A DNA stretch of 64,000 nt from a virus. Position 1 is the stretch's first letter; every line of letters starts with the position of its first letter. A program made the translations under genes and the position numbers. Location of the stretch: the IMG/VR virus record IMGVR_UViG_3300027730_000009, positions 27,974 through 91,973 of that record. One strand, given 5' to 3'. Of this stretch, positions 1 through 64,000 are shown piece by piece. The notes under the pieces are model-generated. The model had not been told where the DNA came from, did no database searches, and saw only the letters and a program-made list of their open reading frames with translations.

Positions 1-4
1 TTCA

Positions 5-14
5 TATTTATAAT
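5..14 (+). promoter_or_regulatory. TATTTAT-class (late-like) promoter box
   Basis: TATTTATAAT lies 4 bases before the start codon at 19. The same box recurs before 16 other genes in this window, always in the direction of the gene. Promoter function is inferred from recurrence. The short gap implies a leaderless mRNA. Confidence 0.5.
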
Positions 15-18
15 TACT

Positions 19-366
19 ATGAGGTTAAAAATAGGGGATAATATCTTTAATGTAAAAGTTGTTACAAGTAATTTTGACAAAGCTCAAGGAATGATGAACA
101 GAACTTTCACTGATGAGTTCAACGGAATGTTATTTGTTATGGATGAAGACACCAGTTGTTTTTGGATGAAGAACTGTATAATCCCCTTAGACATAATCTT
201 TATTGAAGGAACAACGATAACTAAAGTACATCACAATTGCCAGCCTTGTAAGGATGAAGATTGTGATAGTTATTGCGGTAGAGGAAGATTAGTTCTTGAA
301 ATTCAAGGTGGTTCCGCAAATGAGCTTGACATAAAAAAAGGGGACCAAGTAAAACTTTTACTTTAG
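19..366 (+). CDS. DUF192 family protein
   Basis: A 115-residue protein with the DUF192 (UPF0127) landmarks in order: GMMNR at 24-28, GMLFV at 36-40, FWMKN at 48-52 and IPLDIIFI at 55-62, followed by the C-terminal segment that in this family reads LE..G....i..Gd.v. The length fits the family core without the usual N-terminal export signal, so the protein probably stays in the cytoplasm. Four cysteines (C74, C77, C82, C86) sit in the central loop. The molecular function of DUF192 is not established. The gene stands alone on the plus strand, with a TATTTAT box in front and a strong hairpin terminator across its stop codon. Confidence 0.9.
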   Translation: MRLKIGDNIFNVKVVTSNFDKAQGMMNRTFTDEFNGMLFVMDEDTSCFWMKNCIIPLDIIFIEGTTITKVHHNCQPCKDEDCDSYCGRGRLVLEIQGGSANELDIKKGDQVKLLL

Positions 367-371
367 TCCCC
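340..371. terminator. bidirectional intrinsic terminator
   Basis: The stem GGGGAC/GTCCCC encloses a second perfect stem AAGTAAAA/TTTTACTT. A T-rich run follows on the plus strand and seven T on the minus strand. It lies between the convergent genes ending at 366 and 394 and overlaps the stop codon of the first. Confidence 0.8.
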
Positions 372-393
372 ATTTAATTTTAATTGGTTTTTA

Positions 394-783
394 TCAGAAC
401 AAACCAAGTTTGGATAACCATCTTTCGAAAAAGTTACCTCTGATACCTAACTCAACCATTTTTTCATAAACACTCGGTCCAGGAATTCCATCCACATCGA
501 GTTTCTCCATTTTTTGGAATTTCTTAAGTGCCTCAACCGTTGAAGGTCCCCACCTTTCATCAACAACTATTTTTGTTGGTATTTTTTTCATCTTAAAATA
601 TTCATTCAAAGCATTTTGAATTTCACGAACATCTCCCGATGATAGTTGATAACTTGAAAGTTGTTCATTGACCTTATTTTTTAAGTCTTTGACTTTCATT
701 TCTACAACCACTTCTTGTTCTTTAATCACATTGTCGATAATACGAGATAGTGCCTTTTCGGTGATACGGATATTTTTTTTCAT
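394..783 (-). CDS. peptidoglycan-binding-like (PG_binding_1) protein
   Basis: A 129-residue protein. Residues about 50-115 have the spacing of a PG_binding_1 fold: IQNALNEYF, then DERWGPSTVEALKKFQK, then DVDGIPGPSVYEKM. This three-helix domain often anchors cell-wall enzymes or virion proteins to peptidoglycan. The first 22 residues carry an amphipathic helix of the type RITEKAL..II..VIKEQ, which recurs in other proteins here and may be a virion-assembly tag (inference). There is no catalytic domain, so it is not an endolysin by itself. It overlaps the upstream gene by 4 bases (ATGA), indicating translational coupling. Confidence 0.75.
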   Translation of the reverse strand: MKKNIRITEKALSRIIDNVIKEQEVVVEMKVKDLKNKVNEQLSSYQLSSGDVREIQNALNEYFKMKKIPTKIVVDERWGPSTVEALKKFQKMEKLDVDGIPGPSVYEKMVELGIRGNFFERWLSKLGLF

Positions 784-1148
784 TCTAAAGTGAATAAGTA
801 TTTTCCTCTGTTTATTAACGCAACCATCTCATCTCTTAGGTTTAACAAATCTGTGTCAAGGGTTGGGTCATAGATTTCATCAAAAGACAATAGGAAGTTT
901 ACCGAGTCATCAACAAACTCTTGTAAAGACATCTGTGATAAATCTTCAATCTCTAAACTCAAACCTCCAAGATATTCGGGTCTTCCGTGTTTTCCCATAC
1001 ATACTTCAGCAAATTCATCAACTAAATTAACAAGTGCTTCGTATATCTTACCATAAGCCTTGTGTTTTGCATAGGAGAATGTCTGCCAATGCATAAATCT
1101 AAATTGCATTTGAATTTGGACTAACTTGGCTATAACTTCACTGTTCAT
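780..1148 (-). CDS. DUF5856-like (Dps/ferritin-like helical) phage protein
   Basis: A 122-residue, all-helical protein. The segment MHWQTFSYAKHKAYGKIYE followed by LVDEFAE resembles the DUF5856 family of phages and large viruses and recalls the HWxT helix of Dps-like four-helix bundles. I did not confirm a metal site, and the function is unknown. It is the first gene of a two-gene unit with the PG_binding protein (4-base overlap). The leader carries a TATTTATAAT box and the sequence AAGAATTTTTATG, which is also found before the gene starting at 8464. Confidence 0.7.
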   Translation of the reverse strand: MNSEVIAKLVQIQMQFRFMHWQTFSYAKHKAYGKIYEALVNLVDEFAEVCMGKHGRPEYLGGLSLEIEDLSQMSLQEFVDDSVNFLLSFDEIYDPTLDTDLLNLRDEMVALINRGKYLFTLE

Positions 1149-1160
1149 AAAAATTCTTTT

Positions 1161-1170
1161 ATTATAAATA
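1161..1170 (-). promoter_or_regulatory. TATTTAT-class promoter box
   Basis: TATTTATAAT in gene direction, 12 bases before the start at 1148. Confidence 0.5.
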
Positions 1171-1179
1171 CCTGAGATA

Positions 1180-1207
1180 AGAAAAAACCCCCACTTTTGG
1201 TGAGGGT
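1180..1207 (-). terminator. intrinsic terminator
   Basis: On the minus strand ACCCTCAC, loop CAAAA, GTGGGGGT and then a T run. It directly follows the 41-residue gene that ends at 1214. Confidence 0.85.
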
Positions 1208-1213
1208 CTTTCT

Positions 1214-1339
1214 TTATTCTGATTGAGTCGAGAGTTTCTGAGCCTCTTGAATCATTAGGTCGGTACTGCCGTTGTATTTACAAGGGCAAGTAGGACGACC
1301 ATGTTCCTTAAGAATTTGTTTTGCTTGTTCGAGTGTCAT
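1214..1339 (-). CDS. small CxC-containing phage protein (41 aa)
   Basis: A short gene found by reading the gap: it starts MTLEQAKQILKEHG, has a TCPC cysteine pair, and ends in QKLSTQSE. It fills the space between a TATTTATAAA box one base before its ATG and an intrinsic terminator just after its stop, so it looks like a complete transcription unit. No family is recognised. The CPCKYNG segment could bind a metal, but that is only a guess. Confidence 0.65.
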   Translation of the reverse strand: MTLEQAKQILKEHGRPTCPCKYNGSTDLMIQEAQKLSTQSE

Positions 1340-1340
1340 G

Positions 1341-1350
1341 TTTATAAATA
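1341..1350 (-). promoter_or_regulatory. TATTTAT-class promoter box
   Basis: TATTTATAAA in gene direction, one base before the start at 1339. Such a short gap implies a leaderless transcript if this is a promoter. Confidence 0.45.
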
Positions 1351-1396
1351 TTACAAAAATATAGACAATAAAAATAATTTGAAAATATAAATCAGT

Positions 1397-1792
1397 TTAT
1401 TCCTTGTTGCAAATATAAAACCAAACCAAATCATTGTATTCGACCGCCAAAGTAATCAGAGCAGCATATCTTTCATCAAAGTGCATGGCAACATAACAAC
1501 TCTTACCATCAGAATCTTTACACAACCATCTTGATGTTCCAACAGACGCATCGACAGCGTTAACCACATGGTAATTCTGAGTTGTTTTACTATAAATAAC
1601 AACCTTAGTTTGGTGAAGTTCAACCAAGATGTTGACCTCCTTACTGTCAATAATCCACTCTGTGACTGGACTGTTTTCATCTTGTCTTACACCCATTGAA
1701 GCGTTTTGTGCTCTGAGGTAAGTAATCTTAGTTTCCTGAGAAAATAAACTTGTGAAGGACACAAGCAAAAATAAAAGTAATAGTTTTTTCAT
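1397..1792 (-). CDS. secreted protein of unknown function
   Basis: A 131-residue protein with a clear signal peptide: MKK, a run of Leu/Val, then SLFSQ, the usual Bacteroidota ending. I placed the start at 1792 and not at the longer frame start at 1843, because the upstream 17 codons overlap a terminator and the TATTTAT box lies just before 1792. The mature part is beta-rich with two cysteines and no recognised domain. It may act in the envelope, for example in superinfection exclusion, but nothing in the sequence proves this. Confidence 0.75.
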   Translation of the reverse strand: MKKLLLLFLLVSFTSLFSQETKITYLRAQNASMGVRQDENSPVTEWIIDSKEVNILVELHQTKVVIYSKTTQNYHVVNAVDASVGTSRWLCKDSDGKSCYVAMHFDERYAALITLAVEYNDLVWFYICNKE

Positions 1793-1795
1793 TAT

Positions 1796-1805
1796 CAAAT
1801 AAATA
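1796..1805 (-). promoter_or_regulatory. TATTTAT-class promoter box
   Basis: TATTTATTTG in gene direction, three bases before the start at 1792. Confidence 0.45.
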
Positions 1806-1822
1806 GATAATTGAAACCTAAT

Positions 1823-1850
1823 AAAAAAACCCCACTCTTTCAAGGGGGGT
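1823..1850 (-). terminator. intrinsic terminator
   Basis: On the minus strand a C-rich arm (ACCCC) pairs with GGGGT across a short loop and is followed by seven T. It closes the operon whose last gene ends at 1885. Confidence 0.75.
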
Positions 1851-1884
1851 CAAATTATTTTTTAAGCGGTCTAAGTTGTCTACT

Positions 1885-2286
1885 TTAAATTAATTTAATT
1901 TCAAACCTGTTTTTCATTTGTTCTAACTTTTCTTCAGGTACTCCATGTTCGTTGACACCACCATGGCGGTTTTCCACAATCAAGGAATGAACACGATACC
2001 CATATTTTTCAGCCAACTTGTGGTAATATTCCATTTCCCACTCTTGGGTGAAAGTGTTTGATACAACAACAGGTGAATGTTCGTAATTAAACAAAAGCTC
2101 AACTTCGTTTTGACACCACATGTGTGCAAGTTTGATTTCAGATGGGTTGAACTTATAGTTCCCTTCCCTATCAACAAAATACATGTCAGTTTCTTTGTGA
2201 CAATAGTCTTTGTTCCCCACAATCATTTTAGCAATTGTTGATTTACCCGAGTTTGGTAATCCTCTCAAGAGATATAGTTCTTTCAT
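1885..2286 (-). CDS. P-loop polynucleotide kinase-like protein
   Basis: A 133-residue single-domain kinase of the AAA_33/T4 Pnk 5'-kinase type. Walker A is GLPNSGKST at residues 9-17, followed by the TDMYF segment and IKLAHMWCQ typical of the small N4BP2L-like kinases. Members phosphorylate 5'-OH ends of RNA or DNA, or small substrates. It is the last gene of an operon with a metallophosphoesterase (1-base spacing) and, upstream, an Rnl1-type RNA ligase, which suggests RNA end repair. It lacks the 3'-phosphatase domain of T4 Pnkp. The precise substrate is unknown. Confidence 0.85.
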   Translation of the reverse strand: MKELYLLRGLPNSGKSTIAKMIVGNKDYCHKETDMYFVDREGNYKFNPSEIKLAHMWCQNEVELLFNYEHSPVVVSNTFTQEWEMEYYHKLAEKYGYRVHSLIVENRHGGVNEHGVPEEKLEQMKNRFEIKLI

Positions 2287-2287
2287 T

Positions 2288-2935
2288 TTACAGTCGTTTT
2301 TCGTGGTGGTCTTTTGGTAGGGTCAATTTTCTGTGAAGACGGTCCTTCATAATGTTACGGATTTCCTCAAAAGAAATTGGGTAAAGGTCATTTCCGTCCA
2401 CACCAACATCCATTGCTCGTCCTTCGTTGATACGAAGGTTAGGTGGAAGGTGAACATGACCATGAAGGTGAGCAACACCGTCATTCATACCATCCCAAGA
2501 TGCAATCGGATAGTGCATACACACCATAGAATATTTCAGAACCTCTTTACCGATTGGTTTGCGAATATCCAAGTGAAGGTAGTCCTGACAAGATGAAAAA
2601 ATATCTTGGATATCTCCTTTGTTTCGACGGATGTGATGGTCGTGGTTTCCGAAGGTCAGGTGAATGTTCTTACAAAGAATCCGACTACGAAACTCAGCGA
2701 TGGATTCAAAACCGCCAAACGACCAGTCACCCAAGTGAATCAAAATATCGTCCTCACCTACCATCTCATTGATTCGGTTTACCAAAGTATCGTTCATGTG
2801 GTTTAAGGACTTATAATCACGGGTCAGGTTTTCAGCACCCACCCAATTGGTAGTAGCACGACAAATGTTTCCGTGGTTATAGTGAGTGTCTGATGTGAAA
2901 AACAGACCTTGCCCTTTTTCCAATACAATTTTCAT
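2288..2935 (-). CDS. calcineurin-like metallophosphoesterase
   Basis: A 215-residue protein with all core metal-binding motifs: SDTHYNHGNI at 15-24, HLGD at 67-70, GNHD at 96-99 and HLHGHVH at 156-162. These place it in the COG4186-type phosphoesterases common in phages. Such enzymes use two metal ions to hydrolyse phosphomonoesters or diesters. It lies between a kinase and an RNA ligase gene, so it could supply the phosphatase step of RNA end repair (inference). It has its own TATCTTTG box four bases before the ATG. I cannot tell the substrate from sequence. Confidence 0.9.
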   Translation of the reverse strand: MKIVLEKGQGLFFTSDTHYNHGNICRATTNWVGAENLTRDYKSLNHMNDTLVNRINEMVGEDDILIHLGDWSFGGFESIAEFRSRILCKNIHLTFGNHDHHIRRNKGDIQDIFSSCQDYLHLDIRKPIGKEVLKYSMVCMHYPIASWDGMNDGVAHLHGHVHLPPNLRINEGRAMDVGVDGNDLYPISFEEIRNIMKDRLHRKLTLPKDHHEKRL

Positions 2936-2939
2936 AAGA

Positions 2940-2947
2940 CAAAGATA
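2940..2947 (-). promoter_or_regulatory. Bacteroidota -7 box (TATCTTTG)
   Basis: TATCTTTG matches the TAnnTTTG -7 element of Bacteroidota promoters and sits four bases before the start at 2935. A TTTG-type -33 box is not obvious. The small gap predicts a leaderless mRNA. Confidence 0.5.
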
Positions 2948-2956
2948 TAAAATATT

Positions 2957-4033
2957 TTACAACTTACGAAACTCAGGTTTGATTAATTTCCAAATGATTG
3001 GTTCTACATCCTTACCACCCAACATGGCAAATAAGATTGCTGGATGTTTAAACATTCGTGCACTTAGTGCAAAAAACTTTCGTATCCCCAATCCTTTTAT
3101 TGAATCAAAGTGGTTTTGGTATTCCTCCTCAAGTTGGTTGAACTGAATAATCAATTCTTTCTCATACTCTTTGATTTTGCGGTAGAATTCATCAGGAACA
3201 TGAGTTAAAATACTATCCATACTACCACCCGATGACAATACCTCCCAAACCGCAGTGGTTGAAAGATTGGTCATGACCTTGTGGAGACGAACATATTCTT
3301 CAAACTTGATTTTCATCCTGAAGTTACCAGGTTGGAATCTAAGGACAAAACCTTCTTTATTGGTCTCGTTCTTTTCTTTCAACGACTTGTATAACTCATC
3401 AGAGAAATTGAAATGTTGTTCGGTTTTAACCAAATCATCTTCTTCAACACCGTTAGCATGTAGAACCATCTTTGCGGTAGTCCAGTGTAGTTCGGTGTCG
3501 TCCGTTGGTTCCCATTTCCAACTCTCATTCAAAACCACGGATAAGAACACAATTTTTTCTTCATCGTATCGAACAACAATTCGATTCGCTTCATAAATTA
3601 TCTCCACTAAGTAGGCATATTCTTTTGACCATGAAGCCAAAAAATACTTTGATTTAACAATCTCAAGACCTTTGATTGCTTGTTCAGAAGCAAATGAACC
3701 ACGGGTTGCCATAATCCATTGGTCTTCGTAGTTGAACAAAATACCCAAAGACCCATCCATCTTTTCTTGGATGTAAACATAATCGCCCTTGGAAGGGATT
3801 ACTTCCTTACCAATAACCTCCTCGTAGTTAAAGAATTTTTTAAAGGGGCGAACCAATATTTTACCAGTGGTATTCTCAGTTATAAGACCTCTACATTGCA
3901 CCGTAACCTCGTCCCACAACCCTTCGTACTGAACTTTCTCGGTGTAGTTCCATATAGTCAATGGAAGGGTGGGATGAGTTTGTTTGTACAACAACCCATC
4001 TTCATAATAACGATTAAGCGTCTCAATAGTCAT
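2957..4033 (-). CDS. rnlA: T4 Rnl1-type RNA ligase
   Basis: A 358-residue ATP-dependent RNA ligase, close in length to T4 Rnl1 (374). The nucleotidyltransferase motifs appear in order: CRGLI upstream (47-51), motif I EKMDGSL at 90-96 with K91 as the predicted AMP-accepting lysine, the motif III region VEIIYEANRIVVRY at 143-156, motif IV EGFVLRF at 227-233 and motif V starting MKIKFEEY at 240. The C-terminal domain is helical as in Rnl1. In T4 the enzyme reseals tRNA cut by the host anticodon nuclease. Here it is followed by phosphoesterase and kinase genes, which supports a repair role. Confidence 0.93.
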   Translation of the reverse strand: MTIETLNRYYEDGLLYKQTHPTLPLTIWNYTEKVQYEGLWDEVTVQCRGLITENTTGKILVRPFKKFFNYEEVIGKEVIPSKGDYVYIQEKMDGSLGILFNYEDQWIMATRGSFASEQAIKGLEIVKSKYFLASWSKEYAYLVEIIYEANRIVVRYDEEKIVFLSVVLNESWKWEPTDDTELHWTTAKMVLHANGVEEDDLVKTEQHFNFSDELYKSLKEKNETNKEGFVLRFQPGNFRMKIKFEEYVRLHKVMTNLSTTAVWEVLSSGGSMDSILTHVPDEFYRKIKEYEKELIIQFNQLEEEYQNHFDSIKGLGIRKFFALSARMFKHPAILFAMLGGKDVEPIIWKLIKPEFRKL

Positions 4034-4046
4034 TTAACAAACATAA

Positions 4047-4667
4047 TCAATTTAAACTATTTGGAATATACAAAATCGTCGGATTTTTTTTCTGAACATC
4101 TACCTCAGGATAACGCTCTTTAAACTTTTGTAGATTAAAGGGTGAGGCAATAATATGAAACCCAACCCTAGTTGGGATGAAAGTCATCTCAACTTCTTTA
4201 CCAGTTTCACTTTGCAGTTCACTAATATACCGACGCATTTCTTTATAAAAAGGTGCATGAGCAAAACCATCAATTGATATTCCATCGATATCGATAACCC
4301 ATCGCTTTTCCAAAGTTTTCAATTGACCCACAACAGAATCAAATAAATGTTGCTGGCGATGCTGACCGTTACGAATACGCTCAGCCAAAGCAACTAACAT
4401 GTTCAACGACACATCGTGGTGACTTTGCTTTTGAACATGAATGTATGCCCTGGCTTTGAACATCTCACAAAGTTCTTTAATCTCTTCATACCTCTTTTCG
4501 AGATACTCAACACTTTCAATACAGTAGGTCTTTATCGTTCTAACTGATTGATGATTTGACTTATCAGTGGTTTGGTCTTTCTTACGCTTCAAAACATAAA
4601 GCATGTAAAAGTCCCCCTCCTTTTCGAAGTTAAGCAGAGACTTGATTTGATGTAGGTTGTCAATCAT
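4047..4667 (-). CDS. conserved phage protein with primase-like motifs
   Basis: A 206-residue protein not firmly assigned. Two segments recall the archaeo-eukaryotic primase fold: VIDID at 124-128 (an hhhDhD-like metal motif) and GFHII at 169-173 (an s.H-like motif), with a possible third acidic motif near 190. The N-terminal part is helical and basic. It heads the operon that continues into the RNA ligase, with 13 bases between the genes and a TATCTTTG box five bases before its ATG. A role in RNA or DNA end handling is plausible, but the primase link is only a motif-level idea. Confidence 0.8.
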   Translation of the reverse strand: MIDNLHQIKSLLNFEKEGDFYMLYVLKRKKDQTTDKSNHQSVRTIKTYCIESVEYLEKRYEEIKELCEMFKARAYIHVQKQSHHDVSLNMLVALAERIRNGQHRQQHLFDSVVGQLKTLEKRWVIDIDGISIDGFAHAPFYKEMRRYISELQSETGKEVEMTFIPTRVGFHIIASPFNLQKFKERYPEVDVQKKNPTILYIPNSLN

Positions 4668-4672
4668 ATAAA

Positions 4673-4680
4673 CAAAGATA
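4673..4680 (-). promoter_or_regulatory. Bacteroidota -7 box (TATCTTTG)
   Basis: TATCTTTG five bases before the start at 4667, heading the RNA ligase operon. Confidence 0.5.
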
Positions 4681-4697
4681 CTAAAAAGTTTCGAAAT

Positions 4698-4727
4698 AAA
4701 AAAACCCCCACCTTTACAGATAGAGGT
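4698..4727 (-). terminator. probable intrinsic terminator
   Basis: On the minus strand a short ACCT/AGGT stem is followed by GGGGG and seven T, just after the gene ending at 4752. The stem is weak. Confidence 0.4.
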
Positions 4728-4751
4728 CTCTCATGAAATTAAAAACTCAAC

Positions 4752-5072
4752 TTATTCGATTTCGCTAATGTGGGTTAATTCTTTGGGACATTCCACCGAC
4801 TGTAAAAGCCCGATGTAAAGGGGGATGTACTTCCGATTGATATAGTCAGCCCGTGATACGGCAAGTTGTAGGTTGTTTTCCACCACAGCTTGAACAAAAC
4901 TACCACCGGGGTATCCTATGTTCCATTTGGTACAAAGTATACTTTCTGCGATGTTTAAAATGTGTTGGTATTCATCATCCGTGGGTGTGAATCCGTGGGT
5001 GAGGAACATTTCCCGAGCACAGTAGTCTTCAACCAACTGTCGAACTGTTTCGATTTGTTGAGTTTTGGTCAT
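4752..5072 (-). CDS. hypothetical phage protein (106 aa)
   Basis: I do not recognise this gene. It is a mainly helical, slightly acidic soluble protein with no signal peptide or membrane segment and two scattered cysteines. It is a single-gene unit between a TAGGTTTG box upstream and a probable terminator downstream. The promoter type groups it with the early or replication genes. Confidence 0.8.
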   Translation of the reverse strand: MTKTQQIETVRQLVEDYCAREMFLTHGFTPTDDEYQHILNIAESILCTKWNIGYPGGSFVQAVVENNLQLAVSRADYINRKYIPLYIGLLQSVECPKELTHISEIE

Positions 5073-5099
5073 GTTTTTAGTTTTTATTAATCAACAAGA

Positions 5100-5107
5100 C
5101 AAACCTA
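5100..5107 (-). promoter_or_regulatory. Bacteroidota -7 box (TAGGTTTG)
   Basis: TAGGTTTG fits TAnnTTTG and lies 27 bases before the start at 5072. Confidence 0.4.
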
Positions 5108-5118
5108 CAACAAAATTT

Positions 5119-5997
5119 CTATTCCGCCAAATCTTTTTCAAAATTAATTTTTTGTTGTTTTTTCTCATCAATAAACCCCTGAACTCTCTTTCGAGCAACT
5201 TCGGTGTAGTTGGGTGACAATTCAATTCCAATCCAACGACGGTCTAATACTTCTGCGGCGACCAAACTAGTTCCACTACCAGCAAATGGGTCCAATACAA
5301 CATCATTCTTGTAAGTCAGAATTTTAATTGCTTTGGTTGGGATGTCCATTGAGAAAGTAGCTTTGGTCATACTCTTGGTATCGGCAAAATAATTCCACTG
5401 TCCAAATACCAAGTCAATGAATTCTCTTTTTTGGTCTTCAGTATAAACCTTTTTTTGTTTGGTAACACCATTCTCATCTTCAACATCAATCCATTCGTTT
5501 GTCCATTGAGGTTTACCCTTAATTTTTTTAATGTGTTCTTTCTTGTAAGCTAAGATAACACACTCTTTCGGGTTGTAGATGTAAGGTGAACTTGGGCTCA
5601 TCCAACTTCCCCATGCGGTGGTACGGCTACGGTGTGGTGACTCTTCTTCCAAATCAACGATTCCGAAGAATTTGTATCCGATTTGTTTCATAATCTGCCA
5701 AATTTCACTAACCATAAAAATTCTTCCACCCTTATTTTGCCGATTAATTTCATAAGGAATATTCAAAGCAATCCTTCCATCATCTTTTAAAACACGGAAA
5801 GCTTCAGTCATCCACTTTTTTGTGAATTCAAAATATTCTTCGGGTGTCATATCATCATCATGTACATCGTATTCAATACCAACCCCATATGGACAACTTG
5901 TAACAATCAAATCAACACAGGATTCAGGAAGGGTTTTCATTTCTTCAATACAATCTCCATTAATTATTGTACCGATAGTGTTTTCTAAATTTCTCAT
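5119..5997 (-). CDS. site-specific DNA methyltransferase (beta-class, N6-adenine/N4-cytosine)
   Basis: A 292-residue class beta DNA methyltransferase: catalytic motif IV TSCPYG at 33-38 comes before the SAM-binding motif I DPFAGSGT at 236-243, with a target-recognition region between them. TSCPYG is a variant of TSPPY with Cys in place of the first Pro. No restriction nuclease lies nearby, so it is probably an orphan anti-restriction or regulatory methylase. Its first 38 bases overlap the end of the upstream homing endonuclease gene, so that insertion has replaced its native leader. Target sequence cannot be predicted. Confidence 0.92.
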   Translation of the reverse strand: MRNLENTIGTIINGDCIEEMKTLPESCVDLIVTSCPYGVGIEYDVHDDDMTPEEYFEFTKKWMTEAFRVLKDDGRIALNIPYEINRQNKGGRIFMVSEIWQIMKQIGYKFFGIVDLEEESPHRSRTTAWGSWMSPSSPYIYNPKECVILAYKKEHIKKIKGKPQWTNEWIDVEDENGVTKQKKVYTEDQKREFIDLVFGQWNYFADTKSMTKATFSMDIPTKAIKILTYKNDVVLDPFAGSGTSLVAAEVLDRRWIGIELSPNYTEVARKRVQGFIDEKKQQKINFEKDLAE

Positions 5998-6760
5998 AGT
6001 TTTGTTTTTTTCTTTCTAAACATATTTTACAATCTGAGTAAATGTAATTATAAAAATTTACATTATCCAATTTGTTTTGTATTTGTAATCTAATTTTATC
6101 ATAAAGATTTATATTAATATTATTTCTCTTTAACTCTTCAACAACAAACTTTTGAAATTTTTCAGACGCTGAGACAATACTTGTGCAGTTTTTACTTTTT
6201 GTTGGATTGAAAGTGAATGACCCATCACCATCAAAATATCCTCTAATGAAATGTCTTTTGAGATTATTTTCAATGTTAGGGGAATCAATTGTAAATGTTT
6301 TTCGTGAGTGAATACCTTGTTTTTTTATTGAGTTTACCAATTTTTGTGAGTAAATTGCTAAGTGAACCATGTGAGACTTTGAAATCCCATCCTTGTATTT
6401 TACAGAATTATAACCCTCAACTATGAGATGATTTGATTTCAAATGTTCTCTAAAAAGTTCTAAATGTTCAACATCCTTATAAGACAATTTTAATTCGAGC
6501 GAACACCCTGAAGACCTCTCCCGAATATAACCATCCGCAAATAAAAAACCTAACCAGTATGCTTTCTCTTCGGAGTCAATTTTGTCAAAATAAGTTTCAT
6601 CAACTTTATAACGCCGATTATCCAATTCAATACCATGATTTTTCAATATTCGTCTAATTGGCGAAATTGACACACCGAAAAATTGTGAAACTTTATGAAT
6701 ACTTCTAAACTCTCTGTATTTGGACAGAACTTCTTGTTCATTCAATAATAACTTCTCCAC
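5960..6760 (-). CDS. LAGLIDADG homing endonuclease
   Basis: A 266-residue free-standing double-motif enzyme: WLGFLFADGYI at 69-79 and IRGYFDGDGSF at 172-182, each with the catalytic Asp or Gly-Asp end, plus an N-terminal helix-turn-helix near residues 20-40. It starts with GTG one base after a TATTTATTAG box. It cuts a specific site to spread its own gene. Its 3' end overlaps the DNA methyltransferase start by 38 bases, an intimate arrangement for a mobile gene. T4 homing genes are also often under late promoters, which fits the box seen here. Confidence 0.93.
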   Translation of the reverse strand: MEKLLLNEQEVLSKYREFRSIHKVSQFFGVSISPIRRILKNHGIELDNRRYKVDETYFDKIDSEEKAYWLGFLFADGYIRERSSGCSLELKLSYKDVEHLELFREHLKSNHLIVEGYNSVKYKDGISKSHMVHLAIYSQKLVNSIKKQGIHSRKTFTIDSPNIENNLKRHFIRGYFDGDGSFTFNPTKSKNCTSIVSASEKFQKFVVEELKRNNININLYDKIRLQIQNKLDNVNFYNYIYSDCKICLERKKQNYEKFRKHYRYNN

Positions 6761-6761
6761 A

Positions 6762-6771
6762 CTAATAAATA
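6762..6771 (-). promoter_or_regulatory. TATTTAT-class promoter box
   Basis: TATTTATTAG, one base before the GTG start of the homing endonuclease at 6760. Confidence 0.45.
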
Positions 6772-6801
6772 TGACTAAAAATCTAAAAAATTGGATTTAT
6801 T

Positions 6802-6969
6802 TCATTTTCTAAGTTCATTAATTAATCCAAATACAAAAACAAGTAATATCAGTGGCCAACCAAGGACCACCAATATTATTTCAGTAAATTCAACTTCTTG
6901 TTGAGTTACAATCATAACATAATGGAATAACATTCCAAATATCGAACCCCAAAGAAGATATAAAATCAT
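6802..6969 (-). CDS. small two-TM membrane protein (55 aa)
   Basis: Found by reading the gap. The protein starts MILYLLWGSIFGMLF, has a polar turn TQQEVEFTE near residues 22-30, then a second hydrophobic stretch of about 20 residues, and ends NELRK. Its ATG overlaps the TGA of the DUF3310 gene (ATGA), a strong sign of coupled translation. Two short helices joined by an acidic turn are seen in small holins, but many other phage membrane proteins look the same, so no function is assigned. Confidence 0.7.
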   Translation of the reverse strand: MILYLLWGSIFGMLFHYVMIVTQQEVEFTEIILVVLGWPLILLVFVFGLINELRK

Positions 6970-7205
6970 CGATTAGATTCCAAAAGTTGAATTTTTCTCT
7001 CTAAATACCAAAGAGCCTTTTTCAAGTCTTGGATTTCTTTGTCAGTTCCTTTTTTACCCGCCCGAGCGATGTACTTAAAAGTATTACCGAGATGGAAATC
7101 CATCTCAAGGGCTTCAATGACTTTAATAACTTCATAAGTATTCGAGGCACCTCCGTAATGTTGAGGATGATTTACATATTCGTGGTTCGTGGTATGCTCA
7201 GACAT
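6966..7205 (-). CDS. DUF3310 family phage protein
   Basis: A 79-residue protein with the DUF3310 signature: VNHPQHYGG, then YEVIKVIEA, then GNTFKYIARAGKKG and DLKKALWYLERKI. The family is widespread in tailed phages (often linked to nucleotide metabolism in annotation), but the activity is not established. It is one base downstream of the RMT2-like methyltransferase and is coupled by ATGA to the small membrane protein that follows. Confidence 0.92.
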   Translation of the reverse strand: MSEHTTNHEYVNHPQHYGGASNTYEVIKVIEALEMDFHLGNTFKYIARAGKKGTDKEIQDLKKALWYLERKIQLLESNR

Positions 7206-7206
7206 T

Positions 7207-7836
7207 TTACTTCAGTTTTACTATAGGGCAATGATAGGTCTTCCATTCAGGATGCCAATAGAATCCTCCGTTTGCAGTTTGTTTATCTGGTCCGTCAATA
7301 TGATTCAACTCAATAGTTTCGAAGTCAATTTGACAGATAGGTGACAAAATGTCATATTCTTCTTGAGACATATGTAATCCTTTCTCGTCACCACGAGGAT
7401 TATTAAAGAATGAAAGGACACCCCCCTCTTTAAGCATGTTAGGTGTATTCTTCAAGAAGTCCCAAATCTGTTCATCCCAAGTGTCGATGTAGATACCATC
7501 AAACTTAGGTAAGTATTTAAGAAACCACTGCCAGTCTCCGTGTAGAATTTTTACATTGGATTTAAGGTGCCACCCGTCATCCATCATTTTAGTAAAGACA
7601 TCTAAGTGGGGTTCAATAATCCAATGTTCGGTGTTGGGATATTTTTCAATTTCAGTGTCAATAATTCCCATTCCGAATCCTACATTGAGAACTCGTCCAC
7701 CATTTTGGGTAATGACCTTTGCCGCTTGTTCCATAATTGGGCGTTCCCAATCCATCATTACCGCTTGTCCTGTTTCGTCCATTAACCTACCATCTTCAGT
7801 ATAGGTTAGAGTTTGTTGGATATAGGGTTTACTCAT
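7207..7836 (-). CDS. RMT2/guanidinoacetate methyltransferase-like enzyme
   Basis: A 209-residue class I SAM methyltransferase. The segment QAVMMDWERPIMEQAA at 24-39 followed by VLNVGFGMGIID at 49-60 and IIEPH matches the family of guanidinoacetate N-methyltransferase and the arginine methyltransferase RMT2, which methylate guanidino nitrogens. The family match is strong, but the substrate in a phage is unknown: host protein arginine, a virion protein or a small molecule. It lies upstream of DUF3310 in a run of minus-strand genes and has no clear promoter box of its own. Confidence 0.88.
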   Translation of the reverse strand: MSKPYIQQTLTYTEDGRLMDETGQAVMMDWERPIMEQAAKVITQNGGRVLNVGFGMGIIDTEIEKYPNTEHWIIEPHLDVFTKMMDDGWHLKSNVKILHGDWQWFLKYLPKFDGIYIDTWDEQIWDFLKNTPNMLKEGGVLSFFNNPRGDEKGLHMSQEEYDILSPICQIDFETIELNHIDGPDKQTANGGFYWHPEWKTYHCPIVKLK

Positions 7837-7858
7837 TATTAGAAAAATAATTTAATCT

Positions 7859-8053
7859 TTATAGTAATTCAAAATAAAATTTGCCCAACTTGAGGGACTT
7901 CTTTAATCTGTTTCTAACAGAAAACAAAGGTTGTGTTGTAACGGATATTCCTCGACCGAAAAATCTTATCCAAGCAGTTCCTTTGGATAAAGAAAAAGCA
8001 AAGATAGGTAAACGAAAAATTCTTAGCGAAACCGCCCAATGGTGTCTGTTCAT
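7859..8053 (-). CDS. small conserved-type phage protein (64 aa)
   Basis: I chose the internal ATG at 8053, four bases after the stop of the upstream gene. The longer frame would overlap that gene by 59 bases. The protein is basic and contains TAWIRFFGRGIS, then PLFSVRN and LKLGKF. This resembles a short phage protein type with a G.GI...LFS.R motif that I cannot name. The opposite-strand reading of the same bases has no ATG start. Function unknown. Confidence 0.6.
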   Translation of the reverse strand: MNRHHWAVSLRIFRLPIFAFSLSKGTAWIRFFGRGISVTTQPLFSVRNRLKKSLKLGKFYFELL

Positions 8054-8057
8054 CACC

Positions 8058-8252
8058 CTATGTAGTTTTACGAACATAATACTCCTTTCCCATCGGACTT
8101 TCTTCGACCATATCATCCTCGATTAACTTTTTCATTACTCTGTTGGTCACATCGTATTCTTGTTTGAGAATGTAACGAGCGATGTAACTAATATGAACAG
8201 GCTGACTAAGTTTGCTCATTAGAGTCTTGAGGGTGATTTGGTCGATTTCCAT
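8058..8252 (-). CDS. small winged-helix-like protein (64 aa)
   Basis: The predicted order helix-helix-helix-strand-strand (ISYIARYILKQEYDVTNRVM then EDDMVEESPMGKEYYV) fits a small winged helix, so DNA binding is plausible but unproven. It overlaps the stop of the upstream gene by one base (TAATG) and is followed after four bases by the next gene, so it belongs to an operon starting at 8464. Confidence 0.75.
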   Translation of the reverse strand: MEIDQITLKTLMSKLSQPVHISYIARYILKQEYDVTNRVMKKLIEDDMVEESPMGKEYYVRKTT

Positions 8253-8464
8253 TAGTCTTGTTTATTGGTTTTTTTCTTCTTCTTTGGTTTTTCTTCCACA
8301 ACGGGAAGTATCTGAGTTCCACGGACTTCTTTTTTCCACTCTGACTTGGGCACGAACTCCCACACCCCTGTTGAAACCTTAAGGTCAGCTTCGAAGTCCT
8401 CCACACGGACAATATCCCCCACCTTATAGGTGTTGTTAAGTTTGGTTGATTTAATACACTTCAT
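8252..8464 (-). CDS. small phage protein with Lys-rich tail (70 aa)
   Basis: An SH3-like small beta protein: YKVGDIVRVEDFEADLKV, then WEFVPKSEWKK, and a highly basic C-terminal tail (EEKPKKKKKTNKQD). The KVGD...V....EA......G.W.FVPKSEWK pattern is common in short phage proteins of unknown role, and the tail could bind nucleic acid. Its leader AATAAGAATTTTTATG matches the leader of the gene starting at 1148. Confidence 0.78.
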   Translation of the reverse strand: MKCIKSTKLNNTYKVGDIVRVEDFEADLKVSTGVWEFVPKSEWKKEVRGTQILPVVEEKPKKKKKTNKQD

Positions 8465-8472
8465 AAAAATTC

Positions 8473-8673
8473 TTATTTTATATCTTGCTTAAAGATATTA
8501 AACAATTCCACATCTGTCAAACCCATAATGTAACTTTCGTAAACTTTAAGGGTAAACTCATCATTAAAGAAAAGTGCATCGGCACTTCCAAAAAGTTTGG
8601 ACACCGATTTTTCATTAAGATACTTGATGGTTTGTTCTTTGGTTATAATCCGTTTGTTAAAAGACATAAACAA
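8473..8673 (-). CDS. hypothetical phage protein (66 aa)
   Basis: I do not recognise it. It is a soluble, mostly helical protein (ITKEQTIKYLNEKSVSKLFG), two bases downstream of the gene ending at 8676 and nine upstream of the next. The start could be residue 1 or Met3. Confidence 0.7.
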   Translation of the reverse strand: MFMSFNKRIITKEQTIKYLNEKSVSKLFGSADALFFNDEFTLKVYESYIMGLTDVELFNIFKQDIK

Positions 8674-8675
8674 TA

Positions 8676-9464
8676 TTACGAAATTAATTTGGAACTATCA
8701 AAGTGTTTAAAGTCTTTTAATGGTATACTTTGAGTAAGGTACCCCACAATCTTTCTCTTAATCATCGGAATAAGAGTTTCTTCCATCGGAAATTTATTGT
8801 TTGTTGTAATCTCAAACAACGGCAATTTTTCAATGTCTTCGACATTTTCCCACGATGACCTCTCCAAACAGATGTCAAATATTTTTAATCCTTGAGGGTC
8901 ACCCTCCCAAATTAAATCCATAATCATTTTGGTTTCCCCTTTGGTGGTTCGGTTTTTTTCAAACCTGAATTCCCAAACTAAAACTTTTTTTAAATCCTTT
9001 ATAGGGAAATAAACAAACCCCCGACCGCTATTGACAAACTTTTTGTTTTTCTTTAAAACAACATTGGTAGATTCGTAAACTATGTTCCAAATTGATTTAC
9101 CAACATTGAAGACATCTAAAAGTTTGTTTCCCGAATACATAATCGTTTTTTCAATTTCGGCAAATTCATCCTCTGTTAGACCAGTAATTCTTTTGGGATA
9201 TAGTTCCTTAAGAAGAATTTCATCATCAGGGGATTGGAACTTTTTATTAGTTAAAAGAAGTATTCTTTCCTTCATAAGGGACTGAAGGTTGGCTAAGTGT
9301 AAAGAGATTTCCACAAAGTCGGGGTAAATCTCAAAGTTATCGAAACTTTTTTCACACTTTTGAAGGTACCCTAACAAAGTATATTTGTTATATTCAAAGT
9401 CAATAGGCTGAGTGAACATCCACTCAGGGCTTAACTTAAAATGTTGGTTTTTTCCTCTTCCCAT
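8676..9464 (-). CDS. hypothetical phage protein (262 aa)
   Basis: A mixed alpha/beta cytoplasmic protein that I cannot assign. It starts MGRGKNQHFKLSPEWMF and has no signal peptide, membrane segment or known catalytic motif. The middle (YFPIKDLKKVLVWEFRF) looks like a central beta sheet. It forms a unit with the 66-residue gene downstream. No promoter box is evident within 40 bases of its start, so it may be read through from the gene starting at 10487. Confidence 0.8.
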   Translation of the reverse strand: MGRGKNQHFKLSPEWMFTQPIDFEYNKYTLLGYLQKCEKSFDNFEIYPDFVEISLHLANLQSLMKERILLLTNKKFQSPDDEILLKELYPKRITGLTEDEFAEIEKTIMYSGNKLLDVFNVGKSIWNIVYESTNVVLKKNKKFVNSGRGFVYFPIKDLKKVLVWEFRFEKNRTTKGETKMIMDLIWEGDPQGLKIFDICLERSSWENVEDIEKLPLFEITTNNKFPMEETLIPMIKRKIVGYLTQSIPLKDFKHFDSSKLIS

Positions 9465-9491
9465 TTTTTAAAAAATAACAAACTAATCTTT

Positions 9492-10487
9492 TTAATCAAC
9501 TCGGACAATATAATATGTTGTCCCCTCAACATTTTCTTCACCTATTTTACCATCATATGGAGAAATTGCCGTGTATCCATCATTTCGAATAATTTTACCA
9601 ATTACATCACCTTGGTCAATAAAGTCAGATATGGCCAAATCATAATCTTCTATAAAGTCCAAAGGCGCTTCACGAACTTCTTCAACTTTTTTTTCAATTT
9701 CCTCCTCAATTTTTTCTTCGAGATAATCTCCCTGTGGGTCTGATTCAATTTCCTCTATTAATTCCAACATTTTTTCCATCTCAGATTCTAAAGTCTCAAT
9801 CAAATCTTGAAATTCTTCTTTCCTTTTTCCAGTTTCTTTTTCCGCAATTTTTTTGAAAGTTTCAAGTCTCTCAGCCAAAATTTTAGATTTTTTCTGATAA
9901 ACTTGATATTCTTTTTTTTGTTCATTGGACAAATCCTTAGCGTCATCATCCAAATAATTCTCAGGGGCCGAAGTAATCCAATCATTATAAAGGTCATATG
10001 CATAATCAACAACATCTCTCTCTGAAATACTACTCTCCAAAATCCAATCGGGTAATGAGTCGTAACCCTCTGAATCAAGAAAGTTCTCTAAGTTTTTTTT
10101 GGTAGCCTCATCGATATCATAATCATCACCCACAGCATAGGTCTGACCTAACTTTTCAATCAGATAAGATTTCATATAATATTCATAATCACCCTCAGGT
10201 TGTATATCATAAACATCAATATACTCATCATACTGAGACAACTCTTCATCAATCTGCTCAATTTGGGCAATGAGTTCAGGTGACGAAGTCTCTTCATATT
10301 GATTTTCCAACTCATCTTTACGATTCCTTAGTCTGTTCAAATTCTCTTGGATATCATCATCAATTTCATTTATCTCTCCCTCACTTACCAAATACTGATA
10401 AAGAGCATTGACCTGTCTTCCCTCTTCATCCAAACCAGGACCCAATTCCCATTTACCTGTTTTTCTTCTTTCCTCGGCTGCTGACAT
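9492..10487 (-). CDS. large acidic coiled-coil protein
   Basis: A 331-residue, very acidic protein. Residues about 40-90 and 190-275 are long Glu/Lys-rich helices predicted to form coiled coils, and the last 50 residues (GDVIGKIIRNDGYTAISPYDG onward) look like a small beta domain. No known family. The composition suggests a structural or scaffold role. A TATTTATCAA box precedes it and is arranged divergently with the box of the GIY-YIG gene. Confidence 0.8.
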   Translation of the reverse strand: MSAAEERRKTGKWELGPGLDEEGRQVNALYQYLVSEGEINEIDDDIQENLNRLRNRKDELENQYEETSSPELIAQIEQIDEELSQYDEYIDVYDIQPEGDYEYYMKSYLIEKLGQTYAVGDDYDIDEATKKNLENFLDSEGYDSLPDWILESSISERDVVDYAYDLYNDWITSAPENYLDDDAKDLSNEQKKEYQVYQKKSKILAERLETFKKIAEKETGKRKEEFQDLIETLESEMEKMLELIEEIESDPQGDYLEEKIEEEIEKKVEEVREAPLDFIEDYDLAISDFIDQGDVIGKIIRNDGYTAISPYDGKIGEENVEGTTYYIVRVD

Positions 10488-10504
10488 AATTTTAATCTTT
10501 ATAT

Positions 10505-10514
10505 TTGATAAATA
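10505..10514 (-). promoter_or_regulatory. TATTTAT-class promoter box
   Basis: TATTTATCAA in gene direction, 17 bases before the start at 10487. It is divergent from the box at 10529. Confidence 0.45.
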
Positions 10515-10528
10515 CTATAATAAAACCA

Positions 10529-10538
10529 TATTTATAAT
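10529..10538 (+). promoter_or_regulatory. TATTTAT-class promoter box
   Basis: TATTTATAAT, 16 bases before the GIY-YIG start at 10555. Confidence 0.5.
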
Positions 10539-10554
10539 ATGTAGATGTTTGAAA

Positions 10555-11145
10555 ATGACCACCGGAATTTATAAAATAACTAATATCACAAATAATAAAG
10601 TCTACATAGGAAGTAGCATTAATATTTCCAGTAGGGAATATAAACATTTTTGGATGTTAGATAGAGGGATACACGACAATCCTCACTTACAAAATTCTTT
10701 CAACAAATATGGTTTAAATAGTTTTATTTTCGAGATTTTGGAAATTTGTGAGGAATCATCACTAATTGAAAAAGAAAATTATTATATTTCAACCCATCGT
10801 TCTAATATTTTTGAATCAGGGTACAATTTAGCAACCGTAAATGAATCAAGAAGAAATAACTCCAACACTGAAGTAAAAATAAAATTATCTAAATATAACT
10901 TGATAAAAAATGGAAATTTTACTATGTTTTCTTTAAGAAATATTATAACAGATAAAGAACACATATTCGAAAGTTTAGTTGATGCCGCAAATTATTTGAT
11001 TGAGAATGGTTTTTCGAAAGGGAAACCAACAAATGTAAGAATAAAAATTTCACAATGTTTACGAGGTTTAAAAGTTAATAATGGTCACAAAAATCACTCA
11101 ATCAGAAAAACTTGTTATAAACACAATTTCAGAATAATAAAATAA
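10555..11145 (+). CDS. GIY-YIG homing endonuclease
   Basis: A 196-residue protein with a GIY-YIG nuclease domain: GIYKITN at 4-10, VYIGS at 16-20, then YKH, and NSFNKYGLNSFIFEILE with the downstream conserved Glu (EKENYYI). The C-terminal part (HIFESLVDAANYLI onward) fits a DNA-binding tail of the NUMOD type. I placed the start at 10555 because the longer frame runs into the divergent gene. It lies between two unrelated genes as a free-standing mobile element, and its promoter box is of the late-like class. Confidence 0.92.
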   Translation: MTTGIYKITNITNNKVYIGSSINISSREYKHFWMLDRGIHDNPHLQNSFNKYGLNSFIFEILEICEESSLIEKENYYISTHRSNIFESGYNLATVNESRRNNSNTEVKIKLSKYNLIKNGNFTMFSLRNIITDKEHIFESLVDAANYLIENGFSKGKPTNVRIKISQCLRGLKVNNGHKNHSIRKTCYKHNFRIIK

Positions 11146-11160
11146 AAAAAAACAAAAATT

Positions 11161-11301
11161 ATGGGCGGATGTGGATGCAAAAACAAAAATCAAAACCCTC
11201 AACAAGCTGCAACTCAAGCCGCTGCACAGAGAGTTACCCAACAAGAGAGCGTCAAGGATGCCATCAAAAAGACAGTAGAAAAATATTATAACAAAAAGTA
11301 A
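11161..11301 (+). CDS. small Cys-rich protein MGGCGC (46 aa)
   Basis: Found by reading the gap. The protein starts MGGCGCKNKN and continues with a Gln/Ala-rich middle and a helical, basic end (VKDAIKKTVEKYYNKK). Very short proteins with an N-terminal GCGCK pattern occur in T4-like phages of marine and freshwater bacteria. The function is unknown, and a metal or membrane interaction of the CxC pair is possible. It follows the homing endonuclease by 15 bases and ends just before an intrinsic terminator. Confidence 0.75.
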   Translation: MGGCGCKNKNQNPQQAATQAAAQRVTQQESVKDAIKKTVEKYYNKK

Positions 11302-11327
11302 TACGACCTTAGGTTCTCTTTAAAAAA

Positions 11328-11355
11328 GGGGGGATAGAAAAATCCATCCCCTTTT
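11328..11355 (+). terminator. intrinsic terminator
   Basis: GGGGAT, ten-base loop, ATCCCC followed by TTTT. It closes the GIY-YIG unit and lies just before the next promoter box. Confidence 0.75.
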
Positions 11356-11356
11356 G

Positions 11357-11366
11357 TATTTATAAT
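11357..11366 (+). promoter_or_regulatory. TATTTAT-class promoter box
   Basis: TATTTATAAT, three bases before the start at 11370. Confidence 0.5.
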
Positions 11367-11369
11367 GGT

Positions 11370-12392
11370 ATGAGTAAGTATGATTTTTTACTTAGAAAAT
11401 TCAACAATGGTCAATTGGGAAATATTTTAGGCGCCTTGGATGGTAAGATAGAACCTATTATTGGATTATTAGATAAAAAAGGATTACTTGACCAAATAAA
11501 TTTGACTTCTAATGATAACGAAGAATATCATAACCATGGCTATTATTATATCGCCAAAAACCATCCAGAAAAGTTTTTATCGATGATGGTAGAATTCTTC
11601 GATGAAATTTCTGTTGAGGGCGATGGTAGAACATTTTTAACTATTGCTGACCGAAGTGACCTATCCGAGTTATTTTGTGATAGTATTAGAAATGGTTTGA
11701 GTCAAAGCACCGTTGCAAACATTTTGGATGGTGAAAATGATTGGAGAAGTTTTGATGTATCATCTGAAAACCTTTATCGGGATGTTATCGAAGATTTAAC
11801 TCCCAAAAATGAAACTATTTTATATCAAAGAGTGTTAAAAGATTTTCTGAATGAAAGTGAGAAGATTTATCCTGAAACAGAGCTACTTCAATCAATTGCC
11901 GAAGAACAAGGTCATAATGATTTCGTTGAACTAACCCAAGAGAATATCCCTAAGATTTTCTCAGATGAAGATAGTGCTCTCTCAGTATTGGGTATTTTGG
12001 AAGATTTGAGGTCAGATTTACATTCTTTATACGACAGCGCATACAACGACGCGTATGAACCTGAACTATATGAAAACATTTTCAATTCATTAAGTGATTT
12101 TTTTGTTGGCAGAGGTGATTGGGTTTCAAAACAATCCCCTAAAGACCCAACCAAAACTCAATATGATTTTAGAATTGAAGTCAATGACTTTGTTGGTTTA
12201 ATGAAAAGGTATTTCGATGAACTCAGAGGTGAAGGTACCCATACTATTGAAAATTATGGTTATTTTATGAGTGTTCTACAAAATGGTATTGATATGGGTG
12301 TATTTGAATGCGTTAGGGTATTCGCACCTGACTATGCCGACTGGACCAAAATGAAAGAAAGTTTTAACGAGTTATTTTCAGACTATATCTAA
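11370..12392 (+). CDS. hypothetical phage protein (340 aa)
   Basis: An acidic, mainly helical protein with no recognised domain, signal or membrane segment. It is a single-gene unit with a TATTTATAAT box and converges on the first collagen-like fibre gene, with a 4-base overlap of the two 3' ends. The box class suggests expression with virion genes. Function unknown. Confidence 0.8.
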
Positions 12393-15300
12393 ATCAGCAA
12401 ACCTTTTTCTTTCGCCCTATTAAATAATTTTTCAGCTCTTTCTTCGAGTTGATTGATTATAGTATCCTGTTCTTTAAGAGCCTCAACACAAATAGCAATT
12501 ACTTCACGATATCTTACCATGTAAGTATTTTGCTCAGAACCAACTACTAATTCAGGGTAAAACTGAAGTATTTCTTGTGCAATGAATCCTATTTCTGGCT
12601 CTTCTTTCTTTCCCCAAGCATAATCTTCTAACCAATTGAATTCAACACCTCTAATTTTCTGTATTGTCTCCAATGCGGATTCAATTTGATGAATGTTTGT
12701 CTTTAATCTAAAATCTGAAGGTCCAGTAGGACCGGGAGCTCCTTGAGCACCCTGTGGTCCAGTTGGACCTTGAGCACCTGTACCAACTTTTTGTCCCTGA
12801 GCACCTTGAGGACCTGCAAGAGCTCCACCTATGTCACCTTGTGCTCCTTGAGGACCTCCACCTCCTTGAGCACCTTGAGCACCTTGTGGTCCTATTGCCC
12901 CTTGTGAACCTTGGGAACCTTGGGGACCAACACCTCCTTGAACACCTTGTCCACCGGCAGCACCTTGGAATCCTTGAGCTCCAGCCGCTCCTTGGAAACC
13001 TTGACCTCCTTGGGCTCCTTGAGCTCCTTGAGCTCCAGTCGCTCCTTGGGAACCTTGAAAACCTACAGGTCCTTGAGCTCCTTGAGGTCCTTTAGAACCT
13101 TGTGCTCCTTGAGGCCCTTGTGCCCCTTGTCCTCCTTGAGCTCCTTGAGGTCCTACAGCTCCTTGAGCACCTTGACTTCCTTGAAATCCTTGTCCTCCAG
13201 TTGCTCCTTGGAAACCTTGAGCACCTTGACCTCCTGTCGCCCCTTGGAAACCTTGTCCGCCTTGAGCTCCTTGAGGTCCTACAGCCCCTTGAGCACCTTG
13301 AGCACCTTGAAATCCTTGACCTCCTTGAGCTCCTTGAGGTCCTTTCGCACCTTGAGCACCTTGAGCTCCTTGGAAACCAGTAGTTCCTTGGGCACCTTGT
13401 GGGCCAACAGCACCTATATGTCCCGTAGCTCCCTGAAAACCTTGTCCTCCTTGAGCTCCTTGAGCACCTTCAGGACCGGTTGCTCCTGTAGCTCCTTGGA
13501 ACCCTTGAGCTCCGACGGCACCTTGTGAACCCTGTGGCCCTATATGACCTTGAGCACCTTGGAATCCTTGACCTCCTACCGCTCCCTGAGAACCTTGTGG
13601 TCCTTGAGCTCCTTGAGCACCTTGGAATCCCTGACCCCCTTGAGCACCCTGAGACCCTTGAGCACCTATGGCTCCTTGAGCTCCTTGGAATCCTGTTCCA
13701 CCTTGAGCCCCTTGCGGACCTAAGGCCCCTTGAGCACCTACCGCTCCTTGATTCCCTTGTCCTCCTTGTGCACCTTGGGACCCTACTGGACCTTGAGCAC
13801 CTTGAGCTCCTTGAAATCCTTGACCTCCCTGCGCTCCTTGGGGACCTTGAGCACCTTGACCTCCTGTCGCCCCTTGAAATCCTTGTCCTCCTTGAGACCC
13901 TTGTGGACCTTTTGGTCCTTGGGCACCTTGAGCTCCTTGAAATCCTTGTATCCCTTGAGCTCCTTGTGAACCAATAGCACCTTGAGCTCCTTGTGCTCCT
14001 TGAAATCCTTGACCTCCTTGAGCTCCTTGTGGTCCAGTTCCACCCTGAGCTCCGACAGCACCTTGAAACCCCTGTCCTCCTTGTGCCCCTTGAGCTCCCT
14101 GAGGTCCTTGCGCCCCTTGAGCTCCTTGGAACCCTTGAGCTCCGACGGCACCTTGTGAACCCTGTGGCCCTATATGACCTTGAGCACCTTGGAATCCTTG
14201 ACCTCCTACCGCTCCCTGAGAACCTTGTGGTCCTTGAGCTCCTTGAGCACCTTGGAATCCCTGACCCCCTTGAGCACCCTGAGACCCTTGAGCACCTATG
14301 GCTCCTTGAGCTCCTTGGAATCCTGTTCCACCTTGAGCCCCTTGCGGACCTAAGGCCCCTTGAGCACCTACCGCTCCTTGATTCCCTTGTCCTCCTTGTG
14401 CACCTTGGGACCCTACTGGACCTTGAGCACCTTGAGCTCCTTGAAATCCTTGACCTCCCTGCGCTCCTTGGGGACCTTGAGCACCTTGACCTCCTGTCGC
14501 CCCTTGAAATCCTTGTCCTCCTTGAGACCCTTGTGGACCTTTTGGTCCTTGGGCACCTTGAGCTCCTTGAAATCCTTGTATCCCTTGAGCTCCTTGTGAA
14601 CCAATAGCACCTTGAGCTCCTTGTGCTCCTTGAAATCCTTGACCTCCTTGAGCTCCTTGAGAACCTATTGCACCCTGAGCTCCGATAGCTCCTTGAAGAC
14701 CGATACCTCCTTGAGCTCCTTGTGCGCCTATTGCACCTTGTGCTCCTTGAGCCCCTTGAAATCCTTGCCCTCCTTGAGCTCCTTGAGCACCTATCGCTCC
14801 TTGTGCACCGATTGCTCCTTGTACTCCCTGAGGTCCAATTGCTCCTTGTACTCCTTGAGCACCTTGACCACCTACATGACCTTGAACACCCTGACCCCCT
14901 TGAGCTCCTTGTGAACCTATTGGGCCTATCGCTCCTTGAGCTCCTTGGAACCCTTGTCCACCTTGAGAACCTTGAGAACCTCGGGGACCTTGAGAACCTT
15001 CTAATCCCTGAGCTCCTTGTCCTCCTTGAGCCCCTTGAGCACCTTGAGAACCTATAGCACCTTGAGAACCTTGAGCACCTTGAGCCCCTATCAAACCCTG
15101 TGGACCTGGAACTCCTTGGGAACCAGTTGCACCTTGTGACCCTTGAGCTCCTTGAGGTCCTGTATTTTTATTACCTAACCAACCCTGAGGACCTATAATG
15201 TTACCAAAATTATTTTGGATAATATTGGTTCGAGTGTTACCTGAAATTCTTAATGTAGGTGCCGCGTCTATTATTTTAACAATAGAACCTGAATTAGGTG

Positions 15301-15412
15301 TCGAATATACTAACCCTGAACTATTGGATAGATAAACCCAATTGGTAACAGTAGACGCGGAATCAAGGAACTCAAATTTTCCATCCAAAGGATAAATTAC
15401 TATGTCAGCCAC
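12389..15412 (-). CDS. collagen-like fibre with S74 chaperone (1)
   Basis: A 1007-residue fibre protein. Residues 1 to about 75 form a short beta N-domain ([11 protein letters not shown]...). Residues about 75-898 are unbroken Gly-X-Y triplets, with Gln in almost every Y position and little Pro. Residues 899-1007 are a peptidase S74 intramolecular chaperone starting SDFRLKTN, where the Ser-Asp marks the self-cleavage site, followed by the conserved IGFIAQE. The expected product is a trimer whose chaperone is removed. No receptor-binding domain separates shaft and chaperone. It contains an exact 540-bp internal duplication. It overlaps the upstream fibre gene by 8 bases. Confidence 0.93.
13490..14029 (-). 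repeat. exact 540-bp direct repeat, copy 1
   Basis: Identical to 14120-14659 base for base as far as I could compare by eye. The offset is 630 bases (210 codons), so the reading frame is kept. It lies inside the collagen shaft. Confidence 0.9.
14120..14659 (-). repeat. exact 540-bp direct repeat, copy 2
   Basis: Second copy of 13490-14029. Sequence diverges immediately outside both ends. Perfect identity indicates a recent duplication or active gene conversion. Confidence 0.9.
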
Positions 15413-18400
15413 CGATTAATGATTTGAGTTGATTAAGTTTAGTTTGTATTGATTTCACTCTTGTATTATTTTCTTTTAAAGTTGCAATACCTACGGAAAC
15501 AAGTAAATCGTATTGTAGATTTTTAAAACCATAAATATCAGTGCTCACGACTTCAGGAAAAAGTTTTTCTATTTCTTGAGCAATAAATCCTATACTTTTT
15601 CCTTTTAATAGATATTTCTGGTTTGGTTTATACCCCTCCAATTGAGGAATATTGTCTCTCCATTCGAATCTGACACCCTTCATACCAATTACACGACTTT
15701 TTATATTTTCTAATGATTTTACATTAGTTTTTAGTCGTTTATCTGATGGGGGACCTTGCGCTCCTTGGGCCCCTTGTGGTCCTTTTGGCCCTTGAGCACC
15801 TGTACCCCCTCCTATCCCTTGTGCACCTTGAGGTCCATCTGGTGGTTCCCCACCACCACCAGCTATTCCTTGAGCCCCTTGAGAACCTTGAAAGAATCCA
15901 TTTGCACCTGTGGCTCCTTGAAAACCTTGGACATTGCCAGCCCCTTGAGCTCCTTGAGGTCCAGTTGGCCCTGTTGCACCGGGGGTGATATTGGGTTGAC
16001 CGGGATGTCCAGTCACCCCAAATGAACCTTGGGCACCCTGAGGACCACCCTGAGCTCCTACAGCAGATATGGCACCCTGAGCACCAGTAGCCCCTTTAGC
16101 ACCAATAGCTTCAATTGGGTCAGCTGCAGCCCCGGGATTACCAGTATCACCAACAGCTCCACCAAATCCCGGAGCACCTGTAGTTACACTTGCAGCCCCA
16201 TTATTACCTGTCGTTCCTTGAGCACCAGTAAATCCCGGTGCACCCTGTGTCACCCCTGCAGCTCCGTTGTGACCTGTTGCACCTCCATTACCATTAGCTC
16301 CGGTATGTCCTTGGACGGCACCTTGAGCACCTTGAAATCCTGTGGCACCCTGAGCACCTCCAAATCCCGGTGCACCTTGGGTGGCACCTTGAGCTCCTTG
16401 AAACCCTGTAGCTCCTTGTGCACCAGTAAATCCTAAATCACCCGTCACAGAACTTTGAGCTCCTTGGGCTCCTTGACTTCCTTGACTTCCTTGGGCTCCT
16501 ACATGCCCTGTTGGTCCTCCTTGAGCCCCTATTTGTCCTTGGGCTCCTTGTGGACCTGTTGCGCCAGTGTGTCCTTGAACTATCGATGCTGGTCCTTGAG
16601 CTCCTTGAGGACCTTTAGTACCTTGAGCTCCGACGGCTCCTGATACTTCACTTGCGGTCCCACCGTGTCCTGTAGGTCCTTGTGCACCTATACCTCCTGT
16701 ATGTCCTTGAACAGCTCCTTGGGCACCTATATGTCCTTGGTCACCTTGAGCACCTTGTGCTCCTTTGGCACCCACAGCTGAAATCGCGTCACCGGCAGCT
16801 CCAGTGTGACCTGTAGCCCCTTGGGAACCTTGTGCTCCGGTAGCCCCTTGAACCGCATTTTGTGCACCTTGAGCTCCTTGAGAGCCTTGTGAGCCAGTAA
16901 ATCCCGGCGCTCCTTGTGTTGCCCCTGCAGCACCGATGTTACCTGTGGCTCCTTGGGAACCTGCAGCTCCCGTATGTCCCTGAACCGCACCTTGTGCTCC
17001 CTGAAACCCTTGTGCTCCTTGTGCACCAAAAATACCATCATGACCAGGGTTGACCCCTTGAGCGCCTTGTTGACCCACGGCACCTTGTGCCCCTATAATA
17101 CCTCCATGTCCTGTCACTGCACTTTGAGCTCCTGTTGCACCTTGAGCTCCCTGAGCTCCTTGACCACCGACAGCACCTTGGACAGCTCCTTGAGCTCCAA
17201 TGTGTCCCTGAGCTCCTTGAGCTCCAATAACACCAACATGTCCCTGAACCGCCGATTGAGGTCCTTGAGCTCCTTGAGGACCTTTGGTACCTTGAGCACC
17301 CTGAGCACCTGAGACTTCACTTGCGGTCCCACCGTGTCCTGTAGGTCCTTGTGCACCTATACCACCTGTATGTCCTTGAACAGCTCCTTGAGCACCTATA
17401 TGGCCTTGGTTACCTTGAGCACCTTGAGCTCCTTTCGCCCCATCAGTACCTAATCCTGCAGCAGCTCCTGTATTTCCCGTTCCTCCTTGAGCACCTTGTG
17501 CTCCGATGTTACCGGTTGGTAATCCTTGTGCTCCCACGGCTCCTTGAGCACCTTGAAAACCCATTACTCCAGAAGCACCTTGAGTACCACCATCAGCACC
17601 GATATTACCTGTAGCTCCTTGGGAACCTGCAGCTCCCGTATGTCCCTGAACCGCACCTTGTGCTCCCTGAAACCCTTGTGCTCCTTGTGCACCAAAAATA
17701 CCATCATGACCAGGGTTGACCCCTTGAGCGCCTTGTTGACCCACGGCACCTTGTGCCCCTATAATACCTCCATGTCCTGTCACTGCACTTTGAGCTCCTG
17801 TTGCACCTTGAGCTCCCTGAGCTCCTTGACCACCGACAGCACCTTGGACAGCTCCTTGAGCTCCAATGTGTCCCTGAGCTCCTTGAGCTCCAATAACACC
17901 AACATGTCCCTGAACCGCCGATTGAGGTCCTTGAGCTCCTTGAGGACCTTTGGTACCTTGAGCACCCTGAGCACCTGAGACTTCACTTGCGGTCCCACCG
18001 TGTCCTGTAGGTCCTTGTGCACCGATACCACCTGTATGTCCTTGAACAGCTCCTTGAGCACCTATATGGCCTTGGTCACCTTGAGCACCTTGTGCTCCCT
18101 TAGCTCCAATATCTAAAAATTCCGATGCCGCAGCTCCTGTATTTCCAGTTCCTCCTTGAGCACCTTGTGCTCCGATGTTACCGGTTGGTAATCCTTGGGC
18201 TCCCACGGCTCCTTGAGCCCCTTGAAAACCCATTACCCCAGACGCACCTTGAGTGCCACCATCAGCACCGATGTTACCTGTGGCTCCTTGGGAACCTTCA
18301 GCTCCCGTATGTCCCTGAACCGCACCTTGTGCTCCCTGAAACCCTTGCGCTCCTTGAGCACCAAAAATACCATCATGACCAGGGTTGACCCCTTGAGCGC

Positions 18401-19271
18401 CTTGTTGACCTACGGCACCTTGTGCACCTTCAAACCCTATATGTCCTTGTACAGCCCCTTGTGAACCGATAGCACCCTGTGCTCCTTGAGCACCGATTGC
18501 CCCTTGTGCTCCCTGAACAGCCCCTTGTGCTCCAACCTCACCTTGTGCCCCTTGGGCACCAATTGAACCTGTTTCACCTGCAACACCACCTTGGGCACCA
18601 ATACCACCTTGAGCTCCTTGAAAACCTTGAGCACCTTGTGCACCTATTGTTTCATTTGCCAATCCAACAACTCCCTCACCACCTTGAGCCCCTTGAGCTC
18701 CTTGAGCCCCTACGGTAGCCCCTTGAGCTCCTTGAGCACCTTGTGGTCCTTTAACACCTTGAGCACCTTGTGCTCCTTGTATACCTCCTTGGGCACCTTG
18801 AGCTCCGGCACCCCCTTGGGCACCTTGTGCTCCTTGTGCACCTGACACACCACCTTTAGCACCTTGAGCTCCTGTGTCCCCTTGAATCCCTTTAGCACCT
18901 TGAGCTCCTTGAGAACCTTGAGCACCCTGAGGACCTATAGGTCCAACTGCGCCCTGGGCTCCTTGGCCACCGATAGCACCTTGGAATCCTTGAATATTTA
19001 GTGGTGGTCCGACCCATTCACCGATGGTGTTTATCATCAGGGTTTCACCAGCCCAAACCCCTGATGTAGCATTGGTAATTGCAAGTCCTTTAGAGACTAA
19101 TCCTGTTGTCGAAATTTCAACAGTGTCAAATTGGGTTACCGAGGAGAAATTAATTCTGTCCGCCTCCAACATAACCACAACCATACCTGATGATACAGAA
19201 TCATCAAAAACAAAAAGTGGGTCAAGAGTTAAGGGAGAACCTTGAGGAAAAATAGTTACATTCAATGCCAT
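15405..19271 (-). CDS. collagen-like fibre with S74 chaperone (2)
   Basis: A 1288-residue paralogue of the neighbouring fibres. It has an N-domain to about residue 95 (starts [11 protein letters not shown]). A Gly-X-Gln shaft to 1175 is broken at many points by inserted residues (for example GHTG, TQGA, LPTG), unlike the smooth shaft of fibre 1. An S74 chaperone starts SDKRLKTN at 1176, with IGFIAQE. Three copies of a block of about 222 residues make up the centre. The start follows the stop of fibre 3 by one base. Self-cleavage at Ser1176-Asp1177 is expected from the family. Confidence 0.93.
16948..17357 (-). repeat. exact 410-bp direct repeat, copy 1
   Basis: Identical to 17614-18023 at an offset of 666 bases (222 codons). 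A third, diverged copy of its start lies near 18310. Confidence 0.85.
17614..18023 (-). repeat. exact 410-bp direct repeat, copy 2
   Basis: Second copy of 16948-17357, bounded by single-base differences on both sides. Confidence 0.85.
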
Positions 19272-19272
19272 A

Positions 19273-22200
19273 TCAATTTATTTCATTTTCAAGGTCTTCA
19301 ATTAATTTTTGTAGTTCTTCAATAAATACTTGTTGTTCTTTAATACCTTCAACAAGTAGGGCATTTAACTTCGGATAATCGATAGAATAATAACCGTTGT
19401 CTTTTAAGTCAACCACTTGTGGTATTACGGCTCTAACTTCTTGAGCAATAAATCCAATAGAGTGTATTTGTCCTAATTCTTTATAGGTATCATAATGTGG
19501 TGCCGATTCCAACCAATCAAATTCAACGGGATTCAATTTCAAAATTTTATCTAAAGCGTCTTCAATTGTAGTAACATTTGTTTTGAGTCTCGCGTCGGAC
19601 TTTTCACATGCTGTTTGGTTAGATAGTGCAGCGCCAGGCCCAGGGTCACATTCACCTATTGTCCAACAATTCACCCCATCACTAAAATTAGCGCCTCCAA
19701 AACAAGGAGGACAACTCGTACAGGCACTATCTGAGAAAATGTTACAACCGTTAGCCAGCGTCGCACAGTTGGAGTAGAAGGTAACATTTTCACCAGAACA
19801 TACTGCCTCACAGCTCTCTGGATTACAATTCGCATTGTGGGGATAACAAGCTACTCCAGTAGCTCCTTGTGCTCCTTGAAACCCGGTAGCACCTGGTGCA
19901 CCTGTATCACTAGCACCAGGAGCACCTTGGAATCCTATTATACCGACGTCCGGAATCCCTTGGGCTCCTTTTTGTCCTTGTGGTCCACCAGGGGTACCTT
20001 GAGCACCTGTTGCACCAGGGGTAGTGTTATTAGCACCTGGTGCGCCACCAGGTCCAGGTGGACCGCCCCCGCCAGGAGGTCCTGCAGCTCCTTGTGAACC
20101 TTGCGGACCCTTAGTACCTTGCGCGCCTGTTGGACCTGGATTACCTGGAGGTAAAGTTGAACCTGTAGCTCCTTGTGCTCCCTGTACCCCTTGAGGACCT
20201 CTCGCCCCTTGTGACCCTTGTGGCCCAACAGCACCCTGAGCACCTTGAGGACCTGTAGCTCCTATGGTACCTTGCGCCCCTTGTGGTCCAACAGCACCCT
20301 GTATCCCTTGTGCTCCTTGAGGTCCTCTACCTCCTTGAGCTCCTTGAGGTCCTACTCCTCCTTGACTTCCTTGAGAACCTTGAGGTCCTCGGGCACCGAC
20401 ATCACCAGTTCCTCCTCCAGCACCTTGTGAACCTTGAGAACCCTGTGGTCCTCTAGCACCGACATCACCAGTTCCTCCTCCAGCACCTTGTGAACCCTGA
20501 CCCCCTTGAGGTCCTCTATTACCTTGAGCTCCTGTACCTCCTGTTGCTCCTTGTGAACCTTGACCACCTTGAGGTCCACGAGCACCTTGCGAACCTTGAG
20601 CTCCCTTGGCTCCTTGTGCCCCTTGAGACCCTTGTGGTCCGATATTTCCTTGAGCGCCAGTTTCTCCTGTTGCCCCTTGTACCCCTTGTGCTCCTTGACC
20701 CCCTATCAGTCCTTGAGCTCCTTGGAATCCGACAGCACCTTGAGCTCCTTGAACTCCTTGTGGACCTCTAGCCCCTTGGACACCTATTGGACCTTGAGCA
20801 CCTTGTGCTCCTTGTACTCCTTGTGGACCTCTTGGTCCTTGGACTCCCTGAGGACCTATGGCACCTTGAACACCTTGGGAACCTTGTGGTCCTCTATTAC
20901 CTTGAGCACCTGTTCCTCCTTGCGCACCTTGCGACCCTTGGGCTCCTTGAGGTCCTCTATCTCCTTGAGCTCCTTGGCCTCCTTGAGCCCCTTGAGCACC
21001 TTGAGCACCCTGAGGTCCTAAGGCTCCGGTGTGTCCAGTGGCTCCAGCAGCACTCTGTGAACCTTGAGACCCTTGTGGTCCTCTTGCCCCGATTTCTCCA
21101 GTAGCTCCTTGAGCTCCTTGGGACCCTTGAGCACCTTGTGGTCCTACGCTACCCTGAGCTCCAGTTCCTCCAGTTGCTCCTTGTACACCTTGTGCTCCTT
21201 GAGGTCCAACGGACCCTTGGGACCCTTGAGCTCCCTTAGCCCCTTGAGCTCCTTGAGACCCTTGTGGTCCGACATTTCCTTGAGCTCCAGTCTCTCCAGT
21301 TGCTCCTTGTGCCCCTTGTGCTCCTTGACCTCCTATCAGTCCTTGTGCTCCTTGGAATCCGACAGCACCTTGAGCCCCTTGGGCTCCTTGCGGACCTCTA
21401 GCTCCTTGAGACCCTATTGGACCTTGAGCCCCTTCCGCTCCTTGTACTCCTTGTGGACCTCTTGCCCCTTGTGAACCTTGTGGTCCGACAGCACCCTGAA
21501 GTCCTTGTGCCCCTTGAGGTCCTCTGGCACCTTGGGCTCCTTGAGCTCCTACGGCATCATTTTGTGCTCCTTGTGCCCCTTGAGGTCCTCTACCTCCTTG
21601 TGACCCTTGAGGTCCAACAGCACCTTGAACTCCTTGGGCACCCTGAGGTCCTAAAGCTCCGGTATCTCCTGTTGCTCCAGGAGCACTCTGAGAACCTTGA
21701 GACCCTTGTGGTCCTCTTGCCCCGATTTCTCCAGTAGCTCCTTGAGCTCCTTGGGACCCTTGAGCACCTTGAGGTCCTACGCTACCCTGAGCTCCAGTTC
21801 CTCCAGTTGCTCCTTGTACACCTTGTGCTCCTTGAGGTCCAACGGACCCTTGGGACCCTTGAGCTCCCTTAGCCCCTTGTGCCCCTTGAGACCCTTGTGG
21901 TCCGACATTTCCTTGAGCACCTGTTTCTCCAGTTGCTCCTTGTACCCCTTGTGCTCCTTGACCTCCTATCAGTCCTTGTGCTCCTTGGAATCCGACAGCA
22001 CCTTGAGCCCCTTGGGCTCCTTGCGGACCTCTAGCTCCTTGAGACCCTATTGGACCTTGAGCCCCTTCCGCTCCTTGTACTCCTTGTGGACCTCTTGCCC
22101 CTTGTGAACCTTGTGGTCCGACGGCACCCTGAACACCTTGTGCCCCTTGAGGTCCTCGGGCTCCTTGGGCACCTTGAGCACCTACGGCATCATTTTGTGC

Positions 22201-23778
22201 TCCTTGTGCCCCTTGAGGTCCTCTATTTCCTTGAGCTCCTTGGCCTCCTTGAGCCCCTTGAGCTCCTTGAGCGCCCTGAGGTCCTAAGGCTCCGGTGTGT
22301 CCAGTGGCTCCAGCAGCACTCTGAGAACCTTGAGACCCTTGTGGTCCTCTTGCCCCGATTTCTCCAGTAGCCCCTTGTGCTCCTTGGGACCCTTGAGCAC
22401 CTTGGGGTCCTATGTTTCCCTGAGCACCTTGGGCACCTTCACCACCTTGTGCTCCTTGAGCACCCTGTGGACCAACTAATCCTTGAGCCCCTTGAGCCCC
22501 TTTTGAGCCTTGTGACCCTTGTGGCCCGAAAGGTCCTACTAATCCTTGGGCACCTTGTCCTCCTTTTGCTCCTTGTACCCCTTGAGCTCCTTGGGGACCC
22601 GCAGCACCTTGAGCACCTTGAGAACCTATTCCTCCTTGAGCACCTTGTGCCCCTTGAGGCCCGATAGCACCTGTGGCTCCTTGGAAACCCTCGGCACCTT
22701 GTGCTCCGATGTTACCCGTGGAGCCGATTGCCCCCTCAGAACCTTGAGCACCAGTAGTTCCCTCAGCACCTTGAGCACCAGTAGGTCCTATTGCTCCTTG
22801 AACACCCTGAGGCCCTTTGGGACCTTGTGCACCTTGAGCACCAACAGCAGCATTTAGAGTATTGTTGTAATCCAAAAATTCGATACCAAAAAACATTTTG
22901 ATATCTTGATTCACATTAGTGCTTCCTGAAGTAAAAGATATCCCAAAATCCCAATAGTTACCAAACAAGGATGTACTAGTAACATTATAGAGATAATTAC
23001 CATCGAGAGGTCCATCAACATCGAGTAATTCAACTCTTAAATCCCAGTTATTATCAATTTGAGAAAATATACTACTTAAATCAACAAGTCCAGCTCCTTG
23101 AGGTGTAGTTCCTCCTGAAACTGAGACTGACATTGTGTTAACACCAGTCACTGTTGTGTCACTATTAGTCGCCGCAACCCTTAGAGCCCCATCAAAAGTC
23201 GAGTCAGCTACCCATGTCCACCAATATGGACCATAAATTGTTGGTTGACCACCACCTTGATTTCCTTGTGGTCCTTGAGCACCTTGCGCACCTTGGGCAC
23301 CAATGGCACCCTGAGCACCTGTAATATTGGTACCAGGTCCTGTCCAATTTCCTGTACCATCCAAGACTTGTGTACCTCCGACCGATAAAAAGTTAGTGAC
23401 CGTAAGGGTTGAAAACACATAAACCTCAGGAGAACATCCTCCCAAGTTTGATGAAAGAACATCACTAATATCTGTTACTGTACTTGGTCTTACACAACGA
23501 TAATAAGTTAGACCCGAAGGAACATTAATAGTTTCTAATACCCCTGTACTACAATTACGATATGTCGCAACCCCCGTTCCTCCACCAGTTGCCAAAAATG
23601 AAAAGTAATCACAATTTTCTTGGGGTGCAAATAAAACTTGGTTTTCAAATAACAAAGAGGCATCATATAACACCAAAATTTTGAACTTAAAACTTGGGTC
23701 AGTCTCAAATAATATTTCAGGAATGTTTCCAGGTCTTGAACGTATATTACTTGGAAATATTGTTAGATTCTTTGCCAT
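19273..23778 (-). CDS. collagen-like fibre with S74 chaperone (3)
   Basis: A 1501-residue protein, first of the three fibre genes. An N-domain covers 1-152 ([11 protein letters not shown]...). A short collagen stretch is followed by an inserted beta-rich domain at about 178-311. The Gly-X-Gln shaft runs to about 1309. A cysteine-rich domain at 1310-1393 has 12 Cys, enough for six disulfides. The S74 chaperone starts SDARLKTN at 1394, with IGFIAQE. After self-cleavage this fibre would keep the cysteine-rich domain as a possible tip. The shaft carries a 633-base super-repeat, three times. A TATTTATAGT box lies 14 bases upstream and probably drives all three genes. Confidence 0.93.
21024..22922 (-). 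repeat. 633-bp super-repeat region in fibre 3
   Basis: The segment CTCCGGT plus about 110 flanking bases recurs at 21024, 21657 and 22290, giving a period of 633 bases (211 codons). Long parts are identical, for example around 21330-21480 against 21963-22113. The outer limit is approximate. Confidence 0.6.
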
Positions 23779-23792
23779 TGAGTTTTACAGAT

Positions 23793-23802
23793 ACTATAAA
23801 TA
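23793..23802 (-). promoter_or_regulatory. TATTTAT-class promoter box
   Basis: TATTTATAGT, 14 bases before the start of the first fibre gene at 23778. Confidence 0.5.
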
Positions 23803-23869
23803 CATCTAAACAAAGTTTAGAGCACCAAAGTTTATTAGATATTATAATAAAATTATAATAAGGGTAAAC

Positions 23870-24157
23870 CTACTCCTTGAGATGTTTTTTGATTATGTCA
23901 ACCGCTTCGGTTAACTCTTGATAGTCCCTGTCGGGAGCATACAGAAATGACTTGTGTTTATCACCCCCCTTTTCTTGGATTATCAAAAGAGCAGGTACAT
24001 AGTCGTTTTCTGTTGCCTTAACAAAAATATCATATTCTTCTTTATTGTCATCGATATCCCTGTCAACAAAATCGATACCTTCACTTGTGAGCATATCTTT
24101 AAAGTCATAACAATGGGGACATCCTTTCATTGTATAGACAACTATATGTGTAGACAT
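23870..24157 (-). CDS. glutaredoxin-like protein
   Basis: A 95-residue thioredoxin-fold protein: beta strand VVYTM then CPHC at 13-16, and the cis-proline loop YVPALL. A four-residue C-x-x-C site at this position is typical of glutaredoxins, which reduce ribonucleotide reductase or mixed disulfides in the cytoplasm. It lies two bases downstream of a thioredoxin gene, so the two probably form a redox pair supporting phage nucleotide synthesis. Confidence 0.88.
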   Translation of the reverse strand: MSTHIVVYTMKGCPHCYDFKDMLTSEGIDFVDRDIDDNKEEYDIFVKATENDYVPALLIIQEKGGDKHKSFLYAPDRDYQELTEAVDIIKKHLKE

Positions 24158-24159
24158 CT

Positions 24160-24471
24160 TTAGTATTTGTTTATCACCTCCAGCAATTGAGATTGACTCA
24201 TAACTCCCACATTAGAGAACACCTCTTTACCTTCTTTATACACTTTAAGTGTGGGAACCGAGCGGATTCCAAGTTCCATAACGAAATCTCTGTCAGAGTC
24301 GATATCTAAACTAAAGATACCCATGGATAGTTCTTGTCCTGACTTTTCCAAACTCCCGAGGTTACCCATTAAAACTTTACAGGGACCACACCATGTGGCA
24401 AACAAATCCAAGACAAATGTCTCGTTATTTTTGATTTTTTCTTTTACTTGTTCAGATGATAGTTGTGTCAT
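24160..24471 (-). CDS. thioredoxin
   Basis: A 103-residue thioredoxin with the classical active site WCGPC at 27-31, FVLDLFA before it, and the cis-proline motif SVPTLKVY. It likely reduces ribonucleotide reductase or serves as a polymerase accessory factor, as thioredoxin does in T7, but no partner is in this window. The start overlaps the upstream gene by 20 bases. Confidence 0.93.
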   Translation of the reverse strand: MTQLSSEQVKEKIKNNETFVLDLFATWCGPCKVLMGNLGSLEKSGQELSMGIFSLDIDSDRDFVMELGIRSVPTLKVYKEGKEVFSNVGVMSQSQLLEVINKY

Positions 24472-24772
24472 TTTTTTTCAATATTGAATTCAGGAATATT
24501 TGAATGGGTCCAATTTGATTGGGAAGGAAATAGACCTCCAACGAATAGTAACCAGTTGTTCCTGTTGTCTTATACAATAAATAGAACCCCCCCTTTGTTT
24601 TGTAAATAACTTCATTAAACTCAGGTGTTGGATAAATAGAGTTTACATACACCATCTCGAACTTGTCTTTTGGGGTTTCCGTTTTTTTTACTCTATCCAA
24701 TCGAAATACCGAAAAAGAAGTTTCTTCTTTTTGTTCGACTTTTTCAATAAAGGGGTGGGGTTTTATAAACAT
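24452..24772 (-). CDS. hypothetical phage protein (106 aa)
   Basis: A beta-rich soluble protein with no recognised family. It starts three bases after the PcfJ-like gene and overlaps thioredoxin by 20 bases, so it is part of the same operon. Function unknown. Confidence 0.75.
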   Translation of the reverse strand: MFIKPHPFIEKVEQKEETSFSVFRLDRVKKTETPKDKFEMVYVNSIYPTPEFNEVIYKTKGGFYLLYKTTGTTGYYSLEVYFLPNQIGPIQIFLNSILKKNDTTII

Positions 24773-24775
24773 ATG

Positions 24776-26389
24776 TTAGAAAAAATAATCGATATCCGTA
24801 ATAAGTTCAATAGGATTCTCCCATACAACAAATCCCTGTTCATTAAATACGGTATTATAGGTACTCACCTTGTCTTTCTTTTCTTTTGTTAGGACCATTT
24901 CATATCCTTTTTCTAAGATTAGACTCGATACCATTTCGTCGACTTTTTTTAATGCCTTATCCCAAGTGGGGTCAAGTTCTTGGTTGAATCTACCAAGACT
25001 TTGAGCTCTTTCAGTTCTAACTTTTCTCTTTAAAAATTTAATGTGGTATTCTACCGTTGCTCTGTCCTCTTGGTTTCTTATGGAAAGAATAAAACTACCC
25101 GGTTTTGTAAGATATGTTTTCACGCAGTTTTGCTGGTGTTCACTCTCTTGGTAGAACTCATCTTGGGTGGACAATAAATTAACCGAATAGGTAATAAGTT
25201 CTGAGTTGTCATTCAATAGGGTAATATCTTTATTCAAAGTTGAATAAAACACCTCAGGATATTTTCGGTTGAAAATACCTTTTTTAAGTTTGGTAACCTC
25301 ATCAGAGAGGGTCTTGTGTTCGATAAGAAAATCTTTATATGTTTTACTTTTCCAACCTACATTGATTCCATTTTTTTTAAGAAAAACGATAAATTCAATA
25401 TGGTCCCTGATTACTGTCATTCGTGGTAGAGTATTTTTTACAAAATTCCAAATTCGTTTCTTTTCCGCATCACTAAGCCAAGAAACATCATGAGGTATCA
25501 AAATGTCATTTTGATGAGAAAGATAAATCATTAACACCCTATAATCTTGTTGTACCTTAGTTGTCCCAACCAAATTAATCAAAGATTTGAGAGTGTTAAA
25601 GGTAAAAGGAACGTCAGTGTGTAACGCTTTTTTGATGATATCACCACCGAATCCATGAAAGGACATAAGGGAATCAATATATTTGTTTTTACCCTTTTTG
25701 AAAAATTTAGCAGGGACAAGACCATCAAACCCATTGCGTTGGAACCCATAGAAGTTGTCAGGAATACTCACCCCCCTTTTAAAAAGGTAAAATTCATAAA
25801 ATCTCCACCCCAAACATGAATTGATGTCATGACCTTCATTTCCCCTTAAATGAAAATCAGGTATCTGACTTAGAAAAATGTCCTGCAATGATTCATACTC
25901 TTTCTGATGATTCTCAAGTTTACAAAACAAATGCAAAGCGTCACTCATAATCATAAAAGGGTTACGATGAAAATAATTTGTTCTTATCCTCCGATTTTTT
26001 TTCTTTTTATGTAACCCCATTATTTCACCCTGATACAAAATACCAGTCCTAATGTTCAAAGTAAAAAAAGAAACACTCCTTACTTTTTTGAAATAATGAA
26101 CACCCTCTCGTCGTTCATTATGATAACGGAATACCTTGAACGATATCTTATCTCCATTTTTTTCAATCACCATAGTTGTCTTAGAATGGGAAACTCTCGC
26201 CAACTTATTGGCATAGTGTTTCAAAAACTCCTCTGATGAATTAAGATATGTGTGATGCTTATCCCAATAAGGATTTTTAAGTTTTGGAGTGTTTAGTAAA
26301 AACCCATAATTTTCGATAACTAAATGGTCTTTGTGTACCTGAACCTCGTAGTCCTCTTTTACTTTTTTGTAAATCTCTATTTTTTCCAT
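24776..26389 (-). CDS. PcfJ-like protein
   Basis: A 537-residue protein. The C-terminal third has the PcfJ-type signature: SEHQQNCVKTY with Cys near 422, followed by SFILSIRN and RATVEYHI. PcfJ-like proteins are found on plasmids and phages, and their activity is unknown. The N-terminal 400 residues are basic and mixed alpha/beta. I moved the start to the Met at 26389, because the longer frame begins inside the stem of the terminator of the upstream gene. It is followed by thioredoxin-type genes. Confidence 0.8.
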   Translation of the reverse strand: MEKIEIYKKVKEDYEVQVHKDHLVIENYGFLLNTPKLKNPYWDKHHTYLNSSEEFLKHYANKLARVSHSKTTMVIEKNGDKISFKVFRYHNERREGVHYFKKVRSVSFFTLNIRTGILYQGEIMGLHKKKKNRRIRTNYFHRNPFMIMSDALHLFCKLENHQKEYESLQDIFLSQIPDFHLRGNEGHDINSCLGWRFYEFYLFKRGVSIPDNFYGFQRNGFDGLVPAKFFKKGKNKYIDSLMSFHGFGGDIIKKALHTDVPFTFNTLKSLINLVGTTKVQQDYRVLMIYLSHQNDILIPHDVSWLSDAEKKRIWNFVKNTLPRMTVIRDHIEFIVFLKKNGINVGWKSKTYKDFLIEHKTLSDEVTKLKKGIFNRKYPEVFYSTLNKDITLLNDNSELITYSVNLLSTQDEFYQESEHQQNCVKTYLTKPGSFILSIRNQEDRATVEYHIKFLKRKVRTERAQSLGRFNQELDPTWDKALKKVDEMVSSLILEKGYEMVLTKEKKDKVSTYNTVFNEQGFVVWENPIELITDIDYFF

Positions 26390-26393
26390 AGTC

Positions 26394-26420
26394 AAAAAGG
26401 GGGATGGTCTCCCATCCCCC
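26394..26420 (-). terminator. intrinsic terminator
   Basis: On the minus strand GGGGGATGG, loop GAGA, CCATCCCCC and five T, after the DUF932 gene ending at 26443. It ends only five bases before the PcfJ start. Confidence 0.85.
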
Positions 26421-26442
26421 AAGGGTTAGTAATTGTTAGGGT

Positions 26443-27198
26443 TTAGCAGTAAGACTCGGCCAGTTCCCACAAGTCAGAGTTGATACGGTTGACAACATCG
26501 AAGTTCTTAAGTTCACGCATCTTGATGAAACGACCCTTCTGATTCTGAACCTGCTCTCCACCACGGACAAACTTCTCTTGAACTCGGTTGAAGACCTTCC
26601 ACATGGTGGGTTCTTGGTCTCCTTCACGAAGAGGGTTCAACCATGAATTAACATCAATCTTAGGTAGTGAACCTGAGTTCCAACGAAGCATTGTAGCCTT
26701 GTTGACAAAATCTACACTCTCCGACTCGGTCATCATCTTAGACTCGAACATCTCAACCTTTTGTTGAAGAAGGGGTAGGGTGGTTGCGAATTGGTCGGTG
26801 ATACGACGAATATCACCCATCTCCAATCCTTTGTGACGAAGTTTAAAGTCCGAAGTCGTTTGGGTGGGAACAGTCAATCCATTTGAACATACCAAACGGA
26901 AAAGACCCGCTTGGATTTGAAGGGGTTTGGTTCCGTTGTGAGAGTTTTGAATCACCGCCTGAATCAGAGAGTCACCAACAGCAGGGAGGGTTCCATTGGT
27001 AAGACGAATCTCGTGAGCGTGGTACTGAGTTTTTCCTTTTTGAACTGCCGAGGCAATCTTCCACCCATCTTGTTCAAACTTCTCTAAGATTTCTAAAGAA
27101 GAAACAAAGGTGTATTTGTCAGACACCTTAGGAGATGCTTGGTTGGCGAAAATCGAGGGGACTTTTAAGGTCAGGGTTTCAAGAGAGAGAGTGTTCAT
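26443..27198 (-). CDS. DUF932 family (phage/plasmid-like) protein
   Basis: A 251-residue protein with the DUF932 (TIGR03299-type) core: QAGLFRLVCSNGLTV, RHKG, and the long helix region ending MWKVFNRVQEKF. The family is common on phages and plasmids and is usually of unknown function. This copy is shorter than many members. It is a single-gene unit with a TATCTTTG box 25 bases upstream and a strong terminator after its stop. Confidence 0.88.
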   Translation of the reverse strand: MNTLSLETLTLKVPSIFANQASPKVSDKYTFVSSLEILEKFEQDGWKIASAVQKGKTQYHAHEIRLTNGTLPAVGDSLIQAVIQNSHNGTKPLQIQAGLFRLVCSNGLTVPTQTTSDFKLRHKGLEMGDIRRITDQFATTLPLLQQKVEMFESKMMTESESVDFVNKATMLRWNSGSLPKIDVNSWLNPLREGDQEPTMWKVFNRVQEKFVRGGEQVQNQKGRFIKMRELKNFDVVNRINSDLWELAESYC

Positions 27199-27223
27199 GG
27201 GTTTTTGTTTTTGAATTACACTT

Positions 27224-27231
27224 CAAAGATA
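27224..27231 (-). promoter_or_regulatory. Bacteroidota -7 box (TATCTTTG)
   Basis: TATCTTTG, 25 bases before the DUF932 start at 27198. Confidence 0.5.
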
Positions 27232-27262
27232 AAACAAAAAAACTTTTCAGCCAAATCTTTTT

Positions 27263-27535
27263 TCAATTAAGAAAAAAGTTTCCAAACTCAGTCTCCACAA
27301 AAATCTTGTCTTCTTTTTTTGGAGGATTACCATTCAACCCAACACAAAGTTCGATAAGTTGTTTTCTAGTTAAAGGAATCTCATTTCCACCTTCAGCATT
27401 TTTACTGGCAATCACTTGAACCTTTTCATAGAACTTATCCTTGAGTTCCAACGGAATCAAATTAGACAGGTCCTCAGGATTGTCATCAAAGAACTTCATC
27501 AAGTTAGACATATAAATTGCAACATCCACATTCAT
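27263..27535 (-). CDS. hypothetical phage protein (90 aa)
   Basis: The start is placed at 27535 (MNVDVAIYMSNLMKFF), because the longer frame crosses the terminator of the upstream gene and a TATTTTTG box lies four bases before this ATG. The protein is helical (FFDDNPEDLSNLIPLELKDKF) with a later segment LTRKQLIELCVGLNGNP. A later Met at residue 9 is an alternative start. Function unknown. Confidence 0.75.
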   Translation of the reverse strand: MNVDVAIYMSNLMKFFDDNPEDLSNLIPLELKDKFYEKVQVIASKNAEGGNEIPLTRKQLIELCVGLNGNPPKKEDKIFVETEFGNFFLN

Positions 27536-27539
27536 AAGA

Positions 27540-27547
27540 CAAAAATA
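27540..27547 (-). promoter_or_regulatory. Bacteroidota -7 box (TATTTTTG)
   Basis: TATTTTTG fits TAnnTTTG. The sequence between it and the ATG, TCTT, is the same as at 2935. Confidence 0.45.
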
Positions 27548-27551
27548 AGGG

Positions 27552-27581
27552 AAAAAAATAAAGGGTTCAATATGAACCCTT
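27552..27581 (-). terminator. intrinsic terminator
   Basis: Perfect stem AAGGGTTC/GAACCCTT with a five-base loop, followed on the minus strand by TATTTTTTT, after the leucine-rich-repeat gene. Confidence 0.85.
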
Positions 27582-27587
27582 AAATTA

Positions 27588-28895
27588 TTATTGTGCAACC
27601 TCCCAAAGTCCTGAGTCCCATTCGACACCTCTGTCGGCAATACCTTGAGGTATCTCCAAATTATCAGACTCCTTGACATTGATAAACAATAAATCAGGAA
27701 GGTCAGCAATACAGTCAGGGATGGTTCTCAGTTCAGGATTTTTCTGTAGGGTTAAAAACTTTAAATTTTTAAGTTCACAAACTTGTTCAGGAAGATAATC
27801 AATACAATTAATCAAAACCAAAGCCTCAAGGTTTTTAAACTTACCAATACTCGGTGGAATAACCAAAGTATGTTGTCCTCTCCCGTTGATGTTAATTTCA
27901 TTCAAATCATCAGGTAGAGCATCGAATAATTCGTCTAATCCATAAAGACCAATGAACTTACCAACAGACCCCGAATTAAAACCATCAATTTCAAGTTTTT
28001 CACCACCGACGGTAAGACCCTTAGCAAACTCAGGTTTAAAATATTGTTTTAATTCCTCCATTGGTCCGTTTAACAACTGAACCAAATCAACACTACGGTC
28101 ATCCTTGTCCATAAACTGATTGCTAGGGAAGTGGAACTGATATCTATCAACAGGAAGACCTGTAGAAGGTGCCACTCTAGTGTCATTGGGATTGTATACA
28201 ACATACAAAGGACCATCCTTAATATAACGGTCAAACCAGTTAAGACCAGGGGCTGATGTACACCAGCGAGTCTCTTGTTGGTTCCCACCATAGAAACATG
28301 CCGCCTCTCTACCCTTATCACCCTTATCTTCAATTTTTACGACCTTCCAAGTCTCACCCTCAAAACCACTTTCTGCACCAGGGTGAACCGCCAAATTCTT
28401 TCTCTCCGCCTTAGTGGTAGTTGCCATAGTTAAGTCAAAGTCCTTAACCGCGTCATACAAATCATCAACACTCAACTTATTGATGTCTCTTAACTCAACA
28501 GGAAGTCTATTTTTGAAACGATGAAACTTCTTCAAATCATCGGTCACCTTATAAAGGTCCTCCATGAAACGGTCCTTACTTTGGACAACCTCCCTATCGT
28601 AACCATACTCACCATACTGAAGTTCAGTCTTAGGACGAAGGTAGTTTTTAATAATCCATGGAGTGTATTCCCCCACCTTTACCTTAGACATATCTTCCTT
28701 ACTGATTCTATCATCACCCAAGTTTACATCGTTCAAACGAGTGGTCGGGTCCGCAGCAATTAACTGAAGTAATTCAGTTTTTTTCAAAAGGGGTTTTTTT
28801 TCCGAACCTTTCTTCGGATTTACAAACTTGTCCATCAACACCTCAAAACGAGAGGCTTCCTTAATAAGTGTACGCAGTAAAGAATTAAACTTCAT
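27588..28895 (-). CDS. RWCT-domain protein with leucine-rich repeats
   Basis: A 435-residue protein in three parts. An N-terminal helix FNSLLRTLIKEASR is of the type seen in several proteins here. A middle domain has TRWCTS at 209-214 followed by a segment with WFDRYIKDGPLYVVYN, which also occurs in the protein at 45465-46352. About five leucine-rich repeats follow at roughly 310-425 (VIPPSIGKFKNLEALVL, LPEQVCELKNLKFLTL and so on). Leucine-rich repeats usually bind proteins and are rare in phages. Function unknown. A TATTTATAAT box suggests late expression, perhaps as a virion or host-interaction protein. Confidence 0.85.
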   Translation of the reverse strand: MKFNSLLRTLIKEASRFEVLMDKFVNPKKGSEKKPLLKKTELLQLIAADPTTRLNDVNLGDDRISKEDMSKVKVGEYTPWIIKNYLRPKTELQYGEYGYDREVVQSKDRFMEDLYKVTDDLKKFHRFKNRLPVELRDINKLSVDDLYDAVKDFDLTMATTTKAERKNLAVHPGAESGFEGETWKVVKIEDKGDKGREAACFYGGNQQETRWCTSAPGLNWFDRYIKDGPLYVVYNPNDTRVAPSTGLPVDRYQFHFPSNQFMDKDDRSVDLVQLLNGPMEELKQYFKPEFAKGLTVGGEKLEIDGFNSGSVGKFIGLYGLDELFDALPDDLNEININGRGQHTLVIPPSIGKFKNLEALVLINCIDYLPEQVCELKNLKFLTLQKNPELRTIPDCIADLPDLLFINVKESDNLEIPQGIADRGVEWDSGLWEVAQ

Positions 28896-28909
28896 TATAA
28901 TGAGATTTT

Positions 28910-28919
28910 ATTATAAATA
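28910..28919 (-). promoter_or_regulatory. TATTTAT-class promoter box
   Basis: TATTTATAAT, 14 bases before the start at 28895. Confidence 0.5.
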
Positions 28920-28938
28920 TACGATGCTAATATAATAC

Positions 28939-29784
28939 TCAGTAATTCATTATAAGCAACTCCTCACCCATATTTTGTTTTTTTCCCTTAGTAGCGGCAG
29001 CGGCCTTAGCAAAAGAACGACGTTCCCATCGATACCCATTCTCAGGGAACCACTGACCCAAGAGTTCAAAGTCATAGTACGACAAAGAGAACTTACCCTG
29101 AATCTCTTTCAAGGCATTCGCCAACCTCTCGTGGTCGTTCCTGTCAAAGTCATGGTTAGAATAGTAATTCTCGGTTTTCCAATAGGGTGGGTCCATGTAG
29201 AAATAAGTGGTTGGTGAATCGTATTTTGAAATAACCTCTTGAAAGTCCATATTTTCAACAAAAGTAATCTTTTCGAAATGTTCACGAAAAGAAAGTTTTT
29301 TCAGTTTGTCCATAAAGATTAGAACTTTACAACGATATTTGCCCTTATAATCCGTGTAATTGGAAGTTTCTGGTTTAGAACCCGAAAAAACTTGACACAA
29401 GACATATACATACTTCGCAGCAATTACAAAGTTAGGTTCATCACCAATGACCAAATTTTCATTGAATATTTCTTTTTGAAATGTTTTGAACATAACCTCA
29501 AATTCGGGTGGGGTGTTTTCAACACCAAGTTGTTGACATGGATATCGGGAGAGTTCATCCCAAAGTCTATCATACTCTTTTGCACATTTGAATAGGTTAG
29601 CGTTTAGTCTATTGTAGTCATTATAAACGACTGTCTTGAGGTTTGGGTACTTTTTGAGGTCCATATTAAAGAACACCCAGAACATCCCTGAAAATCCCTC
29701 TACATATGTTTCAATGTTAGTGGGGATAAACGGAACAATCCATTTACCAATCCTAGCCTTTCCTCCGATATATGATATTGCCAT
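28939..29784 (-). CDS. dam: D12-class DNA adenine methyltransferase (Dam-like)
   Basis: A 281-residue methyltransferase of the D12 class: SYIGGKARIGKWI at 4-16, ETYVEGFSGMFWVFFN at 25-40 (SAM site) and catalytic DPPY at 198-201. It transfers a methyl group to N6 of adenine and probably protects phage DNA from host restriction. Together with the beta-class methylase at 5119-5997 the phage has two orphan methylases in this window. It is a single-gene unit with a TATATTTG box 32 bases upstream. Confidence 0.93.
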   Translation of the reverse strand: MAISYIGGKARIGKWIVPFIPTNIETYVEGFSGMFWVFFNMDLKKYPNLKTVVYNDYNRLNANLFKCAKEYDRLWDELSRYPCQQLGVENTPPEFEVMFKTFQKEIFNENLVIGDEPNFVIAAKYVYVLCQVFSGSKPETSNYTDYKGKYRCKVLIFMDKLKKLSFREHFEKITFVENMDFQEVISKYDSPTTYFYMDPPYWKTENYYSNHDFDRNDHERLANALKEIQGKFSLSYYDFELLGQWFPENGYRWERRSFAKAAAATKGKKQNMGEELLIMNY

Positions 29785-29816
29785 ATTAATTTTTCTGTTT
29801 TTTTAGAATGTACTAA

Positions 29817-29824
29817 CAAATATA
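29817..29824 (-). promoter_or_regulatory. Bacteroidota -7 box (TATATTTG)
   Basis: TATATTTG, 32 bases before the Dam start at 29784. Confidence 0.4.
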
Positions 29825-29935
29825 CAAATAGCAAGTAATAAAAACAAATCTCAAACAAAATGTTTCATTAGACCTTTACAACACTTTTAGAAAAAATTTA
29901 ACATTGCAAATTGTACTAATGGGATTCTAATGTTA

Positions 29936-29945
29936 TATTTATGTT
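29936..29945 (+). promoter_or_regulatory. TATTTAT-class promoter box
   Basis: TATTTATGTT, 40 bases before the start at 29986, within a 201-base divergent intergenic region. Confidence 0.35.
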
Positions 29946-29985
29946 AAGAGAATATCAATAAACTTTACAAAAACTTAACAAAAAA

Positions 29986-30327
29986 ATGAAAACTATTTTA
30001 ATTATCACCCTACTTTTTCTAAATTCAAACTTATTTGCACAAAAAGCCATTTATACTGACAACGATGGTGATGGTGTTATTGAATATACTTTGATGGACG
30101 ATTTCAAAAAAGTTTTGGAGACAGGTTATTACCAAAACAACAAGATGGTTGGGACGTGGACTTTATTCTACCCCGACGGTAAAAAAAGAATGGTTGCAAA
30201 ATTCAAAAACGGAATTAAACAAGGTCTTTGGTTAGTTTACGATGATAAGGGTAGAATTTTAACTGAGGTGTTTTACAAAGACGATAAAAAAATTAGCGCA
30301 TCTCAACACAACTACGCTAATAACTAA
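29986..30327 (+). CDS. secreted MORN-like (YwqK-type) repeat protein
   Basis: A 113-residue protein with a signal peptide MKTILIITLLFLNSNLFAQ and then MORN-variant repeats (GYYQNNKMVGTWTLFYPDG, AKFKNGIKQGLWLVYDDKG, TEVFYKD). Such repeats form beta hairpins and are abundant in secreted proteins of Bacteroidota, where they carry the YwqK antitoxin label without proven activity. It may be a host-derived accessory gene acting in the envelope. Its 3' end overlaps the convergent gene by 4 bases. Confidence 0.85.
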   Translation: MKTILIITLLFLNSNLFAQKAIYTDNDGDGVIEYTLMDDFKKVLETGYYQNNKMVGTWTLFYPDGKKRMVAKFKNGIKQGLWLVYDDKGRILTEVFYKDDKKISASQHNYANN

Positions 30328-30518
30328 TAACAATTCTTGTAAGGTCTACACGAAGCTTTCTGACTGAATCCCATAGACTTACAAGATGTTTTTTTACAGT
30401 AAGATTCTGACCATTTTCTCGGTTTCTTAAATTTTTTAACCTCTTCTAAACTATCGGGATGTTTATTTTCAGTTTTTTCTACATATTCTTTTAGATACTT
30501 AATAATCAAATCTCTCAT
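30324..30518 (-). CDS. small Cys-rich basic protein (64 aa)
   Basis: The C-terminal half holds YCKKTSCKSMGFSQKASCRP, with four Cys followed by a fifth. The pattern C...CK.MGFSQKASC is shared by small proteins of many T4-like phages, whose function is unknown. Metal binding or nucleic-acid binding is possible. A TATTTATATG box lies one base before the ATG, divergent from the small gene at 30529. Confidence 0.78.
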   Translation of the reverse strand: MRDLIIKYLKEYVEKTENKHPDSLEEVKKFKKPRKWSESYCKKTSCKSMGFSQKASCRPYKNCY

Positions 30519-30519
30519 A

Positions 30520-30529
30520 CATATAAATA
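30520..30529 (-). promoter_or_regulatory. TATTTAT-class promoter box
   Basis: TATTTATATG, one base before the start at 30518. It overlaps the start of the divergent gene at 30529. Confidence 0.45.
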
Positions 30530-30672
30530 TGTCATGTCAAAATTGTAAAAATAAAACACCTTTTCAAATTTCATCCAAGTTAAATTGGATGCTTGTTTTC
30601 ACCTCTTACGGATTCGTATCGGTTATTTACTCAACTTATAAATTAGTTTCCTACCTTCTCAGTTTGATTTGA
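30529..30672 (+). CDS. small CxxC membrane protein (47 aa)
   Basis: Found by reading the gap: [12 protein letters not shown], then one hydrophobic helix ([20 protein letters not shown]) and a short tail. The CxxC at the N-terminus, on the cytoplasmic side by charge, could bind a metal. It overlaps the end of the convergent dnaJ gene by 30 bases. The small size makes this less certain than its neighbours. Confidence 0.55.
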
Positions 30673-31578
30673 TTTATCAAACCTAACATTTAATTTTACA
30701 TACATATCCCCATTTGGGAACCCTTTATTTTTTAACCTCAGGGGTTTAGATGTATCAAAAATAATGGGTGCAGGTATTTTAAGTTCACCATCAGGGTGGT
30801 GTATAATATAAAAGTCCTCAGTAATTGTTTGTAAGTCCAAAAACAAATTGTAAATTAAATCCGAACCCATTTTTTGAAATTCACCGTTTTGTTCGATGAT
30901 TGGTTGGATAACCAAATTACCATACATACCTTGGATAAAGTCACCTCGACCTTCTAACTTCATGAATTGACCATCATCAATCCCTTTTGGAAGGGATACC
31001 GTAATAGATTCAAAATGATTTTTAGTTCCAACACCCGAACAACTATGACATCTATTGATTAATATTTGCCCTTTAGCTTGGCAATGTACACACGCCACTC
31101 TAACTCTCTGTTGAAAAAATCCTGAACCTAAAACTTGAATGCTGTGTCCCGCACCATGACAGACGGCACACAATTGAGTGTCCCCTCCTGAACCACCACA
31201 ATCTGAACAGGCAATGTTCCTTTGATAGTTGATTGTTTTTGGACCTCCTTTATAGGACTCCATTACCGTTACAGGTAGTTTTATTATCTTATCAGCAACT
31301 TTTCTTATTGGCGGTGCTCCCCCACCTTGATTGTACATGTTTTTGAAAAACTCTTCGAATGAGCCACCAGCAAAAGGATTGTCTTTTTGTCTAAGATAAT
31401 CTATTTTTTTCTTAGGGTCTGAAAGAACATCGTATGCCTCGGCAATCTCTTTGAATTTCTCTCCCCCATCAGGATTTACATCAGGATGATATTTCTTAGA
31501 TAGTAATCTATATTGTTTTTTAATTTCTTCATCAGTGGCATCTTCCTTAACACCTAAAATTTCAAAGTAGTTTTTCAT
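30643..31578 (-). CDS. dnaJ: DnaJ (Hsp40) co-chaperone
   Basis: A 311-residue type A Hsp40. The J domain has HPD at 31-33 and is followed by a very short Gly-rich linker. The zinc-binding domain has four CxxC pairs (C124/127, C137/140, C163/166, C177/180). A C-terminal substrate-binding domain is present, but the protein is about 60 residues shorter than bacterial DnaJ. It recruits and stimulates host DnaK and may help fold the giant fibres or direct chaperones to virion assembly. A phage-coded DnaJ without a neighbouring DnaK implies use of host DnaK. Confidence 0.95.
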
Positions 31579-31582
31579 TGTA

Positions 31583-32227
31583 ATGACACCAAAATATTAT
31601 GTAGTCCTGTTTAAGAATAAGGTTCGGAAAAAAATAATAAAGAAATTTAGTAATTTCAAAAATTCTGAAAACTTTTATAACAATTTAATTAAAGAGAGTT
31701 CTGCGGTAATTTTCCCAAAAAAGATAGAGAATGGTAAAAACTCACACTATGAGTTGGCACTCTTACAAAATAAAAGTAATCAGGATAATGATATTTATAT
31801 GACTGATGAGTTAGGTAGAAATGTTAAGGTTGTTTTAGAAGATGAAAGTTTTGAAATGTTAAAAATCAAACTATACGAAGTTGAGGAGTTAATTTATGAT
31901 ACTCAAAAAAAACAAAAAATTTCAACCCTTAAATTAATACAAACTTATTTGAAGGGAGATGGTGTTAAAATGGTTTTCTCATTAAACAATAAATTTATCA
32001 TTCAAAAAGACGAAGACATTAAATTGTTTTCATTAAAGTCTGAAATGGAAACTGACCGATTTATTGATTGTATTTCAAAACAATTTTACAAGGAAGGTCG
32101 TAAAGATTGTCTTTTTATAAAAGATACCTCTACAGCACAAAAAAAATACCTCTTTTCAGTTTTATCTGAAATGGGTATTGATAAGAAAGTTTTATATCGA
32201 AAGTTTACGACTTATCCTCGTCAGTAA
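31583..32227 (+). CDS. hypothetical phage protein (214 aa)
   Basis: A lysine-rich, mixed alpha/beta protein with no recognised domain. It is divergent from dnaJ, with only four bases between the two start codons, so any promoter must lie inside dnaJ. It converges with and overlaps the next minus-strand gene by 23 bases. The low-complexity start and AT-rich codons fit the surrounding phage genes. Confidence 0.72.
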
Positions 32228-32462
32228 TTTCCGTTTCTTTTTCCTCTAACATAAAATGAAAATCGACTCCTGATATTTCCACGGTGAATTGTTTGTGATG
32301 CCGGTCAATTTCTCGGAAGTGACTTTGCATTTTTTTAAAATCGGGTTCCTTAAGTTCGAATACCACGACTGTATTTCCATCTGGAAACATATCCAAAAAA
32401 GAATCCGAAAGTATTGCCAACTTTTCTAAATCCCCCAAATCATTTTTTTGAGTCTCTTCCAT
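32205..32462 (-). CDS. hypothetical acidic protein (85 aa)
   Basis: An acidic alpha/beta protein of unknown function. The middle (NTVVVFELKEPDFKKM, then FTVEISGVDFHFML) suggests a small sheet with one helix. Its 5' end is overlapped by 37 bases by the 59-residue gene upstream, so the two are probably co-translated. Confidence 0.72.
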   Translation of the reverse strand: MEETQKNDLGDLEKLAILSDSFLDMFPDGNTVVVFELKEPDFKKMQSHFREIDRHHKQFTVEISGVDFHFMLEEKETEITDEDKS

Positions 32463-32605
32463 AATGTTGGTTTTTCTTTTTTAAATAAATCTTCTTTTTT
32501 TAATTTTTGAAATTTAGAAACCAAATCTTTTTTGTATTTCTCAATTTCGACATCATCTTTTGTTTTTTCCTTATTCAGCCAATCCAATAGTCTCTGTTGG
32601 TTCAT
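32426..32605 (-). CDS. small basic helical phage protein (59 aa)
   Basis: Found by reading across the boundary of two genes, both of which it overlaps (35 and 37 bases). It starts MNQQRLLDWLNKEKTKDD and continues as a charged helix EIEKYKKDLVSKF.KLKKEDLF, ending in a Trp-containing segment LWKRLKKMIW. The pattern WL..E....EIEK.K..L....K.LKKEDLF and a terminal LWKRI is typical of a short protein seen in many T4-like phages. I know no function. The end may bind membrane. Confidence 0.75.
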   Translation of the reverse strand: MNQQRLLDWLNKEKTKDDVEIEKYKKDLVSKFQKLKKEDLFKKEKPTLWKRLKKMIWGI

Positions 32606-32999
32606 CTTCTTCTAATTCTTTTGGTTTGTTATCTTCAAAATAAAAGTTTAGTTTTTTAAGACTCTCTAAGTCAGAAGACTCGAAGGTTTTTTTCAAATCG
32701 GAAATGACTTCTTTGAAAAGTAATTCTTTTTCTTCTCGTTCCTTATTTATCTTAATTAATCTAAGAATGTTTTGAACAGTTTTTTCAACTTCCTGTTCGT
32801 TAATCTCACAAACAATACTTAGACCACGAAAATTTTCTCCTTTTTGTGACTCGAACGGTATTGTTTGACCGTCGGTTGAAATGCTTTTAGGAACTCCCCA
32901 AGATTTAGGGATTTCAATATCGAAAGAAAAATATGACTCTAATTTCCTTATTGAAAAAAAATATTCCAAAAATGGTTCTATTGATTTGAAAAAATTCAT
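32571..32999 (-). CDS. hypothetical phage protein (142 aa)
   Basis: A soluble protein with a beta-rich first half (SYFSFDIEIPKSWGVP) and a charged helical second half, ending in an acidic tail. No family recognised. Its ATG overlaps the TGA of the upstream two-TM gene and its 3' end overlaps the 59-residue gene, so it sits in a tightly packed operon. Confidence 0.75.
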   Translation of the reverse strand: MNFFKSIEPFLEYFFSIRKLESYFSFDIEIPKSWGVPKSISTDGQTIPFESQKGENFRGLSIVCEINEQEVEKTVQNILRLIKINKEREEKELLFKEVISDLKKTFESSDLESLKKLNFYFEDNKPKELEEDEPTETIGLAE

Positions 33000-33175
33000 G
33001 TTGTGATTAAATATGTTAGAAAATAACTGATTGATAAATATAAAAATAAAAGGTCCCTACTTGAAAATAATGCTTCATTTCCAAGCAGGACACCTATGAA
33101 TTTTACTATATTTTTTATAATAATTTGAGATGTTAGGATAAACAAAAATAAAAATAAAGTGTCTAAACTTAACAT
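32996..33175 (-). CDS. small two-TM membrane protein (59 aa)
   Basis: Found by reading the gap. It starts MLSLDTLFLFLFILTSQ, has a first hydrophobic helix to about residue 35, a polar turn GNEALFSSRD, and a second hydrophobic helix to the end. The frame is open and tightly linked: its ATG follows the H1-like stop codon by one base and its TGA overlaps the ATG of the next gene (ATGA). The AT-rich sequence could give such a frame by chance, so confidence is moderate. The topology resembles small holins. Confidence 0.55.
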   Translation of the reverse strand: MLSLDTLFLFLFILTSQIIIKNIVKFIGVLLGNEALFSSRDLLFLYLSISYFLTYLITT

Positions 33176-33176
33176 T

Positions 33177-33350
33177 TTATTTTTTTTTGTTTTCTTCCAA
33201 AATCTCGATTCTAAGTTGTTGCAAAAGAGCTTTCAATTCTTGCGCAGTTTTTCTTGCACGAGTACCAGCACTTTTGTTTCCCTTGAAGAATTTTTCAGTG
33301 TCACTTGAGAGTAACTCTGTCAAATCTTTGATGTTCTGTAATGTTTCCAT
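33177..33350 (-). CDS. histone H1-like (Hc1 type) DNA-binding protein
   Basis: Found by reading the gap. The 57-residue protein starts METLQNIKDLTELLSSD and contains FFKGNKSAGTRARKTAQELK, then LLQQLRIEI and a Lys-rich end. The GNKSAGTRARK..QELK..L...R.EI pattern matches the short histone H1-like proteins of Bacteroidota, which bind DNA without sequence specificity. In a phage it might compact or mask viral DNA or alter host nucleoid structure. No promoter box of either class is clear. Confidence 0.8.
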   Translation of the reverse strand: METLQNIKDLTELLSSDTEKFFKGNKSAGTRARKTAQELKALLQQLRIEILEENKKK

Positions 33351-33403
33351 TTTAAAGTATTTTTTATTGTTTATGGATAATCTAAGACAATATAATCATA
33401 TTG

Positions 33404-33865
33404 TCACTCTCCGTCAAGTGTTCTAACATGAACAACATTCTTATCTAATAATTTATAAATCTCAGTCAAGATATCTAAATCTGATTTGGCAAAGGGTTTA
33501 TCTTGGTCAAATAAATCTTTTATAAAATCAGGTATGGCACTTCTCATATTAATTGTTTCTTGATGATAAAAACTATCGTCAAAGAATTTTTTTAAATATT
33601 CTTTGTGTTCCCCTTTAGGTTTTAATATTATATTTTCCAATTCAAAATTTTTAACTATAGTCTTCCAACACCACTCAAAATGACTTTCGATATCTTTTTC
33701 AGACATAGTAATTTTTGTTTCATTTGTGTTGTCACCCAAATAAGTGTCATTAATAGTCTGTGCCAAGGAAAGAAAAATATCACCAAACAAATCGATTTTC
33801 TCAGATATTATGTTATGTACTTGAAACCATACCTCCACTTCGTGGTTAGGTATGGGCTTAGACAT
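33404..33865 (-). CDS. hypothetical phage protein (153 aa)
   Basis: I chose Met at 33865 (MSKPIPNHEVEVWFQVHN), because the longer frame starts at 33886 inside the terminator hairpin of the upstream gene. The protein is acidic and helical with conserved-looking aromatic segments (VWFQVHNII, HFEWCWKTI). No family recognised. Location between virion-type genes and the H1-like gene gives no clear hint. Confidence 0.75.
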   Translation of the reverse strand: MSKPIPNHEVEVWFQVHNIISEKIDLFGDIFLSLAQTINDTYLGDNTNETKITMSEKDIESHFEWCWKTIVKNFELENIILKPKGEHKEYLKKFFDDSFYHQETINMRSAIPDFIKDLFDQDKPFAKSDLDILTEIYKLLDKNVVHVRTLDGE

Positions 33866-33871
33866 CCAATT

Positions 33872-33904
33872 AAAAAAATTCTCCATAGGGTTTCTATGGA
33901 GAAT
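33872..33904 (-). terminator. intrinsic terminator
   Basis: A ten-base perfect stem ATTCTCCATA/TATGGAGAAT with a seven-base loop, followed on the minus strand by six or seven T, 29 bases after the gene ending at 33933. Confidence 0.85.
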
Positions 33905-33932
33905 TATAACAAATTGTAATGAAATTTATAGG

Positions 33933-35387
33933 TTATTGAGTTTTTTGATTATAATCAACAATTTTTTTCATTCTATTAATTTCTTCTGAAATAATTTTTT
34001 CATTTTTGTTTTCAACAGATTCTAATTGATTCATAATCTTTTGAGACTTAGCCGCCCCTTTTTTCAAATTAAGTGCACCTTGTTCAGTACTTTCACCCGC
34101 TTGGTCAACAGGTTGTGGGTATCTTTTATAAGATGCATTCATTTGCTCAGCACCATAAACATTGTCTTTGAAATTTTTATAGAACTTATCACCAACTTTA
34201 GATGGAACAACATTACCTAAGGCTTTTCCATCTTTATCGACTTGTGCATTTCCTGTTTTAGATGCTCCCTTGAGGTTAGCTTCAATCCATTCATCATTTG
34301 GTTTGATTTCATCATACACCAAATTGGTTTGACCAGGGAATGCAAACGCATCAATGTACTCTTCAACAGCATCAGAAGCCTTGTAAGCCTTCTTGGGAGT
34401 TTCTTTCATCTCACCATTTCCAACGGGAAATCCTTCAGGGTCCATTTCATATGTACCCTCAGACCCAGTCTTCAAATAATCTTTCATTTTTTTAACAACA
34501 GCATCTAAGTGGTCTTTGTTAACTTCCTTATTTTTATTTGAAATTTTATTAAAGTCAGGTTCAACTGACGAACTTTTCTTTTGCATATTGTTTTTTTGTT
34601 CTTTGATAATCATTTCAATTAGGTCAATGATTTCACTTTCATACAACTTTAAAACTTTTTTATTTGAATTGGACTCTTGTAAATTTTTACATTTGTCTTT
34701 ATTCATATTTAAATATAATTGAGCCATTTTAGCAGGGTGTCCTCCAATCTTTTTTGCCGTTGTTGCGCATTTACATGTAACATCACCATCACTATCTACC
34801 ATTTTCTTACGACTACACCATTTTGTGAAAGCACCCTTTTTCATGTCCACATCTTGAATCCATTTGTCATCTTTAGCTTCTTTAACGGGGTAAGTTTTAC
34901 CATCGACAGTAAAAGTTTTTTTACCTTCTTCTCTTGCCTTAGCTAACTCCCCAGAGAACTCATTTCCCTCAACAGTTTCATCTTCTTCACCCATTCTCTG
35001 TTTATCAATATTTGAATAAACACCCATTACTTTAGATTTTCTACCATCGAACTCATCTCTATCTTCATGGTCCTCCTCTTCGTACCCTTCATTTTTGATA
35101 TCATGGATTTTAGGTTTTTCAGTTTTGAAGTCACCATATGGTTCAACTTCATCATCTTCAGTATCTCCAAAAGTAACTTCTTTCATGTCTCTTAACTTTT
35201 TAAAGTCGGCTGAAGTGAGTTTACCTTTAGGTTTAGCAACATCAAGTTTATGTTGGTTTCCCTGTAACTTCTCGTTAGTTTCCATTTTCTCAACAATTTG
35301 AGATACTAACTTCTCACTTTTTTCTCTTAAAGATTCATTCAAAACCTTCTCAACAATTTTATCAATGTGTTTTTCAAAATTATTCAT
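33933..35387 (-). CDS. probable virion-associated protein (484 aa)
   Basis: A charged, low-complexity-rich protein, likely elongated. Short amphipathic helices of the type EKHIDKIVEKVLNESL occur at the N-terminus, again near residue 245 (LYESEIIDLIEMIIKEQ), and a related one at the C-terminus (SEEINRMKKIVDY). Between them lies a Cys-bearing stretch (FTKWCSRKKM, then TCKCATTAKKIGGHPAKM). Repeated helices of this type mark several putative structural proteins of such phages. No known domain. It opens a unit with a TATTTATTAA box 12 bases upstream and ends in a strong terminator. Confidence 0.7.
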   Translation of the reverse strand: MNNFEKHIDKIVEKVLNESLREKSEKLVSQIVEKMETNEKLQGNQHKLDVAKPKGKLTSADFKKLRDMKEVTFGDTEDDEVEPYGDFKTEKPKIHDIKNEGYEEEDHEDRDEFDGRKSKVMGVYSNIDKQRMGEEDETVEGNEFSGELAKAREEGKKTFTVDGKTYPVKEAKDDKWIQDVDMKKGAFTKWCSRKKMVDSDGDVTCKCATTAKKIGGHPAKMAQLYLNMNKDKCKNLQESNSNKKVLKLYESEIIDLIEMIIKEQKNNMQKKSSSVEPDFNKISNKNKEVNKDHLDAVVKKMKDYLKTGSEGTYEMDPEGFPVGNGEMKETPKKAYKASDAVEEYIDAFAFPGQTNLVYDEIKPNDEWIEANLKGASKTGNAQVDKDGKALGNVVPSKVGDKFYKNFKDNVYGAEQMNASYKRYPQPVDQAGESTEQGALNLKKGAAKSQKIMNQLESVENKNEKIISEEINRMKKIVDYNQKTQ

Positions 35388-35399
35388 TTTATTGTTTTC

Positions 35400-35409
35400 T
35401 TAATAAATA
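35400..35409 (-). promoter_or_regulatory. TATTTAT-class promoter box
   Basis: TATTTATTAA, 12 bases before the start at 35387. Confidence 0.45.
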
Positions 35410-35426
35410 TCAATCTTCTTTGAAGA

Positions 35427-36212
35427 TTACTGGTTATTTTTTTTATCTTGGATTTTCTTTAGGATTTCAATAATCGTACTTTCACTAAGACCTAATCTTT
35501 GACTTGCGTTTTTTAAGATGTGTTTCTTATTATCTATTTCGGATAAATCAATTGCACCAGCACCCTGATTACAATATGGGAATGTTAAACACTTCTTTTT
35601 GATTTTTACAAATTTACCACCCTTATAAATAGGTTTCTTACCACCTCTCCAATTTTTACTCCCTTTAGCAATAAATGCCGGTGTGGAATAGGCACCACTA
35701 GATGCTGAGGTTGTTGCCTCAGTTGTTTCTTCCTTTGACTCCTCAATTCTTTTTAATTTAGTGTAATAGTTGGGGTCTTCAGCCAAATGGTCCATAGCAA
35801 TTTCTTTCGCAATTTTCATATCATCGCTGTGTTCCATTTCTACTTTGATACCCTTGACTAGTTGTTGAGCCAAATGCATTATCATTTTTGAAATTCTTTG
35901 AGGACTTTGTTTTTTTACTGTCTTATCACCAACATGTTTCATTGCTAAATCGTATAGTGTTGACGCATCTGCCAGTCCACCTTTTAATTTATTATCTTCT
36001 TTGGTTTCTTCCTTTGTAAATAAAGGGGCTGAATATTGACCAGCTGAAGATGCACCTGTAGCTTCTTGTGATTCGATTTTTTTATTGTTTTCTTTCATGT
36101 CTTGTTGATATTTTATCGCATCACTCATAGTGTCCGAGTTTAATTCGATGTTTGGTTGTTTTAAAAATGCGTCTGTGACCGCTTTTTGAAATATTTGTTT
36201 TGTACTTCTCAT
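35427..36212 (-). CDS. probable virion-associated protein with duplicated motif
   Basis: A 261-residue protein with the same short motif twice: EATGASSAGQYSAPLF near residue 50 and EATTSASSGAYSTPAF near 165, each followed by a charged segment. The C-terminal part has KKCLTFPYCNQGAGAIDL and a last helix LSESTIIEILKKIQ. The Ser/Gly/Tyr motif is found in structural proteins of related phages as I recall it, but I cannot name a family. It lies one base downstream of the 81-residue gene and upstream of the 484-residue virion-type gene. Confidence 0.7.
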   Translation of the reverse strand: MRSTKQIFQKAVTDAFLKQPNIELNSDTMSDAIKYQQDMKENNKKIESQEATGASSAGQYSAPLFTKEETKEDNKLKGGLADASTLYDLAMKHVGDKTVKKQSPQRISKMIMHLAQQLVKGIKVEMEHSDDMKIAKEIAMDHLAEDPNYYTKLKRIEESKEETTEATTSASSGAYSTPAFIAKGSKNWRGGKKPIYKGGKFVKIKKKCLTFPYCNQGAGAIDLSEIDNKKHILKNASQRLGLSESTIIEILKKIQDKKNNQ

Positions 36213-36213
36213 T

Positions 36214-36459
36214 TTATGCGTTTTTCAATCTTGGTTCCCAATAACTTCTGTTCATCCACATAAATTGGTAAAACTCTCTAAACATCTTAACAACCAACTC
36301 TTTAACCTCACCTTCGAGTTTACCTCTTTTGATTTCCTTAGCAATTTTATCCAACATTTTGTCTTCAAATTGTTTTAGAGTTTGGCTATCAAGAAACTGT
36401 TTGATTTCTTTTCTAACCAAGACCTCTATTTCTTTCATATCTGTATTTGTCAGTGCCAT
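36214..36459 (-). CDS. small helical phage protein (81 aa)
   Basis: A fully helical protein: KEIEVLVRKEIKQFLDSQTLKQ, a basic middle (KEIKRGKLEG), then VVKMFREFYQFMWMNRSYW. The pattern occurs as a conserved small protein next to structural genes in related phages. Its start overlaps the stop of the spanin-like gene by one base. Function unknown. Confidence 0.75.
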   Translation of the reverse strand: MALTNTDMKEIEVLVRKEIKQFLDSQTLKQFEDKMLDKIAKEIKRGKLEGEVKELVVKMFREFYQFMWMNRSYWEPRLKNA

Positions 36460-36887
36460 TACTTTGTAATTAAAAAATATGCTAAGGTTATTATGACACC
36501 CGAAGACATCAAATTAGTAAACTTAGACTTAACTTTTTGTTTTTTTAGTTCCTTACTCACAGTCTTAAACTCACTATCAAGGATTACAACTTTTCTTTCA
36601 AGACCCTCAATGATTTTTTTATTGTTTTCATCAACAGTTTTGAAAGTCGAAATCATCTCATCTTGTGTTTTAGATTTGGTTTCTAATTCTGTAATATGTA
36701 GATTAGCTTGAGTTAACTGTGCCATTGCAGAGTCACCCCTGACTAAATCAACCACAATTCTCTTTACAACAGGAACAGGAATTTTAATGAATTCTTGTGT
36801 CGTTGTAGCGTTCTGACAGAAAAGTGACGAGTTGGTTATGGTCAAACCCACGAACAACATTAATTTTTTCACCGTATTCACCTGCAA
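36459..36887 (-). CDS. exported coiled-coil protein with C-terminal TM (spanin-like)
   Basis: A 142-residue protein with an N-terminal signal sequence (KKLMLFVGLTITNSSLFCQ), the segment VPVVKRIVVDLVRGDSAMAQL, a long coiled coil, and a C-terminal membrane helix (MSSGVIITLAYFLITK). Signal, coiled coil and C-terminal helix is the layout of unimolecular spanins, but the Cys is not preceded by a proper lipobox and may just mark a normal cleavage site. Its first 104 bases overlap the upstream gene in another frame. Nearby amidase and membrane genes support a lysis role. Confidence 0.75.
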   Translation of the reverse strand: MQVNTVKKLMLFVGLTITNSSLFCQNATTTQEFIKIPVPVVKRIVVDLVRGDSAMAQLTQANLHITELETKSKTQDEMISTFKTVDENNKKIIEGLERKVVILDSEFKTVSKELKKQKVKSKFTNLMSSGVIITLAYFLITK

Positions 36888-37170
36888 TTTGATTTTTAAT
36901 ATCTTTTATGGTTTTAAGGTTTTCATCCATAACCACTAACTTTTCCTCATATTGTTGAATCTCATCATAGAGGATATTTTGTTCTAATTTAATTGTTTCG
37001 ATGTCTTCATCGATTTTCTTTAATTCCTCAACCGCACCTGCAGACATTTTTACTGAAGGTGTTAATACGAAAATTACCCAATACAAAACAAACAGGAAAC
37101 CTAATCCGATTCCAATTTGTTTGTAATAGGTTTTCACTATGGGTATAATTTTATCAAAGTTCATCTTCAT
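36784..37170 (-). CDS. N-terminally anchored coiled-coil protein (Rz-like inner spanin candidate)
   Basis: The start is placed at 37170 (MKMNFDKIIPIVK), which overlaps the end of the upstream gene by 17 bases. A single membrane helix at about 19-38 (IGIGLGFLFVLYWVIFVL) is followed by about 80 residues of coiled coil in the presumed periplasm. This is the topology of Rz-type inner-membrane spanins. The next gene begins inside this one in a different frame, as in Rz/Rz1 pairs. Assignment rests on layout and context, not on sequence similarity. Confidence 0.75.
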   Translation of the reverse strand: MKMNFDKIIPIVKTYYKQIGIGLGFLFVLYWVIFVLTPSVKMSAGAVEELKKIDEDIETIKLEQNILYDEIQQYEEKLVVMDENLKTIKDIKNQIAGEYGEKINVVRGFDHNQLVTFLSERYNDTRIH

Positions 37171-37738
37171 AACCAACTTGTTTGCGGATTGCCAGTACTC
37201 TCGCCCATCTAGCTTTAAACTTACCATAGTAATCATATAGATTATCTATCATTGTCTTACTGTCGTCATCTAGTTTGATTAAGTTTCCATCGATGTATAC
37301 CCCCGAACTTTCTCCAATGGTGTAAAGGAACCCAAAATCTTTATCAATGATACTTCCTGACCATTCAACCGTATTAGAATATACATTCAACTGGTTAAAC
37401 TCTGTAAGGTCTGAAACCTCATTATTGAATTCATCAATAGTATCTTGGAACGCCACTTTATCATCAGTGGTAATTTCCGTGGAAGCTTTGGTGGGACCGT
37501 GGATAGCCAAGATATTACCTGAGATTCTGTATTTTGTCTCGAATTCTTCTTGAGCCTCTTTCGGGTCAAGTGTTGTTAGTTGAGATTGTGTGGCAACATC
37601 ATCACCAATTTTATCGGTTATGTCTGTGGCGACATCAACTTGTCCAAGTTTCTCGGCATTTAGTTGTTCGTTGATAAGTCTGGCGTTTTTAACCAAGTTT
37701 TTGATTTCATCGTATCTTTCGTTCATCAAATTGTTCAT
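37154..37738 (-). CDS. hypothetical phage protein in lysis region (194 aa)
   Basis: The start is placed at 37738 (MNNLMNERYDEIKNLVKNAR), overlapping the amidase end by 32 bases. The N-terminal third is helical, and the rest looks beta-rich (SGNILAIHGPTKASTE, YSNTVEWSGSII). No known domain or signal peptide. Position between the amidase and the spanin-like genes suggests co-expression at the end of infection. It could be a virion protein. Confidence 0.75.
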   Translation of the reverse strand: MNNLMNERYDEIKNLVKNARLINEQLNAEKLGQVDVATDITDKIGDDVATQSQLTTLDPKEAQEEFETKYRISGNILAIHGPTKASTEITTDDKVAFQDTIDEFNNEVSDLTEFNQLNVYSNTVEWSGSIIDKDFGFLYTIGESSGVYIDGNLIKLDDDSKTMIDNLYDYYGKFKARWARVLAIRKQVGYEDEL

Positions 37739-38327
37739 ATTCAAATATTTTTTTAAAGTTGTTGAAATCAAACGCAGGACTCAAATCGGTAAATCTTTGG
37801 TTAAAATTACTTCGTGAACACACTCCACTGAATAATTCAATACCTTCGATTTTAGTATTGTGTCCTACGAATTTACGGGGGATTTTATGTTCATCACACA
37901 ACCACTTACACAATTCAGTCGTTTTATCAACTTGAACATCAGTATATGGTTGCCAAAGTCCGTAATCTCTCCACCTTTTTTCGTAAACCTCTTGTTTATA
38001 AATATTACCAATCCAATTCAAGTGGTAACTACTTAATGGTTTTCTAGTTAACCATCCAAGATTCTCTAAACTTATTATAATACCGTCTTTATTTAATATT
38101 TCATTACCGAAAAAGTTGGAGATGGAATTAGTGGATAATAACTGTATTATTTTACCATCCCTACCAATAACAAAGTGTGGTAATCGACAATAATTTCCAT
38201 TATGTCTTAATCGAAGAGAGGTCAGATATTCTCCAACCTCTCTTGATGTATGACATAGGATTATTTGTCTTTTATTTTTATTTTTTCCAAGACCTTTAAA
38301 TTTTCCAAAATGGGAAATAACTTCCAT
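37707..38327 (-). CDS. N-acetylmuramoyl-L-alanine amidase (endolysin)
   Basis: A 206-residue amidase_2/PGRP-type enzyme: LCHTS with zinc ligand H26, RLPHFVIGRDGKIIQLL at about 48-64, the SLENLGWL strand, VGHN with the second His, and TDLSPAFDF near the C-terminus in the place of the usual DPG..F. It cleaves the bond between muramic acid and the peptide stem. No signal peptide or cell-wall-binding domain is visible, so it needs a holin for release. It follows a multi-TM gene directly (1-base overlap) and precedes spanin-like genes. Confidence 0.88.
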   Translation of the reverse strand: MEVISHFGKFKGLGKNKNKRQIILCHTSREVGEYLTSLRLRHNGNYCRLPHFVIGRDGKIIQLLSTNSISNFFGNEILNKDGIIISLENLGWLTRKPLSSYHLNWIGNIYKQEVYEKRWRDYGLWQPYTDVQVDKTTELCKWLCDEHKIPRKFVGHNTKIEGIELFSGVCSRSNFNQRFTDLSPAFDFNNFKKIFEYEQFDERKIR

Positions 38328-39004
38328 TAGGGTTTGGTGTAAGTTAATCGGTTTATTTTAGTTTGGTCTTCGATTTCCTCAGGTTTTTCTTCATTTCGTT
38401 GAATTTGACTAATGACCTCTTCCAATTTTTGTAGTTCATCCTCGGTCGGAGTGTATTTTTGGTTTTCTATTTCACCTTCTTTTCTACCAGCTTCCTTGGA
38501 TAATTCATCGATATCCACAACAGGGTGAATTTCTTTTTTCTTACTTTCTTGCTCAAACTTAACCAACATGTGAAGAAACGATAATGAAATTAAAGGTAAC
38601 ATCCCACCAGCAAAAAGGGCTAAAAATCTTTTATGAGAAATAAGATTTCCACCCTCAACACCCAAATAACTTACCACAGGGTCAACCATTTCCACCCAAT
38701 CCAAAAATATCTTCGAACTTACATCAATGTACTGATAAGCAAAAAAGATATTACCCAAAAACTGAATGAAAGTAACTATTCCGAAAGGAACATAAACTAC
38801 TCTTCCCATGTTTGCCGAGATTGCCGCAAGGGCCGATAATGCTGCGATTTCTATACCAATTGACAAATAAATTGCCCAAGATATTGGGTTAGTTATTCCA
38901 TACCACGAAGTCACGTGAGAAATAGAAACAAACGCAACGGTGAGAATAGGAATCAAAAACGCCATATAGATGATGTTTCTGAAATTCTTCTGAAACCAAC
39001 TCAT
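38327..39004 (-). CDS. four-TM membrane protein with acidic tail (holin candidate)
   Basis: A 225-residue protein with about four hydrophobic helices in the first 145 residues (AFLIPILTVAFVSI, WAIYLSIGIEIAALSALAAI, VPFGIVTFIQFLGNIFF, LFAGGMLPLISLSFL) and a charged, mostly acidic cytoplasmic tail of about 75 residues. It overlaps the amidase by one base. The location suggests a holin or a lysis regulator, but the long tail is unusual for a holin, and no family is recognised. Confidence 0.75.
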   Translation of the reverse strand: MSWFQKNFRNIIYMAFLIPILTVAFVSISHVTSWYGITNPISWAIYLSIGIEIAALSALAAISANMGRVVYVPFGIVTFIQFLGNIFFAYQYIDVSSKIFLDWVEMVDPVVSYLGVEGGNLISHKRFLALFAGGMLPLISLSFLHMLVKFEQESKKKEIHPVVDIDELSKEAGRKEGEIENQKYTPTEDELQKLEEVISQIQRNEEKPEEIEDQTKINRLTYTKP

Positions 39005-39005
39005 T

Positions 39006-39287
39006 TTATTTTGCCCTTAAATTTTTGATTTCCTCTTCGATTTCAGTTTGTCTTCTAACATCTAACAATTTTCTGTCGGTTGCTTGAATCATTCTTTTCT
39101 CTACTTCCAACCCACTGATAAGAAGTTCTTTGTTGAACTCACTTTGGGTTACTGAAGAATCTTTTATTTCTTTTATTTCTTTTTTGATTGCTGTGAGTTC
39201 TCTACCGTCCCCACAACTTTTAAAAAAGTTTAACACCGCAATTACTAACACAATTACCGTAAAATTTTTTTTGATAAATTCTTTCAT
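39006..39287 (-). CDS. small anchored coiled-coil protein (93 aa)
   Basis: An N-terminal membrane helix (FTVIVLVIAVLNFF) is followed by KSCGDGREL and a coiled coil to the end. It is the first gene of the lysis module, with a TATTTATTAT box 26 bases upstream. The KSCGD segment after the helix could be a lipid or disulfide site. The layout resembles small spanin-like or holin-accessory proteins. No sequence family is recognised. Confidence 0.75.
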   Translation of the reverse strand: MKEFIKKNFTVIVLVIAVLNFFKSCGDGRELTAIKKEIKEIKDSSVTQSEFNKELLISGLEVEKRMIQATDRKLLDVRRQTEIEEEIKNLRAK

Positions 39288-39313
39288 AATAATAAAAATT
39301 TTTACTTTTTATT

Positions 39314-39323
39314 ATAATAAATA
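39314..39323 (-). promoter_or_regulatory. TATTTAT-class promoter box
   Basis: TATTTATTAT, 26 bases before the start at 39287, heading the lysis module. Confidence 0.45.
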
Positions 39324-39337
39324 CTAATCAACAAGAA

Positions 39338-40138
39338 TTAAAGGTATTCGAATAGTTCCCCCGATTCGTTTCGTAGTTTTCTGAGTGCTTTTTCTTTGAT
39401 TTGACGAACTCTTTCTTTAGTTAGTTTAAAGTCATTACCAATGTCTTCAAGTGTTCTTGACTGACCTGACAGACCAAAATAGTCTTCAATAATAACCCTT
39501 TCTCTTTCATCCAAGATATTCATAATACCAAAAAGTTTTTCCTTTAACATCTCTTTGGTATCAAAAATTGCATCGGGTAATGCTGCATCAGGGTTTTTGA
39601 TAACATCCAACAAAGTATCCCCCTCTTCATTTAAAGGTGCATCATAGTTGATTGTATATGGTAATAATGCAAATTTGTCGGGCAAATCTTCTCCGTTGTT
39701 TTCAACCACCTTTTTTGCCTTGTGAAGTTCTTGAACCACATTGACAGGAAGACGAATAGTACGCGAATTTTCATTTAAACACTGCAAAATAGATTGACGA
39801 ATCCACCACACCGCATATGAAATAAAACGAAGTTGTTGTGTCCAATCGAACTTTTGGACAGCCTTTAGAAGTCCCATATTACCCTCAGCAATCAAATCAG
39901 CCAATTCCATACCTTGGTTTTGATACTGTTTTGCTACGGTAATAACAAAACGAAGGTTACCCACCAAGAGTTCACGCTCGATTTCTTTTTTTTCAACCAA
40001 AGAAATATTACCTGAGAGGATTCTTTGAGCCAGTTCCCGTTCTCTATCGGGAGTCATTACCTTAATTTTACGAATATCTTTTAGATAGGTTGCGATTTCT
40101 TCTTGGTTAATTGGAATGGTAGATAGTTTGTCTTTCAT
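39338..40138 (-). CDS. RNA polymerase sigma-70 factor (RpoD-like)
   Basis: A 266-residue sigma factor close in length to Bacteroidota RpoD. Region 1.2 is IATYLKDIRKI. Region 2 runs from LVGNLRFVITVAKQYQNQG to RFISYAVWWIRQSILQ. Region 3 is short. Region 4 is LDERERVIIEDYFGL and the helix-turn-helix DFKLTKERVRQIKEKALRK. It should redirect host RNA polymerase to phage promoters. T4 instead uses a highly diverged sigma (gp55), so a full RpoD-like factor is notable. It lies downstream of a gene with a host-type TATCTTTG box, consistent with early production and later promoter switching. Confidence 0.95.
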   Translation of the reverse strand: MKDKLSTIPINQEEIATYLKDIRKIKVMTPDRERELAQRILSGNISLVEKKEIERELLVGNLRFVITVAKQYQNQGMELADLIAEGNMGLLKAVQKFDWTQQLRFISYAVWWIRQSILQCLNENSRTIRLPVNVVQELHKAKKVVENNGEDLPDKFALLPYTINYDAPLNEEGDTLLDVIKNPDAALPDAIFDTKEMLKEKLFGIMNILDERERVIIEDYFGLSGQSRTLEDIGNDFKLTKERVRQIKEKALRKLRNESGELFEYL

Positions 40139-40141
40139 AGA

Positions 40142-40675
40142 TTAGTTACTTAGGGTATTTAAAATTTGTCGTTCTTTGTTATTGAGGGATTTATATCCGT
40201 AAATATGGATTTTCTCCAAAATTTGGTCAAGGCTTGGTTCTTTAGGTTTAGTCTTTAATAGTTTGATTTCATCTTCTTCCTCGTCGTCAAAAACGATGGG
40301 TAGATTAATCAAATCTTGTTCCAAAAGACCATCCTCACCTTTACGAATTTTATCCATATCGATAACCATGTTTGAGTTCTCACTCTCACTGAGGTCCATA
40401 AGATGTCTTTTCATGGAGTTATCCATGTAGTAAGAGAGTTTTTTTTCTTCAGAAACAAAAAACATATTTACCATATCGTATTGTATTGCCGAATGGATAA
40501 ACATATAGATTTCTTCTTGGGAGTTTTCACTTTGAAAATGGCAGATTATTGACAAATCGTTATAATTAAATTTTAGATTTTCAGATTCAACCACTGGGGT
40601 GATACAAGTCATCACTTCATAAACAGTTCGTGTATTTTTAAACTCACCAAAGAGAATAACAATATAGTCTTTCAT
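40142..40675 (-). CDS. hypothetical protein upstream of sigma factor (177 aa)
   Basis: The start is placed at 40675 (MKDYIVILFGEF), because the earlier frame start lies inside the promoter box. The first 85 residues look like an alpha/beta domain, the middle is acidic, and the end PSLDQILEKIHIYGYKSLNNKER matches the short C-terminal motif (LD.ILdKi...G..SLt..E) known from some Bacteroidota proteins such as rhomboids. It is three bases upstream of the sigma gene, so a regulatory link such as an anti-sigma or sigma partner is possible but unproven. Confidence 0.78.
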   Translation of the reverse strand: MKDYIVILFGEFKNTRTVYEVMTCITPVVESENLKFNYNDLSIICHFQSENSQEEIYMFIHSAIQYDMVNMFFVSEEKKLSYYMDNSMKRHLMDLSESENSNMVIDMDKIRKGEDGLLEQDLINLPIVFDDEEEDEIKLLKTKPKEPSLDQILEKIHIYGYKSLNNKERQILNTLSN

Positions 40676-40696
40676 AGTTTTTGTGTTTTTATAAAT

Positions 40697-40704
40697 CAAA
40701 GATA
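40697..40704 (-). promoter_or_regulatory. Bacteroidota -7 box (TATCTTTG)
   Basis: TATCTTTG, 21 bases before the start at 40675, heading the sigma operon. Confidence 0.5.
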
Positions 40705-40731
40705 CAATCCTAATATGATATTATTCTATCA

Positions 40732-43104
40732 TTATTGTAAAACTTTTGAAACATTTTCTTCCTTCTTGATTTTCACAACATTATCAGCCCAATTCGATAC
40801 CAAAGGGTTGTGGGTGATAACAAAAATTTTCTCAAAGTACTCTTTTATCTTGGTAAAAAACTCCCCAACAAGTTCCAAATTATCGTTCGAAATCTTACCA
40901 AACACTTCGTCCCACACCATCAGATTTGGTTTTGGAAGGGAACAAATCTTACTCAATACCGCCCTTAAAGCCATACTGGCAATTGTTCTCTCATAACCTG
41001 AACCCGATGCCATCAACTTCTCAACACCAGTTGAATTATCAATCATTATAAACTCAACTTCATTCTTATCGTTAATTTGAACCTCCAAATTAAAATAACA
41101 AGAGTCCTGAAGTAGTCTCTGAAGTTCTTGATTAATAAGTGGCATCATAGTTTTCATAATGATTTTACTAATACCATTCTTACCAAATAACTCCAAATAG
41201 ACTTTGTATAACTTTTCCTTCTCGAACTCCTGTTTGATTTTTTCAATTAACTCTTTGTTCTTCTCGATTTTCGTTTTGAGATTGGTTATAGAATTGGTGT
41301 TGAGACTCTGTTGTTTTTCTAAATTTCTTTTTTCATTGATAAGTTCATCAATACGAAGTTGCGCTTTGATAATCGTAGCATCGATTTCTTGGTTCTTCTT
41401 AATCTTATCTTGTGATTCCTCATACCTCTTTGAGGTTTCCTTAGCCTTGTCAAGTTTCAACTTTTGAGCCTCTAAAGTAACCTCAAACTTTTCCTTGATG
41501 AGTTTGTTTTTCTCATATTCATCGAAGTCTTTTTTCAACTGAGTGTAACCCTTCTCTTGAGCATCCAACTGAGCCACCTCAATAACAACTTTATTGAGTG
41601 ATGAAACCAATTCATCCTTTTTATCAATTCGTGCTTTATTTAACTGAGCATTGATGAGTTCAATACCACAGTGTTCGCACTTAATCCCCCCCGATAAAGA
41701 CTTAGTCAATTCGTCAATACCTTCGATTTGTATTTTGTAGTTTGACTCCGCAATTCGTTTGTCACTGAGTTCTCCACGAATTTTATCGTGTTGGTCTTCG
41801 TGATAGAAGTTAGTGGGTTCTTTAACGACAATAGACTTGAGTTGGTCTTTAGTTACCTCAATATCCCCTTCAATATTACTGATGTCAGATTTAAGATTCA
41901 AAGGATTTAATTTGACAAGTTCTTGGTCGATGTCATTGTACTTTGAATTTAGAAGACCATCTTTGAAATCTTGTCCTGTAGATAGTCTTTCCTGAACATC
42001 TTTTAGCTCCGTCTTTAATTTTTCATCCTCCCGCTCAATTTGGTTGATACCCTCGGATGACTCATCAATTTCTTGTTTTAGAGTTTCACCGTTGTATACA
42101 TTACTGAGCATCCCACGAGTAAATTCAGAGACCAATTCCTTGGCAACCTCTTCTTTTCTTTTTAGAAACTCCAAACCCATAAAACGAGACAAAACCTGTC
42201 CTCGAGCAGTGGGTTTCGCATCGATGAGTTCCTCCAAATTAGTGGCGGTAGTTAAAATGGTCATCAAAAAGTCATCCATCTCACCAATAGATTTCTTTAT
42301 AAACTTCTCGGTTTCCCTTCTTTGTTCTCCAACAAAATTTTGGAAGGTACCATCCGATAACTTCTTAAGAAAATCCAAATCAGTTTTTATATTCCATTCA
42401 CCCTTCTTTGATAGTTTTCTTTCGATAGTACGACTTACGACATATTCATCACCATCAATTAAAATCTCACCACGAACCGAAACCTTATCGTCATTTCTGA
42501 AACGATTGAAGATTTCTTCCGCCTTTTGAGTTTTAGTGGTGGTGTTGAAGAAAAGGAAAAGTAAAAGGTCAACAGTCAACACAGTCTTCCCACCGAAATT
42601 GGGGGGGTCTGATTCAACGACTGTAATACCATTACATTTGTCAAAGTCCAACACTTGGTTTTCACCAAATGAAAGGAAGTTAGAAAAATGGATTCGTTTA
42701 ATGTACCATTTCTGAAATGGATTAACTTCTATATCTTGTAAAACGAGTTTGTTGTCAACCACATCATCGATGTTGATAACATCCTCAAAATAATTACCCT
42801 GACCTTTTACCTCTAAAAAACTACGCATAAGTTCCCGTTGGTAGTTTTTGTCCATGATATTCATAGACACATCTACCGTGTGAGTTACCTCTTCAGATTG
42901 TTTTGTTTTGGTAATGATGTTAACATTTGTGGTTGAATACTTCTTGTTGAAGTATTGCTTGACACTTTTGATTCTTTCTTGTGTGAAATTTTCCGCAACA
43001 TCTTCCCATACTACCTGAACATAGGGGTTGTCGTAATTTTCTGTTGTAATTTCTTTAGACATAGTTTTTAAATCAAAAATTGGTGGTTGGTCAAACAAGT
43101 CCAT
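40732..43104 (-). CDS. 46: gp46/SbcC-like recombination nuclease ATPase subunit
   Basis: A 790-residue Rad50/SbcC-type ATPase. An N-terminal extension of about 130 residues precedes the ATPase head. The Walker A region is SDPPNFGGKT at 165-174, which lacks the usual first Gly. A long coiled coil with a CEHC zinc hook at 476-479 follows. The signature is SGSGYERT (about 700-707), Walker B is LMVWDE at 728-733 and an ITHN switch lies near 766. With gp47 it resects DNA ends for recombination-dependent replication. The gp47-like gene lies about 1.4 kb upstream, separated by three other genes. Confidence 0.93.
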   Translation of the reverse strand: MDLFDQPPIFDLKTMSKEITTENYDNPYVQVVWEDVAENFTQERIKSVKQYFNKKYSTTNVNIITKTKQSEEVTHTVDVSMNIMDKNYQRELMRSFLEVKGQGNYFEDVINIDDVVDNKLVLQDIEVNPFQKWYIKRIHFSNFLSFGENQVLDFDKCNGITVVESDPPNFGGKTVLTVDLLLFLFFNTTTKTQKAEEIFNRFRNDDKVSVRGEILIDGDEYVVSRTIERKLSKKGEWNIKTDLDFLKKLSDGTFQNFVGEQRRETEKFIKKSIGEMDDFLMTILTTATNLEELIDAKPTARGQVLSRFMGLEFLKRKEEVAKELVSEFTRGMLSNVYNGETLKQEIDESSEGINQIEREDEKLKTELKDVQERLSTGQDFKDGLLNSKYNDIDQELVKLNPLNLKSDISNIEGDIEVTKDQLKSIVVKEPTNFYHEDQHDKIRGELSDKRIAESNYKIQIEGIDELTKSLSGGIKCEHCGIELINAQLNKARIDKKDELVSSLNKVVIEVAQLDAQEKGYTQLKKDFDEYEKNKLIKEKFEVTLEAQKLKLDKAKETSKRYEESQDKIKKNQEIDATIIKAQLRIDELINEKRNLEKQQSLNTNSITNLKTKIEKNKELIEKIKQEFEKEKLYKVYLELFGKNGISKIIMKTMMPLINQELQRLLQDSCYFNLEVQINDKNEVEFIMIDNSTGVEKLMASGSGYERTIASMALRAVLSKICSLPKPNLMVWDEVFGKISNDNLELVGEFFTKIKEYFEKIFVITHNPLVSNWADNVVKIKKEENVSKVLQ

Positions 43105-43112
43105 TTCATTTT

Positions 43113-43289
43113 TTATTGTGCAACGAATCCTTCAGTGTCTGTCTTGCCTGAGGTCTGAGCGGTTTTGAGTTCCTCCAAATATTTTTGATAGGCATCATTC
43201 ATAACTTTTTGATAAGTTTTTTCCATACCTTTTATTTTAGCGTTTCGAGCCACTACTTTTTTGCGATGTTCCTTAGCATTCTTACCCAT
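43113..43289 (-). CDS. small basic phage protein (58 aa)
   Basis: I chose Met at 43289 (MGKNAKEHRKKVVARNAKIKG), which avoids overlap with the upstream gene. The protein is one basic helix followed by a polar tail. The start MG+N.KEHRK+V..RN is typical of a short phage protein of unknown function. It lies between the gp46-like gene and a membrane protein gene. Confidence 0.72.
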   Translation of the reverse strand: MGKNAKEHRKKVVARNAKIKGMEKTYQKVMNDAYQKYLEELKTAQTSGKTDTEGFVAQ

Positions 43290-43293
43290 AATA

Positions 43294-43632
43294 TTAACCT
43301 CTATTGTTTTCGAACCATTCAACAATGGCGTTTATTGTCCATACAGCTCCTGAGGCAAGGAGTCCATCAAAAAACCATGAAATATCTGATGTCAGATTAA
43401 AGTATTGATGCGTTGGTGAGTAAATAAAAATCCCCAAAAAAAATCCATTCCAAGTACTAGAACACATCATGCACGAGATTATACCAGAAATAAATTTGAA
43501 AATTGGCGATAACGGGTTAAAAATATCCTCTCCCATCAAAGCAATTTTATTTCTCATTCCAGCAAAAATAGAACCCCAAACTATAATGTTAGTGAAGCCA
43601 TATGCCAGAAAAAACCAAATTAATATATTCAT
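43294..43632 (-). CDS. small membrane protein with Cys motif (112 aa)
   Basis: Three hydrophobic helices: the first 20 residues, a second around ISGIISCMMCSSTWNGFFLGIF with a CxxCSSTW motif, and a third near GLLASGAVWTINAIVEWF. The C.MC...W pattern in a helix pair recalls a DUF1360-type phage inner-membrane protein, but I am not sure. It overlaps nothing and sits in the recombination operon. Confidence 0.72.
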   Translation of the reverse strand: MNILIWFFLAYGFTNIIVWGSIFAGMRNKIALMGEDIFNPLSPIFKFISGIISCMMCSSTWNGFFLGIFIYSPTHQYFNLTSDISWFFDGLLASGAVWTINAIVEWFENNRG

Positions 43633-43639
43633 TTTTTAA

Positions 43640-44479
43640 TTATTTATAAAGTTTATTGTCCAAATTTGAACCTCTTAAATATACAGCTTTTTGTTGCTGT
43701 TGTAAGCTCTTTAGTGAATTTATTTCATCCTCAAGCTGTTTTATCTTAACATCCTTATCAATAGATTGTTGCCGTAGTTTGTTAAGTGTTTCCTGTAGTC
43801 GTTGAGTGTCCTCTGAGGTTTTTTTCTCCACTAGAACTTCCCTAATAACCTCCACGGGTACCTCTACTGTGACTTCCTTGACCACCTGAATTTCTTTAAT
43901 AACTTCATAGGGAACTTGGATTTCTTTGATAACCTCTCTGTCCACGATGGTTGGAGGTAAATTCCTAAGCCGTTCAAGTTCCTCCACGAGTTCAGCGACT
44001 TTTGACTCGTCTGTGATATACTCGGTTCGGGTGACAATCTTTTCAACCGGAACTTCTTTGATGACTTCCTGTATAACAATCCTGTCGACCGGTATTTCTT
44101 TAATGACTTCCACAGTTTTTTCGATAACTTTCTCAAATGGGATTTCTTTAACGACTTCAACGATTTTTTCAACAACAATTTCTCGAGGGACTTCTCGGAT
44201 GATTTCTTTTTCAATTTCGACATATTCTACAACAATTTTTTCGATTATAACTTCTACTGGCACTTCCACCCGTTTTTCAACAATTACCTCTTTTTCCACC
44301 CATTTTTCTTGCGGCTCCCCCGTTTTTCCTAATAACCCATATTTTTCGATTCTAAAACCTTGAAGATACGAATCCTTCAACACCTTTTCAACTTCGAAAC
44401 CATTGAGTTTACAATAGGATTCAAGGTCTTTTAACTCTTGGGGTGTGAGGATTATATTCTTTTCAACTTTAGAGTTCAT
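43640..44479 (-). CDS. repetitive EV/KEV-rich elongated protein
   Basis: A 279-residue protein. Residues about 65-225 consist of repeats of the type VEKIVEVVKEIP with alternating hydrophobic and charged residues and Pro every 9-12 residues, probably a long beta-strand or polyproline-like rod. The N-terminal 45 residues form a helical domain (TPQELKDLESYCKLNGF) and the last 60 residues form a coiled coil with a Gln-rich end. Similar repeats occur in diverse phage proteins of unknown role. It is one base downstream of the gp47-like gene, which is an odd place for a fibrous protein. Confidence 0.78.
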   Translation of the reverse strand: MNSKVEKNIILTPQELKDLESYCKLNGFEVEKVLKDSYLQGFRIEKYGLLGKTGEPQEKWVEKEVIVEKRVEVPVEVIIEKIVVEYVEIEKEIIREVPREIVVEKIVEVVKEIPFEKVIEKTVEVIKEIPVDRIVIQEVIKEVPVEKIVTRTEYITDESKVAELVEELERLRNLPPTIVDREVIKEIQVPYEVIKEIQVVKEVTVEVPVEVIREVLVEKKTSEDTQRLQETLNKLRQQSIDKDVKIKQLEDEINSLKSLQQQQKAVYLRGSNLDNKLYK

Positions 44480-44480
44480 T

Positions 44481-45260
44481 TTATAAGTTCAATAGTTTTT
44501 CCGAACCAGTCTCTAAATCTTGGTATGAAGTAATCTTAAATGACAAAAATGGTTTGGTGTTAGGCAAGTCCACAAAGGTGTATTCATTAGATACCACATC
44601 ATACACCCCATATCCGTGTTTTGTGATACTTTCACCAAAATTTTGTTGTATGGTTGAACCAATCATATATGCTTTTTTAACACCTGGTATATCAAAAACT
44701 TGTCTTTTGTGAATATCACCACAGAGCACTAAATCACAACCTTCAAACTTTGAAGCCTCAAAACCATCGTCAAATTTAAATCCAATACTTGTTGTAAGTC
44801 CCAAAACGGGACCATGAAACAATCCAATTTTTTTCAAATCGGTTGTCGGAATTTCGGGTGGAATGTTATGACTTGTTAGAGAATATACCACCCACAGAAT
44901 ATTTTCATCTTCGTATACACCTCGGTCCTTATAGTAAACGATATTAGGGTCATTCAAAGAATCAATGATTGGGGATAACGCATCTAAACGAGACAAATTG
45001 TTTTCTAAAAAGTCGTGGTTACCAATTATTAAAATTGTTTTTGTAATTTTGGAACACTCTGTTAAAAACCAAGCAACAAAATCAATAAGTTCGGGTGTCA
45101 TTTGGTTTTTGGAATGGACTAAGTCTCCCGTGAAAACAATTCTATCAGGTTTTAGGGACTTCCATTCAGATAATGCATTTGTAAGAATCGAGCGGTAAAG
45201 GCTATGGTCTTTGAATAGTCGAATATGAAGGTCAGAAAAATGTACTAATCTACTAATCAT
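44481..45260 (-). CDS. 47: gp47/SbcD-like recombination nuclease subunit
   Basis: A 259-residue metallophosphoesterase of the Mre11/SbcD/gp47 type: SDLHIR at 9-14, TGDLVH at 44-49, IGNHD at 79-83, LFHGP and CGDIHKRQ further on. It is about 80 residues shorter than T4 gp47 and seems to lack part of the C-terminal capping region. It should pair with the gp46-like ATPase. The start overlaps the end of the upstream zinc-ribbon gene by 4 bases. Confidence 0.92.
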   Translation of the reverse strand: MISRLVHFSDLHIRLFKDHSLYRSILTNALSEWKSLKPDRIVFTGDLVHSKNQMTPELIDFVAWFLTECSKITKTILIIGNHDFLENNLSRLDALSPIIDSLNDPNIVYYKDRGVYEDENILWVVYSLTSHNIPPEIPTTDLKKIGLFHGPVLGLTTSIGFKFDDGFEASKFEGCDLVLCGDIHKRQVFDIPGVKKAYMIGSTIQQNFGESITKHGYGVYDVVSNEYTFVDLPNTKPFLSFKITSYQDLETGSEKLLNL

Positions 45261-45463
45261 TCTGGCATTTGAAATTCTTCATTTATGTGTTCACAGGATT
45301 CACACTTATACATTGGGAATGGTACTAAAGCATCTTGACTTGAACCAGTTAAGAGTTTAGAAACTTTCTTGAATGAAAATACTTCGCTAAAAATTGTGTT
45401 ATTACATTTTTCGCAGACTACCGTCTCAGCGGCTTTTAAATCTATTTTTAAACCGTTATCCAT
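45257..45463 (-). CDS. small zinc-ribbon-like protein (68 aa)
   Basis: Two CxxC pairs (VVCEKCNN and MYKCESCEH) flank a middle segment KKVSKLLTGSSQDALVPFP, giving a likely four-Cys zinc site. Proteins with this VSKLLTGS..D.L.P.P..KC..C pattern are frequent beside recombination genes in T4-like phages. Function unknown. It overlaps the gp47-like gene by 4 bases. Confidence 0.8.
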   Translation of the reverse strand: MDNGLKIDLKAAETVVCEKCNNTIFSEVFSFKKVSKLLTGSSQDALVPFPMYKCESCEHINEEFQMPE

Positions 45464-45464
45464 T

Positions 45465-46352
45465 TTATACTAATTGTTTATTTATTCCATCAAGGAAACT
45501 TTTTATGATTTCATCTGCCGCTCGATAATCGAAAAACATGTTATCAGCATACAATTGAGACTGCCAATCTTTTATAATAGTCATATCATCGTGAAGTTGT
45601 TGAAAATTCAACGACTGAATTACACTGAGCTTTCGTTTGACATTATTTTCAGCCTTACTGAGTCTAAATTTGGTGTAAGCATACTGACGAAATTTCATGA
45701 ATAATTTGAAAAGAGTTTCAATGTTCCATTCAGCAGCAATTAAAGCCGCATCATTTTGCAAGACATCTGATGAATCAAAAATCATAATTTCACAAGAAAG
45801 AGGTGATTCAGCATCTTCGGTCCATAATGCAATTTTGTTAAATTTGGAAACATTTTTTTCCTCTTTGGAAATCAAATAAGCCAAAAATCCGGTTTTGTTA
45901 TATCGGTTGAATGTATATTCATCATTTTTGGATGCCGTACACCATCGAGTATTTGCTCCATATTTCAAAGAGCCTCGGTGGGTTTTGGGGGAAAGAAAAA
46001 TGTAGTCTTTTGTTTCTTCAATTACACTTACATGGTCCTCTCGAACAAATGTTTTTTCTTCCTTTATAAGTTCAGCATTGTCAATTTCTTTTTGCACACT
46101 TTTGAGTGTTGTGTAAGTATCTGAGTAAACATCTTTGTTTGTAATATAAGGCAAAAGTTCATCGAACTTTTTCATTGTCTTAATCAAAGTAGGTGATGTA
46201 AAACTTTCATGGGTAGTTTTTTTTCCATACCAAATTTTTACCATGAAAGGGAAATATTTCTTGGATGGTGTCCAGTCCTCATTATACAACTTTTGTAAAG
46301 TAGCATTATTAACCGAAGGAAATTGTTCTTTTACTTTTTCAAATTTTGACAT
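45465..46352 (-). CDS. RWCTA-domain protein
   Basis: A 295-residue protein sharing its layout with the first two thirds of the leucine-rich-repeat protein at 27588-28895: an N-terminal helical region (YFPFMVKIWYG, LIKTMKKFDELLPYI) and a domain with NTRWCTASKNDEYTFNRY at 134-151 followed by GFLAYLIS. The C-terminal 80 residues are helical. Function unknown. The invariant Cys could be catalytic or structural. It opens an operon leading into gp47 and gp46, with a TATCTTTG box four bases before its ATG. Confidence 0.8.
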   Translation of the reverse strand: MSKFEKVKEQFPSVNNATLQKLYNEDWTPSKKYFPFMVKIWYGKKTTHESFTSPTLIKTMKKFDELLPYITNKDVYSDTYTTLKSVQKEIDNAELIKEEKTFVREDHVSVIEETKDYIFLSPKTHRGSLKYGANTRWCTASKNDEYTFNRYNKTGFLAYLISKEEKNVSKFNKIALWTEDAESPLSCEIMIFDSSDVLQNDAALIAAEWNIETLFKLFMKFRQYAYTKFRLSKAENNVKRKLSVIQSLNFQQLHDDMTIIKDWQSQLYADNMFFDYRAADEIIKSFLDGINKQLV

Positions 46353-46356
46353 ATGA

Positions 46357-46364
46357 CAAAGATA
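46357..46364 (-). promoter_or_regulatory. Bacteroidota -7 box (TATCTTTG)
   Basis: TATCTTTG, four bases before the start at 46352. Confidence 0.5.
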
Positions 46365-46388
46365 CTAAAAAAAATTATTACAATCAAA

Positions 46389-47246
46389 TCAATTTTTCAA
46401 AACTAATGACATATCCATTTCCATAATTGTGTTGAGTATAGGTTTTGGAACTCTGAACTCTTCATACTCTTGGGTTTCCTTTAATAAAACAACTATACAT
46501 CCAAATAGTTTGATGTTTTCATATTTTGTACCCTCCAACATTTTAATCAATAATTTACCATAGAATGGGAGTTGTAAATAATAATGTCCCAAAGCATTGT
46601 CGGGATATTCCTCGAATGGTGCCAACATGCGTTTAGTGTAAGAGTTAACTTGAAAATTTTTTTCTTTGTTAGATTTCCAATCCGTAATTAATAACCCAAA
46701 TTCAGTCCCCGTGGCATTCATAGTAATCCACACCTTATCAGGTTGTCCTGTGTAACCCAATTCAGGGTGTCCTAAGACCATTTCGGTGTCAAGTAATACT
46801 AAGTTACGATTCTCACACAAATCGAGGTATGTGTGACCCGCTCGTATCATATTATCACTCTTAGACTCGGAAAAAATATCACACTCGAAAATAGGTTGTC
46901 GAATCTCTTTGTATGACCCATAACGGGAAATAAGTTCTTGTTCCAAATAAAAGTGCACTCGACTACCCATATTAGTCGAGTCTTTCCCAGCCTGTGCCCA
47001 CTCAGCCATGAGTTGTTGCGCTTCAAGGTAATCCCCACCAGCCTTTTTAAGTGCCGCTTCTTCAGTGGGAAACTCAGTGTAAAAGTGTTTTAAAATTTTG
47101 GAAACTGATGGAAAGTTATCTCGTATATCACCATCAACATCTTTCATTAAGTATTTGTGGTCATCTTCAAAAAATTGAAGCCCTAATTCCTGTTGTTTTT
47201 CCTTTATGACATTTCTAATGTCTGATGCAATTTCTTGTAAGTTCAT
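46389..47246 (-). CDS. PD-(D/E)XK exonuclease (RecB/Cas4-like)
   Basis: A 285-residue nuclease of the PDDEXK superfamily: GSRVHFYLE at 94-102 (His motif), E155 in LLDTEMVLGH, D170 in TGQPDKVW, ITDWKS at 187-192 with Asp189 and Lys191, and the late motif HYYLQLPFYGKLL. It resembles RecB-type exonucleases used in phage recombination or DNA processing. It is one base downstream of the primase gene, in an operon of replication and repair functions. It has no Cys cluster, so it is not an iron-sulfur Cas4. Confidence 0.88.
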   Translation of the reverse strand: MNLQEIASDIRNVIKEKQQELGLQFFEDDHKYLMKDVDGDIRDNFPSVSKILKHFYTEFPTEEAALKKAGGDYLEAQQLMAEWAQAGKDSTNMGSRVHFYLEQELISRYGSYKEIRQPIFECDIFSESKSDNMIRAGHTYLDLCENRNLVLLDTEMVLGHPELGYTGQPDKVWITMNATGTEFGLLITDWKSNKEKNFQVNSYTKRMLAPFEEYPDNALGHYYLQLPFYGKLLIKMLEGTKYENIKLFGCIVVLLKETQEYEEFRVPKPILNTIMEMDMSLVLKN

Positions 47247-47247
47247 A

Positions 47248-48177
47248 TTATTGTATTTCGTAGTAATAATTGGAAATGTCTCCCCTTAAATCACAGACAT
47301 CTTTGTCTTTTGGGAGTTTAATAATTTTGATTCGGTTATAGAGTTTACCACCATTGAGGTTATGATACAATTTTAAAGCATCTGTCCAAGCATCACCATC
47401 CAAACAGATGTGTAAATTACCCTCAGCGTTGTCGTACAGTTTTTGAAATAGGTTAGTAGAGAGGAATTTACCGAGCATAGGAATTGGATTAGGTAAAAAA
47501 AATGCGTCAAAGACACCCTCACAAAGATAAATATCCTTTGTCCAATCAACCCTACTTTCATTAAAGATAATCTCTTCTTTAGGGACTGATGGGTTTTTGT
47601 ATTTCATTTTTTTGGGAACCCAAGCCCGACTAACAAAATAATTCAAGTATCCATCCTCATTATAGGACGGTACAATAATACGATAAGCGTAATCTCCACT
47701 CACAGTGTAACCAATATCGTATTTTTCTATCATCTCATCAGTAATACCCCGAGAGTAAAGATAATTAATAGCCTCACGATGGGGTATAAATCTAATGTTA
47801 GAATCCTTAAACTTGGTATACCCTTGAGGTAACCTAAGATATATTTTGGGTTTTTCCTTTTCACCTTCCTCTTCGGGTTTCAACAAATCCCAAATTTGTT
47901 TCTGTTTCTTAGTTCCAAATTTGTCAAATAGTTTTCCAAGGACTCCTTGGGTACCGTGAGTTTCTGCACAAGCCCAACACTTGTACACACCACGAAAATA
48001 GTTGATTTCCAAGTTACCCTTACCATCACCCTCAACACCTTTTTCTGCAGCACAGACAGGACAGTCAAATGAAATTTGTTTTTTGGAGTCATAATGTTGT
48101 TTTTCATGCCCGAGAACATCTCGGAGAAGGTCAACCAAAACTTCGGTCTTTTCCTCTTCAGATTCTATCATACCCAA
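47248..48177 (-). CDS. DnaG-type DNA primase
   Basis: A 309-residue primase with a CHC2-like zinc finger (C39, C42, C67, C70; FDCPVCA and YKCWAC) and a Toprim domain with YLCEGVFDAFF (E220) and the LDGDAW acidic motif at 259-264. It makes RNA primers for lagging-strand synthesis, presumably with a replicative helicase outside the window. It is compact compared with bacterial DnaG (about 600) and lacks a helicase-binding domain. It overlaps the upstream gene by 10 bases. Confidence 0.9.
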   Translation of the reverse strand: MGMIESEEEKTEVLVDLLRDVLGHEKQHYDSKKQISFDCPVCAAEKGVEGDGKGNLEINYFRGVYKCWACAETHGTQGVLGKLFDKFGTKKQKQIWDLLKPEEEGEKEKPKIYLRLPQGYTKFKDSNIRFIPHREAINYLYSRGITDEMIEKYDIGYTVSGDYAYRIIVPSYNEDGYLNYFVSRAWVPKKMKYKNPSVPKEEIIFNESRVDWTKDIYLCEGVFDAFFLPNPIPMLGKFLSTNLFQKLYDNAEGNLHICLDGDAWTDALKLYHNLNGGKLYNRIKIIKLPKDKDVCDLRGDISNYYYEIQ

Positions 48178-48530
48178 GTAACTTTCTTTATTCTAATGTC
48201 TAAATCGGGACCCAAAAATTTGGTAAGTTCAAATTTGACTAGCCATTGTAATTCGTGACGAATAAGTCTATTGATTCTTGTCTTGGATGCGGTTGGGTTG
48301 TTTAGAAAATCGGATTTAACCCACTCAGGTGTCCAAGAGGTTCCGAAATGACCAAGGAGCTCACCTTTAAATACAACATCAACCTCATGATAATCTAATG
48401 AAAAGGGACGGTATTTACGAATTTGAATAATCTCAAACTTACCTCGTATCCGATTATTTGTGATAGTATGAGTCTTCCAATTAAAAAACTTTTGGAATTT
48501 ATTCAGAGTCTTGTCTTTTACCTTTTTCAT
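48168..48530 (-). CDS. hypothetical phage protein (120 aa)
   Basis: The start is placed at 48530 (MKKVKDKTLNKFQKFF). It is a basic alpha/beta protein with a central beta stretch (FEIIQIRKYRPFSLDYHEVDVVF) and Trp-rich turn (FGTSWTPEWVKSDF). No domain is recognised. It lies between the RuvC-like and primase genes, so a role in replication or recombination is possible. Confidence 0.75.
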   Translation of the reverse strand: MKKVKDKTLNKFQKFFNWKTHTITNNRIRGKFEIIQIRKYRPFSLDYHEVDVVFKGELLGHFGTSWTPEWVKSDFLNNPTASKTRINRLIRHELQWLVKFELTKFLGPDLDIRIKKVTWV

Positions 48531-48558
48531 ACCACTAAGGTACAAAAAGATTTTTAAA

Positions 48559-49158
48559 CTACCAAATCTTTTTTGATTTCATGTAACCCAACACACAAGT
48601 ATAAGAGTCGGTCATATCAAAACATTCTTTTTTGAGTGTGTTGTTTCTAGTGTATAACCAAGTAATCTGAGGTTCTCTTTTGGCAACATGTTCCCAAATA
48701 ATTTCTTTTTTGTCCACCGTTTTGGGATACCCACCGAACAAAACAAATTTACCCTTATCATTCTTTTGAACCAAGTCAGGGAATGCCGATTTACGAGCGT
48801 TGTATGTAGTTATAAACTCAGGAACAATACCCAACACATCATAAACCTCTTTACAGATAAGAGTGTTATACCTCATAAGAGTACTAACGGTATAAATGTT
48901 ATTTGAATTTAGAAGGGGTTCTTCAATAATAACTTTTGTTATTCCCAAATCTTGGTACTCCAACAACTTTTGTTTAAAGATACCACTTTTAAGAATTAAC
49001 TCCTCGATTTTGTCTTCAGATTTTGGTTTGGGTAATGGTGATACATGAGTGAGCTCAAGAAGTTGTTGAGTTGGTGTATCGAAAAGAGCAATACCAATTG
49101 TTTTGGTACTAACATCTAAACCGAGTATTTTAGGTGAATTCTTTTGGAGTTTTGACAT
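48559..49158 (-). CDS. RuvC-like Holliday junction resolvase
   Basis: A 199-residue RNase H-fold nuclease: ILGLDVSTKTIGIAL at 11-25 with the first catalytic Asp (D15), VIIEEPLL at 77-84 with the Glu, and FDMTDSYTC at 180-188 with the last Asp pair. This fits RuvC-type phage resolvases that debranch DNA before packaging. T4 uses the unrelated endonuclease VII for this task. It is one base downstream of the 735-residue structural gene. Confidence 0.88.
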   Translation of the reverse strand: MSKLQKNSPKILGLDVSTKTIGIALFDTPTQQLLELTHVSPLPKPKSEDKIEELILKSGIFKQKLLEYQDLGITKVIIEEPLLNSNNIYTVSTLMRYNTLICKEVYDVLGIVPEFITTYNARKSAFPDLVQKNDKGKFVLFGGYPKTVDKKEIIWEHVAKREPQITWLYTRNNTLKKECFDMTDSYTCVLGYMKSKKIW

Positions 49159-49159
49159 A

Positions 49160-51367
49160 TTAGAAATCTAACTTTACTACAAACTGCTGTATACCTTGTC
49201 GTTTCACAGGAGATTGTAACTTAGAGATAACCATAAGGTCTTTGTCACTATTGTAAAGTCCAATTTCAGTAATGAATGGTGATGTACCTTGAATAAAGGT
49301 TGGGTTTGATGTTGTAGTAAACTGATTATTTCCCAAGTTCACAAGGTACTTCATCTCATAAATGGTTGCCATAATGTCAGTCTCAAGGTTACCATAAAAA
49401 AAGTACTCATCACCAAAGTTTAAAACATTTGGTTCCGCCAAAGTTGGTAAGTCAATATAGTTAGCCAAATTGTAGGTCGTAGCACCTGTGTAATTTTCTT
49501 TGGTTATTTGGAAAACTTGAGAGGCAATCCCTGAACCAACAATAAATCCGCCACCAACAGTAGTACCTGTTAATTGATTTGTAACATCAATTTCTCTCCA
49601 TTGCGTTGGAGAAGGTCGAGTGTCACCTGAAACTAACTGACAAAGAATTTTCATACTCGTTGCAGTATAACCCGATGTGGTACCTGATGTTAAAAATGGA
49701 AACTCATTACCAAATCTAATGGCAACATTTTGAGTAACACTTGTACAACCTGAAGAGGGTCCGTTAATAACAGAGTAGTAATTACAATGAAGAGATTCAG
49801 TAAATCCTGTATTATCAAATCGATAACTGACCCACATTCTTTCAATTTCATTGTTCATTATACCCACAGAATCTACACTATCTGAAAAACAAGAATTAGG
49901 TGTTAGAAGACTAAGCTGAGGTGCCGACAAGGTCCAATTTCTATTTGCTTTGTAAGACATCGCAGCACAGATTTCTTCATCATCAAAAATTACAATTTCT
50001 TGGTCAGGGAAAACTTTACCGACTCTATTTAAATTATTATTTGAATCAGGGTTCGTATCATACAAATGATAATATCTAATACCAGGGTCATTCATCTCTG
50101 AATTCACTTTTGACAGAATGTAAAAAGGAGTACACAAATCATAACCCGGTGGGTCTATGTAAAAAGTTTCACCGATGGTATTTCCTGTGGATTTATGCCA
50201 CATAAGTGTCGGAAGAGATATTTTGAAATTTCTTGCAAGACCCGTTTGGTTTGTTGGGTTTTGTGGGTCAAAAGGAAGAGTTGCAAATTTTTCACCATAG
50301 ACATTATCAATAGATTGATTTGTATAATGAACAATTGAAATACACTTTTGGTCTTGGGGTTGAACCACAATCTTTTCATCAAATGAGTTATAATAGAATA
50401 CCTCACTTGTATCTGTTTGACCACTTGGTTCTTGGTACCCTAAGTATTCTTTGGTTCCGATGTAGGTTACAGACCCGTATTTTGTGTAATCTTCATAAAT
50501 GTTATTGAACAAACCTGCCGGACTTTCACTCCAAGGAATATTCATATTCCAAATGGGAGTGTTTTCACGATTCGAAATGTCACAAGGACTTTCAAAATTT
50601 ATAGTATCATCTTGCCAATAAGGTGCAGGGGTGATAGTATCGTAAAGTTGTGTCATCCCTGAGGGATAGACATAAACGGACCCCAAATTTCCTATCGATA
50701 GACCACTAAAATTAGGGACTGGTCGGTCTAAAGTTAAATTCCATGTTGTCTGTCCTGTAGTTCCTGTTGCAGGGTCTAACGATTGAATCTGATATGTTAA
50801 AACAGGACTAGTTAGGAAATAGTTATTACTTCCAAGTTTGTCCATATAGATGGTAACCAAATCTCCAATTTGAGGGGTACCTGTTGTAGGAATTGGAGAT
50901 GCTCCATCAAAAATCAAAGTTACAGGAGAACTTTGACCTGATAAGGTATTCATTTCAACATAATAATTCGATGTGACTGTGTAGGCTGAAGATGTTTGAA
51001 CTGAAAAAGGATATGTTCCACCACTGGTAAAAAATCCGAAAGGTGACTGAGAGTTGTAAATGGGTTGTACTTGAGCATCCATAAATGGAATTCCGTAAGT
51101 ATTACCAGTGGTGCCCTCAACATAGAATGGGTATTTTACATTTTGTTTGTTTGACTCTGGACTTCCAGTATCATTTTGGGCGTTGAACGCCGGCATTAAA
51201 ATATTGTTTCTCGGTTGAGAATAATTGGGAACTGCAGTGTAATTTACCTCACTATCACCAAGTGAAAAATATGAAATACTAAAATTTCCTTGAGACATGT
51301 ACCTTCTACCAACATCCGTAAGACGGGTGTTAATTAAAGCCGAAGTATTTTTTATAATGTAACTCAT
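49160..51367 (-). CDS. tail/baseplate-type structural protein (735 aa)
   Basis: The N-terminus SYIIKNTSALINTRLTDVGR followed by LSYFSLGDSEV-like sequence is typical of structural proteins of T4-like phages of environmental bacteria. The C-terminus has FITEIGLYNSDKDLMVISKL followed by SPVKR, the ending of many tail-fibre and baseplate attachment proteins. The middle 600 residues are beta-rich and have no named domain. I infer a virion component that joins tail and fibres. A TATTTAATAT sequence, a one-base variant of the late-like box, is just upstream. Confidence 0.8.
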   Translation of the reverse strand: MSYIIKNTSALINTRLTDVGRRYMSQGNFSISYFSLGDSEVNYTAVPNYSQPRNNILMPAFNAQNDTGSPESNKQNVKYPFYVEGTTGNTYGIPFMDAQVQPIYNSQSPFGFFTSGGTYPFSVQTSSAYTVTSNYYVEMNTLSGQSSPVTLIFDGASPIPTTGTPQIGDLVTIYMDKLGSNNYFLTSPVLTYQIQSLDPATGTTGQTTWNLTLDRPVPNFSGLSIGNLGSVYVYPSGMTQLYDTITPAPYWQDDTINFESPCDISNRENTPIWNMNIPWSESPAGLFNNIYEDYTKYGSVTYIGTKEYLGYQEPSGQTDTSEVFYYNSFDEKIVVQPQDQKCISIVHYTNQSIDNVYGEKFATLPFDPQNPTNQTGLARNFKISLPTLMWHKSTGNTIGETFYIDPPGYDLCTPFYILSKVNSEMNDPGIRYYHLYDTNPDSNNNLNRVGKVFPDQEIVIFDDEEICAAMSYKANRNWTLSAPQLSLLTPNSCFSDSVDSVGIMNNEIERMWVSYRFDNTGFTESLHCNYYSVINGPSSGCTSVTQNVAIRFGNEFPFLTSGTTSGYTATSMKILCQLVSGDTRPSPTQWREIDVTNQLTGTTVGGGFIVGSGIASQVFQITKENYTGATTYNLANYIDLPTLAEPNVLNFGDEYFFYGNLETDIMATIYEMKYLVNLGNNQFTTTSNPTFIQGTSPFITEIGLYNSDKDLMVISKLQSPVKRQGIQQFVVKLDF

Positions 51368-51393
51368 TTATATTAAATATTTTGTTGCAGGTT

Positions 51394-53085
51394 TTATACC
51401 CCCACTGCATGGGAGAAGGTTGCAGTTCCTTGGTTAAATGACGCGGTACAACAGTTACATCCACTTATATTAACATTCGTTAGAGAAACGGTAATATTTT
51501 GTGTTAATAATGTTGAACATCCGTTTATGTTTGCCGGGTTATCCAAACTAATTTGTGATATACTTGTTCCACTTATTATATCACCACTTGTCATTGTAAG
51601 TGGGAATATTTCGGTGAAGTCCGTTTCTGTTTGAGTCTGTGGTGAACAGAATGGTCGTGGTTGTAGTGAAGTCGTTGTTGTTGCAGTGGTAAATTGCGCT
51701 ACCCCGTTTTTCTTAACAACAGTTGCGTAATCTATAATACCATTACCTGGTCTTTGTTCGAGTTGGTCAATAAGAATATTAAGGTTATACGACATTGTAA
51801 CTCCCGCAGGAAGTGCCGGTGATACCACCACTTGCCATTGTTGTTGTTTGGTAATTGATGCTGTATTTAAACTCAAAACTTGTAATCCAACAGAGTAGTT
51901 AATTATTGTACCCGCATTCGGTACGATAACTTGTTGGGTATAGGTGTTTCCTGAAGAATCAAGGAGCGTTATTGGGTAACTGCCACCACAGATACTACTG
52001 AAGATATTACCATTTTGATAACTGGAACCATTATCAATTGAATATTGATAGGGTGGTACCCCACCGAATGGTGTGACAATCACCGAACCATTACATACAC
52101 CCTCACAATTTGCCGGTGCAATTTGAGTGTTAAAGAATAAACTATTGAATGGTTGGCAAACCCCTTGGTTGACATTAACTGTAGCGGTGTAAGTACCTGC
52201 AATAGATATCCATCCACTTGTTGGTATAATTGATGTGGTATTACTTCCCAGGATTGCACCTTGGTATGTGTATCCTGTTATTCTCCATCCTTGAATTGGT
52301 GACCATTGAACATAATATCCATTTGTTGCGTCAAACCATCTTGGATATCCATTTAAGTATCCATTGAAGGTAAACTCAAGTTGTTGTGTTGTTCCATCAC
52401 TCCAAATAATATTGAAACAAAGTCCTGAGAAACTTGGTGTTGCCGACGGGGTGACTGTCGGAGTGGCAGTATTGGTTGGTGTTGGTGAGGGAGCAATAAG
52501 TTCACAATTGGTAATTGCCGTGTAATCACCCCAATAATCAACTACGGTGACATTGTAAAATCCACCACCCAAATTAAACAAGTAAGGAGTTTTCTGCCCA
52601 CCCTCCCAACTAATATTATATGGTGAGGTTCCACCAGTGATTCTTAAAAATAACTTACCATCTAAACTATCAGGACCCGTTGGGTTAATCCCCGAACATT
52701 CCACACCCAATGGAAACAAAGTAATAACATCACAATCATTTTTGGTTGTAAATACAGCCTCCCTTGATGGAGTTGGAGTAACTGTTGGTGTATGTGTTGA
52801 AGTTGGCGATATTGTTGGGGTTGGGGTGTTTGATGCTGTATTTGTCGGTGTAACAGTCGGGGTAGGAGTTGTAGTTGGTGTGGGACAAACAGTAGATGCC
52901 GGGACATTCAATATGTTAACCCCCGCATAGGGTAAAGCGTAATTTAAACTTACAAGTTCTTCTAAACCATATCCTTCTTGGAAATTACCACAACAATCGG
53001 TGTAGTAGTAATTACCAGTGGTAACACCTGAACCACACAGAATCGGTGTGGGAGAAGGGGTAGTTGTTGGTGTTGGTGTACTCAT
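51394..53085 (-). CDS. modular cysteine-containing protein with Thr-Pro linkers (563 aa)
   Basis: The start is placed at 53085 (MSTPTPTTTPSPTP). Folded, beta-rich modules are separated by Thr-Pro linkers such as TPTPTVTPTNT, near residues 1-15, 70-110 and 205-225. A later part (about 330-540) resembles SprB-type or Ig-like beta repeats: GVCNGSVIVTPFGGVPPYQYSID with SICGGSYPITLLDSSGNTYTQ. This SprB-like repeat is known in gliding adhesins of flavobacteria. I infer a virion surface or adhesion protein. It lies one base downstream of the next modular gene. Confidence 0.8.
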   Translation of the reverse strand: MSTPTPTTTPSPTPILCGSGVTTGNYYYTDCCGNFQEGYGLEELVSLNYALPYAGVNILNVPASTVCPTPTTTPTPTVTPTNTASNTPTPTISPTSTHTPTVTPTPSREAVFTTKNDCDVITLFPLGVECSGINPTGPDSLDGKLFLRITGGTSPYNISWEGGQKTPYLFNLGGGFYNVTVVDYWGDYTAITNCELIAPSPTPTNTATPTVTPSATPSFSGLCFNIIWSDGTTQQLEFTFNGYLNGYPRWFDATNGYYVQWSPIQGWRITGYTYQGAILGSNTTSIIPTSGWISIAGTYTATVNVNQGVCQPFNSLFFNTQIAPANCEGVCNGSVIVTPFGGVPPYQYSIDNGSSYQNGNIFSSICGGSYPITLLDSSGNTYTQQVIVPNAGTIINYSVGLQVLSLNTASITKQQQWQVVVSPALPAGVTMSYNLNILIDQLEQRPGNGIIDYATVVKKNGVAQFTTATTTTSLQPRPFCSPQTQTETDFTEIFPLTMTSGDIISGTSISQISLDNPANINGCSTLLTQNITVSLTNVNISGCNCCTASFNQGTATFSHAVGV

Positions 53086-53086
53086 A

Positions 53087-53731
53087 TTAGCAAGCAACAA
53101 AATCAGTTATGTACCCAGACGAATCTATCTGTACCGCGTAGTTCACACCATTGAAGACCATCAACCTCCATTGGTTGTTTTGGTTTACAGGAGAAAACAA
53201 TCCTCCCCCAAAAGTAAGTTGATAGACTGTTGCCCCCAAAACAGGGATTGTTGGTGTTTCACTATAGGAAGTATAGTATGGTGTGGCTAAAAGGGTATCC
53301 AAACAAGCCGAAGCCGAGGAAGCATAAAGGAACCTTCCAATCAAATGAGCGTAAACCAAACTTGTAGGGGTCGGAGACGGAGTCTGAGTTTGTGTTTGAG
53401 TAGGGGTAGCACCAGGTGTTCTTGTCGGAGTAATTGAAGGTGTTTGGGTAACTGTTCCCGTCGGAGTATTCGATGGAGTCTGAGTGGGAGATGCCGTTAA
53501 TGTCAATGTCGGAGTGGGTGTCACCAAAATTGGTACAATATCCTCACAAGATGCCGTGTCAATAATCTTAATCGTAAAATCTGACGTAGCATAAGTGTCA
53601 TCAACCTCAAACTGATAAGGAAATACAGCAACAGTTGCAACATAAGTACAACCCGACCCCACACTGTCACAGACAAATATCTGAACTGGGGTGTTACCTG
53701 TTACGGATTGTATTTGAACATTGATTGGCAT
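53087..53731 (-). CDS. Thr-Pro linker protein with C-rich N-domain (214 aa)
   Basis: The start is placed at 53731 (MPINVQIQSVTGNTP), overlapping the upstream stop by one base. Residues 1-65 form a beta domain (TPVQIFVCDSVGSGC, FPYQFEVDD, FTIKIIDTASC) homologous to the whole of the 73-residue protein encoded just upstream. A linker of about 65 residues made of TPT/TQT repeats follows, then a C-terminal beta domain. The layout matches a secreted or surface-exposed stalk, yet there is no signal peptide, so it is likely a virion part. Confidence 0.8.
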   Translation of the reverse strand: MPINVQIQSVTGNTPVQIFVCDSVGSGCTYVATVAVFPYQFEVDDTYATSDFTIKIIDTASCEDIVPILVTPTPTLTLTASPTQTPSNTPTGTVTQTPSITPTRTPGATPTQTQTQTPSPTPTSLVYAHLIGRFLYASSASACLDTLLATPYYTSYSETPTIPVLGATVYQLTFGGGLFSPVNQNNQWRLMVFNGVNYAVQIDSSGYITDFVAC

Positions 53732-53952
53732 TATACTGTCGTGGCACCTGATATTACACAACCGAAGTTGTCGATTATTTTCAATAAATAACTCTCTGAG
53801 CTATTATATGGGGCAGGGATATCAAATTCATAGGGTATATCTCCATCGGTAATCTCAGAAATAAAGAAACAACCTGTGTTTCCTGTCTGACAGATATAAA
53901 CCTGATATGGTGTTGAACCCGTGATATCATTTATGTATACTCTAACTGCCAT
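53731..53952 (-). CDS. stand-alone C-rich beta domain (73 aa)
   Basis: This protein is a single copy of the beta domain found at the N-terminus of its downstream neighbour: the pattern I..ITG.TP.Q.YIC....GC..I..I....PYEFD...Y..S...L.KIID..GC is shared, including three Cys. It probably arose by duplication. It overlaps both neighbours by one base (TAATG), so all four genes of this run are translationally linked. Confidence 0.8.
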   Translation of the reverse strand: MAVRVYINDITGSTPYQVYICQTGNTGCFFISEITDGDIPYEFDIPAPYNSSESYLLKIIDNFGCVISGATTV

Positions 53953-56699
53953 TATTCACATTCTGTTATTGAAGAGGGGGTTATGGATTGAATTCCTGTG
54001 ATTGTTTTGGTAACGGTTTCTGGTAATGTTGTCGCAGGGCAACTCTCACAAGTGGTAGAATCAAATATAGTTTGTCCTTGAACAAGTCCTTGAGGAACTG
54101 TCACGGTTAAGGTTTCATTTTGAGTTCCGAGACAATCATTTCTTTGGACATCGAATGTTACAACCACATTGTTGGTTGCCGCTACAAGGGCGTTAGTTAC
54201 GGAATTTCTAAGTTGAACAATCACTCGGCTTTGTTCTCTTGTATATCCACCACAAGAATCAGGAAGATTCTGTGTCCATGGAAGGATGTCGTAAGTTATA
54301 CATAATGACACTGGTTCACCACCACCTTGAGGAGTTAATCCTTGGTCAATCGGTGCTGTCTGACATGTTAAACAGTTTGAGTAAACCGTTGGAATGAAGT
54401 TAAAGTAATTACCTGAGAAATTAACCAATATGGTGATAAACTCAGGAGAGTAACTTGTGAAACTACCAAGGTATGACCAACAGTTCCCTGCGTTGTCCTT
54501 GAAAGACTGACCGATATTAATTCCAAATCCTACAGGACTTGTCTGAACTATTGTTGTTTGATTACCACCTTGTGGATTCAAATTACAACTTACAAACACA
54601 TAAACCAATTCTAATGTTGTTGTAGAGGGGGTTGGAGTCACCGTTGGAGTTTGTGTTGGGGAAGGAGTAATGGTCGGAGTGTTAGATGGTGTTGGAGTAG
54701 CAATCTGATTACATGTCTCACAGTTTCCATAAATACCGATTATAGAATCGATTGTACTATTTGAAGATAGGTTATCGTCGTTTCTATCGTATATTAAACA
54801 GAACAAGGCCCCACCGATATAAGCGGCAAACGATACTCCGATATTAATAGGTGTACCACTAAACTCCAAGTCATCGGTTGTATAAAACTCTAAATTACTA
54901 TTACAATCGACCAATACTTTTGTGGTAGGACAACTAAACTCCTCTTGGAAGAAGGTATATGTAATTTGACCTTCTACGGGAACTGTCTTTGTCGGAGTTA
55001 ATGACACTGTCGGCGATGGTGTTGGAGTAATGGGAGTATAACCACTCATAGCAAAATCCAACCCAACAATACACGCATTGGGTGGAGTAGTTGGTGTTGG
55101 TGTAATTGGAAATGCGGTCACAAACATGTCTACCAATTCACATGGAATCGATGGTGTGGGTGTTACAAATGGTTCGAAATCACAATCGAAAAAAGCTGTA
55201 AAATCTAAGATATTACAATTAATAGGTGATGGCGTAGGTGTTGGACATGGACCCGTAGTAAATAAGTTTGCCGAAATATCAGGACATGAAGAATAACATG
55301 GGTTATTACCCTCGAGTAGACAAACACCACCCAAAGAATCACTCAAACACCAATAAGAACCAGTGTAATAGATGTAGGCAATCGGAGTTGTATCACCCGT
55401 GTAATAAGTTCTTGAGTTATATGTACCACCTGAAGTGTAGTTTCCACTATAACCTGACAAAGACGGTAAAATGGTACTTAGACAGAAAACCGAAGAATCA
55501 CAAGCACTTGGTGTTGTAGAGGGACTTGGAGTAACTGTCGGTGTAACATTTGGCGTTGGGGTTGGAGTTGGGGTAACAGAACAGAATGAACAATCAAAAA
55601 AATCGGGTTGACCTAAATTCGGTCCACCAGGTCCCGAAAACTCAACAAATTCATAACACTCATCATTATAGAGGTATGCCGCACCCACAAATGCCACGTC
55701 TTGTTGTACTATAGCATAAAATACTGTTCCATCAGAACATTTTGTCAGAAGTGCATTTGTTAGAGTCGCACTTCCCGTTTCACTTGGAGTTGGGGTATTG
55801 GTTGGGGTAAAGGAAGGTGTTGGTGTGTTCGTTGTTGTTGGTGTCTGAGTTGGTGTTGGACAAGGTGAGAACCCTTGACATACCACACAATCACCCCCTG
55901 AGTTTGTGAAAACAACACCCGAACCTGTGTATAGTGGTCCCGTCGCAGAAAATGGTAAAACTGTGGCACATCCGTTGAAATCAACTGAACTTGATATAAT
56001 ATATGTCACACCCTCAGATAGTATTCCCGAAACATTTTCAAATCTGAACACAGAACTGTCACAACAACTACTAAACAAATAAACATCATAAGGCTCCGTT
56101 GGTGTTGGTGTTGTAGTATTTGTCGGTGTTGGCGTTGGTGTTGCCGGACACGCTGCTGATGGGTTGAATGCAATACAATCTCCACATTCCAAATATGTAC
56201 CATTTATTGTATCTGTGGCTATGTTCCAGGAATATGTGGAGTATGGTCCAGGAAGTGAAGCTTCTGCTGTTGTACATCCTGTAAACGAAAGTGAAGGTAT
56301 TTCTAAATAATAGCTGTTCCCAGGTCCAACAAACAAATCAGTATTTGAGGTGACCTCCAACTCCAATACTGGGCTACAACAACCAGAAAAATAATAAGTA
56401 AAACTGGCTGGAGTTGGTGTTGGAGTTGCTGTTGGTGTAGGTGTTAAATCTCCACAAGTTTCTTGAGATGTGATTAAACCAGCCCCACCAGTTACAACAA
56501 AAACAGTAATTGGGTCAACATTATAATTAATATACCAACCATTAGATACTGGAGTTGTGCATGCAGCGTCTAAGTACAAACTTTGTCCAACTGCCGGAAG
56601 GGTACTAGGACTCACATAAAAATTATCAATGCCAGGTGAAGTACATGCAGCATTTTTGCTGACAGTACTCCATCTCATTTGATTAACTATTGTGCACAT
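53952..56699 (-). CDS. large modular cysteine-rich protein with Thr-Pro linkers (915 aa)
   Basis: A chain of about eight small beta modules, each with 4-8 cysteines (for example FSGCCSPVLELEV, FSSCCDSSVFRFEN, and paired CE.C or C..CQ ends), separated by Thr-Pro linkers (TPTPTATPTPTP, TPTPTNTTTPTPTE, TPTQTPTTTNTPTP and others). Modules 2 and 3 are clearly related to each other. No signal peptide or catalytic motif. Stiff Thr/Pro linkers are classical O-glycosylation targets. The glycosyltransferase gene lies on the other strand only about 1 kb away. I infer a virion decoration or adhesion fibre. Confidence 0.8.
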   Translation of the reverse strand: MCTIVNQMRWSTVSKNAACTSPGIDNFYVSPSTLPAVGQSLYLDAACTTPVSNGWYINYNVDPITVFVVTGGAGLITSQETCGDLTPTPTATPTPTPASFTYYFSGCCSPVLELEVTSNTDLFVGPGNSYYLEIPSLSFTGCTTAEASLPGPYSTYSWNIATDTINGTYLECGDCIAFNPSAACPATPTPTPTNTTTPTPTEPYDVYLFSSCCDSSVFRFENVSGILSEGVTYIISSSVDFNGCATVLPFSATGPLYTGSGVVFTNSGGDCVVCQGFSPCPTPTQTPTTTNTPTPSFTPTNTPTPSETGSATLTNALLTKCSDGTVFYAIVQQDVAFVGAAYLYNDECYEFVEFSGPGGPNLGQPDFFDCSFCSVTPTPTPTPNVTPTVTPSPSTTPSACDSSVFCLSTILPSLSGYSGNYTSGGTYNSRTYYTGDTTPIAYIYYTGSYWCLSDSLGGVCLLEGNNPCYSSCPDISANLFTTGPCPTPTPSPINCNILDFTAFFDCDFEPFVTPTPSIPCELVDMFVTAFPITPTPTTPPNACIVGLDFAMSGYTPITPTPSPTVSLTPTKTVPVEGQITYTFFQEEFSCPTTKVLVDCNSNLEFYTTDDLEFSGTPINIGVSFAAYIGGALFCLIYDRNDDNLSSNSTIDSIIGIYGNCETCNQIATPTPSNTPTITPSPTQTPTVTPTPSTTTLELVYVFVSCNLNPQGGNQTTIVQTSPVGFGINIGQSFKDNAGNCWSYLGSFTSYSPEFITILVNFSGNYFNFIPTVYSNCLTCQTAPIDQGLTPQGGGEPVSLCITYDILPWTQNLPDSCGGYTREQSRVIVQLRNSVTNALVAATNNVVVTFDVQRNDCLGTQNETLTVTVPQGLVQGQTIFDSTTCESCPATTLPETVTKTITGIQSITPSSITECE

Positions 56700-56714
56700 T
56701 ATAAAATTTGACTA

Positions 56715-56724
56715 CTGATAAATA
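56715..56724 (-). promoter_or_regulatory. TATTTAT-class promoter box
   Basis: TATTTATCAG, 15 bases before the start at 56699, heading the Thr-Pro linker protein operon. Confidence 0.5.
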
Positions 56725-56791
56725 CCCTGCTGGTTTTTTTTCCTTATTGTATAATAAAATAACAATACGCTAATAATGAAAAATTTGAATA

Positions 56792-56801
56792 TATTTATCG
56801 G
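56792..56801 (+). promoter_or_regulatory. TATTTAT-class promoter box
   Basis: TATTTATCGG, one base before the start at 56803. The context TATTTAT..GGTATGAG is nearly the same as at 11357-11373. Confidence 0.5.
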
Positions 56802-56802
56802 T

Positions 56803-56970
56803 ATGAGGCTCTTAAAAACAATAGAAAAGATTATTCAAGAAGCTGAAGAACAGTACAACTCCAGTATCGATAAAGGTTTACCCCTTAACGAAGTAGACCG
56901 ATTAGAAGAAAACTACAGGAAGTCCTTAAAATTAATGGACATGCTGGAAACCAAGAAAAAGAAAAAATAA
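56803..56970 (+). CDS. small helical protein (55 aa)
   Basis: I chose Met at 56803 because the promoter box lies inside the longer frame that starts at 56776. The protein is one charged helix pair (RLLKTIEKIIQEAEEQYNSS, then DRLEENYRKSLKLMDMLE) with a Lys-rich end. No family is recognised. It is the first gene of the plus-strand glycan cassette and may only share its promoter. Confidence 0.7.
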   Translation: MRLLKTIEKIIQEAEEQYNSSIDKGLPLNEVDRLEENYRKSLKLMDMLETKKKKK

Positions 56971-57013
56971 GTTTTACTTTGAAAAGTAATTGCTTATTTT
57001 TTCAGAAAAAAAA

Positions 57014-57802
57014 ATGCCTTACAGCCATTCATTTTTCAAACAAGATGTAAAAGTTTTTTTTGAAAAAACTTTATCCTTAGATTCCAAAATTTTGGACGTT
57101 GGACCTGGTTTGGGAACTTACTCCAACTTATTAAAACCTTTAGGGTTCAAACTGGATTGTTTGGAAATTTTTGCACCCTATATCTCAGAGTACGATTTAG
57201 TAAACAAGTACGAAAATGTTATAGAAGGTGATATTAGAGATTTTGACTTTTCAGACTATGATTTTATTATTATGGGCGATGTGTTGGAGCATTTAACAAT
57301 AGAGGACTCACAAAAAATTCTCAACAAAATAATAGAAAAAAACCAAGAGTGTTTGATTGCCGTACCTTATTTATGTGAGCAAGGTACTATGGAAGAAAAC
57401 GAATATGAAACTCATCTTCAACCAGAACTTACACCAGAGCTTGTAATTAAACAATACCCTCAACTAGACTTGCTTGTTAGAAATCAATACTATGGATATT
57501 ACATAAATCGAAGGGGTGATGGTAATTTGCGTTGGGATTTGGACAGACAAGAGTTTGTTAGTATCCCACAACAAAAAATATATTTAGATACAATTACTGA
57601 AGATGAGGTTTTTTTCACAAACCAAACAGATAACGAAGTTGAAGTTGACGTAATTGTTAGTAGTGATACTGGAACACATTACACCACAAAATTAAATTTA
57701 GTTCCTCACGTGAGATATTTTGTAAAAGTTCCCGGAAAGTTTTCAAATAAAAAAATTTCATTTGTATCTGAAAATATAAACAAACATTATTGGATGAATT
57801 AA
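57014..57802 (+). CDS. SAM-dependent methyltransferase with C-terminal beta domain
   Basis: A 262-residue class I methyltransferase. The SAM-binding motif ILDVGPGLGTYS is at 26-37, followed by DCLEIF and the acidic loop MGDVLEHL, so the fold is complete. The segment CEQGTMEENEYETHLQ resembles small-molecule or sugar O-methyltransferases. The last 80 residues form a separate beta domain like those in the next gene product and in the sulfotransferase. I chose ATG at 57014 rather than an upstream TTG. It ends one base before the glycosyltransferase gene, so it probably methylates the same glycan. Confidence 0.85.
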   Translation: MPYSHSFFKQDVKVFFEKTLSLDSKILDVGPGLGTYSNLLKPLGFKLDCLEIFAPYISEYDLVNKYENVIEGDIRDFDFSDYDFIIMGDVLEHLTIEDSQKILNKIIEKNQECLIAVPYLCEQGTMEENEYETHLQPELTPELVIKQYPQLDLLVRNQYYGYYINRRGDGNLRWDLDRQEFVSIPQQKIYLDTITEDEVFFTNQTDNEVEVDVIVSSDTGTHYTTKLNLVPHVRYFVKVPGKFSNKKISFVSENINKHYWMN

Positions 57803-57803
57803 T

Positions 57804-60800
57804 ATGTCTTTTTATTTTAAGGGTATTAAAATTGCCGATTGTTGTTATGTTCTCAATCTACCAACCAGGATAGATAGAAAAAAAGTTGTTGATGAACTTT
57901 TATCATCATTGTTTTTTTCTGGTTACACTTTTTTTGATGGTCAAGTAATTGAAAATCCAGAATTAAAAAAATTTGGATGCACCTTTTCTCATTTACAGAT
58001 TTTTCAAGAATTTTTAAAAACCGATAAACAAACTATTGTCATATTGGAGGACGACATAAAATTATTCAATGGGGTCAACAATTATCATTTGGATAATGTA
58101 TTCAATAATTGGGAAGAAACGATTTCTAATTATGATGTAATTGCTTTGGGGACAAAACTTTTACCAAGAAGTGTAATAGAACCTGAAGGTGAAACGCATG
58201 GAAATTTCAAAGAATTACTTTGCGCACATGGATTTTTTTACCACCGGACTGTTGTAGAACATATTGTTGATAAGTTATCAAATTTCGATAAACCTGGACA
58301 CCCTTTATACAAGTGTGCGATTGATATGTTTTTAAATGACATTTCAAATGTAAGATATCGGTTCAGACATTTTCATGAACTTAAAAGTTTTAAATTTGGA
58401 ATTACAATTCCAATGATTTTTAATCAATCAGCCGGCTATTCAGATAATGAAGAAACTAACGAAAATTACGAAAATTTAATTGAGCAAGCATATTGGAATG
58501 CTTTACCCATCCCAAAAAATGAAGTTATGAAAGACGAAAAAAAACCAAGAGGTTTTGTATATTATTGCAACGAAAAATACATTCCAATTGTTGAGCAATC
58601 TATACGATTAATGAGGAAATATACATCATTACCCATATACGTTTACCTTGTTGACTGCAGTTATGATTTCAAACTACCCAATGTAAACACCATAATATGG
58701 TCAGTCGAATTAGAAAATTTCGATGATGAGATGTATACCAAAGAGGATGAGAATTTTTACATTCGAAGAGAAGACAAAAGGTTCTACAAGCTTTTAATTC
58801 AACGACCATTAATTGTAAAACATTGTTTAGAAAATTTTTTAGAAACCGCAGCTTATGTTGACACCGATTCAGTCCCTATGCCTTGGGTTGAAAACTTTTT
58901 CAATCATTTTCATTATGATTCAGAAGTCCCTTATTTTACAGAATGTTTTTACAGTTATCTATCCCTCAATGGTAGAGGAAGTGGTCCTGATAATGACTTT
59001 ACAAACACGCTAGAACACGAAACTTGTGAGCTATTAGGTGTTGACCAAAGTGTGAGAAAATGGTATCGTCAAACTGGCTATTTTATCGCAGGACAAAACT
59101 GTTTGGATTTCTTAGACGAATGGCATTGGTTTTGCACCCACCCAAAAATTTTGGAAAATCCTGAGCTTTATGCTCCCTTCCATGAAGAAACCATTATGAA
59201 CGTAATGATGTGGAAAAAAAAGGTTTTCAAAGGGCTTCATTTGGTTTACGTAAACGCTACGTCTGAAACCGTTGATAAGCTCTTTAATGAAATTACTTTC
59301 AATGGTGAAAATCAAATTTTGGGTCCATGGTTTGGAGTTCCCGGTGAATTAGAACACATCTACTTTTTACATGGTGAAAAAAGATTGGAAGTAATGAGTG
59401 AAATGTCAAAAAAAATAGACAACTACACAACCAAAACTAAACCAAGAATTCTTTTTCTAGCCCCCCATTTATCAACTGGAGGAATGCCAGGATTTTTACT
59501 TAAAAGGATTTTGACCCTTCAAGAATATAGAAACGAGTTTGATTTATATGTTGTTGAATACTCCAATTACAGTGATGAATATGTTGTTCAAAAAACTAGC
59601 ATAAAACACATCATTCCAAAATCCAATTATTTCACTTTGGGTTCAGACAAAATGGAGTTAATTGACATTATTAAGAGGAATAAAATTGATGTAGTTCACA
59701 TTGACGACAATATTGAATCTTTAGAAACTTTCAATCGGACCCCAACAGCATTGATGAATGCGTTGTATGCAAACGACAGGTCTTGGTTTATTGTAGAGAC
59801 TTGTCACAACGTTTCTTTCAAACCTGAATTATCTAAAACTTTTCATCCGGATGCTTATGCTTTTTGTAGCCCATGGCACAAAGCAGTTAGTTTTTCTACA
59901 ATGCCTTCATATTCCGAGGTTATCGAATTTCCCATCGATACTTTGTCAACACCAGATGAAATTAAAGAGGGGATTCAAACTGCACTTGGTTTAAATCCAG
60001 AAAAAATTCATATTGTAAATGTAGGTCTTTGGACACCAGGAAAGAATCAAAAAGAGGGTATTGAACTTGCAAGATTATTTGAATTTAGTAATCCCGAATA
60101 TGAGTTTCACTTTATTGGCAATCAGGCACCTAATTTCAAGGACTACTGGGAACCATTGATGATGAATTTACCAAGTAATGTTAAAGTTTGGGGTGAACGT
60201 AAAGACGCATCACTTTTTATTCAAGCTTCTGATGCATTCCTCTTTAATTCTACTTGGGAATGTAATCCTTTAGTTTTGCGTGAAGCCATATCTTTTGGTA
60301 AAAAAATTCTAGCAAGAAACCTTCCGGAATATATGGGAATGTTTGACGAGTATATCGTACCAATTAACAGCAACTTAGAGGAGCTTAAAACTAAGCTCGT
60401 TGACTTGGTAAAATCAGACATTTGTTATTTGGTTCCCGAGGGACAATCCAAGGATTTTGCAAATAAAAATGCTGATTTATATCATAAGGTAATTAATTCT
60501 CCAAAAATGGAGAATGAAAGAATGGTTACGGATGTAAAAATTATTCAACATTTTGTAAATCAACCATTCCTAGAAATCGTTGGTAACTCGGATTCGGATT
60601 TTAGAGTTGAATTTTATGATGAACAGGGTGTTTGCCATTATAACAACACGATTAAATCAAATCATTGGATACGACTTAATCGACAATACTACACCAAATG
60701 GACAACTAAAGTTTATAAAGACGACAAATTGATTCACAACAAAACTTTGGATTTAAAAAATAAGAGAGTCTTCATTTCTTTTGATAGCAAATCTTTAGGA

Positions 60801-61598
60801 GATAGCGTTGCTTGGATACCTTATGTTCTAGAGTTTCAAACTAAACATGACTGCAAAGTTATTGTATCCACATTTTGGAATAAGCTTTTCAAAAACACAT
60901 ATCCCGAACTTGAATTTGTTGAGCCAGGAGCTGTTGTCCACAACTTAATGGCTATGTACAAGTTAGGTTGGTTTTACAATATGGATATGGAACCAGTTGC
61001 ACCAAATCTTATTCCACTGCAAAAAGCAGCATCGAACATTTTAGGTTTAGATTTCGAAGAAATTCAACCGAGAATAGATGTCCATATTAAAGAAAGACCC
61101 TACAAGGAAAAGTATGTGGCTATTGCAACCAATTCAACTGCAGGTTTGAAATTTTGGACAAGAGATGGTTGGCAACAACTTGTTGATTACTTAATATCAA
61201 AAGGGTATAAGGTGATTAACGTTTCAAAAGAAAAAAATCCTTTCAGGGGAGTGAACGAATTAAAAGATACTTCTATTGAAAATACAATGAACGTGATACA
61301 CCACAGTGAATTTCTAATAGGACTTTCCAGTGGATTGTCTTGGCTTAGTTGGGGTATGGGAAAACACGTTGTAATGATTTCGAACTTTACAAAAGATGAC
61401 CACGAATTTACTTCAAATTGTACTAGAATCACGAATCCTGAAGTATGTAATGGTTGTTGGAATAATCCAAAATTTGTATTCGACAAAGGAGATTGGGATT
61501 GGTGTCCAGAACACAAAGGAACCCCAAGACAATTTGAATGTCACACTTCTATCACCCCAAAAATGGTGATAAATAAAATTGAAAAACTAGTTAGTTGA
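57804..61598 (+). CDS. four-module glycosyltransferase fusion (GT25-like, GT-A, GT4-like, TibC-type)
   Basis: A 1264-residue protein with four enzyme modules. Residues 10-210 are GT25-like: CYVLNLPTRIDRKK, FGCTFSHL and VILEDDI (79-85). Residues 250-500 are a GT-A module with DTDS at 353-356. Residues 545-900 are a GT-B, GT4-like module: RILFLAPHLSTGGM, VGLWTPGKNQKEG and NPLVLREAISFG. Residues 910-1264 are a beta domain plus a TibC/Aah-type heptosyltransferase: FDSKSLGDSVAWIPYV, STFWNKLF, GLSSGLSWLSWGMGKHVV and the four-Cys finger C1215, C1218, C1234, C1246. It should assemble a multi-sugar glycan on protein in the cytoplasm. Donor and acceptor are unknown. Confidence 0.9.
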   Translation: MSFYFKGIKIADCCYVLNLPTRIDRKKVVDELLSSLFFSGYTFFDGQVIENPELKKFGCTFSHLQIFQEFLKTDKQTIVILEDDIKLFNGVNNYHLDNVFNNWEETISNYDVIALGTKLLPRSVIEPEGETHGNFKELLCAHGFFYHRTVVEHIVDKLSNFDKPGHPLYKCAIDMFLNDISNVRYRFRHFHELKSFKFGITIPMIFNQSAGYSDNEETNENYENLIEQAYWNALPIPKNEVMKDEKKPRGFVYYCNEKYIPIVEQSIRLMRKYTSLPIYVYLVDCSYDFKLPNVNTIIWSVELENFDDEMYTKEDENFYIRREDKRFYKLLIQRPLIVKHCLENFLETAAYVDTDSVPMPWVENFFNHFHYDSEVPYFTECFYSYLSLNGRGSGPDNDFTNTLEHETCELLGVDQSVRKWYRQTGYFIAGQNCLDFLDEWHWFCTHPKILENPELYAPFHEETIMNVMMWKKKVFKGLHLVYVNATSETVDKLFNEITFNGENQILGPWFGVPGELEHIYFLHGEKRLEVMSEMSKKIDNYTTKTKPRILFLAPHLSTGGMPGFLLKRILTLQEYRNEFDLYVVEYSNYSDEYVVQKTSIKHIIPKSNYFTLGSDKMELIDIIKRNKIDVVHIDDNIESLETFNRTPTALMNALYANDRSWFIVETCHNVSFKPELSKTFHPDAYAFCSPWHKAVSFSTMPSYSEVIEFPIDTLSTPDEIKEGIQTALGLNPEKIHIVNVGLWTPGKNQKEGIELARLFEFSNPEYEFHFIGNQAPNFKDYWEPLMMNLPSNVKVWGERKDASLFIQASDAFLFNSTWECNPLVLREAISFGKKILARNLPEYMGMFDEYIVPINSNLEELKTKLVDLVKSDICYLVPEGQSKDFANKNADLYHKVINSPKMENERMVTDVKIIQHFVNQPFLEIVGNSDSDFRVEFYDEQGVCHYNNTIKSNHWIRLNRQYYTKWTTKVYKDDKLIHNKTLDLKNKRVFISFDSKSLGDSVAWIPYVLEFQTKHDCKVIVSTFWNKLFKNTYPELEFVEPGAVVHNLMAMYKLGWFYNMDMEPVAPNLIPLQKAASNILGLDFEEIQPRIDVHIKERPYKEKYVAIATNSTAGLKFWTRDGWQQLVDYLISKGYKVINVSKEKNPFRGVNELKDTSIENTMNVIHHSEFLIGLSSGLSWLSWGMGKHVVMISNFTKDDHEFTSNCTRITNPEVCNGCWNNPKFVFDKGDWDWCPEHKGTPRQFECHTSITPKMVINKIEKLVS

Positions 61599-61602
61599 AA
61601 AT

Positions 61603-62508
61603 TTATTGAGAACGGTTTTCCCAAGGAAAATCTTCGGTAGTGTTTTCTAAACCCAACCAATTTGTGAATTTCTTTAATTCTCCTGGTTTTTCAATTTCAA
61701 CAATAAAAAAGTTTTTCTTTTTGGAAAAAAAATTCACACAATTTTCAATGTGTGTATCATATACTTTTGTTAATTTGTTTTCCAGATTATCTAAACTATC
61801 TATGCCCCATGATTTAAAAATAGGATATAGGTGACCTATAAGTTTAGATTGTGTCCCATCCGACATGTATGTGTGAATATATGAATTATCGAAAATTAAA
61901 GCATTCCCTTTAAGCGAATCGTAAAAGTTTACAACGCTCTTAACCCATTTTTTGGTGTTTGCTCTAAGGGTTAACACATAAATGTCATTTGGTCTATTAT
62001 CAAATATTATTTCATGAATGCCTGGAAAAGAAAATGGCGCATCATTAAATACATTGTACTGGGGGTTATTTAAAATAGATATTAATTTACCATAATCTTT
62101 GTGAAAAACATCTGGAACAACATTGTGTAATAAGGCTTGTTCTGGAAAAACACTATAACCGAAATTATCTAATGCTTTGACAAAAGAAGATGTACCAGTT
62201 TTGTTCAAACCCAAACAAATTATGTTTTGTGTTTTACTTGAATCAGATAACTCAGTTTCAATAAGTTTTTCTGACAAAAGCTCCTTAGATGTTGCATCCC
62301 TCAAAATTAGTTTTGAACAGCCACGATAATCTAAATTTGGTATAAACCAAACCCCTTTTCCTTGAAAACAAAACGTGATTGTTCGATTAACCCATTCAAC
62401 ACCCAAAAGGTTTGTAGATATTGTTACAGTAATTGGGTCTGAACCTAAATAAATTATCTTATATCTATTATTAACAATTTCAAATTTAAAAATGTCTTTC
62501 CAGTGCAT
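61603..62508 (-). CDS. sulfotransferase with N-terminal beta domain
   Basis: A 301-residue protein. Residues 1-90 form a beta domain similar in shape to the accessory domains of the neighbouring methyltransferase and glycosyltransferase. Residues 95-301 are a sulfotransferase of the Sulfotransfer_4-like type: IICLGLNKTGTSSF at 96-109 is the PAPS 5'-phosphosulfate loop, NDAPF follows, and LTLRANTKKWVKSV is the 3'-phosphate-binding segment. It would move sulfate from PAPS to a hydroxyl, most likely of a sugar. It converges on the glycosyltransferase gene with 4 bases between the stops. A TATTTATAAA box is 26 bases upstream. Confidence 0.85.
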   Translation of the reverse strand: MHWKDIFKFEIVNNRYKIIYLGSDPITVTISTNLLGVEWVNRTITFCFQGKGVWFIPNLDYRGCSKLILRDATSKELLSEKLIETELSDSSKTQNIICLGLNKTGTSSFVKALDNFGYSVFPEQALLHNVVPDVFHKDYGKLISILNNPQYNVFNDAPFSFPGIHEIIFDNRPNDIYVLTLRANTKKWVKSVVNFYDSLKGNALIFDNSYIHTYMSDGTQSKLIGHLYPIFKSWGIDSLDNLENKLTKVYDTHIENCVNFFSKKKNFFIVEIEKPGELKKFTNWLGLENTTEDFPWENRSQ

Positions 62509-62534
62509 GAGTAAAAAATAGTTTTTTGTTTTGT

Positions 62535-62544
62535 TTTATAAATA
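62535..62544 (-). promoter_or_regulatory. TATTTAT-class promoter box
   Basis: TATTTATAAA, 26 bases before the sulfotransferase start at 62508. It begins right after the T run of the terminator. Confidence 0.45.
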
Positions 62545-62570
62545 AAAAAGGGGACCTAAGTCCCCTTTTT
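62544..62570. terminator. bidirectional intrinsic terminator
   Basis: AAAAAA, GGGGAC, a four-base loop, GTCCCC, TTTTT. On the minus strand it closes the tail-fibre gene ending at 62572, only one base from its stop codon. Confidence 0.85.
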
Positions 62571-62571
62571 G

Positions 62572-64000
62572 TTATACTTTCTTGGGATAGTATTCCAACC
62601 AAACTTTTGGAACATCTTTACGCTCTGCGTGAACGATGAAGAACGCACTTATTTCTCCACAACCACATCCTATAAAGACTTTGTTGTCTTCGGTTTTTTC
62701 AACGTAATGTGTGCAACCTTTTCCGATTGGTGTTAAGTAAACTGTGATACTATTCTCATCCACAAGACCTACCCAATAGTCCGGTAATTCGATTTCAGTT
62801 GAATTTGTCTTTCCTCTGAAATAAACACCATGTTCTGGTCCCTCCAAGTTACCGTATTGAAGTCTCCATGGTTCTTCTTTTGTTGGGTGGGAAATATCAA
62901 ATGATTTTGAAACTGCTGTGATTGCACTGAAGTTCAACAAACTAGCACTTCCTTGACCATCAAAAGTACCTGTATTGACATCTACTTCAGTAACAGCACC
63001 AAGTCCGATTGTTGTTCCATCATCAGAAATACTGGAGTCACCGATAGCCGTTGAACCAGTAAACTTAACTACTTGGTTTGTAGTACCTCCAACTGCAACT
63101 GAAGTTCCGCTTGTTCCTGAAGAACCACTTGTTCCCGAAGTACCTGCACTACCAGAACTACCCTGTATTCCAACAGTGTAAAAACTAACTACACAACCCT
63201 CAGATGGACCTGACGGTAATGATGTACCATTATCATCGATAAAAGTTACCCCAAAAGTCCAATAAGAACCACTATCTGTTATACTTGTTATTTCATACGC
63301 AGCTCGTCTAATAGTGCTAGGAATGTATAAACTAATTATTGAACCTAATCCCAAACCTTGCCAGAAAGTTGACCATATTTGCGGTACTGAATAATTGTTA
63401 ACCTCACTAATTTTTATTGTTGTGACATTGGTCGTAACATTGGAATCTGTGGACATTCCTAAAGGCACTGGATTAGCACCTGATGTACTTGTCAAGAACC
63501 AAGCCCCAGAGTTTCCTGGGGGTCCTATCTCACCTGAGCTTCCTGAAGAACCGCTTGTTCCCGAAGTACCACTTGTCCCAGAAGAACCCGAAGTACCAGT
63601 TGAACCACTTGTTCCAGATGAACCTGAAGTTCCTGAGGTTCCAGTCGTACCTGATGTTCCTGAGGTTCCAGTTGTACCACTTGTTCCCGATGTTCCCGAT
63701 GTACCAGTTGTTCCTGAAGTACCCGAAGTTCCAGTAGTACCACTTGTTCCCGAAGTTCCTGATGAACCTGAAGTGCCGGTGGTTCCACTTGTCCCAGATG
63801 TCCCTGCGGTACCGCTTGTTCCTGATGAACCTGAAGTTCCTGAGGTTCCAGTCGTACCTGATGTTCCTGAGGTTCCAGTTGTACCACTTGTTCCCGAGGT
63901 GCCTGATGTACCAGTTGTTCCTGAGGTACCCGAAGTTCCTGTTGTTCCGCTAGTTCCAGAGGTACCTGAGGTTCCTGAAGTACCTGTTGTGCCACTTGTT
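62572..64000 (-). CDS. tail fibre with Gly-Thr-Ser repeats (partial, 5' end outside window)
   Basis: The open frame runs to the window edge (last full codon ends at 63999). The Met assigned near 63495 is only an internal TTG. From the edge inward it encodes collagen-like Gly-Thr-Ser/Gly-Ser-Ser triplets, then SSGEIGPPGNSGAWFL, a beta domain of about 110 residues, a second short GTS stretch, and a C-terminal domain (ISHPTKEEPWRLQYGNLEGP, VYFRGKTNSTEIELPDYW, then ITVYLTPIG) that is typical of tail fibres in T4-like environmental phages. It has no S74 chaperone. The different repeat chemistry (Thr/Ser instead of Gln) separates it from the three Gly-X-Gln fibres. Confidence 0.9.
   Translation of the reverse strand, partial: TSGTTGTSGTSGTSGTSGTTGTSGTSGTTGTSGTSGTSGTTGTSGTSGTTGTSGTSGSSGTSGTAGTSGTSGTTGTSGSSGTSGTSGTTGTSGTSGTTGTSGTSGTSGTTGTSGTSGTTGTSGTSGSSGTSGSTGTSGSSGTSGTSGTSGSSGSSGEIGPPGNSGAWFLTSTSGANPVPLGMSTDSNVTTNVTTIKISEVNNYSVPQIWSTFWQGLGLGSIISLYIPSTIRRAAYEITSITDSGSYWTFGVTFIDDNGTSLPSGPSEGCVVSFYTVGIQGSSGSAGTSGTSGSSGTSGTSVAVGGTTNQVVKFTGSTAIGDSSISDDGTTIGLGAVTEVDVNTGTFDGQGSASLLNFSAITAVSKSFDISHPTKEEPWRLQYGNLEGPEHGVYFRGKTNSTEIELPDYWVGLVDENSITVYLTPIGKGCTHYVEKTEDNKVFIGCGCGEISAFFIVHAERKDVPKVWLEYYPKKV

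What the first reader, a model, noticed from the sequence alone, without database searches (positions are those of the whole stretch)
57804..61598. Four glycosyltransferase modules fused in one phage polypeptide
The 1264-residue product carries, in order, a GT25-like module, a GT-A module with DTDS, a GT4-like GT-B module and a C-terminal module with the hallmarks of TibC/Aah autotransporter heptosyltransferases, including a four-cysteine finger (C1215, C1218, C1234, C1246). In TibC such cysteines bind iron. Joining all steps in one chain suggests ordered, processive building of a short glycan. I know of no described phage enzyme with this full set.
Basis: partly seen in the sequence, partly recalled or inferred. 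Interest (0 to 1): 0.87.

Follow-up and report, generated by a model that had tools for sequence, protein, structure and literature searches.

The report
Multi-enzyme sugar synthase for phage fibres
One large phage protein strings together four sugar-attaching enzymes and sits beside the Ser/Thr-rich collagen-like tail-fibre gene it probably decorates; it belongs to a widespread, module-swapping and apparently undescribed phage enzyme family.

Summary
Window 57804-61598 encodes an intact 1264-aa protein with a GT25-like module, a DxD GT-A module, a GT4-type GT-B module and a C-terminal module that passes the curated cut-off for Aah/TibC heptosyltransferases (TIGR04414), with TibC's iron-finger cysteine spacing. 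It is not unique: a scan for the TibC module found 465 encoded relatives in viral contigs. In 32 of 45 non-redundant ones it is fused to the same GT-A and GT4 modules; the N-terminal modules are exchangeable. One pair is 97% identical over GT4-TibC, then switches abruptly to different modules. Six-unit (S/T)(S/T)G repeat tracts lie near the gene in 21/33 loci versus 2/47 control stretches of the same phages. In the seven bacterial genomes that have a TibC-type relative and any such tract, every tract lies in the relative's locus. Likeliest role: O-glycosylation of collagen-like and Thr/Pro-rich fibre proteins, the TibC module placing the first sugar and the others extending and capping it. One correction: the adenine-contacting Arg of TibC is Thr in 41/45 phage modules, so ADP-heptose as donor is unproven. 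The GT25 fold could not be modelled. Acceptor, donor and order are inferred.

The parts
57804..61598 (+). 1264-aa four-module glycosyltransferase
   Evidence: ORF; sole copy in the 91,973-base virus record
57804..58538 (+). GT25-like module (aa 1-245), EDD at 82-84
   Evidence: PF01755 32 bits over cut-off 24; 49-51% identical to the same module in L017; model unreliable
58539..59423 (+). GT-A module (aa 246-540), D353-x-D355 and HGEK at 523-526 invariant
   Evidence: 29-row alignment; AF2 pLDDT mostly above 85, Foldseek PDB E 1e-6 to GT6/GT24/GT8 enzymes
59424..60518 (+). GT4-type GT-B module (aa 541-905), E819-x7-E827
   Evidence: PF00534 39 bits; fold hits BshA, HepE, WaaG; E819/E827 invariant in A5
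60519..61598 (+). TibC/Aah-type module (aa 906-1264): beta-barrel, GT-B, iron finger; D1000 = TibC D110
   Evidence: TIGR04414 285.5 bits; 4rb4 3e-49; Foldseek 4rap TMt about 0.8 over 370 columns
61446..61541 (+). four-cysteine iron finger C1215, C1218, C1234, C1246
   Evidence: invariant in 45/45 phage modules; same spacing as TibC
56990..57802 (+). class I methyltransferase, 1 nt upstream; relatives are fused to the N-terminus of the same enzyme in other phages
   Evidence: PF08241/PF13489 over cut-off; phmmer 1e-49 to 1e-60 to fused relatives
61603..62508 (-). sulfotransferase, candidate glycan-capping enzyme
   Evidence: PF17784 48 bits
62572..64000 (-). collagen-like TSG/TTG-repeat tail-fibre protein (runs off the contig end), proposed acceptor
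   Evidence: PF01391 9e-26; PHROG tail fibre 9e-26; 33 T-x-G triplet matches, 0 expected
51394..56699 (-). three Thr-Pro-rich proteins (51394-53100, 53087-53761, 53952-56699), second proposed acceptors
   Evidence: ORFs, S/T 42-45% in the best 60 aa; same kind of neighbour in L007, L024, L029, L032
12389..23778 (-). three collagen-like proteins (12389-15412, 15405-19271, 19273-23778); the first two end in Peptidase_S74 chaperone domains (third not scanned, looks alike); tail fibres of the same phage
   Evidence: PF01391 and PF13884 for the first two; ORFs read

Best explanation
A phage-encoded glycan assembly line for virion proteins. The C-terminal TibC-type module attaches the first sugar to Ser/Thr in low-complexity repeats ((T/S)(T/S)G collagen-like tracts, probably also Thr-Pro tracts) of tail-fibre-type proteins encoded next door. 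The GT4, GT-A and GT25-like modules then add further sugars, probably in C- to N-terminal order, and the neighbouring methyltransferase and sulfotransferase probably cap the glycan. Shown: folds or family matches, conserved catalytic residues, repeat-protein linkage, module swapping. Inferred: acceptor, donors, sugar order, fibre decoration, biological role (masking fibres from host factors or other proteins, or tuning adsorption).
For: TIGR04414 and TibC matches. S/T-rich ORF in 27/30 neighbourhoods versus 14/47 control stretches of the same records, p=1e-7. Six-unit (S/T)(S/T)G tracts 21/33 versus 2/47, p=6e-9. Independent bacterial evidence: mostly stand-alone relatives in Gammaproteobacteria and others; in all seven genomes with any six-unit tract (2-9 Mb each) every tract lies in the relative's locus, often in a small putative lipoprotein gene. 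TibC-family genes are known to lie beside their substrate gene (PMC4358343). Graded architectures TibC / GT4-TibC / GT-A-GT4-TibC / X-GT-A-GT4-TibC. Switch of upstream modules at the GT4 boundary in L006 versus L007 with 96.6% nucleotide identity downstream. Fused versus separate methyltransferase. The same record encodes a UDP-galactopyranose mutase and two GT2 enzymes.
Against: No biochemical evidence. Adenine-contact Arg-286 is replaced by Thr in 41/45 phage modules, although Ala there impaired TibC. No ADP-heptose genes in this record, though it may be a fragment. Some loci lack TSG tracts, and tail-region clustering plus shared ancestry inflate the phage statistics. It is not known whether the host makes ADP-heptose. 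Loci were fetched with the TibC module, so its constancy is partly by construction.
Confidence: 0.66

Rival explanations
1. The enzyme modifies the host surface (LPS, O-antigen or capsule) to block superinfection, as proposed for glycosyltransferases of pelagimyophages.
For: GT4/GT9/GT25 families are typical of LPS synthesis; such a role is proposed for GTs in phage host-recognition islands (PMC7029224).
Against: The TibC-type module is the protein-modifying branch (TIGR04414), not WaaC-like; its bacterial relatives lie beside SSG/TSG-repeat proteins; no lipid-carrier partner gene was seen beside the window enzyme.
Confidence: 0.15
2. The enzyme hypermodifies phage DNA with a glycan.
For: Virus-encoded GT sets that hypermodify DNA exist (cited in PMC12619734).
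Against: No hydroxymethyl-pyrimidine synthesis genes noticed among the ORFs of the record read by eye; the gene sits in the fibre region; the presumed initiating module is of a protein-modifying family.
Confidence: 0.05
3. The enzyme glycosylates virion proteins, but the acceptor is not the neighbouring repeat protein (for example capsid), and the linkage reflects insertion in a variable tail region.
For: Capsid and tail-tube glycans are known in mycobacteriophages (Freeman 2023, cited in PMC12619734); the cassette lies on the strand opposite to its flanking fibre genes, like a moron.
Against: Bacterial relatives show the same repeat partner without an evident phage tail context.
Confidence: 0.12

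Closest known systems
TibC/Aah bacterial autotransporter heptosyltransferases (BAHT, TIGR04414; PMC4358343)
   Same: Family match over cut-off, fold, D110/T226/K230/W305 and the four-Cys iron finger; gene beside a Ser/Thr-rich repeat partner.
   Different: Fused to three other GTs; partner is a collagen-like or Thr-Pro fibre, not an autotransporter; adenine-contact Arg-286 is Thr.
Chlorovirus PBCV-1 A111/114R (three GT domains, 860 aa; PMC7826918)
   Same: One viral polypeptide with several GT domains for a capsid glycan.
   Different: Eukaryotic virus, N-glycan, three domains, no TibC-type initiator; works alike, no homology was tested.
Mycobacteriophage virion glycosylation (Freeman et al. 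2023, known here only as cited in PMC12619734)
   Same: Phages glycosylating virion proteins.
   Different: As cited, glycans at capsid and tail-tube C-termini; to my knowledge made by separate GT genes.
Microcystis phage Mel-JY01 WWT39291.1 (annotated 'methyltransferase FkbM')
   Same: GT4 ... methyltransferase ... TibC-type fusion beside TSG-repeat ORFs.
   Different: Different upstream modules; TibC module outside the window's clade.
Serine-rich repeat adhesin glycosylation of Gram-positive bacteria (own knowledge; topic of PMC5207161, listed)
   Same: Sequential GTs building glycans on Ser-rich repeats, encoded beside the acceptor.
   Different: Separate enzymes, different initiating GT (GtfA/B).

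Membership tests
TIGR04414 Aah/TibC heptosyltransferase | Score over the curated cut-off | tested here: met
   285.5 vs 200 bits
TIGR04414 Aah/TibC heptosyltransferase | Four-Cys iron finger and catalytic Asp | tested here: met
   C1215/1218/1234/1246 and D1000, invariant in 45/45 phage modules
TIGR04414 Aah/TibC heptosyltransferase | Donor-binding residues T226, K230, R286, W305 | tested here: inconclusive
   T1112, K1116, W1180 kept; R286 is T1161, so the ADP donor is unproven
TIGR04414 Aah/TibC heptosyltransferase | Autotransporter partner gene | tested here: not met
   Neighbours are collagen-like and Thr-Pro-rich proteins, no autotransporter; so not filed as an autotransporter heptosyltransferase in function
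TIGR04414 Aah/TibC heptosyltransferase | Dodecamer, iron binding, ADP-heptose transfer | not testable with these tools
   needs purified protein
GT25 (PF01755) | Family score over cut-off, EDD motif | tested here: met
   32 vs 24 bits but only residues 56-92 match; EDD 82-84
GT25 (PF01755) | GT25 fold | tested here: inconclusive
   pLDDT below 50, two sequences only
GT4 (PF00534) | Family score, EX7E motif, GT-B fold | tested here: met
GT8 | Specific GT8 family match | tested here: not met
   no Pfam hit for 246-540; Foldseek spread over GT6/GT24/GT8; GT-A fold with DxD only

The most novel reading that the evidence does not exclude
A widespread phage enzyme family builds O-glycans on collagen-like tail fibres with a fixed initiating module and swappable outer modules, so that phages change the sugar coat of their fibres by recombining modules inside one gene; the donor of the initiating step is not ADP-heptose.
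Probability: 0.4. Interest if true: 0.86.

Novelty: new variant of a known kind. Interest (0 to 1): 0.74.

Why it matters
If right, many environmental phages carry their own protein O-glycosylation machines aimed at tail fibres, with module swapping analogous to O-antigen variation. That would give a function to the abundant TSG/collagen-like repeats of phage fibres, extend the Aah/TibC family beyond autotransporters to a general (S/T)(S/T)G acceptor, and provide single-chain enzymes for making defined glycans. It is testable with one co-expression experiment.

Tried and rejected
A shared beta-domain linking the TibC barrel, the methyltransferase C-terminus and the sulfotransferase N-terminus: no similarity. 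Phage relatives of the GT25 or GT-A modules in annotated phage records: none. Direct scan with the whole protein: none. GT25 scan of viral contigs: only L017, limited by patterns drawn from two sequences. ADP-heptose synthesis genes in this record: none found among three families searched. Literature for phage-borne Aah/TibC homologues: none found in the held library.

Full report
CHECK. Window 57804-61598 (+) is an intact 1264-aa ORF and the only copy in the 91,973-base IMG/VR virus record that holds the window. Pfam finds GT25 (56-92), GT4 (726-865) and GT9 (1095-1207), all over cut-off; NCBIfam TIGR04414, Aah/TibC heptosyltransferase, covers 930-1262 with 285.5 bits against a cut-off of 200; phmmer finds crystallised TibC at 3e-49. 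The four cysteines 1215/1218/1234/1246 have exactly the spacing of the iron ligands 339/342/358/370 of TibC (PMC4358343), and D1000 falls on its catalytic base D110.

FOLDS. With alignments of window and locus proteins only, AlphaFold2 gave a confident GT-A domain for 246-540, which Foldseek places among GT6, GT24 and GT8 enzymes at about 1e-6; D353, D355 and the HGEK at 523-526 are invariant in 29 sequences. Residues 541-1264 modelled at mean pLDDT 88.8; Foldseek gives TibC (E 9e-29, TMt about 0.8 over 370 columns), then GT4 enzymes such as BshA and HepE. The GT25 part modelled below pLDDT 50, so its fold rests on the Pfam match, the EDD motif and the one relative with the same module.

RELATIVES. 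Scanning viral contigs with the TibC-module alignment found 465 encoded relatives, of which the best 80 loci were read. After collapsing at 90% identity, and with three phage-record proteins added, 45 proteins carry the module: 31 share GT-A-GT4-TibC and one shares GT25-GT-A-GT4-TibC. Further N-terminal or inserted modules are class I methyltransferases, FkbM methyltransferases, a GT32-like sugar-binding domain, GT2 and a pyruvyltransferase. L017 has FkbM-GT25-GT-A-GT4-TibC. L006 and L007 are 96.6% identical at the nucleotide level over GT4-TibC and then switch abruptly to different upstream modules: outer modules are swapped while the C-terminal ones stay. The methyltransferase just upstream of the window gene (1 nt gap) has relatives fused to the N-terminus of the same enzyme in many phages. 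TibC, GT4-TibC, GT-A-GT4-TibC and X-GT-A-GT4-TibC form a graded series, which I read as core-to-tip sugar order from C- to N-terminus (inference; the TibC module was the search query).

ACCEPTOR. The window gene is flanked by a collagen-like TSG-repeat tail-fibre ORF and three Thr-Pro-rich proteins. Across relatives, 27 of 30 neighbourhoods with at least 10 kb of flank hold an ORF with at least 45% Ser/Thr in 60 residues, against 14 of 47 stretches taken elsewhere in the same records (p=1e-7); for tracts of six or more (S/T)(S/T)G units it is 21/33 against 2/47 (p=6e-9). Shared descent and tail-gene clustering weaken these numbers. The independent test is cellular: 17 genome contigs encode relatives, most of them about 380 aa and stand-alone. 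A pattern for six (S/T)(S/T)G units occurs in seven of these genomes (2-9 Mb), and every match in all seven falls in the relative's own locus (coordinates compared), several in small putative lipoproteins. TibC-family genes are known to neighbour their substrate gene. I therefore take such repeats as the likely acceptor.

DONOR. D110, T226, K230 and W305 equivalents and all four cysteines are invariant in 45/45 phage modules, but the adenine-contact Arg-286 is Thr in 41/45 (T1161 here), while it is Arg in 12/17 cellular ones. Heptose genes occur in a few relatives (gmhA over cut-off in LR756504; an HldE-kinase-like protein in LR756501; weaker adenylyltransferase/kinase-like pairs in two others) but not here. 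The donor is thus open.

ORIGIN. The tree puts the window module in a phage clade of 43 rows (100/99); the megaphage and Microcystis phage modules fall outside, so the module was probably acquired more than once. A T9SS sorting-type tail in the record suggests a Bacteroidota host. Large lake phages with genomes of similar size to some of the relatives are predicted to infect Bacteroidetes, and in them an FkbM-domain protein is among the most transcribed genes (PMC9723584); whether that is this enzyme, or those are the same phages, was not tested.

KNOWN. Single-chain multi-GT enzymes for virion glycans are known from chlorovirus PBCV-1 (PMC7826918), and phage virion glycosylation from mycobacteriophages (as cited in PMC12619734). 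I found no paper in the held library on TibC-type modules in phages. I rate this a new variant of a known kind.

Noticed in passing
L142:10690-14180 (G000 outside the window): UDP-galactopyranose mutase (PF03275, 7e-78) next to two GT2 genes in the same phage record: a possible phage-owned galactofuranose supply for glycans.
   Followed up: partly
L007:11788-14526, similar ORFs in L006, L032, L024: About 760-912 aa ORFs in the fibre region; the one scanned (L007) carries several Hint/intein-type domains and an AXH module; unusual combination, role unknown.
   Followed up: partly
L007:15112-17701; similar-looking ORFs in L032:14547-16575: Runs of small ORFs, two of which (L007) match 2OG-Fe(II) oxygenases (PF13640, one over cut-off), in the fibre region; could hydroxylate Pro/Lys of fibre proteins.
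   Followed up: partly
L082:11065-13557: APS kinase-like and cytidylyltransferase-like genes and a sulfotransferase-looking ORF (by eye) beside the enzyme: a possible sulfation route parallel to the window's sulfotransferase.
   Followed up: partly
L143-L151: Bacterial TibC relatives, mostly stand-alone, paired with small SSG/TSG-repeat proteins, several lipoprotein-like with acidic tails: an apparently undescribed bacterial O-glycosylation pair.
   Followed up: yes
L141:12446-14341: 631-aa phage-record protein with T9SS (Por) sorting tail and dockerin-like repeat, pointing to a Bacteroidota host.
   Followed up: partly
window 5960-6760 and 10408-11145: ORFs that look by eye like LAGLIDADG-type and GIY-YIG homing endonucleases.
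   Followed up: no
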